From Isoetes taiwanensis (lineage: Eukaryota > Streptophyta > Lycopodiopsida > Isoetales > Isoetaceae), in the NCBI GenBank assembly GCA_021234155.1, contig JAJEKV010000005.1, forward strand, positions 27,167,189 through 27,231,188: DNA of 64,000 nucleotides. The letters are read 5' to 3'. The translations under genes were made by a program, and so were the position numbers. Numbering within the stretch: the first letter of the stretch is position 1; every line of letters begins with the position of its first letter. Below are positions 1 through 64,000 of the stretch, piece after piece. Below the pieces are notes generated by a model. That model made no database searches. It saw only the letters and a program-made list of their open reading frames with translations, and was not told where the DNA came from.

Positions 1-1680
1 CAAGATTTTTCACCCACCCACTCCTCAACTTAAGGCAAAGGAGGTGGATGGAATTCTTTGAGGAGTATGATTTTGATATTATATATAAGCCCGGTAAGCT
101 TAATGTTGTAGCAGTATGCCCCCTCTAGGAGGCCATTTCAGACAAGGACGATTGTAATGCGATTTCCACTCTTTCGAAAGTGAGTTTGGCAAGAAGATTG
201 AGGAGTCCTTGCCAACCGATGTGGACTTCAAGGAGGTGTGGGAAAGCCTCTCCAAGGAAGCCAGAACAGACAAGGAGCGGGAAGCCTTCAAGCATTTTAA
301 GAAGGAAGGCAACCTGTTGTACCACAAGCATAAGTTGTGTGTGCCCGAATCTTCAGGGATAAGGAAGTTAATTCTTCATGACACACATAACAGCCCAATA
401 GCGGGCATGCCTGGCTTCATGAAGACCTATTTCAAGATTCAAGTAGTTACTTCTGGCCAGGAATGAAGAGGCAGATAGCTGCATATATTCGGGATTGCCA
501 GTTATGTCAGCAGACCAAGGCAGAGCAACTTCGGATTCCGGGTGCTTTAGAGCCATTGGGGGTGCCAAATGCAAAGTGGGAGGTCATAAGCATGGATTTC
601 ATCACAGGACTCCCTAGAACTCTTCGAGGCAAGGATGCATTGATGGTTGTCGTAGATAAGTTATCTAAGATGGCACATTTTGTGCCTTGCAAGACTAATT
701 TGACAACCGCATTAGACAATCGCCAAGTTATTTGTAAGGGAGATTTTAGACTCCATGGCATGCCTCGGGAGATAATATCTGATAGAGATTCTAAGTTCAT
801 GAGTGCCTTTTGGCAGGATCTCTTTAGCACCATCCAGACGAAGCTCTCCATGAGTACGGCATATCATCCCCAAACAGATGGCCAGACGGAAAGGACCAAT
901 CGGATCATTGAAGACATGCTTCGAAGCTATGTGTGGAACAAGCAGTCCAAGTGGGATGAGTACATCCACTTGGTGGAATTCGGCCACAACAAGATTGCCA
1001 GCAGAGTCATCTCAGATGTCTCCTTTCATGGTGAATTACGGTGCAGTGCTTAACCCGGGACACTGGCACAATCCCAGGTCCAAGGTAGAAGTGTCCCAAA
1101 GCCAGATGTTAGGAGACATGCAGCAGCTAGTAGAGGAAGTAAGGGGTTATTTATTGAAAGAAGAAGTCCGCAGAAGAGTGTAGCCGACATGCCACGAGGA
1201 CCGTAAGGGAGTTTAAGGTGGGCGTCTACCGTTTGGTTGAAGATCAAGGTGAAGCAAGCCAAGCCGCTGGATTGGGAGCTGCAAGAAGCTTGCCCTAGGT
1301 GGGCTGGACCATTCAAGATTTTGGAGAGAGTGGGCTCTCAAGCCTACAAGTTGGATCTTCCAGCCCATCTTAAGGTCCACAAGGTCTTCCACGTAAGTTT
1401 ATTAAAAAGGCACAATCCTAACCCTGAGGAGGTTTTGGATACTCCAACCTTGTTGGAAATGACGGAGGAGCAAGTAGAAATAGTGCCCGAATTGTTTCTT
1501 GATAAGTCATTCAAGAAGACTAGGAGGTCTCGATTCCTCCAATATTTGGTTAAGTGGAAGCACTTACCCGTGGAAGATGCACGACATGGGTATTGAAGCA
1601 AGATTTGGAGAAGCAATACCCGTGAGTTTATGAAGGAGTTTGATGGGCGAAGTCGTCTCCCACTTGGTCGCACCTCGACT
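1..1680 (+). pseudogene. Ty3/gypsy chromovirus pol, 3' half (RNase H end, integrase, chromodomain), broken
   Basis: Degenerate 3' part of a chromovirus polyprotein. Positions 1-110 read the end of RNase H ([18 protein letters not shown]), then a short deletion. Positions 209-466 give the integrase N-terminal region, with HDTHNSP followed further on by a CQLCQQTK zinc-binding segment. Positions 463-1053 give the DDE core: an Asp in SMDFITGLP, an Asp in SDRDSKF and the Glu in TDGQTERTNRIIED. Positions 1237-1596 give the C-terminal region ending in a chromodomain-like LQYLVKWKHLPVED. At least three frame changes separate these blocks, so no intact protein is made. The same family occurs on the minus strand at 6.6-11.2 kb, where each block aligns well. 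The 5' part of this copy lies outside the window. Confidence 0.9.
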
Positions 1681-1689
1681 TGCCGTGGT

Positions 1690-2552
1690 TAGCTAGTATG
1701 TTGTTAGTTAGCTTTGAGCCCGGGCGCATGCATTCTAGTTAGGAGGGTGCATGTGCCGTAACCTTGGATCGCGGTGGGCGATGATGGGATACGCCTTTAA
1801 GGCATTCTCTAGGCCACACGCATTAAGAGGTGCGCATGACCACTAGGGTCATGTGCGAGTGAGGAATGAGGCATAGTGGGCGATGATGGGACATCGACGG
1901 ATGATCTCTATGCCACGATACGCGTGGCACGCGACACCAGCCGTAGGAGGGTCATGGTGAAGGTTAAGTGATCATGCGCGATGATGGGATCGTGGAGACG
2001 TTCCCCAGCTGAAACCCCGGGGCATGATGCCTTTGGGGTGTACTCGATCCGGGGGATCGTGGTACAAGGTAGCACTCGATCATGGGCAATGATGGGAGCA
2101 TCTTAAATGATCCCTAAGCTCAAACCGAAAAGGGCCATGATCTTGGGCAAGGTAGTAGGACAACCTTGAGCCGAGTTCTACCAAGGAGGTAAGGGGTGGT
2201 CCCTAAAACCACAAATTATTAACTAAACTAACGTGAATGTGCTCTTTTGCGGTGCAAGTAGAAGGAGGACTTCAACGAGGAGCGCTATTTAGAGGATAGG
2301 GGAGCCATAATTTAGATTATGAACCCTAATAATTCTTATAATAGTATTTTGAATTACTATAAGAAATAAGCGTGTTAAGGCTATATAATTTTGTATAAGT
2401 ACAAATATAGCCTAAATTTTGACTTTCAATTAATAAAACTTGATTCCTAAAGTAAACCAAAGGTTAATTACGTTGTTGATTTTTGCGTGCATAAGGTAGG
2501 GTCGTCACCTTAGCGCAATGCTTTGAGGACAAAGATTATCCTAAGGGGAGAA
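1690..2552 (+). other. Untranslated tail of chromovirus 1 with four spaced 14-bp repeats and polypurine tract
   Basis: No reading frame is seen here. The motif GGGCGATGATGGGA or a one- or two-base variant recurs at 1776, 1878, 1976 and 2084, about 100 bp apart. A polypurine stretch, AAGGGGAGAA, ends at 2552 just before TGACGG, which is the usual layout of a polypurine tract beside a 3' LTR. A TATA-like stretch with an AT-rich region lies at 2380-2460. Confidence 0.5.
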
Positions 2553-4215
2553 TGACGGTCCAAGGGAAATATACGCCATAAATATCGTATATTCCTCGGA
2601 TCACCATACAAGTCTATCCTTATAGCCTTGTATACCATAGATTGTGGCACTAGGGGGCATGGCTAAGTTATTCTCATAACTTAGCCAACCATAGGTTAAG
2701 CCATTATCCACGTGGCCCCTAACCTATTGGGGCACCGCCACACAAAGACTCACATTGGTGCCACGTGGCATCCTAGGTGGACCTAACTTATATAGGCACA
2801 AACCCTAACCCTAGACCTCTTTCCACCCCTAGCACCCCCGAGACTCACCTACTTGTTCGAAACCCCGTTTTGAACCTGGATTCAAGGCATAGGCTGGTGC
2901 AAGAGCCCTGCCAGGTAGACCCGCTCTTGGAGTAGGAACAGCCAGACTTGTGAGCGAAGACCATGGAGGCGCCCGGATCTGGAGGGAAAGCATCAGGAGC
3001 AGGTATGTAGGATAGTAGTTGTGTTAGCTCATCTGGGATTAGCATTCCAGATGTGCTAGTATTTTGTATCTAGGGTAGAGCCATCCTAGAGACCATATTC
3101 AACATCTTGAACCCTAATCAAGGAACCCTAACTATTAGTTAGTTGTATGATTAGGTTAAGATGTTCTTCTTATGATTATTCTCATGATGGGATGGTTATG
3201 TGATGTTGGTTGATCATGTTTGCTCCTCTTGTATTGGGAAGGGGGGTAGAGACCTAGGGCCATATGTAGTATGTTCCTAGAGTAGCTCCCTTAGTTCCTA
3301 TTAGATGCGGCCTGTGCATAGGAGCCCACCAGGCTATTGAGGCTATGTTATGACTCAACACAGCATAACGGGCTAGAGGGAAAGTGGAGGGAGGATCCCC
3401 CCACGAGTGGGGCTTCTGGGATCCCATAGTGGGCTAGGCCTATGGTGGGCCACTGTGTGGGCCGGCATGGGTCCGACACCTCCTGGGGCAATGGTGTTGC
3501 CCTGCCTCTCGGGAGCTGCAAGTGTTGGCTTGGCTCTCGTTTTGGGGGGTTCAGTCGGGTACGAATCGTGCGTCGCCACGATTCTCTAGCCGCCCACGGC
3601 ACCTCTAGACCCTGGGAAGGGGAGATGCAACCCTTCCTGCCTCATCGGACCAGGGGAGATGCAACCGGAGTAGTCCCAGATGGGTGATGCCATGGGATTA
3701 CGTGATCCGGAAGGCTAGAGTCCCGCCGAGCCCGATCTAGCCCATCCGCAAAGTATGCGTGGAGGGGCGGATGGAGTGGTCAACCCTAGCCATTGCCTTC
3801 TATGCCAGCCCCGCCATTACCAGTGACCGGTCCGCTCTATCTTGAGGCCTAGCTAGTCGGTCATCCTCCTTATGAGTCCGAACGTGGTAGGAGCTCTCAT
3901 GTTTTATGGTTCATGATTATCATCTTTGCATTGGTATATGTGTGATGCACTACCCTTCGAGGTAGTATTTGTATATGTTTGATGCTAGTTTCGACGTGTT
4001 ATCGCCTCACTGCTATAGGAGCCCATAGGGGAAGGGGCATGCAAGACACCTTTCAGGTTCCCTCCCGCACTAGGGATCACCTTTAGAGTGCGTGGGGTAG
4101 ATCTAAGGCCCTCGCGGCGGCTGTTGAGCCGGACGGGGATTTCCGGCCGAAAAGTGTATGGCCGAAAGCGCCGTATGTTTAGCAGGGAGCCGCCACAAAC
4201 CTACCTAGTCGCTGG
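2553..4215 (+). mobile_element. Putative 3' LTR of chromovirus 1
   Basis: The stretch starts with TG directly after a polypurine tract and contains a TATATA box near 2788 followed by a CCCTAACCC-rich leader, as expected for an LTR promoter. No second copy is present in the window and the right end is not defined: sequence homologous to the other LTR family begins at 4216, so this LTR may be truncated or fused there. No gene is seen inside; the short frames at 3350-3690 are GC-rich and unlike any family I know. Confidence 0.4.
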
Positions 4216-5616
4216 AAGCGTAAACATACATGTCAAGATATAACATAATCACATATCCACCTCAAGGGTGGTACATCAACATCTGCATAGACAAGGATCA
4301 AGACAAAACATATGGGTTCGCACTAAGGCTCGCATCAAGGAATGATCGGACGGCTTGGGTCTCCCGCAGTTCATTGCGCATGTAATTCATGGCAATGGAT
4401 TTGGCTGGCATAAGAACATGGCTTAGGTTGTCCACTCCATCCGCCTCCCTAAGTGCACTTTGCGCAGTAGGTTGAAAAGTGTTGGGACTTGACTGTAGCC
4501 CACCGGATGCATAGCCAAAGGGGCTATTCCTGGGTTGCATCTCCCCGATTCCGATGGGACAGGTAGGGATCACTCCCTCCAGAGATCTACATGCTGACTC
4601 AAGGTGACTAGAGGGCCACTGCCCTTGTTCGACTGAACCCACTGGAAAGTGAACACCACTCCACGGGTGTTGAGCCCATGCCTTGCCCACACTCAGTGGC
4701 AAGCCATTAGACCTAGTCACAATGATCTTTGGTAGGCCTTACACACCAGAGGGATCGTTCAAGAGTCAGAACACGAACCTCCTTCTTAGCCAGTCTGGCC
4801 CCTTCACCCACAACCAGGTGTGGTTCTTGTACACAGGCCGAATCTACAGTGTGCTAGAGAGGCTAATTTAGGAGCATCAACTACCAAGCTTTGGGGTCTC
4901 TACCCCCTTCCCAATACAAGGAGTTCACAGAGATACATCATCTATATACATCACAGAAGAACTAAAGAACTAAATCTAATCTATATCATAGAGTTAGGTT
5001 CTTTAGTTAGTGTATGGTATCTGAGAATCTAAATGGCTGCTATGGGCAATTTAATAGGCTAAACCTACTGATACAATGACTGGAAGACGGTTTAGGCTAT
5101 TAAATTGACTAAATACCTGATCCTTGGGTTGCTCCTCCTGACCTGAGTTCGACCATCCTGCTGAACTGCTTGAAGATGGAGCCAACAAGGAAAACTAATG
5201 GTGCAATTCGCTCAGACAGAGTCTGGGAGGCAGTTTTGACCCCTTGAGCAAGCAAAACAAAGCTCTAAAACCCTACGGACGAAAATAGCAAGTTAGGGTT
5301 TCTCCTACCTAAATAGATAAGGGGTTAGGGCTAGGGTTTCCAATTATCTCCTCAAGCATGTGGGATAATTGGGTATGGCCCACTTGCCTTTAATGGCTAG
5401 GTGGCATAAAGGTGTCCACATGGAAAAATGTGCACCTAGATAAATGTGCACATTGGTAAATGTGCACATTAATAAATGCACATACCTTGCAAGTTGCCCC
5501 CTAGGGGCTACCCGCCTAGCTACACGTCGGCGTACACGTCAGTCGGGGTGGCGTGTACGCGTGACGAGGCAGTACAGTATACGTCCTGGGACCGTATACT
5601 GTGCTGGAACGTCACA
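4216..5616 (-). mobile_element. 3' LTR of chromovirus 2 (minus oriented), outer end missing
   Basis: This 1.4 kb matches 56478-57874 almost base for base in long stretches, which fixes it as an LTR. The inner end is intact: it ends GGAACGTCACA at 5616 on the plus strand, so the element side starts TGTGACGTTCC on the minus strand, preceded by a polypurine tract AAGGTGGGGAGAA. The last 178 bp present in the other copy (56300-56477) are absent. Near the inner end is an exact inverted repeat, ACAGTATACG and CGTATACTGT, with a 9-bp spacer, and a cluster of TGTGCACATT repeats. Confidence 0.85.
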
Positions 5617-6595
5617 TTCTCCCCACCTTGAAATGATGTTGTCCGCAGCATCGTGGGTCTCCCCACCTTGGAATCCTCCTAACCTGCAATCAACCTGATG
5701 CATACAATATACTACTATGACACTTACACATTTATTATGATTACCTTAAGGTAATATTTTTATAACATTATTACACCCTTATCTTATGAAATAACTTATC
5801 AATTCGTAACATCATTAAAACAAGTTACTCAATAGTTTCACTTATCACGACATTTTAGTTTATCAAAATTTTAATATTTCATATATATAATTATCGTTCG
5901 AGGTACTCTTCATTCCTTGCAACACATTCCAACAAAATTTGTGTTGCAAGTCTTCGTAGCTCGACCTCCTTGCCCTCCGGAGTGCTCTATTGGCCTGCAG
6001 GTCGACACTACGTTAGTATCATTTTAATTATTAATAAAGATTTTGGTTATATGGTGACCACCCCACCTATCTACATGAATGCATGGCTAATCTCCCGGGG
6101 TAGGAAGAGGATGATTCTTCCATCGTGGCCGTGGAGACAACGCCCTATCATGCCTATATGCCGCTCATGCCTACACCTTTAGTTGCCCAACGTGGAGGAT
6201 AGGGTCCTTCCCGTATATGGGGCGTGAAGGACAGATTCCTCCTATCAATGCATATATGGGACTAGAGGTGCCTTTCCTATCAATGCATTCCTAAATGACC
6301 TCTTATCTCTCGAGGTCGCCTACTCCCGTGGGACGGAAGTAGACTCTTTAATCTACTTCTAACTAAGTCAAGCGGCACCCCGGTCATGCCTACAATGACA
6401 TTACACCATGTCCTAGAGATCACCGTAGCGGTCTCATCATCGGTAACAACGCATGCAACTCATATCAAGCATAGGTTGCATGCGTAGATTAATCTTAACT
6501 ACACAAGACATTAATCTACCAAATCGACATGCCTGAGCCGATTTCTTCGGAGATGACCTTGCCGTCCCATTGCTCCATAAACTGTGGGTACTGCT
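5617..6595 (-). other. Untranslated 3' region of chromovirus 2
   Basis: This lies between the polypurine tract (5617-5640 on the plus strand, written CCCCACC) and the chromodomain end of pol. No coding region is seen. It is AT-rich at 5700-5900 and contains the repeated phrase CTCCCCACCTTG(G/A)AAT twice near 5620 and 5660, that is, a duplicated polypurine-like tract. Confidence 0.55.
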
Positions 6596-8143
6596 TTAAT
6601 AGATCTTTCTTAAGTACCCATGTCGCGTCTTTACCGGCAAGTGTTTCCACTTGACCAAGTATTGGAGAAATTCCGATCTCCTTGTTTTCTTGAAGGCTTT
6701 ATCAAGAATCAATTCTGGAACTATTTCCAGCTGCTCCTCTGTCATTTCCAACAACGTTGGAGTGTCCAAGACTTCGTCTGGGTTTGGAGTATGCTTCTTC
6801 AACAAACTCACGTGGAAGACTTTATGAATCTTTAGGTGTGCTGGTAGATCCAATCTGTAGGATTGATTACCTATTCTCTTGACTATTCTGAAAGGTCCAG
6901 CCCACCTTGGAGCAAGCTTCTTACAATTTCCGATGCGGAGCTTCCCCTGCTTCACTTTGATCTTGAGCCATACATCGTCGCCAACTTGGAACTCTCTGAC
7001 CGTCCGATGCTTGTCGGCGATGCTCTTTTGTCGACTCCTTGCTGCCAGAAGATATCCTCGAACTTCTTCCACCAGCTATTGCATGTCGGCCAACATTTGC
7101 TGCGAAACCTCTACTTTTGACACAGGATTGTGCCAAGTGTCTGGAGTTAGACATTGGTAGCCGTAGTTGATCATAAACGGCGACATTTGGGATGATTCCT
7201 GCTTGGTGCTATTATACGCAAACTCCACCAAGTGAATAAATTCTTCCCACATACCTTGTTTGTTCCAGACATAGTTTCGTAGCATATCCTCCAAAATCCT
7301 GTTGGTCCGCTCCGTTTGCCCATCCGTCTGAGGATGATAGGCCGTGCTCATGGATAGCTTCGTCTGAATTGTCGCAAAGAGGTCCTGCCAAAAGGCACTC
7401 ATGAACTTCGGATCTCTGTGGGAGATGATCTCCCCCCATGAAGCCTGAAGATTTCTTTGGTGAAGAGCTTCGCTGTATCCATAGTCGTGTCTGTGGTCCT
7501 GCAAGGCACAAAATGTGCCATCTTCGACAACTTGTCGACCACTACCATCAAAGGCATCCTTCCCTCTTACTGTTCTTGGAAGCCCTGTTATGAAGTCCAT
7601 GCTGATGACCTCCCACTTAGCGTTCGGCACCGCTAATGGCTCCAATGCCCCTGGAATTCGAAGCTGCTCTGCCTTCGTCTGCTGACATAGCTGACATTCC
7701 TTGATGTAGCGAGCTACTTGCTTCTTCATCCCTGGCCAATAGTAGCTGCTGCGCACTTTGAAATATGTCTTCATAAATCCTGCATGGCCAGCTATTGGAC
7801 TGTTGTGGGTGTCGTGGAGAATCAACTTCCTTACATCTGATGATTCCGGCACACACAACTTGTTCTTATAGTACAAGATATTACCTTCCTTTTTAAAATT
7901 TTTGAAGGTCTCTCTCTCCTTATCTGTTCTTGCTTCTCTGCATACACTTGCCCATACTTCCTTGAAGTCTACATCTGTTGGAAAGGATTCTTCAATCTTC
8001 TTACCGAAGTCGCTGGAGAGCGTCAAAATTGCATTGCAATGCACTCTAGTTGTCAGGGGATGCCTTGAAAGAGCATCTGCTACCACATTGAGCTTCCCGG
8101 GCTTGTAGACTATATCAAAGTCATACTCTTCGAGGAACTCCAT
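6596..8143 (-). pseudogene. Chromovirus 2 integrase and chromodomain
   Basis: Integrase joins retroelement DNA to the host genome; the chromodomain directs it to modified histones in the chromovirus lineage. On the minus strand, 8143 to 7076 reads the N-terminal zinc-binding segment (HNSPIAGHAG, then CQLCQQTK) and the catalytic core, with SMDFITGLP, a SHRDPKFMS where the usual SDRD has become SHRD, and TDGQTERTNRILEDM. A local frameshift garbles residues around 7440-7530, because the neighbouring frame continues there. From 7072 the C-terminal module reads KLAPRWAGPFRI, HKVFHVSLLKKH and the chromodomain-like FLQYLVKWKHLPV, ending at a stop. The replaced catalytic-site Asp and the frameshifts suggest an inactive copy. 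Confidence 0.92.
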
Positions 8144-8173
8144 CCACCTTCGCTGCCTCAGGTTAAGGTGTGG

Positions 8174-9622
8174 TTACGTGAATACATACTGGAGGCTCTG
8201 ATGATCTGTGTCCAATTGGAACTTCCTTCCCAAGAGATAGTGCCTCCAAATTCTTAATACCCTGACGACTGCAAGCAATTCTTGATCGTGCAACGGGTAG
8301 CACGTTTCGGCGTCGTTCATCTTCCTGGAATCATACGCTACCACACGCTCTTCCTGCATGAGCACTGCACCTGTGGCTATCTTACTTGCGTCTGTCACCA
8401 CCAACTTGTCTTTCTCTGGGTCCGGCAGGGTTAAGACTGGGACGGTTGTCAAAGCTTCTTTCAACAATTCAAACCCCGCTTGGGCTTTCTTGTGCCAATG
8501 GTCTGCCCAATCTTTCACCTTCTCTGCCCTCGTCAAGTTTGTTAGCGGGGCCGCTATCTTTGCAAAGTTCTTCACAAGCTTCCTGTAGTACCCTGCTAGG
8601 CCGAGAAAACTTCTCACCTCATGGACATTCTTCGGTGCCGGCCACTGAATCACCTTCAATCTTGGCGGGATCCATCGAGATTCCTTCTGCTGAGATCACA
8701 TGATCCAGGTATTCCACCTTCTCTGTTGCGAAGTGGCACTTCGACAACTTGGCGTACAACTGGTGCCTCTTCAACTTCTCCAGCATTCTCCTTAAGTGTT
8801 GTACGTGTTCTTCAAGGGATCTGCTATATACCAAAATGTCATCAAAGAATACTATCACAAAGGTGTCCAAGAATTCCCTGAAGATGTCGTTCATGAGCCT
8901 CATGAACGTTGCTGGGGTAGTGGGGTGTTCGATAAGCCGAAAGGCATTACCGTGAACTCATAGTGCCCATACCGCGTTTTGAAGGTGGTTTTATGAATAT
9001 CTTCTTCCTTTATCCGGATCTGATGATATCCTGACCTTAAGTCGATTTTGGAGAAGACCTTTGCCCCTTGGAGCTGATCCATCAAATCATCCGATCTGGG
9101 GAGCACATACTTGTTCTTGATGGTGTGCTTGTTCAACTGCCTATAGTCTATGCACATCCTCAAACTGCCATCCTTCTTCTTGACAAAAAGAATGGACGCT
9201 CCAAATGGTGAGACACTAGGTCTAATGAAGCCTAGGTCGAGCAACTTCTGCAATTGCTTCTTTAGCTCCGTCAGCTCCTGCGTCGTCATTCTGTATGGAG
9301 CCTTGCTCGTCGGCTTCGTTCCTGGTTCGAGTGCTATCTCACACTCGACTCCCCTGTAAGGAGGGAGGTGCTCGATCTCATCTGGAAAGAGATCGTGGAA
9401 CTCCGTGATCAACTTAGCTATTTGCTTGGGCAACTTGCTGAGCACCTTGTCTTCTTTGCTTTCTTCTGACTTGGGCTCTTCAATCTCAAGCTTGAAGATG
9501 TATGCTACCTGCTCGCTCTTGATGCACTTGAGCAGCCGTTTACTAGACATGCACTGCATGATGGGAACAACTTCTTTACCTGTGATCTCTATGATCTTGC
9601 CGTCGGGCGTTGTGAAGGTCAC
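8174..9622 (-). pseudogene. Chromovirus 2 reverse transcriptase and RNase H
   Basis: Reverse transcriptase copies element RNA into DNA and RNase H degrades the RNA strand. From 9622 the minus strand reads the protease-RT linker, then the RT fingers and palm: [42 protein letters not shown] and the VMPFGLSN motif. A frameshift near 8900 moves to a frame with the active-site box [12 protein letters not shown], where FFDD replaces the usual YxDD or FxDD spacing but keeps the two Asp. From 8659 the next frame reads the connection and RNase H: LGLAGYYRKLVKNFAKIAAPL, LVVTDASKIATGAVL and DTDHQSLQYVF. Order is RT, RNase H, integrase, which defines Ty3/gypsy. Two frame changes make it non-functional as assembled. 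Confidence 0.93.
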
Positions 9623-9643
9623 CTTCCGCTTTCCACAATCAAA

Positions 9644-11249
9644 ATGGCTCCTGCTGGTCCAAGATACTCCATTCCTATGATCAAGTCATACTTGCCAATG
9701 CCCATTACTTCTGCCCCCATCTGGATATTAATCCCGGCAAGTCGATGTCGAAGTTTATTTTTTTGCCTGCCGTTTGCCTTACTACTCCACTTGCTAAGAC
9801 TACGGGCCTCGGCTTTGACTTCAATGGTTTCAACTTCAACATCTCAACCATTCTTGGGGATGCAAAGTTGTGGCTACTTCCCGAGTCTATCAGGACTATG
9901 AAAGACTTGGCCTTGGCCTTCCCTACTGTGGAAATTACCTTATACTGGTTCTCTGCTTGCTCTGTATCTATGGCGGCAAAGATATGACACTCACCCTGAA
10001 TATAGTCGCGGGCTGCCTTGCCGTCGTCGTCAGACGGAGTGTCCCATCCACCCAACTCTGCTAGCGCTGCGCTCATGACGAAGGGGCAGTTCGTTGTCCT
10101 ATGGCCTGGCTGGAAACACCTGAAGCAAAGCTGCTTTTCTATGCACTCCTGCCTCTTTTCCTTGGGCATTGCCTGCAAAAAGGACCACACTGCTTTGGAG
10201 TAGTTTGACCCCTCCTGCTTGTCCTTGAAGGACACCTGCTTCTTCTCCTGCTGCTTCCCCTGGTTGCCACCATATGCGGCTCTAGCTGGACCTTATCCTG
10301 GTAATACTGCTGCCTCTGCCCGCTATTCTGAGGTCCCGTTCCTTGCAAGCTTATTGCCTTGGATTCTGCTTCTGATACTGTCTTAGGGTTTATTGCCCTT
10401 ATAAGCTTGCGGATCTCATCATTCAGCCTTTCAATATGGCTCTCCACTGCATGCTTTTCACTCAACTTTGGCACATAAAGCCTTAGCCTCATGAATTCCT
10501 CTGTATATTTTTGGGTGATTTGTTTGCCTTTGCGCAATCAGTAAAAGCTTCTTTGCATCAATCTCTTGGGCGTAATGGGCAGAAGGCTTTAGCAAACTTT
10601 CTGAACACCGAAAAGCATCCTGCTTAAGCCATGGGCCTTGGCATACCCTTCCACCAATCGTCTTTGCCCCCTTGAGGTTGGCTGTTGCCACCACGCCTTT
10701 ATCCTTGTCCTTCATACCATAAAGTTACCATACTCACTCATCTCATCGAAGTAAACCTCTGCCTCCATGCACGACGCTGTGTTCCTTTGAGAATTTCTCG
10801 AGCTTTCTGGCCTTCAAACGTTTCCCAATCACGGAGTCTACCTTCTTACGGGTAGTCGGAGGTCTTAGTCTCCTTAGGTCTACGTATGTCGCCAGGTCTG
10901 CCTTTGGTTTAGCCTCTTCCTCGGAGTCAGAGTCTGAGTCCGAGCTTGAGTCGGAGGATTTCGTGTTGGGGGACCTCCTTCTCTTGCTCCTCCTCTTGTC
11001 CTTTCCTGCTTTCCGAGCTGATGCTTGTGGTAGCTAAGCATTGCCCTCCGAATCAAATCCTGCTTGTGCGGCCAGGAAAGCCTTTATCTGCTCAAGGTCC
11101 GTCCTCATCTGTGACATTTCCTCCTCTGGGGTCATGGGTCCAAATGCCTCATATAGGTTCCTTGCTGGGGATGGCCTGGGCGGAGTCTGTTCTTCCCTAT
11201 GGTCTCGGCGTTGTTGTTCCCCTGAGCCTGGGCCTCTAGCTGCATACAC
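9644..11249 (-). pseudogene. Chromovirus 2 gag and aspartic protease
   Basis: Gag packages the element RNA; the protease cleaves the polyprotein. The 11249 start gives a coiled, charged N-terminal part (MYAARGPGSGEQ to AAQAGFDSEGN). Capsid-like pieces appear at 10458-10715 and 10139-10537. From 10235 the frame carries a zinc knuckle, CFRCFQPGHRTTNC, and then the protease active site VLIDSGSSHNFAS. At least three frameshifts break the region. No 5' LTR or primer-binding site follows to the right, so the element is truncated at its 5' end between 11.25 and 11.46 kb. Confidence 0.85.
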
Positions 11250-11463
11250 AAGTAGGTCATGGTTGTACGGTTAGTTTCGTTTGTTCTCTTGCATTATATA
11301 TGTTGTTGGTATAGTTGCGGAACAAAATACATCAACAAAACATTTAAAATGCCAAAGAAATTATACTTATATTATATAATATCTTAATACAACGCCCCCC
11401 CGGGATCAAGAGTCTAACTATTCTTGAAATCACCGGTAGGATGGGTTATCTTCGAGGAACTTC

Positions 11464-11832
11464 TTAACTTGGGCCGTTCCTACCGAGCGTCCCAAGTTCC
11501 TGAGGACATTGGTTGATGACCCGCCTTGCAAAGCTCTCACTAATTCCTCTACCCTGCGGTCGGAGGTGTAAGCTGCGGTCACTGGTCACTGCCAGTCTTC
11601 CCTGCCATCGGTAAGGTATGGCGAAGTCGAAGATGTCGAGTGCCATCGCTCTCTTGACTAAGACTGCATAGTCGGTGTTGGCAGCTAGCCGAGCATGCCG
11701 GCCAAAGCCTGAGAGCGCGATGAGCATGAATACTCCTTCCTCGCCCCTAGGGGTGAATTTGCGGTGGATTACCGCTATTCTCCCGTCCAGCAGCAGGGGG
11801 AGATAGTATCGCAGCAACCTGTCGTTGTGCAT
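11464..11832 (-). CDS. Unknown protein, 122 aa
   Basis: I do not recognise this frame. It starts at an ATG at 11832 (MHNDRLLRYYLPLLLDGR) and reads a balanced, globular-looking sequence with alternating hydrophobic stretches (VFMLIALSGFGRHARLAAN, YAVLVKRAMALDIFDFAIPY), ending LGTLGRNGPS. It lies just beyond the truncated gag and on the same strand, so it may be an exon of a captured or element-borne gene. A weak resemblance to the middle of the unknown gene at 24.2-25.0 kb (an aromatic YL segment, a short basic strand, then an ALxxxLS helix) was noted by eye only. No promoter was seen. Confidence 0.4.
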   Translation of the reverse strand: MHNDRLLRYYLPLLLDGRIAVIHRKFTPRGEEGVFMLIALSGFGRHARLAANTDYAVLVKRAMALDIFDFAIPYRWQGRLAVTSDRSLHLRPQGRGISESFARRVINQCPQELGTLGRNGPS

Positions 11833-12590
11833 CGTTGTTGATTCACACTCACCCCGGTTTTTGGTCCACTGTTGAAAACATCAGTTTTGGTAGGTCTACA
11901 TGTCCTATTTTCAAAGAATCCTACATGTGGATTTGTGGAGGTATGGTTTTATTCGATAATAGTGTTCTTTTTTCAGTGGACTAAAACATCCACTGTTGTT
12001 TTGTAGTTTCTTCTATTGTGACATGTCATTTTATAATACAATCCACTGTAGGAAAGAATACTTGAATTTCTACATGTCTAATAATTCTATTGTCACATGT
12101 CTTTATAGATGTAGGAAAGAATATTTGATTCTCTACATGTCCTATACTTCCATTCACATGTCTTTATAGTAGTAGGACAGAGTACTTTATTTGCTAAGGC
12201 ATTGTAGGAAAGAATACATGAATTATGACATGTGTAATACTTCTATTGTCACATGTCTTTATAGAAGTAGGAAAGAATACTTGATTCTCTACATGTCATA
12301 TGCTTCCATGTCACATGTCTTTATAGTAGTAGGACAGAGTACTTTATTTGCTAAGGCAATGTAAGAAAGAATACATGAATTACGACATGTGTAATACTTC
12401 TATTGTCACATGTCTTTATAGAAGTAGGAAAGAATACTTGATTCTCTACATGTCCTATCCTTCCATATCACAGGTCTTTATAGTGGTAGGACAGAGTACT
12501 TGATTTGCTACATGTGATGCACGTGCACGATCACATGTCCTTATACTAGTATTCCATGTAAGACAAGTTGCTTCAATTACTTAACACCTA
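11833..12590. repeat. 157-bp tandem repeat, three copies, plus degenerate flanks
   Basis: The phrase TTCTATTGTCACATGTCTTT recurs at 12085, 12241 and 12398, a period of 156-157 bp. Each unit holds two internal half-units built on CACATGTCTTTATAG and AGTAGGA(A/C)AGA. The palindromic ACATGT recurs many times. No coding potential. Confidence 0.85.
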
Positions 12591-12944
<354 letters not shown>

Positions 12945-12984
12945 CTTTTTATTCCTCAAATCCATTTTTGAGTATATGCACATG

Positions 12985-15900
12985 ATCTCAGTCCCAATCA
13001 GCTCAAACATGCCAAGGTGGCTCAAACATACACAAGGTGGCTCAAACATGCCACAAAGGTGGCTCCAACATGCCAAGGTGGCTCCAACATGCCACGCTGG
13101 CTCCTAACATGCCATGCGTGCTCCAATATGCCAACGCATAAACATGCCACGGGCTCCACCATGCCACCTAGGCTCCAACATGCCAAGGTGGCTCACAACA
13201 TGTCCGGTCACCTAGGCTTAAATATGCCAAGTTAGCTCAAACATGCCACCTAGGTTCCCAAAGATGCCACCGCAGTAGCTCTAACATGCCACCTAGGCTC
13301 AAACATGCCAAAGTGGCTCAAACATGCCACGGGGCTCCAACATGCCACCTAGGCTCCAACATGCCAAGGTGGCTCAAACATGCCACCTAGGCTCCAACAT
13401 GACAAGGTGGCTCAAACATGCCACATGGGCTTCAACATGCCACCTAGGCTCCAACATGCCAAGGTGGCTCAAACATGCCGTGGGCTCCAACATGCCAAGG
13501 TGGCTCTAACATGCCACCTAGGCTCAAACATGCCAAGGTGGCTCCAACATGCCACTTAGGCTCCAACATGCAAAATGGCTCAAACATGCCACTTAGGCTC
13601 CAACGTGCTCAAACATGCCACGCAGCTCCAAAGATGCCACCTATGCTCCAACTTGCCAAGGTGGCTCAAATATGCCACGTGGGCTCCAACATGCCACCTA
13701 GGCTCCAACATTCCTAGGTGGCTCAAACATGCCACATAGGCTCAAACATGCCAAGGTGGCTCCAACATACCACCTAGGCTCAAGCGTGCCAAGGTGGCTC
13801 AAACATGCCACGGGGCTCCCAACATGCCACCTAGGCTCACACATGCCAGGTGGCTCAAACATGCCAAGGTGGGCTCAAACATGCCACCTAGGCTCCAACA
13901 TGCCACCTAGGCTCCAACATGCCAAGGTGGCTCAAACATGCCACGTGGGCTCCCACCATGCCACCTAGGCTCCAACATGCCAAGGTGGCTCACAACATGC
14001 CACCTAGGCTTAAATATGCCAAGTTGGCTCAAACATGCCACCTAGGCTCCAACATGCCACCGTGGCTCTAACATGCCACCTAGGCTCAAACATGCCACGT
14101 GGGCTCCAACATGCCACCTAGGCTCCAACATGCCAAGGTGGCTCAAACATGCCACCTAGGCTCCAACATGACAAGGTGGCTCAAACATGCCACATGGGCT
14201 TCAACATGCCACCTAGGCTCCAACATGCCAAGGTGGCTCAAACATGCCACATGGGCTCCAACATGCCAAGGTGGCTCTAACATGCCACCTAGGGCTCAAA
14301 CATGCCAAGGTGGCTCCAACATGCCACCTAGGCTCCAACATGACAAAATGGCTCAAACATGCCACCTAGGCTCCAAGCGTGCTCAAACATGCCATGTGGA
14401 GCTCCAACATGCCACCTATGCTCCAACTTGCCAAGGTGGCTCAAATATGCCACGTTGGCTCCAACATGCCACCTAGGCTCCAACATGCCAAGGTGGCTCA
14501 AACATGCCACGTGGGCTCCACCATGCCACCCACGGCTCCAACATGCCAAGGTGGCTCACAACATGCCACCTAGGCTTAAATATGCCAAGTTGGCTCAAAC
14601 ATGCCACCTAGGCTCCAACATGCCACCGTGGCTCTAACATGCCACCTAGGCTCAAACATGCCACGTGGGCTCCAACATGCCACCTAGGCTCCAACATGAC
14701 AAGGTGGCTCAAACATGCACCACATGGGCTTCAACATGCCACCTAGGCTCCAACATGCCAAGGTGGCTCAAACAAACATGCCGTGGGCTCCAACATGCCA
14801 TGTGGGCTCCACCTAGGCTCCAACATGACAAAATGGCTCAAGCATGCCATCTAGGGCTCCAACGTGCTCAAACATGCCACGCGGGTTCCAATATGCCACC
14901 TATGCTCCTTGCCAAGGTGGCTCAAGCATGCGACGCAGGCTCCAACATGCCACCTAGGCTCTAACATGCCAAGGTGGCTCAAACATGCCATGTGGTCTCC
15001 AACATGCCACCTAGGCTCCAACATGCCAAGGTGGCTCAAACATGCCACGTGGGCTCCAACATGCCACATAGGCTCCAACATGCCATGTGGGCTCCAACAT
15101 GCCAAGGTGGCTCAAACATGCCACCTAGGGTCAAACATGCCAAGGTGGCTCCCACATGCCACCTAGGCTCCAACATGCCACCTAGGCTCAAACATTCGAG
15201 GTGGCTCAAACATGCCAAGGTGGGCCCAAACATGCCACCTAGGCTCCAACATGCCACCTAGGCTCAAACATGCCACGTGGACTCCATAATGCCACGTGGG
15301 CTCTAACATGCCAAGGTGGCTCAAACATGCCACCTAGGCTCAAAAAATGCCAAGGTGGCTCCAACATGCCAACTAGGCTCCAACATCTTTGAAACATGCC
15401 ACGGGCTCTAACATGCCACCTATGCTCCAACTTGCCAAGGTGGCTCAAATATGCTGCGTGGGCTCCAACATGCCAAGGTGGCTCAAGCATGCCACGTGGC
15501 TCCAACATGCCACCTAGGCTTAAACATGCCAGGTGGCTCAAACATGCCAAGGTGGGCTCAAACATGCCACCTAGGCTCCAACATGCCACCTAGGCTCAAA
15601 CATGCCACGTGGGCTCCATAATGCCATGTGGGCTCCAACATGCCAAGGTGGCTCAAACATGCCACCTAGGCTAAAAATGCCAAGGTGGCTCCAACATGCC
15701 AACTAGGCTCCAACATGCTCAAACATGCCATGTGGGCTCCAACATGCCACCTATGCTCCAACTTGCCAAGGTGGCTCAAATATGCCAAGTGGGCTCCAAC
15801 ATGCCACCTAGGCTCCAACATTCCAAGGTTGCTCAAACATGCCACCTAGGCTCAAACATGCCATCAAGGCTCACTTAGGCTCCAACATGCCAAGGTGGCT

Positions 15901-16277
15901 CCAACATGCCACCTAGGCTCAAACATGTCAAGGTGGCTCAAACATGCCACCTAGGCTCCAACATGCCACCTAGGCTCAAACATGCCATGCGGGGCTCACT
16001 TAGGCTCCAACATGCCAAGGTGGCTCCAACATGCCACCTAGGCTCAAACATGTCAAGGAGGCTCAAACATGCCACCCTAGGCTCCAACATGCCACCTAGG
16101 CTCAAACATATAATGCCGTGGGCTCCAACATGCCTAGGTGGCACAAACATGCCACCTATGCTCAATCATGCCAAGGTGGCTCCAACATGCCACGCAGGCT
16201 CCAACATGCCATCTAGGCTCCAACATGCCAAGGTGGCTCAGGCATGCCACCTAGGATCAAGCATGCCACCTAGACAC
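12985..16277. repeat. Satellite array I, 19-bp units (about 3.3 kb)
   Basis: Alternating 19-bp units, CATGCCACCTAGGCTCCAA and CATGCCAAGGTGGCTCAAA, make a 38-bp higher unit repeated through the region with many variants. The unit halves CCACCTAGG and CCAAGGTGG are themselves inverted relative to each other, so single strands can fold. There are irregular deletions of a few bases, and longer higher-order blocks: the stretch near 13320-13470 recurs near 14100-14250. Because 19 is not a multiple of 3, the long open frames here are accidental. Confidence 0.97.
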
Positions 16278-16636
16278 CCAAGTGGTGACATGGCATGCCA
16301 AGTAAGCAAGGTCAAGTTTTGACTAGGTCAAAAATGAAAAGATGTCCAACTTTGGTCTTTTCATTGGGTGATGTTTGCAAAATTTTAGGTGACATGGCTA
16401 GATGATGGTGACATGGACATGATGACTAGGACTTTATGCAAGAAATATGATAACCTTTTGAAATTTTTGGTAGAGGAGTTTGGCAAGGAATAGAATAGAG
16501 GGATCGAAGAACTTAATGTGACATACTTCCCCAGGCTCGAAACAGGGCCAGGGACTTTTTTGCACTTTTTCTCACCAGAGGAGAGGCCGGACCCACGGAG
16601 ATGGATCTCATAAAGGTTGTCGAGGAGATGGAGCGA

Positions 16637-19000
16637 AGGTGGTCTTACGCCTAACGAAACTTGGTCTCCGGGGTAATGTCGTTGTTTCGAGTCCGATTGG
16701 CGTAGCCGGATCCGCCGGTTCGGTGAGGGTGAGAGGAGTTGCCCGTCCTGTGGCGGGGACCTTCCAGAGAGGACCTTTGGGTCAAAGCGCTTCGGAAGGT
16801 TTTAGGGCTCGATCTTCTGGCCAACGCCCTCCCACTACCTCATGACATTGTGCAAGATCCCGGTCCAATCCGCTGGTATGGCCTCCAAAACGTAAACCCC
16901 GTGCCTTGCCCGGGTTATTGTAGGGTTTACGTTATGGAGGTCGAAGTTTTATTCAGATTGCACTTGAGACATGGTCGAGAAGCCTGCGATTGAAAACAAG
17001 AAGCAATAAACCGGCGAAATGGGGTTTGGATTTACAGAGGCGGGCTTTCCTACCGGTGCTCCTCAGGGAGGGCAAATGCCAATGCCTCCCTTCGGGACCC
17101 GGTTTCCCTATCCGGCCGTTGAATCCATGCTTCAAGTAACTTGCCCGGAGCAGGTTCAAAAATTCAAGATCTGTCCAGAGAACATATCAAACCAAAAAGC
17201 GTCCTGCCGATCGGCAGGTGTAGAAACCCAAGTGTTTTGTCGTTCGGGCAAGACAAAGGCTCGGAATGGAGATTTGACTTCGCCATGTCGTCCAGAAACA
17301 AGCGAAATTACCCTAGGGACCAAGTTACCACGGTCATTTTTTGCGAAAAGAAACACGAACCCTCTACATGGCAAGATTACGCACCTCTCCGCTAAGGCCA
17401 ATTCACTTAACGTGTTGGACATGAGCTACTTTGGCTTCCTAGAGCGGGGGTGGTCTTACGCCTTACGAAACTTGGTCTCGAGTAATGTCGATGTTTAGTC
17501 CGATTGGCGGAGTCGGATCACGATTAGGGGTGGGGGTTGCCCGTCGCGGTCGTGGGGACCTTCCAGAGAGCACCTTTGGGTCAAAGCTTACGGAAGGTTT
17601 TAGGGCTAAAGATCTTCAAGGCCAGCGCCCTCCCACTACCTCATGACATTGTGCAAGATCCTGGGTCCAATCGGACTAGGGTATGGCCTCAAAAGCGTAA
17701 ACCACGTGCCTTGCCCGGGTTATTGTAGGGTTTACGTTATGGAGGTCGAGGTTTTATTCCAGTTACTTTGAGACATGGTGAAGTCGCAGATTGAAAACAA
17801 GAAGCAATAAGCCCGGCGAAATGGGGTTTGGATTTATCGAGGCAGGCTTTCCTACCAGTGCTCCTCCGGGAGGGCAAATGCCAATGCCTCCCTTCCCGGA
17901 ACCCGGTTTCCCTATCCGACCGTTGAATCCACGCTTCAAGTAACTTGCTTCCGGCAGGTTCAAAAATTCAAGATCTGTCCGGAGAGAACGTATCAAACCG
18001 CCAAAGTGTCCGCGGTAACCCGTGTAGAAACCCAATTGTTTTGTCGTTCGGCAGTACAAAGGCTCGGGAATGGAGATTTGACTTCGCCATGTCGTCCGAA
18101 TTAAAGCCGAAATTACCCGGGGACCAAGTTACACGGTCATTTTTGCAGCAAAGAAACACGAACCCTCTACATGGCGGTGTTACGCACCCTCCGCTAAGGC
18201 CAATTTACTCTGAACGTGTTGGACATGAGCTACTTTGGCGCTTCTGGGCGGGGTGGTCTTCGCCCCCTGAAACTTGGTCTCAGGGTAATGTCGATGTTTG
18301 AATCCTTGGCAGAGTCGGATCCGCAGTTCGGGGTGGGAGAGTTGCTGGTTTCGTGGCGGGGACCTTCAGAGAGGACCTTTGGGTCGAATCGCCACGGGAA
18401 GGTTTTAGGGCTCCGTCTTCGGGCGACAATGCCCTCCCACTACCTCATGACATTGTGCAAGATCCTGGTCCAATCGACTAGGGTATGGCCTCAAAAGCGT
18501 AAACCCATTGCCTTGCCGGGTTATTGTAGGGTTTACGTTATGGAGGTCGGGCTTTGGTCCGTTGCACTTGGGACATGGTCGAGCAATTGCGTTTGAAAAC
18601 AAAGGCAATAGAAAGCGCGAGAATGGGGTTTGGATTTAATCTCCTCCTAGTTTTGCAATTAAAAGTCTAGAGCACCTTATGAAGTAGCAAAATTGTTTGG
18701 GATCACTTTCGGGTTCGCCAATAGATCGAAACTCTGTTATTTCAGTTCTCATGGCTCCCCATGCATGTTTAGAAATGGTCCACCTAGTTATCAAAGAAGT
18801 CGACTACTTTTTGGCCTCCAAAACGTAAACCCTGTGCGTTGCTAGGTTATTGTAGGGTTTACGTTATGGAGGTCGAGTTTTTTGTCGATTGCACTTGAGG
18901 CATGGTCGAGAAGGCTGCGGTTGAAAACAAGAAGCAATAGAAGCCCGGCGAAATGGAGTTTGGATTTATCCTCCTCGATTGTCGCAATTAGAAGTCAAGA
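16637..19000 (+). repeat. About 805-bp tandem units inside the inverted-repeat element
   Basis: Units start with GGTGGTCTTACGCC or a variant at 16637, 17449 and 18251. They share blocks such as GACCTTCCAGAGAGGACCTT, CATGACATTGTGCAAGATCC and the ending TTGGACATGAGCTACTTTGG. The third unit is shortened after its hairpin, and a fourth partial copy covers 18810-18990. A more diverged piece lies outside the element at about 20606-20745. Open frames are broken in every unit, so I call no gene. Confidence 0.85.
16885..16940 (+). repeat. Conserved hairpin, copy 1 (others at about 17688, 18490 and 18811)
   Basis: CCTCCAAAACGTAAACCC pairs with GGGTTTACGTTATGGAGG across a loop of about 22 bases. The structure is kept in all four partial units (near 16885, 17688, 18490 and 18811), including the truncated ones. 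It could be an RNA hairpin or a cruciform; function unknown. Confidence 0.75.
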
Positions 19001-19308
19001 ACACATTTTGTAGTAGCCCTAAAACCTTCCAATCTGGCCGGGTTCGAGTTGGGGAAGTGTGTCGGTAGCTTTAAGTTCTTCAGATCCCTTTATTCTATTC
19101 CTTGCCAAACTCCTCTACCAAAAATTTCAAGGGTTATCATATTTCTTGCATAGAGTCCTAGTCATCATGTCCATGTCACCACCATCTAGCCATGTCATCC
19201 AAAATTTGCCAACATCACCCAATAAAAAAGACCGGAGATGGACATCTTTTCATTTTGGCCTAGTCAAAACTTGGCCTTGCTTTCTTGGCATGCCATGTCA
19301 CCACTTGG

Positions 19309-20560
19309 AGTGCCACATGGGCTTCAACATGCCACCTAACATGCCAGCGTGGCTCAAACATGCCGGCGGATCCAACATGCCACCTAGGCTCAAACATGCC
19401 ACCTAGGCTCACACATGCCACCTAGTCTCCAACATGCCACATAGTCTCCAATATGCCACCTAGCCTTAAACATTCCAAGGTGGCTCAAACATGCCGTGGG
19501 CTCCAACATGCCATCTAGGATCCAACATGCCAAGGTGGTGAAACATGCCAAGATGGCTCCAATATGCCACACGGGTTCCAACATGCCATCGAACATGCCA
19601 AGGTGGCTCAAACATGCCCGTGGGCCTGACACTCCATCTAGGCTCAAACATCCCAAGGCCACCTAGAAGCCAACATGCCACCTAGTCTCCAACATGCCAC
19701 ATAGTCTCGAATATGCCACCTAGGCTCCAACATGCCACATAGTGTCCAGCGTGCCATCTAGGCTCCAACATGCCACCTAGGCCCAAATATGCCAAGGTGG
19801 CTCAAACATGCCATGTGGGCTCCAACATGCCACCTAGGCTCCAACATGTCAAGGTGGCTCAAACATCCCAAGATTGCTCAAACCGCCACCCTAGACTCCA
19901 ACATGCCACCTAGGCTCCAACATGACACCTAGACTCCAACATGCCACCTAGGCTTAGACATGCCAAGGTGGCTCAAACATGCTGCGTAGGCTCCAACATG
20001 CCACCTAGGCTAAAAACATGCCAAGGTGGCTCAAATATGCCACCTAGGTTCCAACATGCTCAAACATGCCTGTGGGCTCCAACATGCCACCTAGGCTAAA
20101 AAACATCTTAGGTGGTGGTGAAACATGCCACCTAGTCTCCAACATGCCACATAGTCTCGAACATGCCACCTAGGCTCCAACATGCCACATAGTCTCCAAC
20201 GTGCCACCTAGGCTCCAACATGCCACCTAGGCCCAAATATGCCAAGGTGGCTCAAACATGCCACGTTGGCTCCAACATGCGACCTAGGCTCTAACGTGCC
20301 AAGGTGGCCCAAACATGCCACATGGGTTCCAACATGCTAGCTAGTTGGCTCAAACATTCCAAGGTGGCTCAAACATGCTACAACATGCCACCTAAGATGC
20401 CAAGGTGCCTCAAACATGCCACGCGGACTCCAACATGCCACCTAGGCTCAAGCATGCCACCTAGGCTCCAACATGCCACCTAGGCTCCAACGTACCACCA
20501 AGGCTCCAACATGCCAAGGTGGCTCAAACATGCCACCTAGGCTCCAACATGCCACCTAAG
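19309..20560. repeat. Satellite array II, 19-bp units (about 1.25 kb)
   Basis: This continues array I in the same orientation on the far side of the inverted-repeat element, with more divergence and extra variants such as CACCTAGTCTCCAACATG and CACATAGTCTC. The array is probably the interrupted right part of a single original array. Confidence 0.95.
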
Positions 20561-23500
20561 TCGATGTTCTGAGTCTATTAGAAGAGCCAATTTATGGATT
20601 GCGGGAGATGCCCATTCGTTGCCAGGACCATATGGAGAGGACATTTGAGACAAACTACTTTTCAGAAGGTGTTAAGGGTCCATCTTCTGGCGTCAACACA
20701 GTCCCTCTAAGTGATATACTATGCAAGATCTGTTCAAAGCGACTAATGATTGTCTACTTCCACACGAGGTCAAATTTGCATTTTATGCCTTGGGGAAATA
20801 AATGTGCACGAGCTTGATTGTTATTATTCAACTTCCATATTAATTCATATGATTCGGTTCCAAAGTGAAGTTTGTAATGTGGAATAGGGCGACTGCACCA
20901 ATTTACGCAAAATATGATAAACATTTATGAAATTATCTTGTTCACCGTTGCGAAAGCGGTTAAACACGAATCTTTTGCAATATCGTAATTGATCCTTGTG
21001 AATTTATTTCTGCAGATTGTTCAAGAACACTTGTTGGAGGGGCGACATCAAGGATTTTATCGAAACATAATGGAGTTTTGAAGAGGATTATCATTGTAGA
21101 TGATAATTCTTGATCTTAGAAATTGGTCATTTGTCGGTTTCAATTGAAAAAGATGCCAACTCATAGAGGTTTCCGACAATCTCTACAAGTTAAATGAACG
21201 AGTGGTGCCGCTTCTAAGCTATAAAGTGCCGCTTCTACATGTCTATGGCACTTTGGCAGGATACGCTTTTGAATATGCCTTTAGGATTGGCAAAAAAAGG
21301 TGCTATCATTTTTAAGTGGCACGTTGCTTGGATACACAGGAGTTGTAAATGGATTTGCTCCTTTGTATCTATCTTAATATGGCCAGGGCTGGTGTTTCAT
21401 GCATCCTTGCTCTTTATGATCTTTCTATGGTGATACTACTATGTATTATTGGCATGTTGCTTGATCTACAGTTATTAGGTAAGTTGTTGTTTGTACTAGA
21501 GTCATACTTGTGACTTGCTTTGTATAGGAGTCATGGTCATGGCTTCTATTCTATGTGGTCCTTTCCATGTAATTTAGGTACGGCAAGAAACCACATAATT
21601 TAGGAGCATGTAATTTTCTATAGAGACCATTGAGAATGTGCATCTCTTTCAACGGCCGAGATGGGCCAAGATGGAGGGCCTAGATTACGATCTAGGTCCT
21701 GTCATCCCATTGGCTGGCTAATTCTTGTGTTTTCCTTTGGCCTAATTCTTGTGTTTTCCTTTGCTATTGCCCGTGCATACGTGCTCTAGCTATGGAGCTG
21801 TGTTAAATGCCGCCTACGTGCTCTAGCTATGGCGATGGCATCGCTTGGCCCGAGGCCACTTGCACTGAGGTGTATTAGGATGCTGATACTATGGTGTTCG
21901 ATAATGTGGATGAGCTTTTCGAATCGCCATCCGGAAGCTTGAATACTGTGATTATTCTTTAGGTTTGCCCTCAAAACCTTATTTCAACGCCGGAATATTT
22001 GCGTTTGAGCCTTGTATCAACATATTCGGGGAAAATGGGCGCCGAGTAGCCTTCCAACCCTAAACATCATTTGTTTGGGAATGTGGGCGGTAGAAGTTGA
22101 GGAAATAGCAAGAGACTTTTGCATGAGTCAGTCTTGTGGAAATAAGCGCTCTGTAGCACCATAATCAAGGTACATGACCGGATCGAAGGTAAGATATGGC
22201 ATCTGAAGCGGCCGCCTCAAGCATCGAAGGCATGGCGATCATTCCACATTTTGTAGGTGCAAGTCATGGCTTGGATCCGGATGTAGATTACATGTCTAAA
22301 TGTCTCATTTGGCTTGTTAAATCTGTAGATGCATTGCCATCATTTGTATAATCAGTAAGGTTCTAGATGCTTCCATTCTTTTTTTCTCTCTTTATTCTGC
22401 TAAATTCTTTTATTCCTACTAAATTCTGTAAGAACTTTTATTTGCATGGATCTGGATTTTATAATGATCATGTCTTTGGACGCGATGGCGACAGATTTGT
22501 GGAAACCAAGAAAGAAAGAGGTTAGTCAAGAATCTTCAAGATTGTATTTTTTATTCATTTCATTTAAAAAAACCAATTATTTTTCTACCAAGAACCTTGT
22601 TATGATTTTAGGGTGGAGTAATCGGGCAATAAGCCATAAGCGGGCAAGCCCTCACAGATCCGCATGCGGTTCTTAAAGTAAGTACTAATTATCTCTACTT
22701 TGTTGCCAAAAATTTGTTATTACAAATTTACCATTTTTGGTTTATTATTATTACGGGACTCTAGCTATGGCGTTTGGAAAGGATGAGGTTGTGTTGCTTG
22801 GGTGCAGGCGGCTGTGTAACTTATATGCTGTAAAATTTTTATTGCTTTTATATATTGTAAAATAAGAAATTTATTTGGATGCTTATATTTTGATTCATAG
22901 GGACAAGATAGGAATACCCAAGATTCAAATCATGAATATCTTAAATATCTTGAAATGTAAAATAAATAAAACAATGTTGAGATAAAACAGGTTGATTGAT
23001 ATCACGTGTGTGGCCTTAGTTGTAATTGTGCATTTTATACTTGTAATCTAGGCAAAGGCATTTTGAAGAAGTAATTTAAATAAAACTTGAAGTTAGAGAA
23101 TTTGGATTGTAATCTAAAAACATTATGTCTTATGGACTTGTTTGGGTTCGATTCCCAAAAGGCAAATAAATAAGAGCAAAACTTGTAATATATGGAAATA
23201 AAATATGACTATATTGTTATGGTTAAAACGTGTTGTTGTGTTGTTTTGTACACCTTCTTGTTTTTTCTATATGTGATAATAATGATTTTTTACTTGAAAA
23301 AGTAAGCCACGTGTAGATACTTGATTAGTTAAAATACCATTTTATTATTTATAAAATATGCCACGTGTCAATATTTCATTAGCTAAAGGCAATTAAAAAC
23401 AACACCTTGTTTTTTCTATATGTTATTATAATACTTTTTTACATGTCCTTAATTTAGAAAAACAATACTTAATAGCATAAAAAACAACAGCAAGATTTCA

Positions 23501-23889
23501 AAAACACATGTGTTACTTTGTTAAATAACATGTAACTATTTTTAAAAACAATCTTACTTTGGTGTTGTAACTTTGCTTTCCACGTGTGGTAATATCGAGA
23601 CCTATGTATGTAATTCTGAAGATAAACAACGCATGGTTCCATTAAAAACAACAGTGAAAGAAAAAAAAACACACGTTGATAAAAAATCGCAAAAACCATG
23701 TCAATTTCCTCTACGCGTGGATTTTTCTGCCAAAAAACCATCGTGGGAAATTCCGCCAAAAACCACTGTCTCTTTGTGCAAATCCGGATAAACAGGCCAC
23801 GTGGACTTTTGGGGCCATTTTGGTGTTGTTTTTGGCACAAAACAACACTTCCGTACAACTAAAAAACAACTGTGGACCAAAAATTGGGG
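20561..23889. other. AT-rich non-coding region
   Basis: No convincing gene. Contents seen: a diverged piece of the 805-bp unit (20606-20745); a tandem duplication of GGCCTAATTCTTGTGTTTTC near 21718-21765; a repeated CGTGCTCTAGCTATGG near 21780 and 21818; and a degenerate direct repeat of a CACCTTnTTGTTTTTTCTAT phrase near 23250 and 23400, beside two GCCACGTG elements. The short frames have no family resemblance. Confidence 0.6.
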
Positions 23890-24980
23890 TCAGTGTGATT
23901 CTTCGCCTCCTCGGCCACCAGCTCTGTGTCTCCCGACATATTCGTCGACTTCCACCTCGGTGAGCTCTCTGTAATCCCTAACTGTTGCTGAAGCTCGCCT
24001 TCTTCTCTCTGTGGGGGCTGGTGTCGAAGAGCTCGGCGTTAAAATGTTTGAGCTCTTGCCACGGATCCCCATCTGTTCCTGGATGGCATAGAACTCCTCT
24101 TCAGTTGGTAGTTCCCGAGCTTCCATTATCTGCCTGATGTTGCTGTAGGCTTGGATGTCAGAAGTCGACTCTCCTGTGTAAGTGTCAGCTTCTCTTACTT
24201 GAAGTGGAATGTCGAAAGCTTCTCGGACGATGAAATCATCCAGGTCTGATTGCCGCAGTTGGTGCAGCAGCTCGTCGAGTCGATACTCCCTTTCTCTGCA
24301 CTCGGAAAGGTTAGGAGCAGGTACTCCTCGCCGTCGATGATAATGGGGGCTAGGCTTGTGATACCTAGCCCAAGGGGTGGGGCGATCCTGAGGGTTTGCC
24401 GGCTCCGTTCGAATTCCTGCAACTCCTGTTCTGCTAACCGCTGCTCTTCTGCTGGATCGAGCTTGATGTAGTCCTCTTCTTCTGATTCTTCGTCTCCTGC
24501 TCTTCCTTCTTGCTCCTGTTGGTACTGTAAAAGGAGCTGCTCTGCTGCTAAGGAGGCTAAGGGTTCCACATCCATGGGAGGGATTGAGGTTTCTCCCATG
24601 GGGTTTCCAGCACGGTGGGAAAGGAATATGGCCAAGGCGGCGGTGTAGGAAAAATACTTGGTCCTGTCGACTGTCAGGACCATGTAGTCTGGCAACCTCT
24701 GTGCCTTGTTGGTCAGGTACTTGGCAATGTTTGGAACATCACCCAAGGCTGCTTGAAGGGATTGCCTGGGAACAAAGTAGCCTGTACAGGGGGGAAGCTG
24801 CACTAAGGACGATCCTACCCTAGCTTGGAACTCGGACAGAACTTGTCTATATGCTGGGGTTGCGTGCAGAGTGGCTTGGACATCTATTTCTTTCCGGAAG
24901 ACTTGAAAAATGTCATTGACATCAGCCTCGGCAGCATGGGCACTGGCGCTGTACCATCGCCTGAAGTCAGCAGTTGCCAT
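23890..24980 (-). CDS. Unknown TATA-driven gene, acidic C-terminal half, one frameshift
   Basis: I do not recognise this protein. It starts at an ATG at 24980 (MATADFRRWYSASAHAAEAD). The first 150 residues look globular and helical (TPAYRQVLSEFQARVGSSL, KYFSYTAALAIFLSHRAGNP). An acidic stretch follows (EESEEEDYIKLD), then IAPPLGLGITSLAPIIIDGE. Near 24290 the coding pattern moves to another frame that continues EYRLDELLHQLRQSDLDDFI and DIQAYSNIRQIMEARELP, ending at 23890 with a basic patch RRRRASATVRDYREL. One single-base indel would explain this; it may be an assembly error or pseudogenisation. A CTATAAATAG box lies 113 bp upstream and a nested hairpin 200 bp further up, the same layout as the H3-tail gene at 46.96 kb. 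Confidence 0.6.
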
Positions 24981-25092
24981 GGATCTAGAGAAGATGAGAC
25001 TAACAAACGGATGTAAAAGCGCCTCAAGGAGCTGGAAAATCGCCTAAAAGGTCAAGAGCAAACTTGTAGGGTGCTAAGTGAGAAATGGGGAC

Positions 25093-25102
25093 CTATTTAT
25101 AG
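25093..25102 (-). promoter_or_regulatory. TATA box of the 24.98-kb gene
   Basis: The minus strand reads CTATAAATAG, 113 bp before the ATG at 24980, a normal plant distance allowing a leader of about 80 bases. The identical 10-mer precedes the H3-tail gene. Confidence 0.7.
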
Positions 25103-25293
25103 AGAAGGGGAAAACCCTAATTTTTGGACGACTTGAAAAACTCTTGGGGTTGGGCGATTCTAGCCTATGTTGAGGTCCAAATGGGAATTGGGAGAGTAAT
25201 TTGAGGTTTTAAGCATGACTGGATTACCTAAAGACTCTATTGCAACAAGCTAAAGATCAATTGGATATGCTATGGTGGAGAAAATACTAGGAG

Positions 25294-25360
25294 GCCTCAC
25301 ACGTTGCGCCTCGTTCAAAAACTGGAGTTTTGATTTTAGACCTGGCGCGACGTGTGAGAC
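25294..25360 (+). repeat. Nested hairpin P3, copy 1
   Basis: A 67-bp stem-loop. The outer arms are (G)CCTCACACGTTGCGCC and GGCGCGACGTGTGAGAC. The loop holds a second inverted repeat, AAAACTGGAGTTTT. Copy 1 has two changes near the left end. Confidence 0.9.
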
Positions 25361-25493
25361 ATCGGCCCCATTTTGGTCAAAACTTGTCCAATATGGGTGA
25401 TCTAAGGGTCTAAACATGTCGGACTCATCGAGTTAGGCAGAATTGACCCCTTACTTGATCAGTTTGGAGGTGATTTGGGCAACTTTGGGCAAG

Positions 25494-25510
25494 GTCTCAC
25501 ACGTTGCGCC
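25494..25510 (+). repeat. Nested hairpin P3, left arm only, copy 2
   Basis: GTCTCACACGTTGCGCC, exact left arm without the loop or right arm, about 130 bp from copy 1. Confidence 0.85.
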
Positions 25511-25708
25511 GAGTGTAAATTTATATAGGGTCTTTTTTCATGGGCACTTTGGTTTTTTTGTATCCATGTCGAAATTTTGCACGAAGATAAGCATAATAAA
25601 CAAGTTGGTATTAAGGAACACATATATGTAATACAATCAATAACTCAGTATGTATTATGAATACACAGACACATAGAATGGCCTTTCGTATAGATTCTAT
25701 GAGCCTTA

Positions 25709-26914
25709 CTATGCGAGCAACTTTGCTAAAGTAGTTTCAGATAGAATTGGCTGAATCAAGGTCAAATCAGCCGCTGGATCTTTTCCTAATATCTTCATCA
25801 GAACATAGAACATATGTTTGCAAGGAGTATAATTGTTCTTCAATGCTTTGCTTTGAAACTCGGGGCAAGTGCAAGCAGGCTCTTTCTTGATGCTGACAGT
25901 ATATGTTTGCCTCTCCCTCTCCAAAAGAAAATCAACATGACTGATTTACCTGTAGCACATATGGAGTTACACTAAGGTTACCCATATCTTTGCTCCTTTC
26001 CAAGTTCACTTCACACTGCCTACTTAATTTTGACCTCCTCTTAAACCTTTACCATCTCGTCGCATAGATGTTCCTGAACGCAGGATGCTTGCCTCTTCTT
26101 TGTAGGATCCAGGGCTAGGCTCCATAACAGTCCTGTGTAAACCCTCTAAGTTATACCCACCATTTTGAAGAACTTGAAGTCCATTCTGTGTGATGCATGT
26201 ATCTGTTGCAACTGGCCATAGAATAGGCCTTGGTGGGACCTCTTGTAAACTAGGATGTGGATACCATGTGCACTTTAAGTTATCTCCACAGAACCAGAAG
26301 AACTGCTCACAATTACCACCCCTAAATGTTCTGATACCATAAAATGAAGGAGCGGTTGTAGATGTTATACCCTTGTTGACAAGCTTGTCACATTTTTTCC
26401 CATTTATGCTTGTCCTCCCTTGACATCTGACTTTACTGTCTGCTGTAGTCCTTCGAATAGCCCAGTTAGTGTTTGCAACCTGCCTTTCTCTTATTAGGAT
26501 GTCTTTACTATTGAACAGATTTCTCACAACAGGATCATCTCTAGCTACACGAGGTATGTTAATAGCTTCCTTATCTGGTCTATGTGCTCCCTTTTCACTG
26601 GGACTACTACCAGCTCCGTCCAAATTCTTTCTTTTCAGTATAGTTTGATCATTTCCTCCTGTTCCCATGCTATTTATGGGCATCCCTTGCCTCATAGCTT
26701 CCTTATTCACAAAAGAGCTTGCCTCAGAAGGCTTTATACCACTATTAAGTCTACCTTGTAGCCTTGAAAATAACGTAGAGATTCCAGGACCAGTCCCTAT
26801 GTAATTGTGATCTAGATATGATTTATATTTTGCGCTCTGTAAAATAGCTTCTGTCAAATCAAATAAACTGGCATCATACAATGAGAGGGTCTTCTTGTAA
26901 CCAGTTGCAGCCAT
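25709..26914 (-). CDS. SWIM zinc-finger protein, two exons, 3' end of the gene
   Basis: SWIM domains bind zinc and are found in MULE transposases, FAR1-type factors and MEKK-like proteins; they bind DNA or protein. The C-terminal exon (25924 to 25709) carries the finger: CTCPEFQSKALKNNYTPCKH gives CxC, a spacer and CxH, followed by an amphipathic tail ending LSETTLAKLLA and a stop. The upstream exon (26914 to about 26030) has a helical start (MAATGYKKTLSLYDASLFD), a polar middle and a Cys-rich segment (KVRCQGRTSINGKKCDKL, then GGNCEQFFWFCGDNLKC) that may be a second zinc site. The exons are separated by a roughly 100-bp intron (donor AGGAG/GTCAAA, acceptor near 25922). The true start may lie further right. 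Domestication from a transposase is possible. Confidence 0.7.
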
Positions 26915-27641
26915 CCAAGTCCCATGTCTGGATTCAGAGAGATTTGTATCTGGAATATGTATTGCAGATGCTATACTTTTTTTGGCCCTTCATAAAATTC
27001 CCCCATCTACTGACCCTTTGATGCCACCATGATAACCACGAAGATAGCGCCATGGCGAGGATCTAGCTAGATGGTTTCGGGAGTTCAAGCTAAAATATAA
27101 GCAAGTGATGTTCAAATCTTATGAAAGAAGCATGTCCACAACTTCCAAGTTAGAGGATGCTATGGGTAAAAGCATGTTAGGGTGTCCCTTAAAAAGTATT
27201 ATTTAGTGACCAAAAAGGTACCTAAAAAGGTACCCAGGACTGGGTACTGGGTACCTGTGTAATATCTCAATAAAAGGTACATTCTAGGACTTTTATATAT
27301 ATTTTGATCTCCGGTAGCATTATCCTTATCTTAACTTTCAATATTAATGTGTCCTTGACTTTTATTTTGAACTTTTGTACTAGTTTTAATGAAAATAAAA
27401 ATGAGAAAGTACCCAGTTCTGAAGTACCTAGTGTATGTACTTTTGCAGGTTCCAAAAGTGGTACACCCTAACATGCTTTTACCCGTATTGAGATCAAAAG
27501 AGCAGCGCAACGAGTTTGCTTCAGGCAAGAATTTTTGTTTCTCTATTTCACTTTTTATATATGTATTATTACAGTTAATATATTACTTAACATACTTAAC
27601 ATTCATTTCATGTCTTTTTTATACATGTAGATACCTAAGTT
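26915..27641. other. Spacer, nothing clear
   Basis: Short direct repeats of GGTAC (27215-27285) around the phrase GGTACCCAGGACTGGGTACTGGGTACC, which is itself strongly self-complementary. No gene seen. Confidence 0.5.
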
Positions 27642-28294
27642 TTTGTGTGAAGAACAAGTACATTGCTATTATGCCTCTATTGGTAGCTGGATGGGCCACA
27701 TCAAAAGGTGTTGAGTCTATGTATTCTAGCAAGGGAAACTTGGATAGGACAGGTGGCTTATCTGAATTTGAGATATGTAATTGCCCATGGTGGATTGATT
27801 TTCCACAAGGGAAAATTCCAGAAGAAGAAGAGGAGATGCATAAGAATATGGTTTCATCTACAACAGCAAAGAAAGATGATGAGCCATTGCCAGAAAGGAA
27901 AAGGAAAAGAAAAGATTATGGACAAACATTGAAAGGTAAAGAAGAAGATCACGATGTCGAAGTTGATTTGTTTACGGATATCAAACTATCAAGTTCTGCT
28001 GGAAAGGTGACATATGCAAATGTTTCTTTGACTCTGGTATCTCATGATGTCTCTGAGATTGCAAGAAGTATTAACATGAAGGGTGAAACTAGTTTCAAGA
28101 AAATAAGGGAGTTTGCAAGACAAGTGGCTATGAATGGATATGCTTATAAAAGAGGAGGAGTGAGCAGGAATTGGGGGTCACATCTGGTGTTATTAGACTT
28201 CCCAACGAATGAGATGCCAACTATTGGGCACTCCACACTGCCAACGTGGAATATATGTACAACGCAGCTAGTTGGAGATCATGGAATAAAATAA
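27642..28294 (+). CDS. Unknown exon, possibly a methyltransferase N-part
   Basis: A frame open from 27389 becomes protein-like from about 27642: KYIAIMPLLVAGWATSKG, FEICNCPWWIDFPQGKIPEE, then a lysine- and arginine-rich linker (PERKRKRKDYG), an acidic stretch and SGETSFKKIREFARQVAMNG-like helices (the sequence reads KGETSFKKIREFARQ), finishing near RNWGSHLVLLDFPTNEMP. The HLVLLDFPTN segment resembles, in position after a strand, the motif IV region of the methyltransferase-like genes at 53-63 kb, and a motif I exon lies on the same strand at 36.6 kb. This link is weak and made by eye. The part before 27642 is probably intron. It stops at 28294. Confidence 0.35.
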
Positions 28295-28825
28295 CAGCTA
28301 AGGTTAGCCAAATGGCTAATTTGTAGTAGTTTGGCCAAGAAAAACGGCTAAATTAAATGGAAAAAATGCCCAAAAAAAAAGAAAATTTTAGCCCAATTTT
28401 TTTGCCGCCCAAGTGAGTTTTTTGGTTGAATAGCCAAACCTTTACCTTCAGACATATCCATCAGAACATCGATTAGCTAAGTCTAAGATAGAGTGGGCTT
28501 GGAAAAATGGATAGATTAGCCCAAAATTCAATACCAATGTATGTACTAATGTTAAGAAATTTCAATAGGGTTATTATTTTTCTTTTTTTTCCACTTTCTT
28601 TCTTGTTCCAAGTACAAAGTTGAAGCACTAGAGGAAAAGGAACAATGTAGTCCCTTTTTTTTAGGTTTTTGAACGTGTTCATGTATGTTTGTGTCTTGAT
28701 TTATGTATCCTATTGTTTAAATTCGGTTTTTCCGATATGCCGAAAACTTTTTGGATTTTTTTTCCAGGTTGGTTTTCTAAGGTCTAGAAGCTTTTAGCTG
28801 CCGGAAAACTTTTCAGGTATTCCAA

Positions 28826-28886
28826 AAATTGGGTTTGTGGGTTTTTGGGGTTTTTGGGGTTTCGTTTTTTGGGGTTTTTGGGGTTT
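28826..28886 (+). repeat. GGGTTTTT microsatellite
   Basis: Repeated GGGGTTTTTGGGGTTT phrases. It is G-rich and telomere-like in appearance but is not the plant TTTAGGG repeat. Confidence 0.8.
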
Positions 28887-31439
28887 CCATTCTGAATTCT
28901 CCTTCCGTCTTTTGGTTTGGCTTCATCTTTTCTGATCGAGAGGGGAGAACAGCACGGCGGCTTCACCACGGCGGCTTCACCTTTTCTGATCGAGAGGGGA
29001 GCACAGCACGGCGTACAAGCCATGTATGTGCCTAGATGGAGCAACAGCGATGGAGCCAGATGGAGCCATGTATGTGTCGGTTTTAGCAGCAGCTTGGCTA
29101 TGGATGGAGCTAGATGCCACGATTCAAGGTAGAGTTTGCGATTGATTCCTAACTCCAATTCGTGTTTGCTGATGAAAATTTGATCTTTTCCAAGGGATCT
29201 ATTCTCAGAGTTGTTGCTTTCTTCTGGGGATATACTAGAGCGTGGGTCTAGAGATTTAGCTGTGATTTGTGATTTGGCCCAGATGCCCATGACTTGGACT
29301 AGATTTATTAAAAAAGTTATTCCATGAGGACCATCTAGGTTTGCATGAAAATTTATCCATGCAAAGTGACATCTTTCTTTGTTTTCATAAGGTAAGTGCA
29401 AGTATTCCGATATTCCTTTTTAGTTTTGTTGTTAGTCTGATGTTGCCTTCGATTTTGTGCAAGATAAGGCACAGATGTTTTATAATCTCCTTGGTTCCCT
29501 TTTCAAACGTATTTTGTTCCAATGCTTCTGTTTCTATGTCACGTAGAATATATTTTTGGAAATTTTATCTTATCGATTCTTTGCCAATTTTGAAGGCCTT
29601 TTATTTGGGTCCGACCTTCCATTGCTTGATACAAGCAATGTTTGTGGAAGAAACCAGTTCGATGAGGATCTTGACACACTCTCTCAGACATGGTATCTTG
29701 GCACATTCGCCCCAAGCTCGGGATTCTGATTATGAAATGGGTATGTTGTACATTATTCTTTTGTTTTCAGATAGTGTATTTCTTGCTTCAATATAATCTA
29801 AGGCAGTATATGCATGGGCACTTAGCAAAGACATTAAAAATTAGCATTTGAAATTGATGTAGATTAAGTGCCATTTACATTTCTGTAACTTTGTAAGCAT
29901 ATTAGATTTAGGATTATACACAAGGAAGCCAAAAAATGAAATTTTGGAACTGCCAAAGTTTGCTTTTAGTTTTGGCATTTCTTAGTAGACGTTACACTAA
30001 TCTGTGTGCATTTCCCTAATTATCTGCATTGGGAAAGAATGATGGAAGACGGGAGGAAAACGGCTGAGGTGTATCCAAATTTTCCAGCATTTCTTTTTTC
30101 TATGTAGCTGCGGCGTCTGAAGAAGTATGTTTTTAAATACCCAATATGCACATTTAAAATCTGGTTGTATCAGCTAACTGCCAGGAATAAAAATGGATGC
30201 CTCTCATTTTCATAAGCATTCTCAAGCAACAATCTTAATGTCATTTATGTATTGTGCAGACCGCTCTTGCAAAGAGGGCAAGGCATCTTGATTTTTGCTT
30301 CTACTCCATGTTTTTTGCTTGCCATTTCTCTAAGAACTTGGATTGTTTCTATTGTAGGCATCACGGCTGCATGCAGACGCATTGGTACCTATAGGCCTTA
30401 CTATTGTGGTACAGGCAACTTCTTCCAAGCAAAGTGAAATAAGGCATAATATTGTTTATAAGTTGCACCACTTTGCAAGCAGATTCTTGCAAGCAACGAA
30501 CAACTTGAGCAAGCCGATCCTAGGCTGGAAGAGTGCTTTCTTTCTCCTGGAGCATGCTGGGCTTTTCTGATTTGAAGAAAGTTTGGAGAAAGGTGGAGGT
30601 ACATACTTATGCTTTTGACATTGAGCTTTTGATTTATGGTAAACCATATATCCATTCTCTTTTGCTTTGCTGTATATACATACAGACCTTTTGCTAACAA
30701 ACTGTTGGGGATTTTCTTATTGGTGTGAATTAGGCTCATTCTTTAGTTGAGGATCATCTCCAAGTAATAATTCTAAGGTATCTGATAGCTGAATTATACC
30801 AGGAATACTTTTCAGGTCAGATTCTGCATTGCATTCCACTTTTTCAAAGATTAGAAATGGAAAATTTTGGTGCCATTGTTTGTCAAACAATCTGCTGGTA
30901 CAGGGCAGCTTTCCCCTTCTCTGTAAGCTCTTCTTCATGATTTGCCATTTTATTTTGATTGCTTTGTATTGTTCAAGCTTGCATCAAAGTGGCATATTGT
31001 AAGAAGACACAATCACTTTTGCAGCAAAGCGGCATGCTGCAAATGGTGTAACCACATGAAGAAGATGTCCATATTTTTCCATTTTTGTCTTCTGTTGCTT
31101 CTCAGTTTTTGACCCCATGTCTACACTATTTGGTGTCAAACATGTTAACCTATATCTTTTTGCATGTCCAATGATCTTTTTACAAGTGTTAGGCATAGTT
31201 ATATGTATAGTCAAAATGAACAGGCCAAATGGGAGGTATATAACTGGCTCAATAAACATTTACTGAGGTATATGTAGTTATTTGCTTCCACCTTTACTTT
31301 GCAAGTTATTTTTCTTATTTGTTGCATGCTTGGGCTTGATGAAATCATGTAGAAACAAGATAAGTGTTTTTTACCTTCAGTTTGAAGATATATCTATCTG
31401 CTGGGACCACAGGAGGTGCTTTAGGTGTTGAGCATGGCA

Positions 31440-31690
31440 AGAATCAAGCATGGCAAAAAACAAGTGTGACCCATATTTTGGTCGAGCCTATGCACTACCA
31501 AGGTGTAAAATGCCTCACTCACTAATATTTCCAATTTCAACATCTGCTCGAGTGTGGCCCACATTCCGGTTGAGCCTATGCAATCGCTAAGTGTATAATC
31601 CCCGACTCATGCATTGTGGTATTTTCAAATATCTGTTCTATATTTGGCTTAGTTTGAGTTTATTGAGTCTATGCACTGCTAAGCAGGTAC
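31440..31690. repeat. Degenerate tandem repeat around GAGCCTATGCA
   Basis: Three diverged units of roughly 80-100 bp. Each contains (G/A)TTGAGCCTATGCA or a near variant, followed by a CTAAGTG or CAAGGTG phrase. No coding function. Confidence 0.55.
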
Positions 31691-33831
31691 CATGTCCCCT
31701 CTTCTTGCATACAATAGTTTTCCTTTTAGGTTGAAGCATTCAAACTTTACATGCAGGCATTGTTAAAACTTCTACGCCTATTTACATGCTCTTTTCTTCG
31801 TTAACCACGATCAAGTATTCTCTTGCAACAATATGAGTTACAAAGATACCGCTCCCTTATTTGTTTTACTGTTGTTCCATATGAACAACGAGTTGGCATG
31901 TGAACTGAATTTTTTTGGAATTTTATTGATATATATATTTGCAGGCACGATATTATGATTTTGTTGTTCTTGAAGCATTCTGTGGCTTTATAAGCTGCGT
32001 TCTGGTCAGACTGAAACAACAAGCGACATACCATGTCTTGAGTTGCATGGGAGGTAGGGAAACAATTAGACTGCAGATTTGAGTTTAACATTTCTCATTC
32101 AACACAGGACTAGGACAAGCCAGACTGGAAACGGCAAATCTTGCAAATGTAAACTTTCTATTTCTTATTTACAACGCGCCATATTAGGATTTTTATATCT
32201 GTTATTTCAAGTCGGCAATTTTCTGTTTGTTGATTTGAAAGACCCTTTGGGATTCCATATGGGAAACATGGAAAACTATCAGAAGGTCCTCTGTGATTCA
32301 GAGGGAATCGCAGATGGGGAAATGGGGAACAACAAGGATAATTGCTGTCAGAAGATGCAACATGGATAACTTTCGGAATGCATGTTATCAACGAAGCAAG
32401 GCTTACCAAATGTAGATAACTGTCAGAAGGTATAAGGTATACTGCTGTGAATGAACCAAGGATTTTTTATCTTTTGGAAAGTTTAATGAGTTTAGAGAGA
32501 GGCTGGCACATACCCTAAACGTAGTTCTAAATCTGCTTAGGTAGTTATGGCAACACGTAGAAGACTGAAAATACACTCCATTCATTGTGTATACTTAGGT
32601 TTCCATGGGGAGCATATAGAAGGAAACCAACAATTCGAAACAAGAATTTTAACTGGAGAGCAAACAATACCCATTGCAATGGTTCAAATTTGATGAGAAA
32701 AGATCGGAAGAGACAGGGAGACTTCCATTGCAGTTTGGCAATTCTTATTTTTGATAGTAACTCAATTTGCGTCATTTTAAATTGTTGTAACGTTTAGGGC
32801 AAGTTTATATTCAACAAGGATTGTGTTGTCAAACTTAGACCGTGTCGATGATTTATATTTGCTTCATGCGACTTCACAACCTCTTCAAGAAATGTTCACA
32901 CGATATATTTACTTAAAAAAAACAAACAACATCATGAACAATCCACAATGTCAATAACAAAATATACAATTTTATACCATTTATGAGAACTCATTTATCA
33001 AAGCCTTTGTCCATCTTCTCTATAATGAGGCATATCCAATTTTAGGCCTTTGTCCATGTTCCTTATAATGCAATTCAATATGCATGTTACAACCCCTCTC
33101 GATTCCTTCCCAAATGTTGAAGTAGAAATCATGCAATATTTTACCAAGCCTAATTCCAGTTCTCACAAATTGCCAATTGCCACATGCTTTAACATGCATG
33201 TTTGCAAACACATTCCAATTTAATTTTGAAACTTTTCGCACATGCCATGGTTTAAATGCACAAGCATAACCATCAACATGTTTTACAATAAACTAGAAAC
33301 GCTATCATTTCGTGGATGGACATTTAGCGACACGAGTACTCATAAAATGTAAAAAAAATCAATAAACGTGGAGTCTAGCGACAACTACAAAACAATATAA
33401 CAAAATGTACATTTTGCATCCTTACGATTTGGGTGATTACCATATACCAATGGCATAACCACCTAGCTACGTGAGTATATACTATTACTTTTGAAAGCAT
33501 AGATGTTGATCATAAATACAGTCAATTGGAGGAGTGTTGTCCTTTGGATTAAACATGCATATTCAACATATTCCTTTCAAATTTGAGTTTTAGTTCAGAC
33601 CACGATGTTTTCTATAGTACATTCAAGTTCAATATTAGATTATGAGTTTTTGTACTTGGTTGAACATAACATAATCAAGTTCAACTCCTAAATACCACCT
33701 ATACAAAATCTATATATTGAACTCAATGTCAATGAATCTAAAAAAGATCATCTACATTAACCTTGCCCCTCTAAGCCACCTTCTCTATTTTAGCCAGAAA
33801 TCAAAGAACCACATCTTCAAAATGTTACTAA

Positions 33832-33859
33832 GCCCGGCAACGCCGGGCACCATAACTAG
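33832..33859 (+). mobile_element. Helitron-type 3' terminus
   Basis: GCCCGGC AAC GCCGGGC forms a 7-bp perfect hairpin, followed 7 bases later by CTAG and then T. Helitrons end in CTRR with such a hairpin just upstream and insert between A and T. The 5' end (a TC start after A) was not located with confidence, and no Rep/helicase frame is present, so this would be a non-autonomous element of unknown length extending to the left. Confidence 0.6.
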
Positions 33860-36597
33860 TTTATAATAAATTCAATGTCTTTGCCAAAATGCTTGGATTT
33901 TTTTGAATTACTATAGCATGATGGCTAATATTTGTCTTTCCATTTTGTGAAAAGTTAGCCAAAAGCAAGAAACTGTGATGGAGAAAAACCATTTAGTTTA
34001 GCCATGTGTTAGAAACTTCTAGCCCCAATTTGAAGGTAGTTTAGCTAAACCTATTTTGGCTACACTAAAATATAGAAGTAGTAATTTATTCCATGTTGGA
34101 GATGCCTTCACATTGGCTACAATATGTAGCATAATAACAGGGGGTTTTCTTTGTGTTTTTGTACGCTTTTCACAAAGGTTTTCGTAAGATTTCATGGCGT
34201 ATTCGAATGGATGTACTAATGCGTACATCTAGAGTGCACCATTTCTTAGTCGTTAATTTAGCTTTTTTTTTTCAATGGTCCAACATCCAAGGGCTCACAA
34301 CAAAAGCCCTCTTTTTATTTTAGGGCCTGGAGGATAGCATTTTAGGGCACGAAACAGGGCTTGCAAATCTGCAACAACAGGGAACAGGGCTTGCAAATCT
34401 GCAACAACAGGGATTAGCAAGATAAGATTACAGGCTGTGAATATGCTAGGCTGTGTAGAACACAGGGCATAAAAGCTAATCCGACAGAATGGGTGTACCT
34501 AGGCATTGCTCTTTCGTCCTCGGCTAAAAATTCGGATTCTAGGAAAAGGGGGCCACATCGGTTCAGGTTTCGTTCAGTACTAAGTATGACCGGAGTAACA
34601 GTGGTGAATAATTTGGGCTCTTTTAGATCATACGTCTCTTATTACCTTCACTCTTTGTGATTCTGCAGAGCATCGATTGGGAAGAAAGGAGTAGATGCAG
34701 ACCCATTTGATTCCTCCCCTGTTTTTTGTTTTGCTTGCAAAGGCTCGCAGGCAGAGCACTTTGTGGGATAGCTTGGCGATATACATGCAAATGAATCTGC
34801 TGGACTTAATGCTTGAATTTCTTCTCAGATCCGTGATTTATCAGCAATGTTGAGCTTGAGCTTGTGTGTTTTGTCATTCAGTTCATTGCAGTGACCAGGT
34901 ACCTTGTCTTTCTCTGTCATGATACTACCCTATTTGAAATAAAGACTTTTATTGCTTTGGATCCATTTGGGCAATAAAGACTTTTATTGCTTAGAAATGT
35001 TAGGATAGTTTGTTTAAGCCTATACGGAGTATGAAGCTTGTGAACTGGATTTTTACGTCCAAGCACAATAACAGATTTCAGATGCTCTGTGCGTTTTCTC
35101 TTAAAATGTAGATTTGTCAGTGGCCGATCAACTTTGGTTGATGCCGTCGCTTGCCAGGATGACGAGAATGCTGTCAAATGCAGATGTAGTCGCCAGGTAC
35201 TTAGATCTTTAACTTGGCAAATGATTTTCTCCAACACAAAATTTTCAAGTTTGTGAAGCGCATTAGGTTATGTAGATTCAAGTCCTGAAGCAAATCGGTA
35301 AATTCTTTGGATAATTGTTTAAATGTGTGCCCTGATTAGTTATATGTATCTGTTATTTCAGCTAGATGCGTACTGTGCACGATTAAGATTCAAGGTCCCA
35401 AATCCAGAACATCAGGCTCTTAGGCTGACCTTTGCTCTAATATCTGCCATTCTGGTCACAGAAATTAAAAACCTTACCCCTAAAGGGCTAGCAGCCTATT
35501 GCTGGGTAACCTTTGGTACGAACTTGACTTTCACCTTGGATTTTCAACCATCGGAGTGGAGTTTGGTTGTATTATTAGCTGAGTTAAGATCTTATACTTG
35601 AGAACTGAAATTTTTGATGCTGTGGGTTCAAAGCTAAGGTACTGGTTTGGTGTCTTTAAGTTGCTTCTTGAATTCATAACATGGATTTGAGGATTTTTAG
35701 CATGAGAAGCCTGATGTGCATCAAGCCTAGCACCTGAATGGAATGCTTATATTGCAGTGCTGTTGATAGACCAGCATTATAATTAGAAGATGTCAGTTTT
35801 TTATTGAATAATCTATATAAGCTGGAGGATCGGCTGGAGATTTTTTTTAGAATGGATTCTGGATAAGAGCAATACTTATCTAATTCTGGACTTGGAAGGC
35901 TAGCAGCAAAAATCAACGTGGCATTGGTGTATCAAGATTGGACATAAACGTTTGAATAGTAACGCAACTTAATTCAAATAAGGTGGTTCTTATATTTTGC
36001 TTTAGTGGAAAAAGAGCAGCTATTTGATGGCTGTATCAAATACACTCATACCAATATTTTGTCATACACTTATAGCTCAATGTTAAATATATTCTTGCTA
36101 TTTTTATATCTGCACAAATTGCATGTTCCTCTTGAAACTAATCCATGTTCTAGCATGAACCATACCCTCTTGTACATGTGTTCATCTAGAATATCCAAGC
36201 TTCTTAGTAATTAATATATAGATCCTTAAAGTTTACCTATGTTTGCTTTTGTTAGGGCCCGAAGGGCCCAAAATTTTTTTTAGTATAACAACCAACACAT
36301 AACTATCATTAACATTAATTAACACAAACCATTGGGTCCAACACATTTAAATTAAAATCCCCCTTAAACCCCCTTTGGTTTGGGTGCATATTCACACGGG
36401 GGGTGACGTAGGGCAGCGAGAGCCCTTATAATTATGTTTTGCACGTACAAAATCAACACCATATAGTATATTGCCTGAAATCTTATAGTATTTTGTAAAT
36501 CTTGTTATACAGTATAACAAATTCTGTACATCTATACCCCACAAACGAGGAACTTTGTGTATGGTGTAGATTAAGGAATAAGGGATGAATATGCCTA
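33860..36597. other. AT-rich non-coding region
   Basis: No gene recognised. A 33-bp tandem duplication (ACAGGGCTTGCAAATCTGCA repeated) lies near 34355-34415. GGGCCCGAAGGGCCC at 36255-36269 is a GC-rich inverted repeat in an otherwise AT-rich stretch. Confidence 0.6.
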
Positions 36598-37158
36598 TTG
36601 AGCATGGTGGATAGCCATGCCAGAAAATATAGTTTGGAAAGACGCCAATTGTATTGCTTGACAAACAGAGATCCACTTGGCACCACAAAGGATGTTATGG
36701 GAAATATGACACATCATTGGTGTTATCTTGCAATTTATAGTAGAGTGGGCATTGACTTTGGGTACTTCAATTCAGAAGTATTTTCTATGAAGGATTTGAA
36801 TCAAAACAGTAGCTTGCTGCATCATGTGCTTCATCGAGAAGAGAGATTACCATTACCCGATACAGCACACTCTAGATTTGGATTGGAGAGATCTGTTAGA
36901 CTCATGGAGTTCCTCTTACATTGTTTTTGTCCTAACAGTGGCTTCATGTCAGATCTTTTTGCTGGCACAGGTTCTATGATGGAAGCATGTGCAATTCGCG
37001 GTGCACATTACTATGGAATAGAGAATGACGATGAGCTTGTGGACTTGGTGAGGTCACTTCGTGGATGCATGAAAAGAGAGGAAGCATCGCATAATGTTGA
37101 TTCCGATGGGGAATCTAGTGATGTGCATGTCGAAGACGTGGATGAACCTTCAAACTAG
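36598..37158 (+). CDS. Permuted DNA methyltransferase, C-terminal part with motif I (locus A)
   Basis: The frame ends a protein whose SAM-binding motif I is clear: SDLFAGTGSMMEACAIRGAH, followed by YYGIENDDELVDLVRSL, which matches the strand-loop-helix and the acidic end of the next strand in N4/N6-type DNA methyltransferases. In these the D-x-F-x-G-x-G motif lies near the C-terminus after the catalytic motif, a permuted (beta-class) order. Upstream, LERSVRLMEFLLHCFCPNSG is the helix that precedes motif I. A serine- and acid-rich tail follows. It resembles the C-terminal exon of locus C at 57.9-58.3 kb, which reads LDAFSGSGTTIACALKKGRN. The first ATG at 36604 may not be a real start; the 5' exon boundary is unresolved. 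A catalytic motif IV exon is not identified beside it. Confidence 0.65.
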   Translation: MSMVDSHARKYSLERRQLYCLTNRDPLGTTKDVMGNMTHHWCYLAIYSRVGIDFGYFNSEVFSMKDLNQNSSLLHHVLHREERLPLPDTAHSRFGLERSVRLMEFLLHCFCPNSGFMSDLFAGTGSMMEACAIRGAHYYGIENDDELVDLVRSLRGCMKREEASHNVDSDGESSDVHVEDVDEPSN

Positions 37159-38260
37159 TCAGTGAGTTGGCATCTAACTTCATTGTCTTTAAAAATTTTC
37201 CTTCACATAATGGATGTTATTTATATTAAATTCCTCTCGTGAATGACTTCATACCTTTACCCTTGCAGTGTCCTTCCATCTTATGCAGAGGACATAGCTC
37301 AGAACATCTAAGTGAGGTCAGCCCTCCCCTATGGTACAGAACATCTAAGTGAGGTCAGCCCAATCCTACAGTAGGAGGCAGGCTTTTTTTAAAATATGTA
37401 GAGATCTAGTCATGCACTAAGTGGTAAAATGTAGTATAAATACCTTTTAAAAGCCAAGGGGAACATTTGGTATCCCTGTAGCAATATCTGAAACATACTG
37501 GCTCTATAAGAAATAGGAAGGAAAGAATAAGTGGCCCATTTAGGATACCCAAAATTTAGGATGTGACCCTATTTGTTCAACATTTCTTTAAGACATGGCA
37601 CATTGCTTCACATCTATACTCCAGCATATCCAATAGGCATGGATATGCATGCAATGGGGTTCCTTTGACCCTGTTTTATGCATGCATGTTGCATGTACTC
37701 CAGCAACTATAGTACCTACTTTTTCACCAATCTAGCATATTCGCATGTACCATAGCAACCATTAGGAGTGCTTAGAATTACAAACACATCTAATGCAGAA
37801 TACCAAGACCAAAAGGAAAAAAAAGAGCTGTGGTATTGTAAAAGGCATATTATACTATCTACATGGTATAGCTGAGGAAATATACATGGGATAATACAAG
37901 TATGCATGTATGGAATAAGCCCTTACCTAACTCGGCATCTAAACTGTGCGAAATCGAAGAGCAGTTAAGGGAAATCCGGCGCCACCAGATTCGTGCTATG
38001 GATTGGGACGTCTGGCAACTTTCCTGGCAACCACATGCTGGAAACCTCTGGGTATAAAGGATCTGGCACGCATGACAGTCCGGAGGCAAAACAAAAGGTA
38101 AGCAAAATCGTCCTTATGGATACTGCTTTAGGAAATCATAGGTCAAAACCTAAGGCAGAGCATGAATAGTTGGCTTTAGAATATGATATTCGTCACATGA
38201 AAAAGCAGATATATGATTTACTGAAGAAATACTATTAAAGCCATAAAATTCCTAATTCGT
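37159..38260. other. Spacer with short direct repeat
   Basis: A 25-bp phrase, CAGAACATCTAAGTGAGGTC, is repeated near 37293 and 37328. No gene seen. Confidence 0.6.
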
Positions 38261-38638
38261 ATGGAGGGAGAATTTGATTCAGACGACTGCCCTTGTGACT
38301 CCAATTCAGAGGAAGAATCCCTGGAAGAAAAGTGGCTGGAGGAGGAGTTCCAAGCCTGTTTATCTTTGCCTGATTACAATCTTTTATCCAAAAGAATGGG
38401 GGACCACAGAAAAGATCCAAACTTTAAAAGGGAAGCAGATCATTCTAAAGGATCTTTGGCAAATAAGAAAGGAAGTTATGGAGGTAGAACTGCATACAGC
38501 AACCATTCTGGTGGTATTGATAAAGGGGAAGCCAGCATACCTGAAACACAGCAAGCTGAAGGATACACTTCAGATCAAGACGAAATTCAGGTACAATTGA
38601 TCTCAAATGGACAAAAAAACAGTGATAGGCTGATTTAA
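38261..38638 (+). CDS. Unknown acidic protein or exon, 125 aa
   Basis: I do not recognise it. It starts at ATG 38261 with MEGEFDSDDCPCDSNSEEES, strongly acidic, then EKWLEEEFQACLSLPDYN, and a polar, lysine- and serine-rich second half. The composition suits a disordered linker of a nuclear protein, perhaps an exon of the methyltransferase locus on the same strand 1.1 kb upstream. No homology is claimed. Confidence 0.35.
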   Translation: MEGEFDSDDCPCDSNSEEESLEEKWLEEEFQACLSLPDYNLLSKRMGDHRKDPNFKREADHSKGSLANKKGSYGGRTAYSNHSGGIDKGEASIPETQQAEGYTSDQDEIQVQLISNGQKNSDRLI

Positions 38639-40579
38639 TATGCACAAAATGACCTTGAGGCCATTTACAACAGGTTTGAGAACATTATATGCAATCAATA
38701 TTTACAGTTTTGTATTATAAACTACAGATCTATTATCTTGTACTAACAGGGTAGAAGGATACAAGGGCTGATCGGTTATAAACCGAGAGGCTCCATTGTA
38801 CCTTTTGGCCCTTCAATCTTTACCATTATTATGCTAAAGTTTTGTTGATTGGCTGCAGGTACCGGACCTCTCCTGCCCTTGTGTCTTTTTTCTCGCTTTA
38901 TGTTGGATGAATATAGTAGATCTGGACATGGACATGTGCAAAGTACCCAAAGATAAACAAGCTGAAGGATTCTCTGAGTTAAAAACAGAGTCAAACACCT
39001 CACGGATAAGAACAGGTTGTATAAGATTAGAATTTTTGTGAAAAACATGTGTGAAGAAAACTCTATACAAAATAGAGGTAAATATCTACCCATCAGTTTA
39101 CTAGTTTCTTTTTCAAGCTCATCCAATGGTAAAATACTTTATACAAGGCATGAGATAAATCTGAACACGTTTCATTAATTTGAAGGCAGTCTATTATGTA
39201 AAATTGTCGGCCTGATAGCCATATTTCATGTTAAGTTTTTATGGAAGCATTATGCTGCATCTTACATTTGACAAAACCAGACAAAGAAAGGCTGGTCGGA
39301 TAGCCATGGTTCATGCTTAGGTAAAAATTTGATGCAAGATCTGATGTATGTCTGAAAACGGATTTATAATGAGAAAATGAGTCTATTTTGGGATATTTTT
39401 GGTCTGATAGCCATGCTTAAACAAAAAAATGCTGCATAAGGTGTTGGTTTTATAGATCTCATCATGCTGCATCTTATAGGGTATGCAACACAAAAAATAA
39501 AGAATATAGGAATGGAAAATGACAAAGTCTGGTAGAGAATGTGCAATGGCACATACAATGGACCGGATATTTAGCATTGTTTTTCTTGTTTGGTTAAAAA
39601 AAGTGTACAGGAAAGGATGAATTCCCAGAAAAAGAATAAAAACAGGGAGATATCTAAGATGAGGGCCAGAAGTTAAATCCCTTTACGTAGCCTGTAAAAT
39701 TAAAAAGCCTTTAATAAAACAAAAGGAATAAAAAGATGAGCATCTGGATAAACGGAAAAAGGAACAACACAGATTGTTTGTGCTATAAAAGAAAAAATAG
39801 AGCGCAGTCATTAATGTTTCAGGGACGGTTTATGAACTGGCTATAGTAATCATGAACCTTGGATAACCAAGTATAACCAAAAGCATGTTAAAAAGCTATA
39901 AACTAAAAGAACAAAATTAACACAAGCATATAAAAAGTTAAAAGATAAAGGAAGGCAGAAAAGTCATCATGCAGTAACTTGCAGTTCATCATGCAGTAAC
40001 TGGCACTTCTGGTAACTGGCACTTCTGCATGCAAAACCTTTTAAAAGACATGTTAACCCGATCTAGAGGATAGATTTTTGTAAAGCCTTAGATATTGGGA
40101 TTATGTTTAAACGTTTAAAGACATTTTTGTCCGCACTAACACATATATGCAAGGACAGAGGATTGTTTTACAGTGATGTAAAAGTCAAATGCTGCCACAG
40201 AGGTTTGTATACACATAGATTTGGAAATTTGGTTTAAAAAGCATAAAGACATAAATGTCTAGACAGACACATATATACAAAAGTATCTGGGTCTTGTATT
40301 TTAAAGCAGGGCAAGTATGCAAAGATCAAAAGCTAAGGGACTTTAAGTACCAATGATTCGCATGAAAATGGAATCAGGATTGATAATACAGCCCATGGGA
40401 TTGACCAGGGGTTGATGTCAGACCTAGGATCCTAGGTTTGGCTGGGTTTTTTTTTTTTTGGCATCACTAGTTGACCCCACAATCTTAAACCATTGATATG
40501 AGGTTTATTTGTTTACAGACAATGTTAAAGAAAAAAACCAAAGTGCCCAACCAAAAAGACCCTAGAAAAAAATTTTCCC
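38639..40579. other. AT-rich non-coding region
   Basis: No gene recognised. The phrase GATAGCCAT recurs in similar surroundings three times between 39210 and 39415, and a small duplication around TCATGCAGTAACT lies near 39966-40000. Confidence 0.6.
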
Positions 40580-40638
40580 CGTTGCGCCTCGTTCAAAAAC
40601 TGGAGTTTTGTTTTTAGACCAGGCGCGACGTGTGAGAC
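40580..40638 (+). repeat. Nested hairpin P3, copy 3, left arm shortened
   Basis: It begins at GTTGCGCC, has the full loop with AAAACTGGAGTTTT, and an intact right arm GGCGCGACGTGTGAGAC. It lies 200 bp beyond the 3' end of the histone-fold exon. Confidence 0.9.
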
Positions 40639-40837
40639 ATCTCACTATTTGCTCTAGAGATGTCCTATTTTACTAAAACAAAAGCTATTACATGCTAACT
40701 CAACTTATTTAATTAAGATTACGCATATAATCTACTCAAAATTATTTTGTATTAACAAAATTTTGATCGTTTACAAAATTTCTAATGGGGATCTCCCTTG
40801 ATTGTGCTAGCCAACTGCATATCCTTCCTCATTAGGG

Positions 40838-41659
40838 TTACTCGCTTTGCATGTACGGTGCAGGCTGTAGAATCTTCAAAATGCTGCACTGCAGTGCCAG
40901 CAGCATCTCGTCTGTCACCCTCATGCCGGTGTTAAAGTCCTGCATCACTTCTCTAACTAGGCAGGCAAAGGGGGCACGGGGGATTAGGAAGCCGTAGCTG
41001 CGCTGGAAGTGTCTGATCTCCCTCAGTGCTCTTCTCTCGGTCTCCTTCCTGCTGGCTTTCTTCTTGGCTGGCTTCTTAGGGGGCTTGGGCTTCTGTGGTG
41101 GCGGCCTTAAGGTCTGCTGCTTTGTTGGACGTCCACCTTCGACAATCCTGACCCTGTTCTCCTGGTAGTAGGAGTTGTAAGCCTCCCACTTCTTCATGTA
41201 AGCTTCGTGTTCCCTCATCTCCCTCTCGTAGATCTTGATGGGGTCTGTCACATAGGATTCTCGGGCAGGCCGTGGCTGTTTCTTCCTGTCCCAAGTCGGA
41301 TATGGAGGGGGCTTCTGCACTTGGTCCGGCTGCTCCAGGTCGGGGTGCTCCTGGTCGGGTATTGCCTGCTCGTCACCTGGGGGTTTAGAAGAGCTTCCAC
41401 CTTCAGTGTTGGGGTTGAAGTCTTCGTCTTCAGAGTCGTCGGAGGAGGGCGGGGGCTGGTCAGCTGGCCGTTCGGTGATGACGACCTTGGGGTTGGGGGT
41501 CTTTCTTCGTGGAACTTCCTTGAGTTTTCTTTGGCCTACCACGAACTTCCCCTTCTTCTTCTTCAGCTCCTCGGCTGCTTTCGCCTCCTCCTCTTCCCTC
41601 TTCCTCTTCTTTTCTTCCCTCTTCCACAAGGCCCCCAAAAAATAATCATTATCAGTTTT
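40838..41659 (-). CDS. Histone H3-fold protein, C-terminal exon
   Basis: The last 66 residues contain a divergent H3 core: [20 protein letters not shown] matches the H3 alpha-N helix and start of alpha-1 (canonical ALREIRRYQKS), and [19 protein letters not shown] matches the alpha-1/L1 segment (canonical PFQRLVREIAQDFKTDLRF). [15 protein letters not shown] matches alpha-2. The final L2-alpha-3 part of H3 is missing; the frame ends PAPYMQSE at a stop, where a GTAACC could also be a splice donor. The first 200 residues are a charged, proline-rich extension ([50 protein letters not shown]). The frame is open up to an acceptor TAG at 41660 and has no suitable ATG, so an upstream exon is expected; the H3-tail exon at 46.96 kb on the same strand is a candidate. 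Confidence 0.75.
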
Positions 41660-44600
41660 CTACAATAGTTTTTACATAAAACCACTATAACAAACAAATA
41701 TCACTAAGTGGGTTAATATGTTGAATAACCACTACTAGTTACACATTGTGGTTATTGTGTATGTTTTGTTTTGCTAGTTTATTGTCATAGTTCACCATCA
41801 TAGTTCTTAATGGTAGTTTGTTTATTTCGTTTATTGCTATGTTTTAGGTAGGGGAGCCATTAACCACTATTAATTTTGGCCTTCACTTGTTCGTGCAACT
41901 TACAGTGGTTTCCTTATGAAGTTATCTACTCTTTTTCAAATGAACCATGCAAGAAAATATTTACTTCTTATTACAAAATACTAACTAACTATGGGTGGTT
42001 TTGTTATCAAGGTAAAGCCTATTACAAAATACTAACTAACTATGGGTGGTTTTGTCATCAAGATAGTAAAGCCTTGCGCCTTAAACCTATTTTGTATGGA
42101 AACAAAAGCAATGGTGTCTTGGACAATGCAATTGGTAATGGTTTATTAAATATAGGACACACAACTTGAAAGTTTATTGATGCTTTGTTAGGTCAATTGA
42201 TATTGGTTTATACATCAACAAATATTTAGGAACGTCCCATTATTATTGTAGAGTAGAAAGATTCTTAATACAAAACCATTTTACGAAAATAATGCAGTTT
42301 TTTATATTACAACATCGAGGATGATGTTCAAAAGTAGTGCAAAATTTAACAAACCATTGTTATAAACAATCTAAAAATATACACAAACGTAGATCTAGGG
42401 ATTTGAACCCTCATATTTTCCAATTTTTGTGAGAAGTTGACATTTTGAAATGAGATAACCACTAAAGAAACTTTTTTTTTCGCAGAAACTTTATATCAGC
42501 TATTTGTTGAAGGACAATTTTGTGTGCTGAAAGAGCTGATAGTCAGAATTCACACCAACATAGGAATATGCCAAGATTTAAGAGGAAAAAGAGCCACCAA
42601 AGCAAGAACTCCCAAGTTCTAGATGTGCCAGAAACCTAGAATTTTATGAAAGCTTGTCCTACCCATGGAATATTACGCTATGCCATATACTGGAGGATAT
42701 CCCTGCGTGTAAACAGGATAATAATAAAATATCATAAGCCGTACACAACTTTGTGCACACTGATTGCCAATCGTTAATAACAACTACAAGATTACACAAA
42801 GGGCATACTATGTAGATAAGAAACTGCAATGATATACATCAAATCGCAATCATAATTGTGAGCACACACTGGCAACATGGCTTTCAGAAGACCAAATCCC
42901 TCTGTTTGTAAAACATACATGAAGCTGAAGCTGATTTTACAACCATCCATGCATACACAGATCTGTAATTAATAAGCATAAAAAAATTGAAACGTTTAAA
43001 GAACTCCAAAATACCATTTCCACAAGAACCGTAAGAACACTGCATTGATTGACTGCACTTGCTTGCATCCAGAAAGCCATGGTTAGATTCTAATACACAA
43101 CTCACATTTTTAACAAGCCAGATGGAAGAACACATAGAAGAAGATCTATATGCTCCAGAAACTATTACTTTTCACAACAAAATTTACAGAGGGCCAGAAT
43201 ACCAATTGTTGTACCTGGCATTATGCCTGTCTGACGACCAGAGTTAAGATGATACCTTGAACTTGAACACCATGAATAAGTTCATACCATGAAGACTCTA
43301 AGTTTCTCATATGGTAAAGCATTGCAATTTAGCGCTTCAAAAGCTTGGAGTGGCAAGAAGGAGAACGTGGAAAATGCACACAGAGAAGATCGTCTGATAT
43401 TCAAATCTGCAAAGGAGTGAATATAAGAAGCATAGTTCATGAGTAAATATTTGATTTATCCAGGTGGATTGCCAAGCCACCGACCTTGAGGTCTTCAAAA
43501 TCCTAATCCTGTGATTGCATAACACATATCCAGGGCGTAGATAATCACAAAATAGAGCAAGCAAAAATAAAATGACCTGCCAAAATCATGGAACAACATG
43601 TTGAGAAGAAAAATTAAAGCGGAGTTTTGCCGTAGCCAGCCTATGTTCCTGCAGAAGCTTCCATTGCTGTGTGAAGTTACAATGATCTGGCTTGTCATAG
43701 ACAAAAAAAAACGAAATGCAGTGCCCCAAAGATGAGCAATCTAATTAGCACATTCCATCCAAATGCAACATACCAGTGGTCGGTGAGGATCTGCCATTGC
43801 ATCAAGGCTGTTCGGGACCTATCTCCGGCGCCATGCCGTTCTGAACCCTAAACCCGATCGAAAAGCATTTGCCATTCTGAACCCTAACCCTAATTTCGAA
43901 AATCACCTGCCCTCATATTTTCCAATCGTTGTATTATCTCTATATGTACAATTATTATCTAAACATATATAAAGCATTTTTCTTTTTTCCGTCCGCCTCA
44001 AAAAAACAAAGTTATTTTCTCCCCATTGTCAATTAACATGGGCTCCAACATGCCAAGGTGGGTCAAACATGCCGCATTAGGATTTTGAGTCACTAGAATT
44101 TAGAAACCAAAGACAACACACAGTCGCTCAGGCAGGTCTTCCAAACGGACTGGCGAAATCCCCGTAGACTACTAGGAACGTGCCGGATATGAAGCGGAAC
44201 TCCTCCAATCTACAAAACATTTGAGCAAAAGAGCATATAAGCTTCTTAAACATGATTTAAGTTGATTTCCATGATTCTAGGGTTCGAGGGAGTATTTCGC
44301 GAAGGAGGCCCGAGTATTTCCATTTTTTTCTTCATGTATTTCGACCGTATACAGATATTTGAGCCTTTTAATAATGGTTGTTTTAAAGGTCTCGAGGGCT
44401 AAAAATAAAAAGGCTTAAGTCATTTCAAGGATCCAATATTAGGAGTAGCCATGCACCATTAATGGGACCTCTAGGAATATTGGCTATGGATTTTGCATAG
44501 TACATATTTTGAATGAAGTGAGGGCGACGTCATCAAGGTTTATTTGGAAGCGAGGCAACAAAATAATGGGGCAAGGAGTGAGGGCAAAAAACAATATTGA

Positions 44601-45376
44601 AGCAATGGTAACAAAATAAGATGTAAAATTGAGAAGGTGGAGTTTTGATGGTTAAAGGTGTTTCACAAAGAGTGAAGGGTAATGGATATGAAAGAGATAG
44701 TGAAATGGGTTTTGACCACAATAGCAAAGGTGTAAAACTTTTAACATAAAAGGTATGGAGTACGAATTGAAATGGTGGAAATGGATGGCTTATAGTAGTA
44801 TATAGGAATAAACAGAGAAATGGGCTAGGTAAAATTTCTCAAAGGGGGATATATGGCAAGGTGGGCATAATGAAGTTGAAAATAGGAAAATGGCTAGGCT
44901 AAGAAGAGGCAAAGGTGAATATTTGGCAAAAGTGAGCATAGTGGAATAAAAATGGAATGTGGATAGGGAAGTGGAGAAAATTACTAGGGCTTAGAAGCAT
45001 GTACCATGGGGTCTTTCAAGCTTTAACTTCGAAACTTCAAATGAGCATCTTCCATTCTTCTTAACCTAGTGTCTTCTAAAACATGCCTTGATCAAATGTT
45101 TAACCTTAAATATAATGCCTTTTATGAAGTTTGACCTTGAAGATGAATTCCTCTTGACCTTCACACCAATGTTACCTACAAAGGTCTTCCAAACTCCAAT
45201 CTAGTCTTAAAGCTTCGAGCAATAGTATTTAGTATGTTGCCCTTTGGGGGCAACAAGCCCCCATTCACCTTATATTTCATGTCTACATGAGGATTTGAAC
45301 TTGAGACCTTTACGACATCGATCAAGTGAACCAACCAATCAACCTCAATCATCAACATCGACAGACAATATTCTGA
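41660..45376. other. AT-rich region, possibly a long intron
   Basis: No gene. A 51-bp tandem duplication (unit containing TACTAACTAACTATGGGTGG) occupies 41970-42072. A single satellite-like phrase, GGCTCCAACATGCCAAGGTG, occurs near 44041, an isolated copy of the 19-bp satellite unit 24 kb from the array. The stretch lies between the two H3-like exons. Confidence 0.55.
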
Positions 45377-46447
45377 GAAGGGACTCGCGAGAGACACAAA
45401 ACCGGCGATAGATAGGCTTGTCATTCATCACAGCAGCAGTATACAATGTGTGGAAAACTAAGGAGAGAGAGAGGGGATAGCCGACCATAGGAACAATATC
45501 GGACTACCCCCTAAAAAGAAATGTGCCAAGGCAAAATAAAAGGGTAATGGCGACAACTTCTCATCGGGATAAAAAACCCCGCCCTTTCGGGTTTTCGAGG
45601 AAAACCCTAATGAGAAATGGTCGCCAACAACCTTGAATGTGTTGCCTGGAGAACGGAGAGAAACGAGTTGATGGCGAACGCAAAATAGAGCACGACCCCA
45701 GCAAACGGCGAAAGCCTCCCCCAAATGTGTCCATGGAGAACCGAAGGAGAGGGGTGATGGCGAACATAAATAGAGCAGGACCCCAGCAAATGGCGGAAAA
45801 CGGCGGAATCCTGCAAGCAATATCAAAAAACTCCCAAAAGTGGAATCCTGCAAGCAATACCAAAAAACTCCCAAAAAGAACACCCGTAAATGGTGAGAGA
45901 AAACAAACAGCACAAGCTGCACCAAGAAGGTCCGAAAATGAAAACAGAGGAAAAAAGAACATAACAGAAAAAGATAGCATCACCCATAGGGTGGAAAAAG
46001 CATCACCCAGCAGGTGGAGAACCATTATGTAAAAATATGCATCACCGTCGAGGTGGAAATAAAAAGCATAAAGCATCACCCAACGGGTGGAGAAAAATAT
46101 GCATCACCTTCGAGGTGGAAATAAACAGCATCACCTGCAGACGGAGAACAACACAGCAGGAGGGCGATGGAACAGAAACATAAGAATAGCAACACTCACA
46201 GGTGGAGAACAACAAAGAGGCATGAACAACAAAAAATACAAATGAAAAAGACTCATGCGCCACCGACAGCAGGGCGGGAAGGGAGGGAAGTCACGAGAGG
46301 AGAAGAAGAGCTGTTGTGAGAAGACGCCGATAACCGAGCCAAAATGGAAATGGCCTAATATAGGCGCTCGTCCCTTCCCAGAATGGCGATCCGATGGCTC
46401 GGATCGATGGGATTCTGGGAAGGGACTCGCGAGAGACACAAAACCGG
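45377..46447. repeat. 1-kb block bounded by a direct repeat, with internal short arrays
   Basis: GGGACTCGCGAGAGACACAA with its following AACCGGC occurs at about 45382 and again at about 46422. Just inside the right copy, CTTCCCAGAAT and ATTCTGGGAAG (46374-46424) form a long imperfect palindrome with an inner ATCCGA/TCGGAT pair. The block contains an almost exact tandem duplication of TGGAATCCTGCAAGCAATA (45810-45880) and a set of hairpin units (45977-46150). It looks like an insertion or a tandem expansion. Confidence 0.5.
45977..46150 (+). repeat. Array of mini-hairpin units GCATCACC-N5-GGTGGA
   Basis: Five units have the form ATCACC, five variable bases, then GGTGGA (loops near CATAG, CAGCA, GTCGA, CAACG, TTCGA), and a sixth is degenerate (CACCTGCAGACGGAG). 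The arms are kept while the 5-base loop varies. Confidence 0.7.
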
Positions 46448-46483
46448 CCGACTACCAAAGGACTTCCTCAACTATAAGCCTAG

Positions 46484-46960
46484 TCACCACGAAACCTCCA
46501 GGTCAAGCCGATAGCAACTTTCTCGGCGGCGTTCTTTTGCTTCGTGCTTTTTTATCCACGCCGCGAGGTCCTGTTCTTCGCTTGGCTCGAGCATTGGCTC
46601 CCTTTGCTCTTCTTGCTCCTCTGCCTCTTCGAGCAGCTCTGTCCCTGCATCTGAGTGCACCTCCTCTTCTCTCTCCTGCTCCTGTATTTCTCGCTCTATT
46701 TCTTCGTAGACGTCCTTGGTCTCCTCATCCATGGAAGTTGGTGACGTAACATCCTCTTGGTCCAGCTGCTGATTGAAGATGCCAATCAGCTCGGATGTGT
46801 CTTGGTCCTCCTCCTCTAAGATGCTCTCCTCGCTCGAAGATGGTCGACCTCTCCTCGCGACGAGCCTCTCCCGAAGCATCTGCTGTATGCGGCTAGCATC
46901 GTTGGCACTGGTGGTTTCGCCTGGGCGGGGCTTCCTGGTAGTCTGTTTAGTTCTCGCCAT
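46484..46960 (-). CDS. Histone H3-tail protein, N-terminal exon
   Basis: The product begins MARTKQTTRKPRPGE. Eight of the first nine residues after Met are those of histone H3 (ARTKQTARK), including Lys4, Arg8 and Lys9 with their immediate context; Ala7 is Thr. After the tail the sequence departs from H3 completely: a basic segment (MLRERLVARRGRPSSSEE), then a long glutamate-rich, coiled-coil-like stretch (EEIEREIQEQEREEE and LLEEAEEQEEQREPMLEPSEE) and KKHEAKERRRE. The frame stops after 158 residues, but phase-0 donors occur before the stop (GAGAAA/GTTGCT and CTGGAG/GTTTCG), so it may be exon 1 of a protein ending in the H3 fold at 40.8-41.7 kb. A CTATAAATAG box is 101 bp upstream and a nested hairpin 211 bp upstream. 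Confidence 0.75.
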   Translation of the reverse strand: MARTKQTTRKPRPGETTSANDASRIQQMLRERLVARRGRPSSSEESILEEEDQDTSELIGIFNQQLDQEDVTSPTSMDEETKDVYEEIEREIQEQEREEEVHSDAGTELLEEAEEQEEQREPMLEPSEEQDLAAWIKKHEAKERRRESCYRLDLEVSW

Positions 46961-47060
46961 GTTTGATGGCTCGTCAATCCGATGTCAATGCCCAAAGATC
47001 GCCTTAGGGAGCGGGAGCAGATTTCTAGGGCGGGAACGTACAAATGGGTGGGGTCTACAT

Positions 47061-47070
47061 CTATTTATAG
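47061..47070 (-). promoter_or_regulatory. TATA box of the H3-tail gene
   Basis: CTATAAATAG on the minus strand, 101 bp before the ATG at 46960; identical to the box of the 24.98-kb gene. Confidence 0.75.
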
Positions 47071-47170
47071 CTTGGGCAATTTTAGGTCAAAATTCAAGTT
47101 GCTCTATTTAACGTGCCAGGGCACCTATTGACTTAAAACATACACTTATTTCAGAGTTTTCTAAGTACTG

Positions 47171-47237
47171 GTCTCACACGTTGCGCCCAGCTCAAAAACT
47201 GGAGTTTTGTTTTTAGACCAGGCACGACGTGTGAGAC
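47171..47237 (+). repeat. Nested hairpin P3, copy 4
   Basis: Left arm GTCTCACACGTTGCGCC, loop with AAAACTGGAGTTTT, right arm GGCACGACGTGTGAGAC (one base changed). It lies between the promoter of the H3-tail gene (minus) and the small paralogous genes (plus). Confidence 0.92.
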
Positions 47238-47439
47238 ATTGTACATTTTTGACTAATTTACGTGATTGAAACATACTATTCTAACTAAAACTTACCTTAG
47301 AACTCGATTTACCATATTAAGCACGATTTCATTAATTGGAGAAAATAAGCCCATTTTGAGAATTTTAAGCACACCTAATTTGCTCTAGCACGAATACTTT
47401 CACCTACTTCTCGAGCACAAGAAACATGAGGTAATTAAC

Positions 47440-47488
47440 ATACACATATACATACAAATACACATATACATACACATACACATATACT
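47440..47488. repeat. TACACA microsatellite
   Basis: Imperfect ACATACACATATACATAC repeats. Confidence 0.8.
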
Positions 47489-47517
47489 CGTAGAAGCTCA
47501 ATAATGGCCCTACATTG

Positions 47518-47559
47518 TACACCAATAATTCACATCAATAATTTTACTTCACTATAAAA
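47518..47559 (+). promoter_or_regulatory. Duplicated promoter, copy 1
   Basis: CAATAATTCACATCAATAAT followed by CTTCACTATAAAA, with the TATA box at 47553-47559, 43 bp before the ATG. At 48107-48148 the same order recurs with only a few changes. Confidence 0.8.
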
Positions 47560-47595
47560 ACGGCTTGACGAGGGGGTAGAGGCCATTCATCTTCT

Positions 47596-47823
47596 ATGGC
47601 TTCCTCAATGCCTCGTCCAGAGCACATCCGCTCTTTCAAGTGTTACTTGAGCTACAACGATCTGGGCGAATGCGCTAGAAATAGCGTTAAGCTTGATCCA
47701 TGGCTCTTACCTGCTAGTGCTTGCAGGAAGCTCACTCGTATTAAAGTCCACATTTACTGGCTTCCTGATCAGGAGATCTATGAGCTGAATGCCATCACGA
47801 GCTTTGATGTTGATGACGAGTGA
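47596..47823 (+). CDS. Small unknown protein, 75 aa, paralogue 1
   Basis: Starts at ATG 47596, MASSMPRPEHIRSFKCYLSY, and ends ITSFDVDDE. It is paralogous to the gene at 48184: both share a HI(R/E)xxKCxxS segment, an N/S-D-L-G/V-x-C segment, LDPxL, an RIxVHIYWLP or RVMIHLIWLP strand, YE(L/I)xxIT and an acidic C-terminus. I know no family for it. The protein looks like a compact alpha/beta fold with no signal peptide or membrane segment. The gene has its own TATA box 43 bp upstream and is uninterrupted, unlike most frames in this window, so it is a likely intact gene. Confidence 0.75.
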   Translation: MASSMPRPEHIRSFKCYLSYNDLGECARNSVKLDPWLLPASACRKLTRIKVHIYWLPDQEIYELNAITSFDVDDE

Positions 47824-48106
47824 ATATGCACCTGCTAATAATGTAATAATGACATGGGTACCTAATAACTAAGTAAGGATGTAATAGCATTCTGATTAAG
47901 GATGTAATATCACGTACCTTAACTGAGTATATTGTAACGATGTGCTATCCCACCTCCACTTATTCTGCAAGCTGTCATTGAATTCAATCATAGCTAAATT
48001 CGTCAAGCAAACATGTTTTCAAACATACGCATATTAGTATGAAATAAGTATTATTCTTGTACGTATACAACAGTTTGATACACGTTCAATAATGGTGGTG
48101 TAGTAT

Positions 48107-48148
48107 ACCCCAATAATTCACCTCAATCATTCCACTTCACTATAAAGG
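48107..48148 (+). promoter_or_regulatory. Duplicated promoter, copy 2
   Basis: CAATAATTCACCTCAATCAT then CTTCACTATAAAG, TATA box at 48143, 41 bp before the ATG at 48184. Confidence 0.8.
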
Positions 48149-48183
48149 CTTCTCACTTCGGGGCTAAATTTCATTCATCCCAC

Positions 48184-48426
48184 ATGGATTTTTCGCCTTC
48201 ATCAGTTCACCACATCGAGGCGATCAAGTGCTCAATGAGCCACTCTGATCTTGTTGGTTGCCTAGACAGGCATCTTCTTCTTGATCCCTACCTGCGAAGA
48301 AAAGCTTTGGGCGCTGAGATTCGTTGCCCTGCGTCAATTCGTGTAATGATCCATCTGATTTGGCTTCCTGAGCGAATGAGCTATGAGATATCAGGGATCA
48401 CTACTACAGATCCTGAAGATGAATGA
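48184..48426 (+). CDS. Small unknown protein, 80 aa, paralogue 2
   Basis: Starts at ATG 48184, MDFSPSSVHHIEAIKCSMSH, and ends ITTTDPEDE. It is the tandem duplicate of the gene at 47596, with conserved positions in every third of the protein and an extra 5 residues in the middle (RRKALGAEIRCPAS). The conserved core HLIWLPERMSYEISGI suggests a beta-hairpin. Divergence between the two proteins is high while the promoters stay close, which suggests selection on coordinated expression, or conversion of the upstream part. Confidence 0.75.
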   Translation: MDFSPSSVHHIEAIKCSMSHSDLVGCLDRHLLLDPYLRRKALGAEIRCPASIRVMIHLIWLPERMSYEISGITTTDPEDE

Positions 48427-48564
48427 ATCACCTGTTTAGCATTGTATAGTGTAAGAGCTCTTGTGTTGAGATAAAAAACGCAGAGCGTAATGAATAATAA
48501 CTAGTCTATTGTAACTTTCATGTTATGAATGATATAGTAATTATGTAAAAGAGCATTGCATACC

Positions 48565-50883
48565 TCAAGAGTTCTCATCATCGTCCTTAGCTTCTTTAGC
48601 CACTAATTCTTGCAACTGAGCCCGAACACTACTGGGGATCACCACTGACAATGGCCTGGTCTCTACGGCCCAACCATAGTCTATTGTTTTCAAAGGTTGG
48701 TAGCGTGGCGGGTCATTAGGATTGGGTCTCCAATTCTTGCTCCAACAATCCCTATACTGCATTGCATATGAGGTTCCCTTTCTGGCAACAGGTTCAAACC
48801 AAGAGACAAACACCTCTTCATAATGTGGGAGATTAGGGTCCTCTATTGGGTCCTCTTCGGCAAAAGCCATCCATGTCGGGCAGTTATCATGTGGTCTGAT
48901 TAGCAAGAGCATTCCCTTCTTGACATCTTGGTAGGGGTCGAATATTTCAACTGGGTTCTTGGGTCTACCCGAGAAAGGCCCTACGTAATGAGATGCTTCA
49001 ATGTGCTCATCCACAAACACTCTTTCGGGTTCTTCCAATGCACTTTGCACAGTCTTTGGGCAGAAATCTGAATGACAGACTCTAATGGGCTGCACGTCAC
49101 CAAGCACTCGCATGACAAAAAGGTGGACCAAGAGTCAATAACTTCATTCATATATGTGTTGGACCATGACTTATCGCCAGACTCTAGAAATAGCTGCCCG
49201 GTGCATCATGTACTTGGCAATAGAAGCTCTTAATGCACCTATATCTTTCAAGCTCCCCATATGGGCTGCGGGACCTTAGGTGACCCTCTCGGAATCATAG
49301 GTAAACCTTGGGCATCCTCCTTCCACATTCGATTCCCTTTTCAGGAGCCACTCCCTATGCCCTGGCCTCATCTTGTAGAACATTAGTGGCCATCCATCCT
49401 TCATGCAAAACTTGAAGAGTAGAGGTTCCAAGTGACCACATAAACGGTCCTTCTTATCAGGGATAAAACCTTTCACGAATTCCTTCCAATCGGGAACCCT
49501 GTCACAAGGTAAGGTGAAGGAGCCTTTGAACTACACTTTGCACGAAGAAGAGTTGCATAAGCTCCGGAATAGTCAATGCATCTGATCTTCTCATTAGAGT
49601 AGAGTAGTTTCCAAATAGGGCATCTATGTCATCGTGGGTGTGTCCAACCATCATGAATCCCAGCTGCACTTGATCAAATACACCTAACCAAACCAAGTAT
49701 GACAAGTAAGAGAAAAGATATCTATTCTTATTCTGACTGAGCAATTATCTAGTCTGCAAGTAAAGCCTCCTAGGCAACTTGTTTGCTACCATGGGGCCTT
49801 TGATAGGAGGCATAAAATCATTTTCTTGCCATTCATCATTTTTGTCCTAAGGTTATATGTGTTTAAAATTGCCGCACTCGGTGCTTTTCGAGACGATCAA
49901 GATCTCTCAAATGGCCCCAATTATCCTCGATTTATTCTCCGGTGTCTTCAAGGTATGATTCAAGGATCCCACATGAAAATTAGAATCATCGGGCCGAGGT
50001 CGAGAAGTGGCCCAAGGCACCTATACCATGGGCGTGCATGAGAGCACCTATAACACTTGACCTTGGTCGTTCACCCCTCCATACGGACTTTGCTAGCTTC
50101 TCTAGGCGAGGGACCATGGTCTTATTCTGATCCATCTTATCATGTATAATGGTTAAAGCGTGCTCGGGGAGATCTATCGACAAAGCTCTCCGGGACCGAT
50201 AAAGGCTCCTCGCATGAAATCGGGCCGTCATATGCGATTTTCTCTCTATTGCAAGTACCCTTCTTTTCGTTTGGATCTCTCGGTCTTAGCAAGCTTTTCC
50301 TTTATGACAATACGAGGTGTTACACTTGGAAAATGCTATCCTCTTAGCTATTGATACCTCGAATGATTCTCTTTCAAGCCGAAATGACGAAGGAGAAATA
50401 TGCTTTTGTCATCTCTCAGAAGCGGAAATATCTACTTCTTGGTGTATATCCTTCTTAGTCAAGACTGAAGGTAGCCTCCTAACATTTTGTTCGCTACCCT
50501 CGCTTCGTAATTTTTGGCGGTGTGGCATCGTCTCTGCGTTTTCATCTATGAACATGGATATAAAGCATTGCCGACCAAAGTATGAGACCTTGGCTTCTTA
50601 GACCCGATATTTCCGTGCTCGGCAATTACGCGGGGCCGTCATTGAAGAGCTTCTTCCACTTGTAAAAAGTGGAAATGGGAATGCCATAGGCTTTATGCCA
50701 TGCTTTCACGCACACCTGTTTGTTATTCAACATCAGTTTGCGGACTACACCATTTTCAGAGCAAAGATCTAGCATGTTATATGCAAAAGTTGTGCGCTCC
50801 GAGGACTTCATGTTCCAGTAAAAGGTTCTCATGCAAGCTATCTCACGGGATGTAAAATTTGCACAAACATCGTTTCGATGCAA
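48565..50883 (-). pseudogene. DUF7869-like transposase-type protein, broken
   Basis: Pieces of one protein in order along the minus strand. 50883: CANFTSREIACMRTFYWNMK and HKAYGIPISTFYKWKKLF, the N-terminal part that precedes the core in this family. About 50450-50600: a decayed LPSVLTKKDIYTKK segment. 50231-49986: LTIIHDKMDQNKTMVPRLEK and ALMHAHGIGALGH, a core strand with Asp residues. 49744: FMMVGHTHDDIDALFGNYS, the family's most recognisable motif. 49476: KGFIPDKKDRLCGHLEPLLF. 49131-48565: a C-terminal domain (MLLLIRPHDNCPTWMAFAEE, VFVSWFEP). The Asp and Glu distribution suggests an RNase H-like fold as in DDE transposases, which I infer. Frame changes and stops separate several pieces. 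Confidence 0.7.
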
Positions 50884-50902
50884 AGACGGTGATGACCGAA
50901 GT

Positions 50903-52738
50903 CTAGAATAGCCTCGGCACTAGTTTTTCTTTCACATTTAGTCGTGTTTGGGCGTGTTCGGGTCTCCGATTGACCATCTTTGTAAGGTCTCTTTTGGTGA
51001 TGCCAATTTCAGGTCTAATGGAGTAAGGTTCATTCTCCACATCCTTCTCCTTCACCGCAACCACAAGAGTAGAAACTGGAATGTTATCAACGAGCACGAG
51101 GGCTATGGGCCATCTCACAAGGTCATGCAGTTGGGGCATTTCTGCACAGGCCTGGCAGCGCATAGAGATCTTTTCAGGCATTGGAAAAATGTTCATGATA
51201 GTAGCAGCTATCGAGCCTTCCCCTAACTTCACGTCAGACACAGCATGGTTTGGATCGGCAAAAACGATAACACCATAGGCATAAGCCATGTAGCAGCATT
51301 CATGCATGAGTGTGCACGCCTTCTCAACTAACTCATCTCTAGAAAGCCCTTGCACATGATTCGTCTCATTACTGGCTAACCCCTCATTCCCTCTGTCCTG
51401 CCAGTCTATGCGTTTTATCTGACCTGGTGGGGTGCAAGCTTCCTCATGTCTATCAAGTTGAGCAGCAATGTCCTTCTTGTACCACAACACAAAAGTCCCC
51501 ACAGCTTCACCCATTTTTTCTATTTCCATTTCGGGAATTGGTAGCGAATCTTGTCCATCCGAACATTCACAATTGAAACGACAAACCATACCCTCCGGGA
51601 CAACCGAATTGTGATGGCGCCGAAATTGTGGACTCTTCCTTCGCCACCTTTTTCCCCGGCCAGATCTGGTGAATTACATCAGCCATCCCGCAAACAAGAG
51701 GTCGCGGAATAAGCGGCGGTAGCGATCCTAAATAGCGTAAAGCACTGTGATCATAAACCACTACAAAAAATAGGAACTGAGAAATAAAAAATGGTCAGGA
51801 CTATCGCCACGGCGATCTTATCGAGCATGGGTAAGAACGCGGTCGCGCTTTTTGCAAGCATTCACACTAGCTGTTTCAATAAGAACTCGTGCAAAGCAAA
51901 TTTCGAGGCTAGCTAGTGGTTTCAACTCAAAGTTATCGATAGCTGGGAGTTCTTTGGTCAATAGCAAGTGTAGATGGTTGAAGGTATCGCGACCGCGATC
52001 TCGTGGAGCACCTAAGTTAAACGATTGACTTACAGAATAAAGCATTACTCATACCTCACAGAATACGGTGGCGTCAACGTCAACTTGTAGCCGAGAACCC
52101 GTCAGAAGCTGCAGTGTCATAAAAACAGTGTTTAGTTTCATCCACATGGAGAAAGAAAGCATATACTTGAAACACGTTTACATTGTATAATAAACACACC
52201 AGAGTGCACAGTTTTGCTTAGAACATCTATTTTTACATAGTTGCAACAAAGTATCAGGAGGTATCTTATCAATCCATGCAATACATAGTGATGTTAGTGC
52301 AGAGACTCGGAGGTTGTAGTTATAATTGAAATTCAGTGCAACATAAACGTTGAGTTCACTTGGTGAGGGATATGCATCGAATAGGCCTTTTACCTCGCCA
52401 AAACCACGAATTCGATGCGGTTGCGAGAATTCCGAATGTGTAGTGGCGGATTGTAAGCGGATTATCGGGCCCTCGTTAAGCGCCTTCAATGGATGCGAAT
52501 TCTGCAGCAAATCCTTGCCCGAACTTGGCCCAAATTTTAGGCGCGACTCGGCGCCTCGAAGATCTTTGCAAAACAATGAAATTTGAATTGGCTTTTCCCG
52601 CTTTCGAATTGGTTTGTTCTCGAATTCAAATTTTACGGTCATTTGTCCGGTCAAGTAAACGGATTCTTTTGGGGCATTTATGGCTGCATAATGTGTCGGG
52701 TCCTTAATTACGCCCGAAATTGAGCAGCGGACGTCCAA
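50903..52738 (-). CDS. Unknown gene D, divergent from locus B, with palindromes in its intron
   Basis: No family recognised. Exon 1 runs from ATG 52738 (MDVRCSISGVIKDPTHYAAI) to about 52200 and looks beta-rich (TVKFEFENKPIRKREKPIQI). A short exon ends at 52055 (LLTGSRLQVDVDATVFCE, donor GTATGAG). An intron of 294 bp follows, 51761-52054, carrying three palindromes of the same class as locus B. The next exon begins at 51760 (YDHSALRYLGSLPPLIPRP). After one frame change near 51580 it continues EIEKMGEAVGTFVLWYKKD to 50903, with CYMAYAYGVIVFADPNHAVS and PIALVLVDNIPVSTLVVAV. It shares a 340-bp divergent promoter region with locus B, suggesting a two-gene unit. The frameshift may make it a pseudogene. 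Confidence 0.5.
51803..52000. repeat. Palindromes P2 in the gene D intron
   Basis: ATCGCCACGGCGAT at 51803 (GCC/GGC arms, AC centre), CGCGGTCGCG at 51838 and ATCGCGACCGCGAT at 51986. All three lie inside the 294-bp intron; the third is a one-base variant of the perfect ATCGCGGCCGCGAT. Confidence 0.8.
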
Positions 52739-53074
52739 GTGGATAAAGACCTTTCAGACGGATTACTTGCCTTTTTCGGACGGGTATATTATACGACCGC
52801 ATTTATGTCGATAATAAATACACCGTAGGCCGGCCGGTAATTATTACGGCGGCTGACGCCACGCCATTATGGTCGCACGTTTTTCGCAGCGTCATTATGA
52901 GGGGCGGGCAATTAATTTCCGCGGCCGCATTCTATAAATTGAAACTCAAAACATTTAAAAACAAATTTCGACTCCGCGATTTCTTTCAGCGCCTAGCGCC
53001 TTCGACCTCCGAGCGCCTTCTCGAGCCACTCCAAAAGGACTCGTATTTCGTACTCAGCCAGCGCCCGCGATCCC
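52739..53074. promoter_or_regulatory. Divergent promoter region of gene D and locus B
   Basis: GC-rich spacer between two outward-facing starts. TATAAA lies at 52933-52938, 137 bp before the ATG of locus B. GGCCGGCC (about 52830) and GCGGCCGC (52921) are perfect 8-bp palindromes. Composition differs clearly from the AT-rich surroundings. Confidence 0.55.
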
Positions 53075-56001
53075 ATGGCACCTAAGGACTCCCTCAGAGA
53101 AGGTAATTTCTAACATTTCAGCTCAGCAACATCGCGGCCGCGATCTTGCTTACTAGAACTTCTATTGTTTTCATAAGTATAGCTGCTCACCAAGATCGCG
53201 GCCGCGGTCTTCCTTGCTAGGTTTTGTAATTTCTAGATAGCGGTCTTCATAAGTGTAGCTGCTCAACAAGATCGCGGCCGCGGTCTGGCTGAGCATAGAT
53301 TTTCTTTCTTGCGATGTTCATGAGTACTAGTGTAGTAGGTCATTAGGTTCGCGACCGCGATGTTTTCTTGCCGTGCTTAAGTGCTACACAACGTCGCGGC
53401 CGCGATAGTGTGGAGTTCTATTTTAGCTGCTTGGCAGGATCGCGGTCGCGTTTCTCTACAGTAGTTTATACCTTTTCGTTGCACCACATTATGCAGCCTA
53501 CCAGGCACTCACCACAGGCTTTTGTTTACAGCACTTGCTCTCTTCCGAGGACCAGATGTCGAGCCCGTCCGTATTATAACCCCTTCCAATGAAAGGAAAT
53601 GGTGTATTGAGATTGCACAGGCTATACCGCACATTAAGGGTGATCGCAGAAAGGACCTGTGCCTGTTTCTGCGGACTGGAAAAAAAGCTGAGGACGTTGA
53701 ACAAGTTGGCATAGTGGTGGCAATGTGGGAAGGCACGAAGAACAATGTGCAAGATGCTATCATATGCAGCATTGAGGACACACAAGCATTGCAGTTTCTG
53801 GAGTACATTTTGAAATGGCGCAATTATGACCCGTCTCTGATGACAGCCAGCAAAATGAACAAGCCAGCCACAGGGAAAAACGTCCCCACGTCAGCTAAGG
53901 GTTATGGCTGGTTGTTGCCATCCTATGAATCTCTCTCTTTGTCAGGAATAAAGGGAAACAGAGACATATTGCTCGGGTTCTCGGCATGCAGAAATGGATT
54001 GTCTACAGACAAGAAGCCTCCGAGCTGTGCCTTGAAAGCAGTTCGGGACGAGAAGATGCCCTCCGTGATGGACACCAATTGGCTAAGAGCCGTGGCCAAG
54101 AAAAAGAGTGTGAAGCCTATTGCTACTTTGGGAGAGACATCAGCACCAAAAGAAGTTGCTCAAGAACCACAATCCACGATAAACCCCTCCGGTATTGTTA
54201 ACCCTACTCTTCCTCTTGCTATGAAGGCCCCAGATAGCACTACATCTGGTGGATTTATTCCAAAAAAACTCCCTCCTTTCAGAATTAGCCTTAAGAATCG
54301 ACACCCATCGAAGATAGCCCGCAGCCCGCCAGTTCTCAAACCCCCTCGATTCACGGATGCCTAGCATTGACATGGCCATGCGCTTTTTGCCATTCCGGTC
54401 GAGTTGAAGTTCAATCCAGAAGAGGCGCAAGATGGCGAGAGCAAACCACTTTCGAAGCTTGAGCGGTTCAAAAGGTTCTACCCCTTAGGGGTTAATTGGT
54501 TTACAAAGATTTCTATTTTTGATTGTGAACCTGCACCAGCAAACTTGACACAACGAAATCGCGGTCAAATGACCATGTTCAAACTACGGTTAAAAGCTTC
54601 AAGACATACCGCCGGAGGTCCTCACCCCTTGGCCGACGTCGTTCCGTTTGACCCTATTACCAAGTAACTAATTCTTTATCTTTTGGACTTTTCGTTATGT
54701 AGATTTGACGGCGGTTGTCTATCTTTCGAGGAGGAGGGTGACATGGAGCAATCGAGAAGATTTGAAGGGCAAGAAATTTTATATTATTTACGGCAACCCA
54801 CGATATTTCTTATTTGCACAACTCCTTTGTTAGGTCATCGGCGAAGTTCGAGCAGCAACAACGAGAATTTGCCAAAGTATATCTTAGAAGAAGATCGAGG
54901 GTGCTCAACGAAATCTTACGGACAAGGAATATATAGAGTTGAGTATTCAATGCAATGAAGTAATTGCAAAACAGGTGTCTGAGAGCCACCGATTGAAAAA
55001 GCGCAACAACCGTCATCGGCACAAGGCTTATGGTTGCCCTCCACAAGGACCTATAGGGACAGCTAAAACTTCAGCTTGGAAGGTATTTATTTGTTTTCTA
55101 CTCGCCAAGTTCGCGGCCGCGATCTTGATGACCTTCAAATTGCTTCTGCAGGATTTCCATGAAATTGCAACGACCACCTTGAAAGTGCAGGAGCTTAAGG
55201 ATGAAAAACAATTCATTTTTATGGATGAGAAGGTTTTCAAGAAGTTAATGGAAGTTGCCGGTATGTGGGTGAGTCGTAAACTAAGTGACGACCATGGTGA
55301 CTTTCCAGACAAGCCATCGAAAGACTTCTTTAACAAGACCTGGCTCCGGTTGCTACGAGGTATGTCGAATGCAGAGGTGTCACAGCTGCTCGATGAGATT
55401 ATAGAAGGCAAGACCTATTTGAAGGTGCAGTCAGGTTATAGCGGGAGATTTGATTGCAAACAACGGGCAATTGACATCAGAACCCTCACTTTTATGAGGC
55501 GAGAAATTTTATCTTATGCTACAAATTTGCTGCAAAGGGATTTCTATAGCTGGGACGAATTGCTTCAGGCTTTTTCCGATTTGGTGAAGCGAGAGAATCT
55601 TGGATATATCAGATACTGATATAGAATACGTGAAGGCTAACTATAACAAGGATCATACACTGGGTAACCTACCTGTAGCCTTTCTGGAGCCAGTCAGGAA
55701 TATTCTAAAGCCAGAGGAGGCTAGAAAAAGAAAGGAAAAGAGAAATATTGTCATAGCAGTGACAAAGGATGGCATCCCTACTTCCTCCCAAGTGTCAGAG
55801 AATGCGACACTGATATTTATTGACATCCGAGGGATAAACAAGGTATGGGATTGCAAGAAATACACAGATCTATTTACAAGGATAGCTACCATGACGAATG
55901 CCAAACTTTATCACTTGGTCATTATCATGCGCTCAGTGAATTTGCCCAATTGCTTGTACAGTCAGAAGCAAATTCAGGGCAGCGGCGGCTGCCATTCATG
56001 A
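53075..56001 (+). CDS. ParB-like/DNA methyltransferase-like gene, locus B, 3' truncated
   Basis: Exon 1, 53075-53102, encodes only MAPKDSLRE. Intron 1 (53103-53531, GTAATT..TTACAG) holds six palindromes. Exon 2 starts ALALFRGPDVEPVRI; its VEQVGIVVAMWEGTKNNVQD and QALQFLEYILKWRN match the N-part of locus C (QVGRLSFKTSQG.., QALYKFLSHYRTKR). A disordered, proline-rich linker ends at a stop at 54364. The reading then continues in other frames: LKFNPEEAQDGESKPL, then a ParB-like stretch (LTAVVYLSRRR, KKFYIIYGNPRYFLFAQLL) and a helical part KTSAWK/DFHEIATTTL split by intron 55083-55151. From 55600, IDIRGINKVWDC stands where methyltransferases have motif IV (DPPY type), so catalysis is unlikely. Motif I is absent: the gene ends at 56001, 26 bp from a P3 hairpin. 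At least three frame changes suggest a pseudogene. Confidence 0.65.
53131..53450. repeat. Palindrome array P2 in intron 1 of locus B
   Basis: Six copies of a 14-bp palindrome or near variant, ATCGCGGCCGCGAT: at 53131 (perfect), 53195, 53271, 53348, 53393 and 53439. They are often preceded by CAAG and followed by (C/T)CTTG, so the palindrome extends to about 20 bp in the best copies. The spacer sequence around them repeats loosely (AAGTGTAGCTGCTCAACAAG). Confidence 0.9.
55111..55122. repeat. Single palindrome P2 in the 69-bp intron of locus B
   Basis: TCGCGGCCGCGA, perfect, inside intron 55083-55151 (GTATTT..CTGCAG), phase 0 between codons for K and D. Confidence 0.92.
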
Positions 56002-56026
56002 AGTTTTAAGGTGCTCTTGGCCCAAT

Positions 56027-56093
56027 GTCTCACACGTTGCGCCTCGTTCAAAAACTGGAGTTTTGTTTTTAGACCAGGCGCGACGTGTGAGAC
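56027..56093 (+). repeat. Nested hairpin P3, copy 5
   Basis: Complete copy: GTCTCACACGTTGCGCC, a loop containing AAAACTGGAGTTTT and TTTTTAGACCA, and GGCGCGACGTGTGAGAC. It starts 26 bp after the end of locus B. Confidence 0.95.
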
Positions 56094-56282
56094 CACCTTG
56101 CCTTAGAAGGTTTTGGCTCACTGTTTTTAGTCTTATTATGTTCCAATTCACTTAACTGTTACTAGCTTAGCAAATACTACAAAAATGAGAAAAAAAAATT
56201 CCCACTTTTTCGAGGTTTGAGGATCCTATCAAGTTAGTACTACTGGGAGCATGGCCAGTGCTTTGCTCTTGGTCTCCAAGAA

Positions 56283-56299
56283 CATTGCTCTGATACTAC
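56283..56299 (-). mobile_element. Primer-binding site of chromovirus 3
   Basis: The minus strand next to the LTR reads GTAGTATCAGAGCAATG, close to the TGGTATCAGAGC complement of initiator tRNA-Met. This shows that the adjoining LTR is a 5' LTR and not a true solo LTR. Confidence 0.7.
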
Positions 56300-57874
56300 T
56301 GTGACGTCCCCTACTCGTATACGGTGCGCTCACCGTATACAAACAGGAGTTCATCCCCCATACCAGCTCCATACTGATACAGGGCCCTCCACATATCATT
56401 GCACCCGTAACGAGTCCCAGTGGGAAGAGTGAAGGGGTCATTTTACCCTGTCTCCCTCAGGGCCTACCTATTCACGTAAGCGTAAACATACATGTCAGTA
56501 TATAACATAATCACATATCCACCTCGAAGGGTGGTACATCAACATCTGCATAGACAAGGATCAGCACAAAACATATGGGTTCCTACCCAAGGCTCAGACT
56601 CGAAGGAATGACTGACGGCTTGGGCCTCCAGAGTTCATTGCAGACAGAATTCATGGCAATGGATTTGACTGGCATAAGAACATGGCTTAGGGTTGTCCAC
56701 TCCATCCGCCCCTCCTGTGCACACTTTGCAGAGTAGGTTGAAAAGTGTTGGGACTTGACTGTAGCCCGCCGGATGCATAGCCAAAGGGGCTATTCCTGGG
56801 TTGCATCTCCCCAGTTCCGATGGGGCAGGTAGGGATCACTCCCTCCAGAGATCTACATGCTGACTCAAGGTGACTAGAGAGCCACTGTCGACTGAACCCA
56901 CTGGAAAGTGAACACCACTCCAGGGGTGTCGAGCCCATGCCTTGCTCGCACTCAGTGGCAAGCCATTAGACCTAGTCACAATGATCCCCGGTAGACCTTA
57001 CACACCAGAGGAATCGTTCAAGAGTCAGAACACGAACCTCCTTCTTAGCCAGTCTGGCCCCTTCACCCACAACCAGGTGTGGTTCTTGTACATAGGCCGA
57101 ATCTACAGTGTGCTAGAGAGGCTAATCTAGGAGCATCAACTACCAAGCTTTGGGGTCTCTATCCCCCTTCCCAATACAAGGAGTTCACAGAGATACATCA
57201 TCTCTATACATCACAGAAGAACTAAAGAACTAAAGAACTAAATCTAATCTATATCATAGAGTTAGGTTCTTTAGTTAGTGTCTGGTATCTGAGAATCTAA
57301 ATGGCTGCTATGGGCAATTTAATAGGCTAAACCTACTGATACAATGACTGGAAGACGGTTTAGGCTATTAAATTGACTAAATACCTGATCCTTGGGTTGC
57401 TCCTCATGACCTGAGTTCGACCATCCTGCTGAACTGCTTGAAGATGGAGCCAACAAGGAAAACTAATGGTGCAATTCGCTCTGGGAGGCGGTTTTGACCC
57501 CTTGAGCATGCAAAACAAAGCTCTAAAACCCTATGGACGAAAATAGCAAGTTAGGGTTTCTCCTATCTAAATAGATAAGGGGTTAGGGCTAGGGTTTCCA
57601 ATTATCCCCTTAAGCATGTGGGCTAATTGGGTATGGCCCACTTGCCTTTAATGGCTAGGTGGCATAAAGGTGTCCACATGGGAAAATGTGCACCTAGATA
57701 AATGTGCACATTGGTAAATGTGCACATTAATAAATGCACATACCTTGCAAGTTGCCCCCTAGGGGCTACCCGCCTAGCTACACGTCGGCGTACACGTCAG
57801 TCGGGATGGCGTGTACGCGTGACGAGGCAGTACAGTATACGTCCTGGGACCGTATACTGTGCTGGAACGTCACA
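56300..57874 (-). mobile_element. Complete LTR of a chromovirus (5' LTR, minus oriented), body lost
   Basis: Runs from TGTGACGTCCCC to GGAACGTCACA, so the ends are inverted TGTGACG/CGTCACA. It matches 4216-5616 closely over 1.4 kb. To its left are the primer-binding site and about 180 bp of leader, then unrelated sequence, so the coding body is deleted. To its right it directly joins the last codons of locus C. No matching 5-bp duplication could be seen on the two sides, which fits deletion on the left. Confidence 0.85.
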
Positions 57875-58328
57875 ATGATTTAGCTCCTAACTCTTGATTT
57901 TCATCTGGTAGAGTTGGTAGAGCAGACAACCTCATCTTGATAAAGTCTACAGCCTCTTTATCAATGTCAACATCAACACAATTACGGCCCTTTTTTAGTG
58001 CACATGCTATTGTTGTACCAGAGCCAGAGAAAGCATCAAGGACCCAATCTCCTGAACGTGAGAACATGTCCAGAATATGGTTGATTAGCTTCTGTGGCTT
58101 CTGATAACGATTGACAATTCTGCCTTGTGCACTTGGGTCCTGGACCTTCTGTAATACTACTGGGAACTCTAGGACATTAGAAAAATTTTGGCAGGCTGCT
58201 GTGTTGAAGTGCTCCATGGTACGCTTCCCGTCGAAACTCCAGTAAGCTACATGGAGATACTCAACCTTGCTCAGCAGCCTCGGTCCTCCACCATGGTAGT
58301 TAATATTAGTTTTATACCTGCAAGATCG

Positions 58329-58361
58329 TATTCCAGAATAGTAAGTACGTATTCCAGAATA
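58329..58361. repeat. Two palindromes P1 in the last intron of locus C
   Basis: TATTCCAGAATA at 58329 and 58350, inside the small intron before exon 6 that also received the copia element. Confidence 0.88.
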
Positions 58362-58368
58362 GAACCTG

Positions 58369-58776
58369 TCAAGGTTGCACCAAGAAAGGGAGAGAAGGGG
58401 ATGCACTTGCAAGAGTAGGATGCTGATGAAGATCAAAACCGTCTACAAGTTGAGGCAGCTGGTTGAGTGCTTTAAGACTGATGTGTCCAAGCCTTTTATG
58501 CCATAAGTCACAAGTACCATTACCAGCAGCTACAAGAACAACCTGGTCAGCATATTCTTGGCCCAAATGGTAGAGATTACCCGTACGAATAGCACGAGCA
58601 AGGCTCTTTCCTGTAACTTTGCTGCGAACAATGCAGTCATCACTATCAAAGGAAACTGTTGTGCCCATATCAGTAAGACGTGCAACAGAAATCAGATCTT
58701 TACACAAAGTAGGAGTATACATTACGCCTTTTAGAGTGAAATTACCAAGACTTGTGGGTACTTGAATATCACCCAT
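58369..58776 (-). pseudogene. Copia gag-pre-integrase fragment
   Basis: The minus strand reads VMYTPTLCKDLISVARLTDM and the gag-pre-integrase motif CDLWHKRLGHISLKALNQL, then runs into the LTR remnant, where the deletion junction lies. It follows the protease after a frame break at about 58850. Only the N-terminal end of pol survives. Confidence 0.85.
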
Positions 58777-58851
58777 TCCGCAGATTTGATGCTCACTATT
58801 GTCGCCGATTTGAACAATGTGATTGGAAGAGGTAGGTCTGAAATTTTCAAA

Positions 58852-59886
58852 CTAATCTTTGTGCCAACTAATATGAGCTGTAGCACCAGAATCCATGATG
58901 AATTTGATAGAGTGAGGGGCTGCCACTTGTTTACAAAGGTAGACATAATCCAGGCTGCAAGGAACCACATTGGCTACGCTTACTTCTTCAACAATTTGGG
59001 ACACATTGGCTGAAGCTTTGTTTGTCTCCAAAGCTTTCAGTTTGTGCTCAAGATCCTTCATCTTCTTCCTACATTCTGTTGCGGTATGATTGCCTTTCTT
59101 GCAATAGTCACAAACCTGCTGCTTGGATGCTGTGCCTTTGCTGTCAGCACCCTTGAAGGCATTGCTGCTACTGTCATTCTTCTTTTTCTTAGCTTTTTCA
59201 TTCCCTTTTGTATAGGATTTAGGCTCAGAATGACCTGCAAAGAAAGCATTGTGCTCGTCTTTGATAATCCCAGCATCCTTCCTCATCATAATCTCCTCCT
59301 TGACGGAAGTGATTGCACGATTGAGATCCATGTCGGCAATTTGCATGAGATTGCTGCGTAAAGCATGGAAAGAATTGGGTAAGGATCTAAGAAAGAAGAA
59401 TAATTGCAATGAAGGAGAGATCTTATTCTCTTCTCCAGAGGCTTCAATCTGCCGAAAGGTGTTCTTCATGCAGTCTGCGAATTTGTCAAGACTCTCGGTC
59501 TCTTCCCAGTGCATATTCACCACTTCAGCATACAAATGCCCAATTTGTGTATAGGTCTTCTTTTCATGCTCTTGGATGAGATCATTCCATAAATCATGGC
59601 TGTTCTCCTTCTGAACCTCATCAAGAAGAGATTCAGCAACAGAAAGCCCAATCGTAGCCATAGCCTTGTCATCCCGGCGTTGCCAAGCATCAAGAACAGA
59701 TTTATTCTTGCCATCTGATGCAAGCTCGGGTGCTGGTTCTTGGCCACTAACAATTCCCCAAACTCCTTCAGCCTTAAGAATGAGAGTCATTCTTCTCTTC
59801 CATTGCTGGAAACCTGTGCCATCGAAGATTTGAATCACACGACCGCCAGGGAAGGTAATCTGGTTGTAGCTTGCATCCTTCTCCAT
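58852..59886 (-). CDS. Copia gag and protease start, 344 aa
   Basis: Gag of a Ty1/copia element; it forms the particle and binds RNA. It starts at ATG 59886 (MEKDASYNQITFPGGRVIQI), 50 bases after the primer-binding site. The UBN2-like gag domain is clear (FQQWKRRMTLILKAEGVWG, SLDKFADCMKNTFRQIEASG, FFFLRSLPNSFHALRSNL). A lysine-rich linker leads to a zinc knuckle, CDYCKKGNHTATEC, and the aspartic protease site FIMDSGATAHIS, after which the frame stops. Gag itself is uninterrupted, which implies a fairly recent insertion. Confidence 0.9.
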   Translation of the reverse strand: MEKDASYNQITFPGGRVIQIFDGTGFQQWKRRMTLILKAEGVWGIVSGQEPAPELASDGKNKSVLDAWQRRDDKAMATIGLSVAESLLDEVQKENSHDLWNDLIQEHEKKTYTQIGHLYAEVVNMHWEETESLDKFADCMKNTFRQIEASGEENKISPSLQLFFFLRSLPNSFHALRSNLMQIADMDLNRAITSVKEEIMMRKDAGIIKDEHNAFFAGHSEPKSYTKGNEKAKKKKNDSSSNAFKGADSKGTASKQQVCDYCKKGNHTATECRKKMKDLEHKLKALETNKASANVSQIVEEVSVANVVPCSLDYVYLCKQVAAPHSIKFIMDSGATAHISWHKD

Positions 59887-59918
59887 TGCTGTGTTGATCT
59901 TGAATCAATCTCAGCACA

Positions 59919-59936
59919 CCTAGTGCTCTAATACCA
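59919..59936 (-). mobile_element. Primer-binding site of the copia element
   Basis: The minus strand directly after the 5' LTR reads TGGTATTAGAGCACTAGG, one base different from the common TGGTATCAGAGC complement of initiator tRNA-Met. Confidence 0.85.
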
Positions 59937-60257
59937 TGTCAAGGTTGCACCAAGAAAGCGAGAGAGGGGGGTGCACACCAATATCCGAGAGTGCAAGCTC
60001 CCAAAACAAAGGCAAAATGGAATTGTATTGAACGTATGTGAGAATACAAGATATACAAAAGGGCAGGCAATATTAATTGCTCCCGTCACCAACCACTCCT
60101 AATTATGCCGTTGCTAATTATGACAAGTGGTGGGCCGTTGCTAGACTCTGATAAGGTGCTTAGTCAGCACTTATGTGCTGAGTGCTATAAGTGCTGTAAG
60201 TGCTGATACATCACGTCTAGTGGCAAGATGGTGATCTCGATATCATATATCTCGACA
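59937..60257 (-). mobile_element. 5' LTR of the copia element, 321 bp
   Basis: Starts TGTCGAGATA and ends CCTTGACA on the minus strand. GCTGAGTGCTATAAGTGCTG forms part of a GTGCT-rich repeat near 60160-60200. Confidence 0.88.
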
Positions 60258-61068
60258 GAACCTGACGGGTTACAATTGCAACCATGAATCAAAACTTGAA
60301 AGAAAGAACACTTCATCTGCACTCTTGATTTGAAGACCCACCAGACCATATTTTCATAGCCGGATTGCACAGGAGAACCGAAGTGGTTCTTGAAAGTAGC
60401 TTCCACAAGGCCGGATTGCATGCTGGAATGGAACACAACAAGACGCCAGTGTTTTGCTGTGGTAACCTGCTTAATTCCATCGATGAAAGCATTGAATTCT
60501 GAGTCTTGAAAGGCTGATCGCCGTAGCGGCTATCCTTCAGCTTAAACCCATATGGCAATTCTGCTATGACCAAAGTAAAATCTTGTGGCTTTATACTTCC
60601 TGGCAACTTAGTGCAGTCCCCATGAACGATAGAATAAAAGTTATTTTGATCGAACATAGAAAACCTCTCGTAGTCGGATGGCTCAACATCTATAATACGC
60701 CTGTCCACTAGAGTCCTCTCCTCTTTGGCTGTTCGTACCAGATGCATAAAACCTTCTGGCAGGTCCTTGTTCTTCTTCTTGCTCTGTTAGCAAATGAAGT
60801 CAGCTTCATGCAGCACAAAGGAAAAACTTTAAAAACAGGAAAACGACGTACCCAACCCTTAAAATTTGGAGCGTATTGAATAATACGCTCGTCGGATGTA
60901 GCAATGGGATAGAGCTCTTTACACCTGTCCCAGCTGTCCACGTTCAACTGCTCCATTAAACATGTTTGGCACGTAATAACGTTTTTTTGGCTGGAAGTCA
61001 ACAACAATGAAACTAAGTGAGTATTGTTTTCCGGAAAACGAAAACACCAAGAAGAAGAAGCTAAAGTG

Positions 61069-61335
61069 TATTCTGGAATACACTTTTGATTCACGTTAAA
61101 AGCCAGAGTGTATTCCAGAATACACTCTGGCTTCGAATACACTTTGGCTTCACGAAGTGTATTCCGGAATACACTCTGGACTACCCGCAGAATCCAAAGT
61201 ATATTCCAGTATATACTTTGGCTTTCCGCAAACCCAAAGTGTATTCCGGAATACACTTCAGGCCACACGCTGATCCAAAGTGTATTCTGGAATACACTTC
61301 AGCCCACACGCTGATCCATAGTGTATTCTGGAATA
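61069..61335. repeat. Palindrome array P1 in intron 3 of locus C
   Basis: TATTCYGGAATA at 61069, 61111, 61160, 61242, 61283 and 61324, plus a variant at 61202 and a half site near 61134. The best copies extend to AAGTGTATTCCGGAATACAC and its TT ending. All lie in the 395-bp intron 60991-61385. Confidence 0.92.
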
Positions 61336-61656
61336 CTCTTTATGCTACGGAAGGAAACTTAAAACGAAAGTTCTGTCGTTCTTACTTGTGCAGTTCCTTG
61401 GACATTTCTTCGAGCGTAAACTCTTTGTCTACGATCTTCTGCAGTAGCCTTTCTAGTATGTCCATGTCTGTAAAGCCCTGCATTTCTCTCCAGACAGTTA
61501 TCGTCATTTCTTTTTTTGGGACGTCAGAACCTTTTTTCTTTTCTGAGACCTTTCCTTTACTTTTCAATTCACCACGCTCGAACATGGTAAAAATCTCGTT
61601 TTGTAGGTCCCATATCTGCATAGTATTAAACGAGGTCAGTGGGAGGGCAACAAGGT

Positions 61657-61668
61657 TATTCCAGAATA
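61657..61668. repeat. Single palindrome P1 in the 67-bp intron 2 of locus C
   Basis: TATTCCAGAATA inside intron 61616-61682, phase 0, at the position equivalent to the locus B intron that holds one P2. Confidence 0.9.
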
Positions 61669-62946
61669 CAAAAGATGCTTACTCTGTCGTCTCTGAAGGC
61701 TAGTTGAAACTAGTTGTCATGCGGTATGAGTGACTGCCGTTTATTAGCCTCGTCGTACTTGAGGCAGCACTCCACAGCGCATGATTCCTTCAGTTATAAT
61801 GAGTACGCTGGTTTCTTTAAATCTTCTCCATATTTTTCTTTAAAGATCATGTACTCCCTGTGCATAAAATGGATCTTGTCGACGAAGCTCATCTTTAGTT
61901 TGTACTCGTTGTCAGCATTGTGGGTGTTGGCAACGATTAAACGGCGCACAGGACGGAGAGGTACCTGGGGGTTCTTTTTTTCTTTGTACAACTGCCTTCT
62001 TGCCTTGAAGCTATGATTTCCTCCCAAGACGTAGTGAGTGTAAGTGTCTACTTTTTCTCTGTCATAGTCCTGGGGAGTGTTGCATTGCTCCCTGTCAACA
62101 AGGACAACTATTGGGGCCACATGAGCATTTGGATTGCTCCTAATTCTGTCCTTCAGATTCCTTAAGTGGTCGGCATAAATTTTTCGAACCTGAAGCGGCC
62201 TTTCACCAGCTTCATTCTTTGGGGGTAGCCTCATGCAGGTCACAGGAAGATAAATCACCTCTTGTACAAATTTTTCTCTATTAATTACCTCCATTCTTTC
62301 GGAGGTCTTATCAACGTTCTTTTCTTTTATTGCAACCCCGGGAGCTTTTCCTTTTCCCTTTTGTTTTTTTGAGCTTTCCTCGGGGATTTCTGCGATTTCA
62401 AGCTGCTGTACCTTCCGCTTCTTTGGTTCCTTAGCGGCTATGGTTGCCCTTGGCCTGCTAAGTTTTTTGGCGGCACTAGGGGGACTTCCGGCTCTTCTTC
62501 TTCTTGGGAACCTCCATCTGATGACCTCCCTGAAGTACTAGCAGAAGGTGATGATTGTGATCTACCTCCATCTGATTGCTCGGACTCACTGACAGGAAAG
62601 TCCTCGCTCGTACTAGTACAAACCTGTCTAATTAGTGAACACAGGCTTCGTTTGGTCCGATAGTGTGAAAGGAATTTGTACAGTGCCTGTGGTTGCACAC
62701 TGACAATTCTAAAGAATGCGATGTCTACAACAATGAAGCCTTGGGAGGTCTTGAAGGATAGCCTCCCCACCTGACCTCCTTGTCCGGCAACCTCGGAGAC
62801 CTCTCTTGTTGTCCCTAGGTTAACAAACTCGGTGTCGGCGTAAGCTTAATCTTCAGAGATTTCTTTGATGCCCTCTTGCTTCCTTCTTCCCTGCCACTGA
62901 AACGTTTAAAACAACAATGTTAAGACAGAAATTGGGACGAAAACTA

Positions 62947-63384
62947 TATTCCAGAATAACATTTACTAATCTTGTGCCCTAAAGGCCAGCAAAAGACAGG
63001 AAAACAAGCAAAAATATTGTCACTCTAACTCAATTTTTTATGCCTTAATTGGACTAGAAAATGGTATGTTTAACCTAAAAAGTGGTCTGTTTCAGCTAAA
63101 AAGTGGTATGTTTAAGTGCAAAAAAACAAGTGTTTTCAAGAAGACAAGCAAAGTGTTTGCTCATTGGCGAAGAGCAAAGTGTATTCCGGAATACACTTTG
63201 CCCTCGGAATACACTTTGCCCTTCAGGCGAAGAGCAAAGTGTATTCCGGAATATTCTGGAATACACTTTGGCAAAGTGTATTCCAGTGTATTCTGGAATA
63301 CACTTTGCCCTTCAGGCGTAGAGCAAAGTGTATTCCGGAATACACTTTGCCCTTCAGGCAAAGAGCAAAGTGTATTCCGGAATA
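62947..63384. repeat. Palindrome array P1 in intron 1 of locus C
   Basis: TATTCYGGAATA or its complement at 62947, 63182, 63242, 63252 (overlapping), 63289, 63331 and 63373, with half sites near 63205 and 63279. Repeats of GCCCTTCAGGCGAAGAGCAAAG separate the copies, giving a local tandem unit of about 45-60 bp. All lie within intron 1 (about 62897-63450). Confidence 0.92.
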
Positions 63385-63641
63385 CACTTTGGCCTACAAA
63401 AGCAAATCAGGAAACACACGAAAGACGTACTATGTACTTTAATTGCTTACCTGTCCATTATTTTCGTTATGTAAATCGGAATACAGCAAATCAATATAGA
63501 TCGGAAGGCGCTCGGGCTGGCGACTAAATATCTGGAAGCGGAATACGCAACTGAGGCGCTCAATTTTCCTTTTTAAATGTAGGTGTCAGTTGTGTTTTTC
63601 TATGTGATGCGGAATACGTCTTGTCCAAACACTCTGGACAA

Positions 63642-63709
63642 GTGTATTCTGAAATAGCATCTATGCACACACACAGCAAATGCTGCACACAAAATAGTAT
63701 TCCGGAATA
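63642..63709. promoter_or_regulatory. P1 palindromes between locus C and the right-edge gene
   Basis: A variant TATTCTGAAATA at 63644 and a perfect TATTCCGGAATA at 63698, followed by TATTCTCGAATA near 63718. They lie between the start of locus C (63458) and the plus-strand ATG at 63790. Confidence 0.7.
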
Positions 63710-63789
63710 GTATTTGTATTCTCGAATATCATTAGTCCAATCGACTTATGAGTTAGTAATAAGCCCACAATTTTTTGCAGTTGTTTAAC

Positions 63790-64000
63790 ATGGTTAACCG
63801 CTTCGTGAACAAACTTCCACCACCATTTGTTTGCCCAAGTACCTCTACTTCAGAAGGAACACAAGACGGAGATGCTTCTTCAACACCTACCTCGACAAGG
63901 TCTTTGTTGCTTCTCGGAGACACTCCGAGTCCAGTAACTAGTAGACTGCCACCACCTTTCCAACCCTCTCCAAGTCCAGTAGGAAACTGGCTGCCACCTC
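63790..64000 (+). CDS. Proline/serine-rich unknown protein, 5' part, runs off the window
   Basis: An open frame from ATG 63790 to the window edge: MVNRFVNKLPPPFVCPSTST, then SEGTQDGDASSTPTSTRSLL. It then carries two related segments around SRLPPPFQPSPSPVGN, so a proline-rich internal repeat begins here. Just upstream, TTTTTTGCAG at 63771-63780 is a good splice acceptor, so an earlier exon may exist. No family is recognised. It lies divergent to locus C, as gene D does to locus B, but gene D's N-terminus is not similar by eye. Confidence 0.5.
   Translation, partial: MVNRFVNKLPPPFVCPSTSTSEGTQDGDASSTPTSTRSLLLLGDTPSPVTSRLPPPFQPSPSPVGNWLPP

Follow-up and report, generated by a model that had tools for sequence, protein, structure and literature searches.

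The window analysed here, a stretch of 64,000 nucleotides of the Isoetes taiwanensis genome, contains two pairs of divergent genes. In each pair a DUF7869 transposase gene points away from an accessory gene (C with D, and B with D_B; Table 1), and the B and C elements are arranged tail to tail.

Table 1. Genes, introns, palindrome arrays and insertion in the window (position 1 is its first nucleotide)
Feature	Position	Strand	Basis or detail
Gene D_B, DUF7869 transposase of the B element	48568..51673	-	PF25273 9e-23 at 49505-49744
Two P2-class copies immediately 5' to the first exon recognised in D_B	51838..51997		51838, 51988
P2 array, intron 1 of B	53131..53451		10-bp core starts 53133, 53197, 53273, 53350, 53395, 53441
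Gene B (P2 family), distant relative of C, degenerate methyltransferase	53465..55998	+	motif IV lacks PY
69-bp phase-0 intron of B, one P2 (55112)	55083..55151	+	GT..AG
Gene C (P1 family), ParB-like domain and N6/N4 DNA methyltransferase, several exons	57873..63480	-	Pfam N6_N4_Mtase 5.7e-17; homologues P0001-P0004; homologous copies
Last exon of C, methyltransferase motif I DAFSGSGT	57873..58317	-	sequence
Two P1, last intron of C	58329..58361
Truncated Copia-type retroelement inside the last intron of C	58367..60257	-	target site duplication GAACC
P1 array, intron 3 of C	61069..61335		61069, 61111, 61160, 61242, 61283, 61324; period 41-42 bp
67-bp phase-0 intron of C, one P1 (61657)	61616..61682	-	GT..AG
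ParB-like part of C, motif LGGNHS.KARRQL	61872..62300	-	alignment with P0001-P0004
P1 array, intron 1 of C	63182..63384		63182, 63242, 63252, 63289, 63331, 63373; seventh copy 62947
One P1 between C and the start of D	63698..63709
Start of gene D, DUF7869 transposase of the C element	63790..64000	+	PF25273 1.4e-41 on copy L015

Against the PF01555 profile, gene C scored 62.9 bits (cut-off 26.7), and Chara braunii is among the organisms of its homologues P0001-P0004. The C family has a motif IV of the [DNS]xPY type: D-x-P-Y was present in every readable copy (L006, L008, L015, L017, L019, L031 and L032; L014 was unreadable), unlike the window copy, which has ELPY. As in many other copies, the coding frame of the window copy is broken, and an LTR-type insertion truncates the gene at its 3' end, near 57872. 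The Pfam search of the gene C protein gave no match to a ParB family. In a Foldseek search with the model of P0001, the top two matches were the ParB-N structures 5k5d and 5k5a (E 6.9e-3 and 1.1e-2), and no match reached E <= 0.001; this weakly suggests a ParB fold for the accessory protein. Gene D runs beyond the end of the window (L025), and the right end of the element lies at extended coordinate 67344.

Motif IV of the gene B family reads DMRS, DMRA or DIRG in 4/4 copies and is thus not of the [DNS]xPY type; the copy in L026 scored 15.1 bits with PF01555, under the same cut-off. One hhalign comparison between the B and C families indicated a remote relation (E 1e-6 global, 1e-5 local), and the predicted structure of the B methyltransferase region had a pLDDT of 41.6. 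The possibility that B is a near relative of a known protein was dropped, as the search for close homologues gave zero matches at E <= 0.001. The neighbouring gene D_B was recognised in five pieces (48568-49134, 49505-49744, 49989-50285, 50629-50919 and 50906-51673), the second of which matches D with an E value of 1.9e-18; the gene is also present in L026 and L027.

B and C belong to two DNA transposon families

The preliminary description treated B and C as paralogous genes. They are instead the accessory-gene halves of two Sola1-like DNA transposons of different families, both with DUF7869 transposases, and not paralogous host genes. The right end of the C element is sharp and its flanks differ among the window copy and the 7 other loci compared. 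Three non-autonomous copies in which both ends were seen have the inverted ends AACAAGRTTGC..GCAAYCTTGTT, and 3/3 are bordered by 4-bp target site duplications (TTTA, ATAC and ATTA). Four base pairs is the length of the Sola1 target site duplication. The ParB-methyltransferase gene lies on the strand opposite the transposase, as in Sola1-1_Ec32, an arrangement that is not universal in Sola1. The name Sola was absent among the 120 of 334 transposase homologues listed; those with names include proteins of Riccia, Chara and Mytilus as well as of further eukaryotes.

Locus A (36589-37158, PF01555 7.5e-7) was rejected as a further element: neither a DUF7869 match with E below 1 nor a group of at least four similar near-palindromes was found at 20-47 kb.

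Each family carries its own palindrome in non-coding DNA

P1, TATTCYRGAATA, occurs in 17 exact copies in the window, where 0.01 would be expected, and all of them are within 58329-63709. We recovered the distribution reported previously for gene C (seven in intron 1, six in intron 3, two in the last intron and one in the 67-bp intron). The copy at 63698, upstream of C, was missing from that list. A search for P2, TCGCGGCCGCGA, with up to two mismatches gave 8 matches in the window against 0.34 expected; six in intron 1 of B and one in its 69-bp intron were as claimed, with one further match outside B. P2 is not restricted to gene B: two more copies of its class were found beside D_B, at 51838 and at 51988. 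Gene B has no P1 and gene C no P2, as stated before.

The introns of B and C are predicted on the basis of their splice sites, of the reading frame and of their conservation between copies. The two small ones are indeed both in phase 0, nearly equal in length and bounded by GT..AG. Their proposed equivalence did not hold up: the sole alignment, a weak one (E 0.08, 0.032), places the B intron about 27 codons upstream of that of C, and they are probably not the same intron. Within the relatives of C, the same phase-0 intron (FRDDR/IWDL) contains one P1 in the window copy, four P1 in L031 and two P3, a palindrome described below, in L032. The small intron of L017 and L019 has a shortened TATTCGAATA in place of P1, and that of L026 a decayed P2.

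That the palindromes are confined to these two loci is excluded by the whole-genome search: the P1 20-mer has 3070 copies and the P2 14-mer 961, with 0 for the reversed controls, and the copies follow the element families. Viral contigs scanned for P1 gave 0 hits. We sampled the first listed places of P1 (15 regions on contigs C1-C39) and of P2 (3 regions), both small and non-random sets. C and/or D coding matches were present in 13/15 P1 regions (L005 and L016 had P1 without any coding match), P2 was absent from 15/15 and P3 from 14/15. In the remaining region, L009, two elements meet, and each of them has its own palindrome. All three P2 regions had B exons and lacked P1 and P3 (3/3). Six P1 that overlap coding matches sit in introns bridged by the match, and wherever they could be placed, the palindromes of each family were in introns or intergenic DNA. 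The claim that palindrome identity follows the gene family, at non-coding sites, is thus borne out in the sampled P1, P2 and P3 regions. Counts over copies are not independent because the copies share ancestry.

A rule of one palindrome per family, implicit in the earlier claims, predicts a third group with a third palindrome, also in the homologous small intron, and this was found. Of 9902 candidates, 150 were scored, and four DUF7869 transposase loci were picked among these for their score or a long open frame, regardless of palindromes. Each of the four had a single palindrome class: two had P1, and two had a new one, P3, GGTATRAATTYATACC, and neither P1 nor P2. P3 was defined from L032 and checked separately afterwards on L029 and L009. 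There are thus three groups with three palindromes, two of them in the same intron position.

Perfect two-fold symmetry extends up to 28 bp in P1, 14 bp in P2 and 20 bp in P3; the motif logo, built from both strands and symmetric by construction, was excluded as evidence of symmetry. The distances between copies, 41-42 bp for P1 and 30-32 bp for P3, are near whole helical turns; this signal becomes weaker if every spacing enters only once (R 0.28 with P1, 0.51 with P3).

Candidate recognition sites and rival explanations

On balance, the whole is probably best explained if the palindromes of each family are putative sites for a dimeric element protein that acts on its own family. By analogy with the VANC motifs, they are most likely family-specific candidate recognition arrays for such a protein. 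The earlier idea that each gene has sites for its own product is the best reading of these sequences, although binding is inferred. The putative binder would most likely be the ParB-like accessory protein, which might recognise copies of its own family by their palindromes and, once bound, alter their chromatin or DNA modification, so that they would stay transcribed or their transposition would be tuned. Arrays could expand by tandem duplication where DNA is free of coding constraint, and palindrome and protein would change together when a family splits. Loss of motif IV in the P2 family means that methylation cannot be the function common to all families, and hints that the shared job is DNA recognition. 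We offer more tentatively a self/non-self code within a transposon superfamily. Every family would have a parS-like palindrome of its own, placed in introns and in the shared promoter, and a ParB-methyltransferase to go with it, or a derivative of that enzyme that is catalytically dead; the protein would mark or protect its own family only, and families would diverge by a joint switch of palindrome and specificity.

If the palindromes were bound by the DUF7869 transposase, or by a factor linked to it, and the ParB-methyltransferase had a different role, this would also account for the retention of P1 in non-autonomous copies where C coding matches are scarce or absent (L007, L010, L016 and L018), and subterminal motif arrays occur in other DNA transposons. 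About 48 bp inside the right end of the window copy lies AGGAATATTCCT, in which the P1 half-sites are turned outward; it was also seen by eye in L010, L011, L016, L017, L018 and L019, and with one or more changes in L007. This subterminal motif could link the palindrome to the transposase. However, it is absent from the other end in the copies whose two ends were both seen, P1 does not occur in the outermost inverted repeat (AACAAGRTTGC..), and 16/17 P1 in the window are inside accessory gene C, away from the element ends; we consider a transposase site unlikely. Intron tandem repeats that are palindromic by chance and family-specific by descent only would fit the tandem-repeat structure of the arrays, the homology of introns among copies and the variable copy number. 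Such neutral passengers are improbable given that the perfect palindromes of the three groups are unrelated yet sit in places of the same kinds, with several separate non-coding places per element. In L008 an intron palindrome was kept where the remainder of the intron had diverged, and shuffled sequence gave a group of at least three related 12-bp palindromes in 0/5 shuffles at each of 10 loci. Intron 1 and the divergent intergenic region are typical promoter or enhancer places, where host transcription factors or insulator proteins could drive the element genes; host factors would not be expected to need a different, unrelated long palindrome in each of three related groups, and 0/8 control stretches (five random, three from the window) had any of them, which makes this explanation very improbable.

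Relation to known systems

In ParB/parS of bacteria and plasmids, a ParB-like domain acts with palindromic sites. The elements described here likewise have a putative ParB-like domain and palindromes, but no partition system was seen, the methyltransferase is C-terminal, and fold support is weak. VANDALs are MULEs; a transposase of that type was not found, since Pfam gives DUF7869 for both transposases.

According to the available passages on VANDAL/VANC of Arabidopsis, this anti-silencing system has short motifs repeated in non-coding parts, including introns, which differ by family, grow as tandem repeats and are bound by an element-encoded protein (PMC5735166). Family-specific motif arrays in non-coding parts, including introns, are found here too, with proteins of the DUF7869 and ParB-methyltransferase types. 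The available main text of that paper does not mention palindromes. Our elements look like an independent parallel to VANC and a natural set of paired DNA-binding specificities.

The passages on Sola1-1_Ec32 of Ectocarpus describe a gene for a ParB-like domain and an N4C/N6A methyltransferase on the strand opposite the transposase, and the authors propose that proteins of this kind bind the element that carries them and modify it (PMC12477816, citing Iyer 2011 and Petroll 2025). Our elements are likewise DNA transposons with this gene opposite the transposase; they differ in being from a land plant, in having three palindrome classes in non-coding parts and in including one family without motif IV. 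ParB-methyltransferases in Sola1 transposons are thus already published, described among the leading literature matches listed only by this paper, whose available text does not mention palindromes. No report of cognate palindromes for them was found in the open-licence literature, as covered by the leading matches and passages of two papers, and that literature gave nothing on DUF7869. The candidate cis sites would make the published suggestion directly testable.

Charophyte and dinoflagellate retrotransposons, in the passages available, are likewise transposable elements with their own DNA methyltransferases; unlike those described here, they are retroelements and their enzymes are C5-cytosine methyltransferases (PMC5890265).

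Transposon context of genes B and C

Genes C and B, which the preliminary description treated as paralogous genes, are halves of transposons. The last exon of C matched Pfam N6_N4_Mtase (5.7e-17). At E ≤ 0.001, C had four homologues, one from Chara braunii, all sharing with it an upstream part with a GGxHS motif; for the model of one of them (P0001), the two best Foldseek matches were to ParB N-domains, both weak (E 6.9e-3 and 1.1e-2). No homologue of B was found in the protein collection at E ≤ 0.001, and its genomic copies encode a degenerate methyltransferase related to that of C (hhalign E 1e-6 global and 1e-5 local, in one comparison). Motif IV is DMRS, DMRA, or DIRG in all four copies of the B family (window, L026, L027, and L028) and D-x-P-Y in seven copies of the C family where it could be read; C in the window has ELPY.

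Gene D, a transposase gene, starts upstream of C and diverges from it, and its second half matches DUF7869 (PF25273, 1.4e-41 in copy L015). D_B is likewise divergent from B (DUF7869, 9e-23). The genome gave 9902 first-look DUF7869 candidates; the 150 scored all had E ≤ 3.6e-46. In the window extended past its right end (L025), the C element has a sharp boundary at extended coordinate 67344, and seven other loci have the same end with different flanks. Both ends were seen in three non-autonomous copies, with inverted termini AACAAGRTTGC..GCAAYCTTGTT and 4-bp duplications TTTA, ATAC, and ATTA.

Other insertions and rearrangements touch these elements. An LTR-like-ended sequence cuts off the 3′ end of C. 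A relative of this sequence, with 86% identity across 747 aligned bases, sits next to the 3′ end of L006, another copy of C; there it is oppositely oriented, and its position is close to that in the window but not the same. In locus L013, the DNA between C and D together with the 5′ part of D is present three times (238-1073, 4495-5319, and 8704-9560), with P1 and without C coding matches; these are apparently stacked or rearranged elements.

Positions of palindromes and other features in the window
Feature	Position	Content
P1 array, C intron 1	62947-63384	7 copies
P1 array, C intron 3	61069-61335	6 copies
P1, 67-bp intron of C	61657	1 copy
P1, last intron of C	58329 and 58350	2 copies
P1 upstream of C	63698	1 copy
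P2, B intron 1		6 copies
P2, 69-bp intron of B		1 copy
Further P2-class copies	51838 and 51988	absent from the preliminary description
LTR-like-ended sequence	56297-57871	at 3′ end of C
Copia-type retroelement remnant	58367-60257	last intron of C; gag-like frame; TSD GAACC
Inverted repeat, 29 bp, 9-bp loop	56027-56093	just past the end of B; GTCTCACACGTTGCGCC..GGCGCGACGTGTGAGAC
19-bp tandem satellite arrays (AAACATGCCACCTAGGCTC)	13140-16273 and 19338-20558	about 168 and 64 copies
Third methyltransferase-like frame	36589-37158	AT-rich DNA; PF01555, 7.5e-7

Palindrome classes and element families

The palindromes first described in introns of C and B are real: the window holds 17 copies of P1 (TATTCYRGAATA) against 0.01 expected and eight matches to P2 (TCGCGGCCGCGA, ≤2 mismatches) against 0.34. 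All 17 P1 copies lie outside exons in our own gene model, whose introns are predicted. Where copies in the window vary in the core, they have C-to-T (or G-to-A) changes at the CpG in the middle of P1 or the CCG in the middle of P2, a pattern that decay of methylated cytosine would be expected to leave.

The palindromes are not private to these two loci: over 1,658,258,908 bases in 1110 contigs, there are 3070 copies of the P1 20-mer AGTGTATTCYRGAATACACT and 961 of the P2 14-mer ATCGCGGCCGCGAT. When each pattern was reversed, which leaves a palindrome of equal composition, it had no copy genome-wide. By sequence comparison, palindrome class follows element family. Coding matches to C, D, or both were present in 13 of the 15 regions fetched for P1; L016 had the element terminus only, and L005 resembled only the intron-3 array and its edge. 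Regions fetched for P2 had B exons in 3/3 and D_B in 2/3. P2 was absent from the 15 P1 regions, P1 and P3 from the three P2 regions, and all three classes from eight control stretches (five random, three from the window). Four non-autonomous copies (L007, L010, L016, and L018) have lost most or all of the C coding sequence and keep P1, including pairs 19 bp apart.

The rule linking family to palindrome was open to failure at four DUF7869 loci fetched by transposase score or open frame, blind to palindromes, and it held: L030 and L031 carry five and eight P1. L032 encodes proteins that share about 40-50% identity with those of C and D. It lacks P1 and P2 and has 14 copies of TATAAATTTATA; no such palindrome group arose in any of five shuffles. 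The extended motif of this third class, P3, is by eye CGGTATRAATTYATACCG, and the more distant L029, of the same group as L032, has five P3 and neither P1 nor P2. With four P1 and 14 P3, L009 was at first an apparent counter-example. Its bases 1-3441, containing every P3, align to L032, and from 3443 onward, containing every P1, it aligns to L031; judged by these alignments, L009 is a junction of two elements.

Palindromes in equivalent introns

Coding matches in the 15 P1 regions, five random stretches, three P2 regions, and the extended window overlapped six P1 and one P2; every one of these sits in an intron, small or last, that the match spans. That equivalent introns hold different palindromes stood for C and L031 against L032: the 67-bp phase 0 intron of C (FRDDR|IWDL) has one P1 and its L031 counterpart four, whereas that of L032 (FRDGQ|VWNL, phase 0) has two P3 and no P1. 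For B and C, the pair originally compared, it probably does not hold, the two small introns lying about 27 codons apart in the sole, weak alignment. Within the C type, L008 retains P1 in an otherwise diverged intron, and L017 and L019 have a shortened TATTCGAATA in its place. Among P2-family copies, the window, L027, and L028 retain P2 in the small intron, and in L026 it has decayed.

Candidate binding proteins and related systems

Perfect palindromes reach 28 bp (P1), 14 bp (P2), and 20 bp (P3), which suggests that they are candidate sites for a DNA-binding protein that acts as a dimer. The prevailing spacings, 41-42 bp for P1 and 30-32 bp for P3, would place such a dimer on one helix face. 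Helical phase was strong over all spacings (R 0.68 for P1, 0.62 for P3) and only suggestive with each spacing counted once (0.28 and 0.51); the eight P2 spacings gave no clear phase (R 0.38). The accessory protein would be the natural candidate binder, because the same element has a ParB-like domain along with a modifying enzyme. The main rival is binding by the transposase. Everted P1 half-sites (AGGAATATTCCT) lie subterminally, about 48 bp in from the right end of the C element (extended coordinate about 67285-67296), and are common to most copies compared at that end, which moved a very small part of our confidence to the transposase. Recognition may be the function common to the families and methylation optional, since the P2 family lacks motif IV.

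Sola1 target duplications are 4 bp long. The C element agrees with Sola1-1_Ec32 of Ectocarpus in these 4-base duplications and in gene arrangement; that element likewise has a ParB-methyltransferase on the opposite strand (PMC12477816). The ParB-methyltransferase transposon class is already published, and the literature matches listed included no earlier report of family-specific palindromes or of a family without motif IV. The closest functional parallel to the arrays is VANC/VANDAL, where short motifs that differ between families sit in non-coding DNA, introns among it, have spread through tandem repetition, and are bound by the element-encoded anti-silencing protein VANC (PMC5735166). Membership of the B and C elements in VANDAL is ruled out by transposase type. 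Palindrome-carrying ParB-methyltransferase elements are readily testable.

The third methyltransferase-like frame of the window has no DUF7869 match or repeated palindrome nearby, and aligns weakly to the motif I part of C (8e-5).
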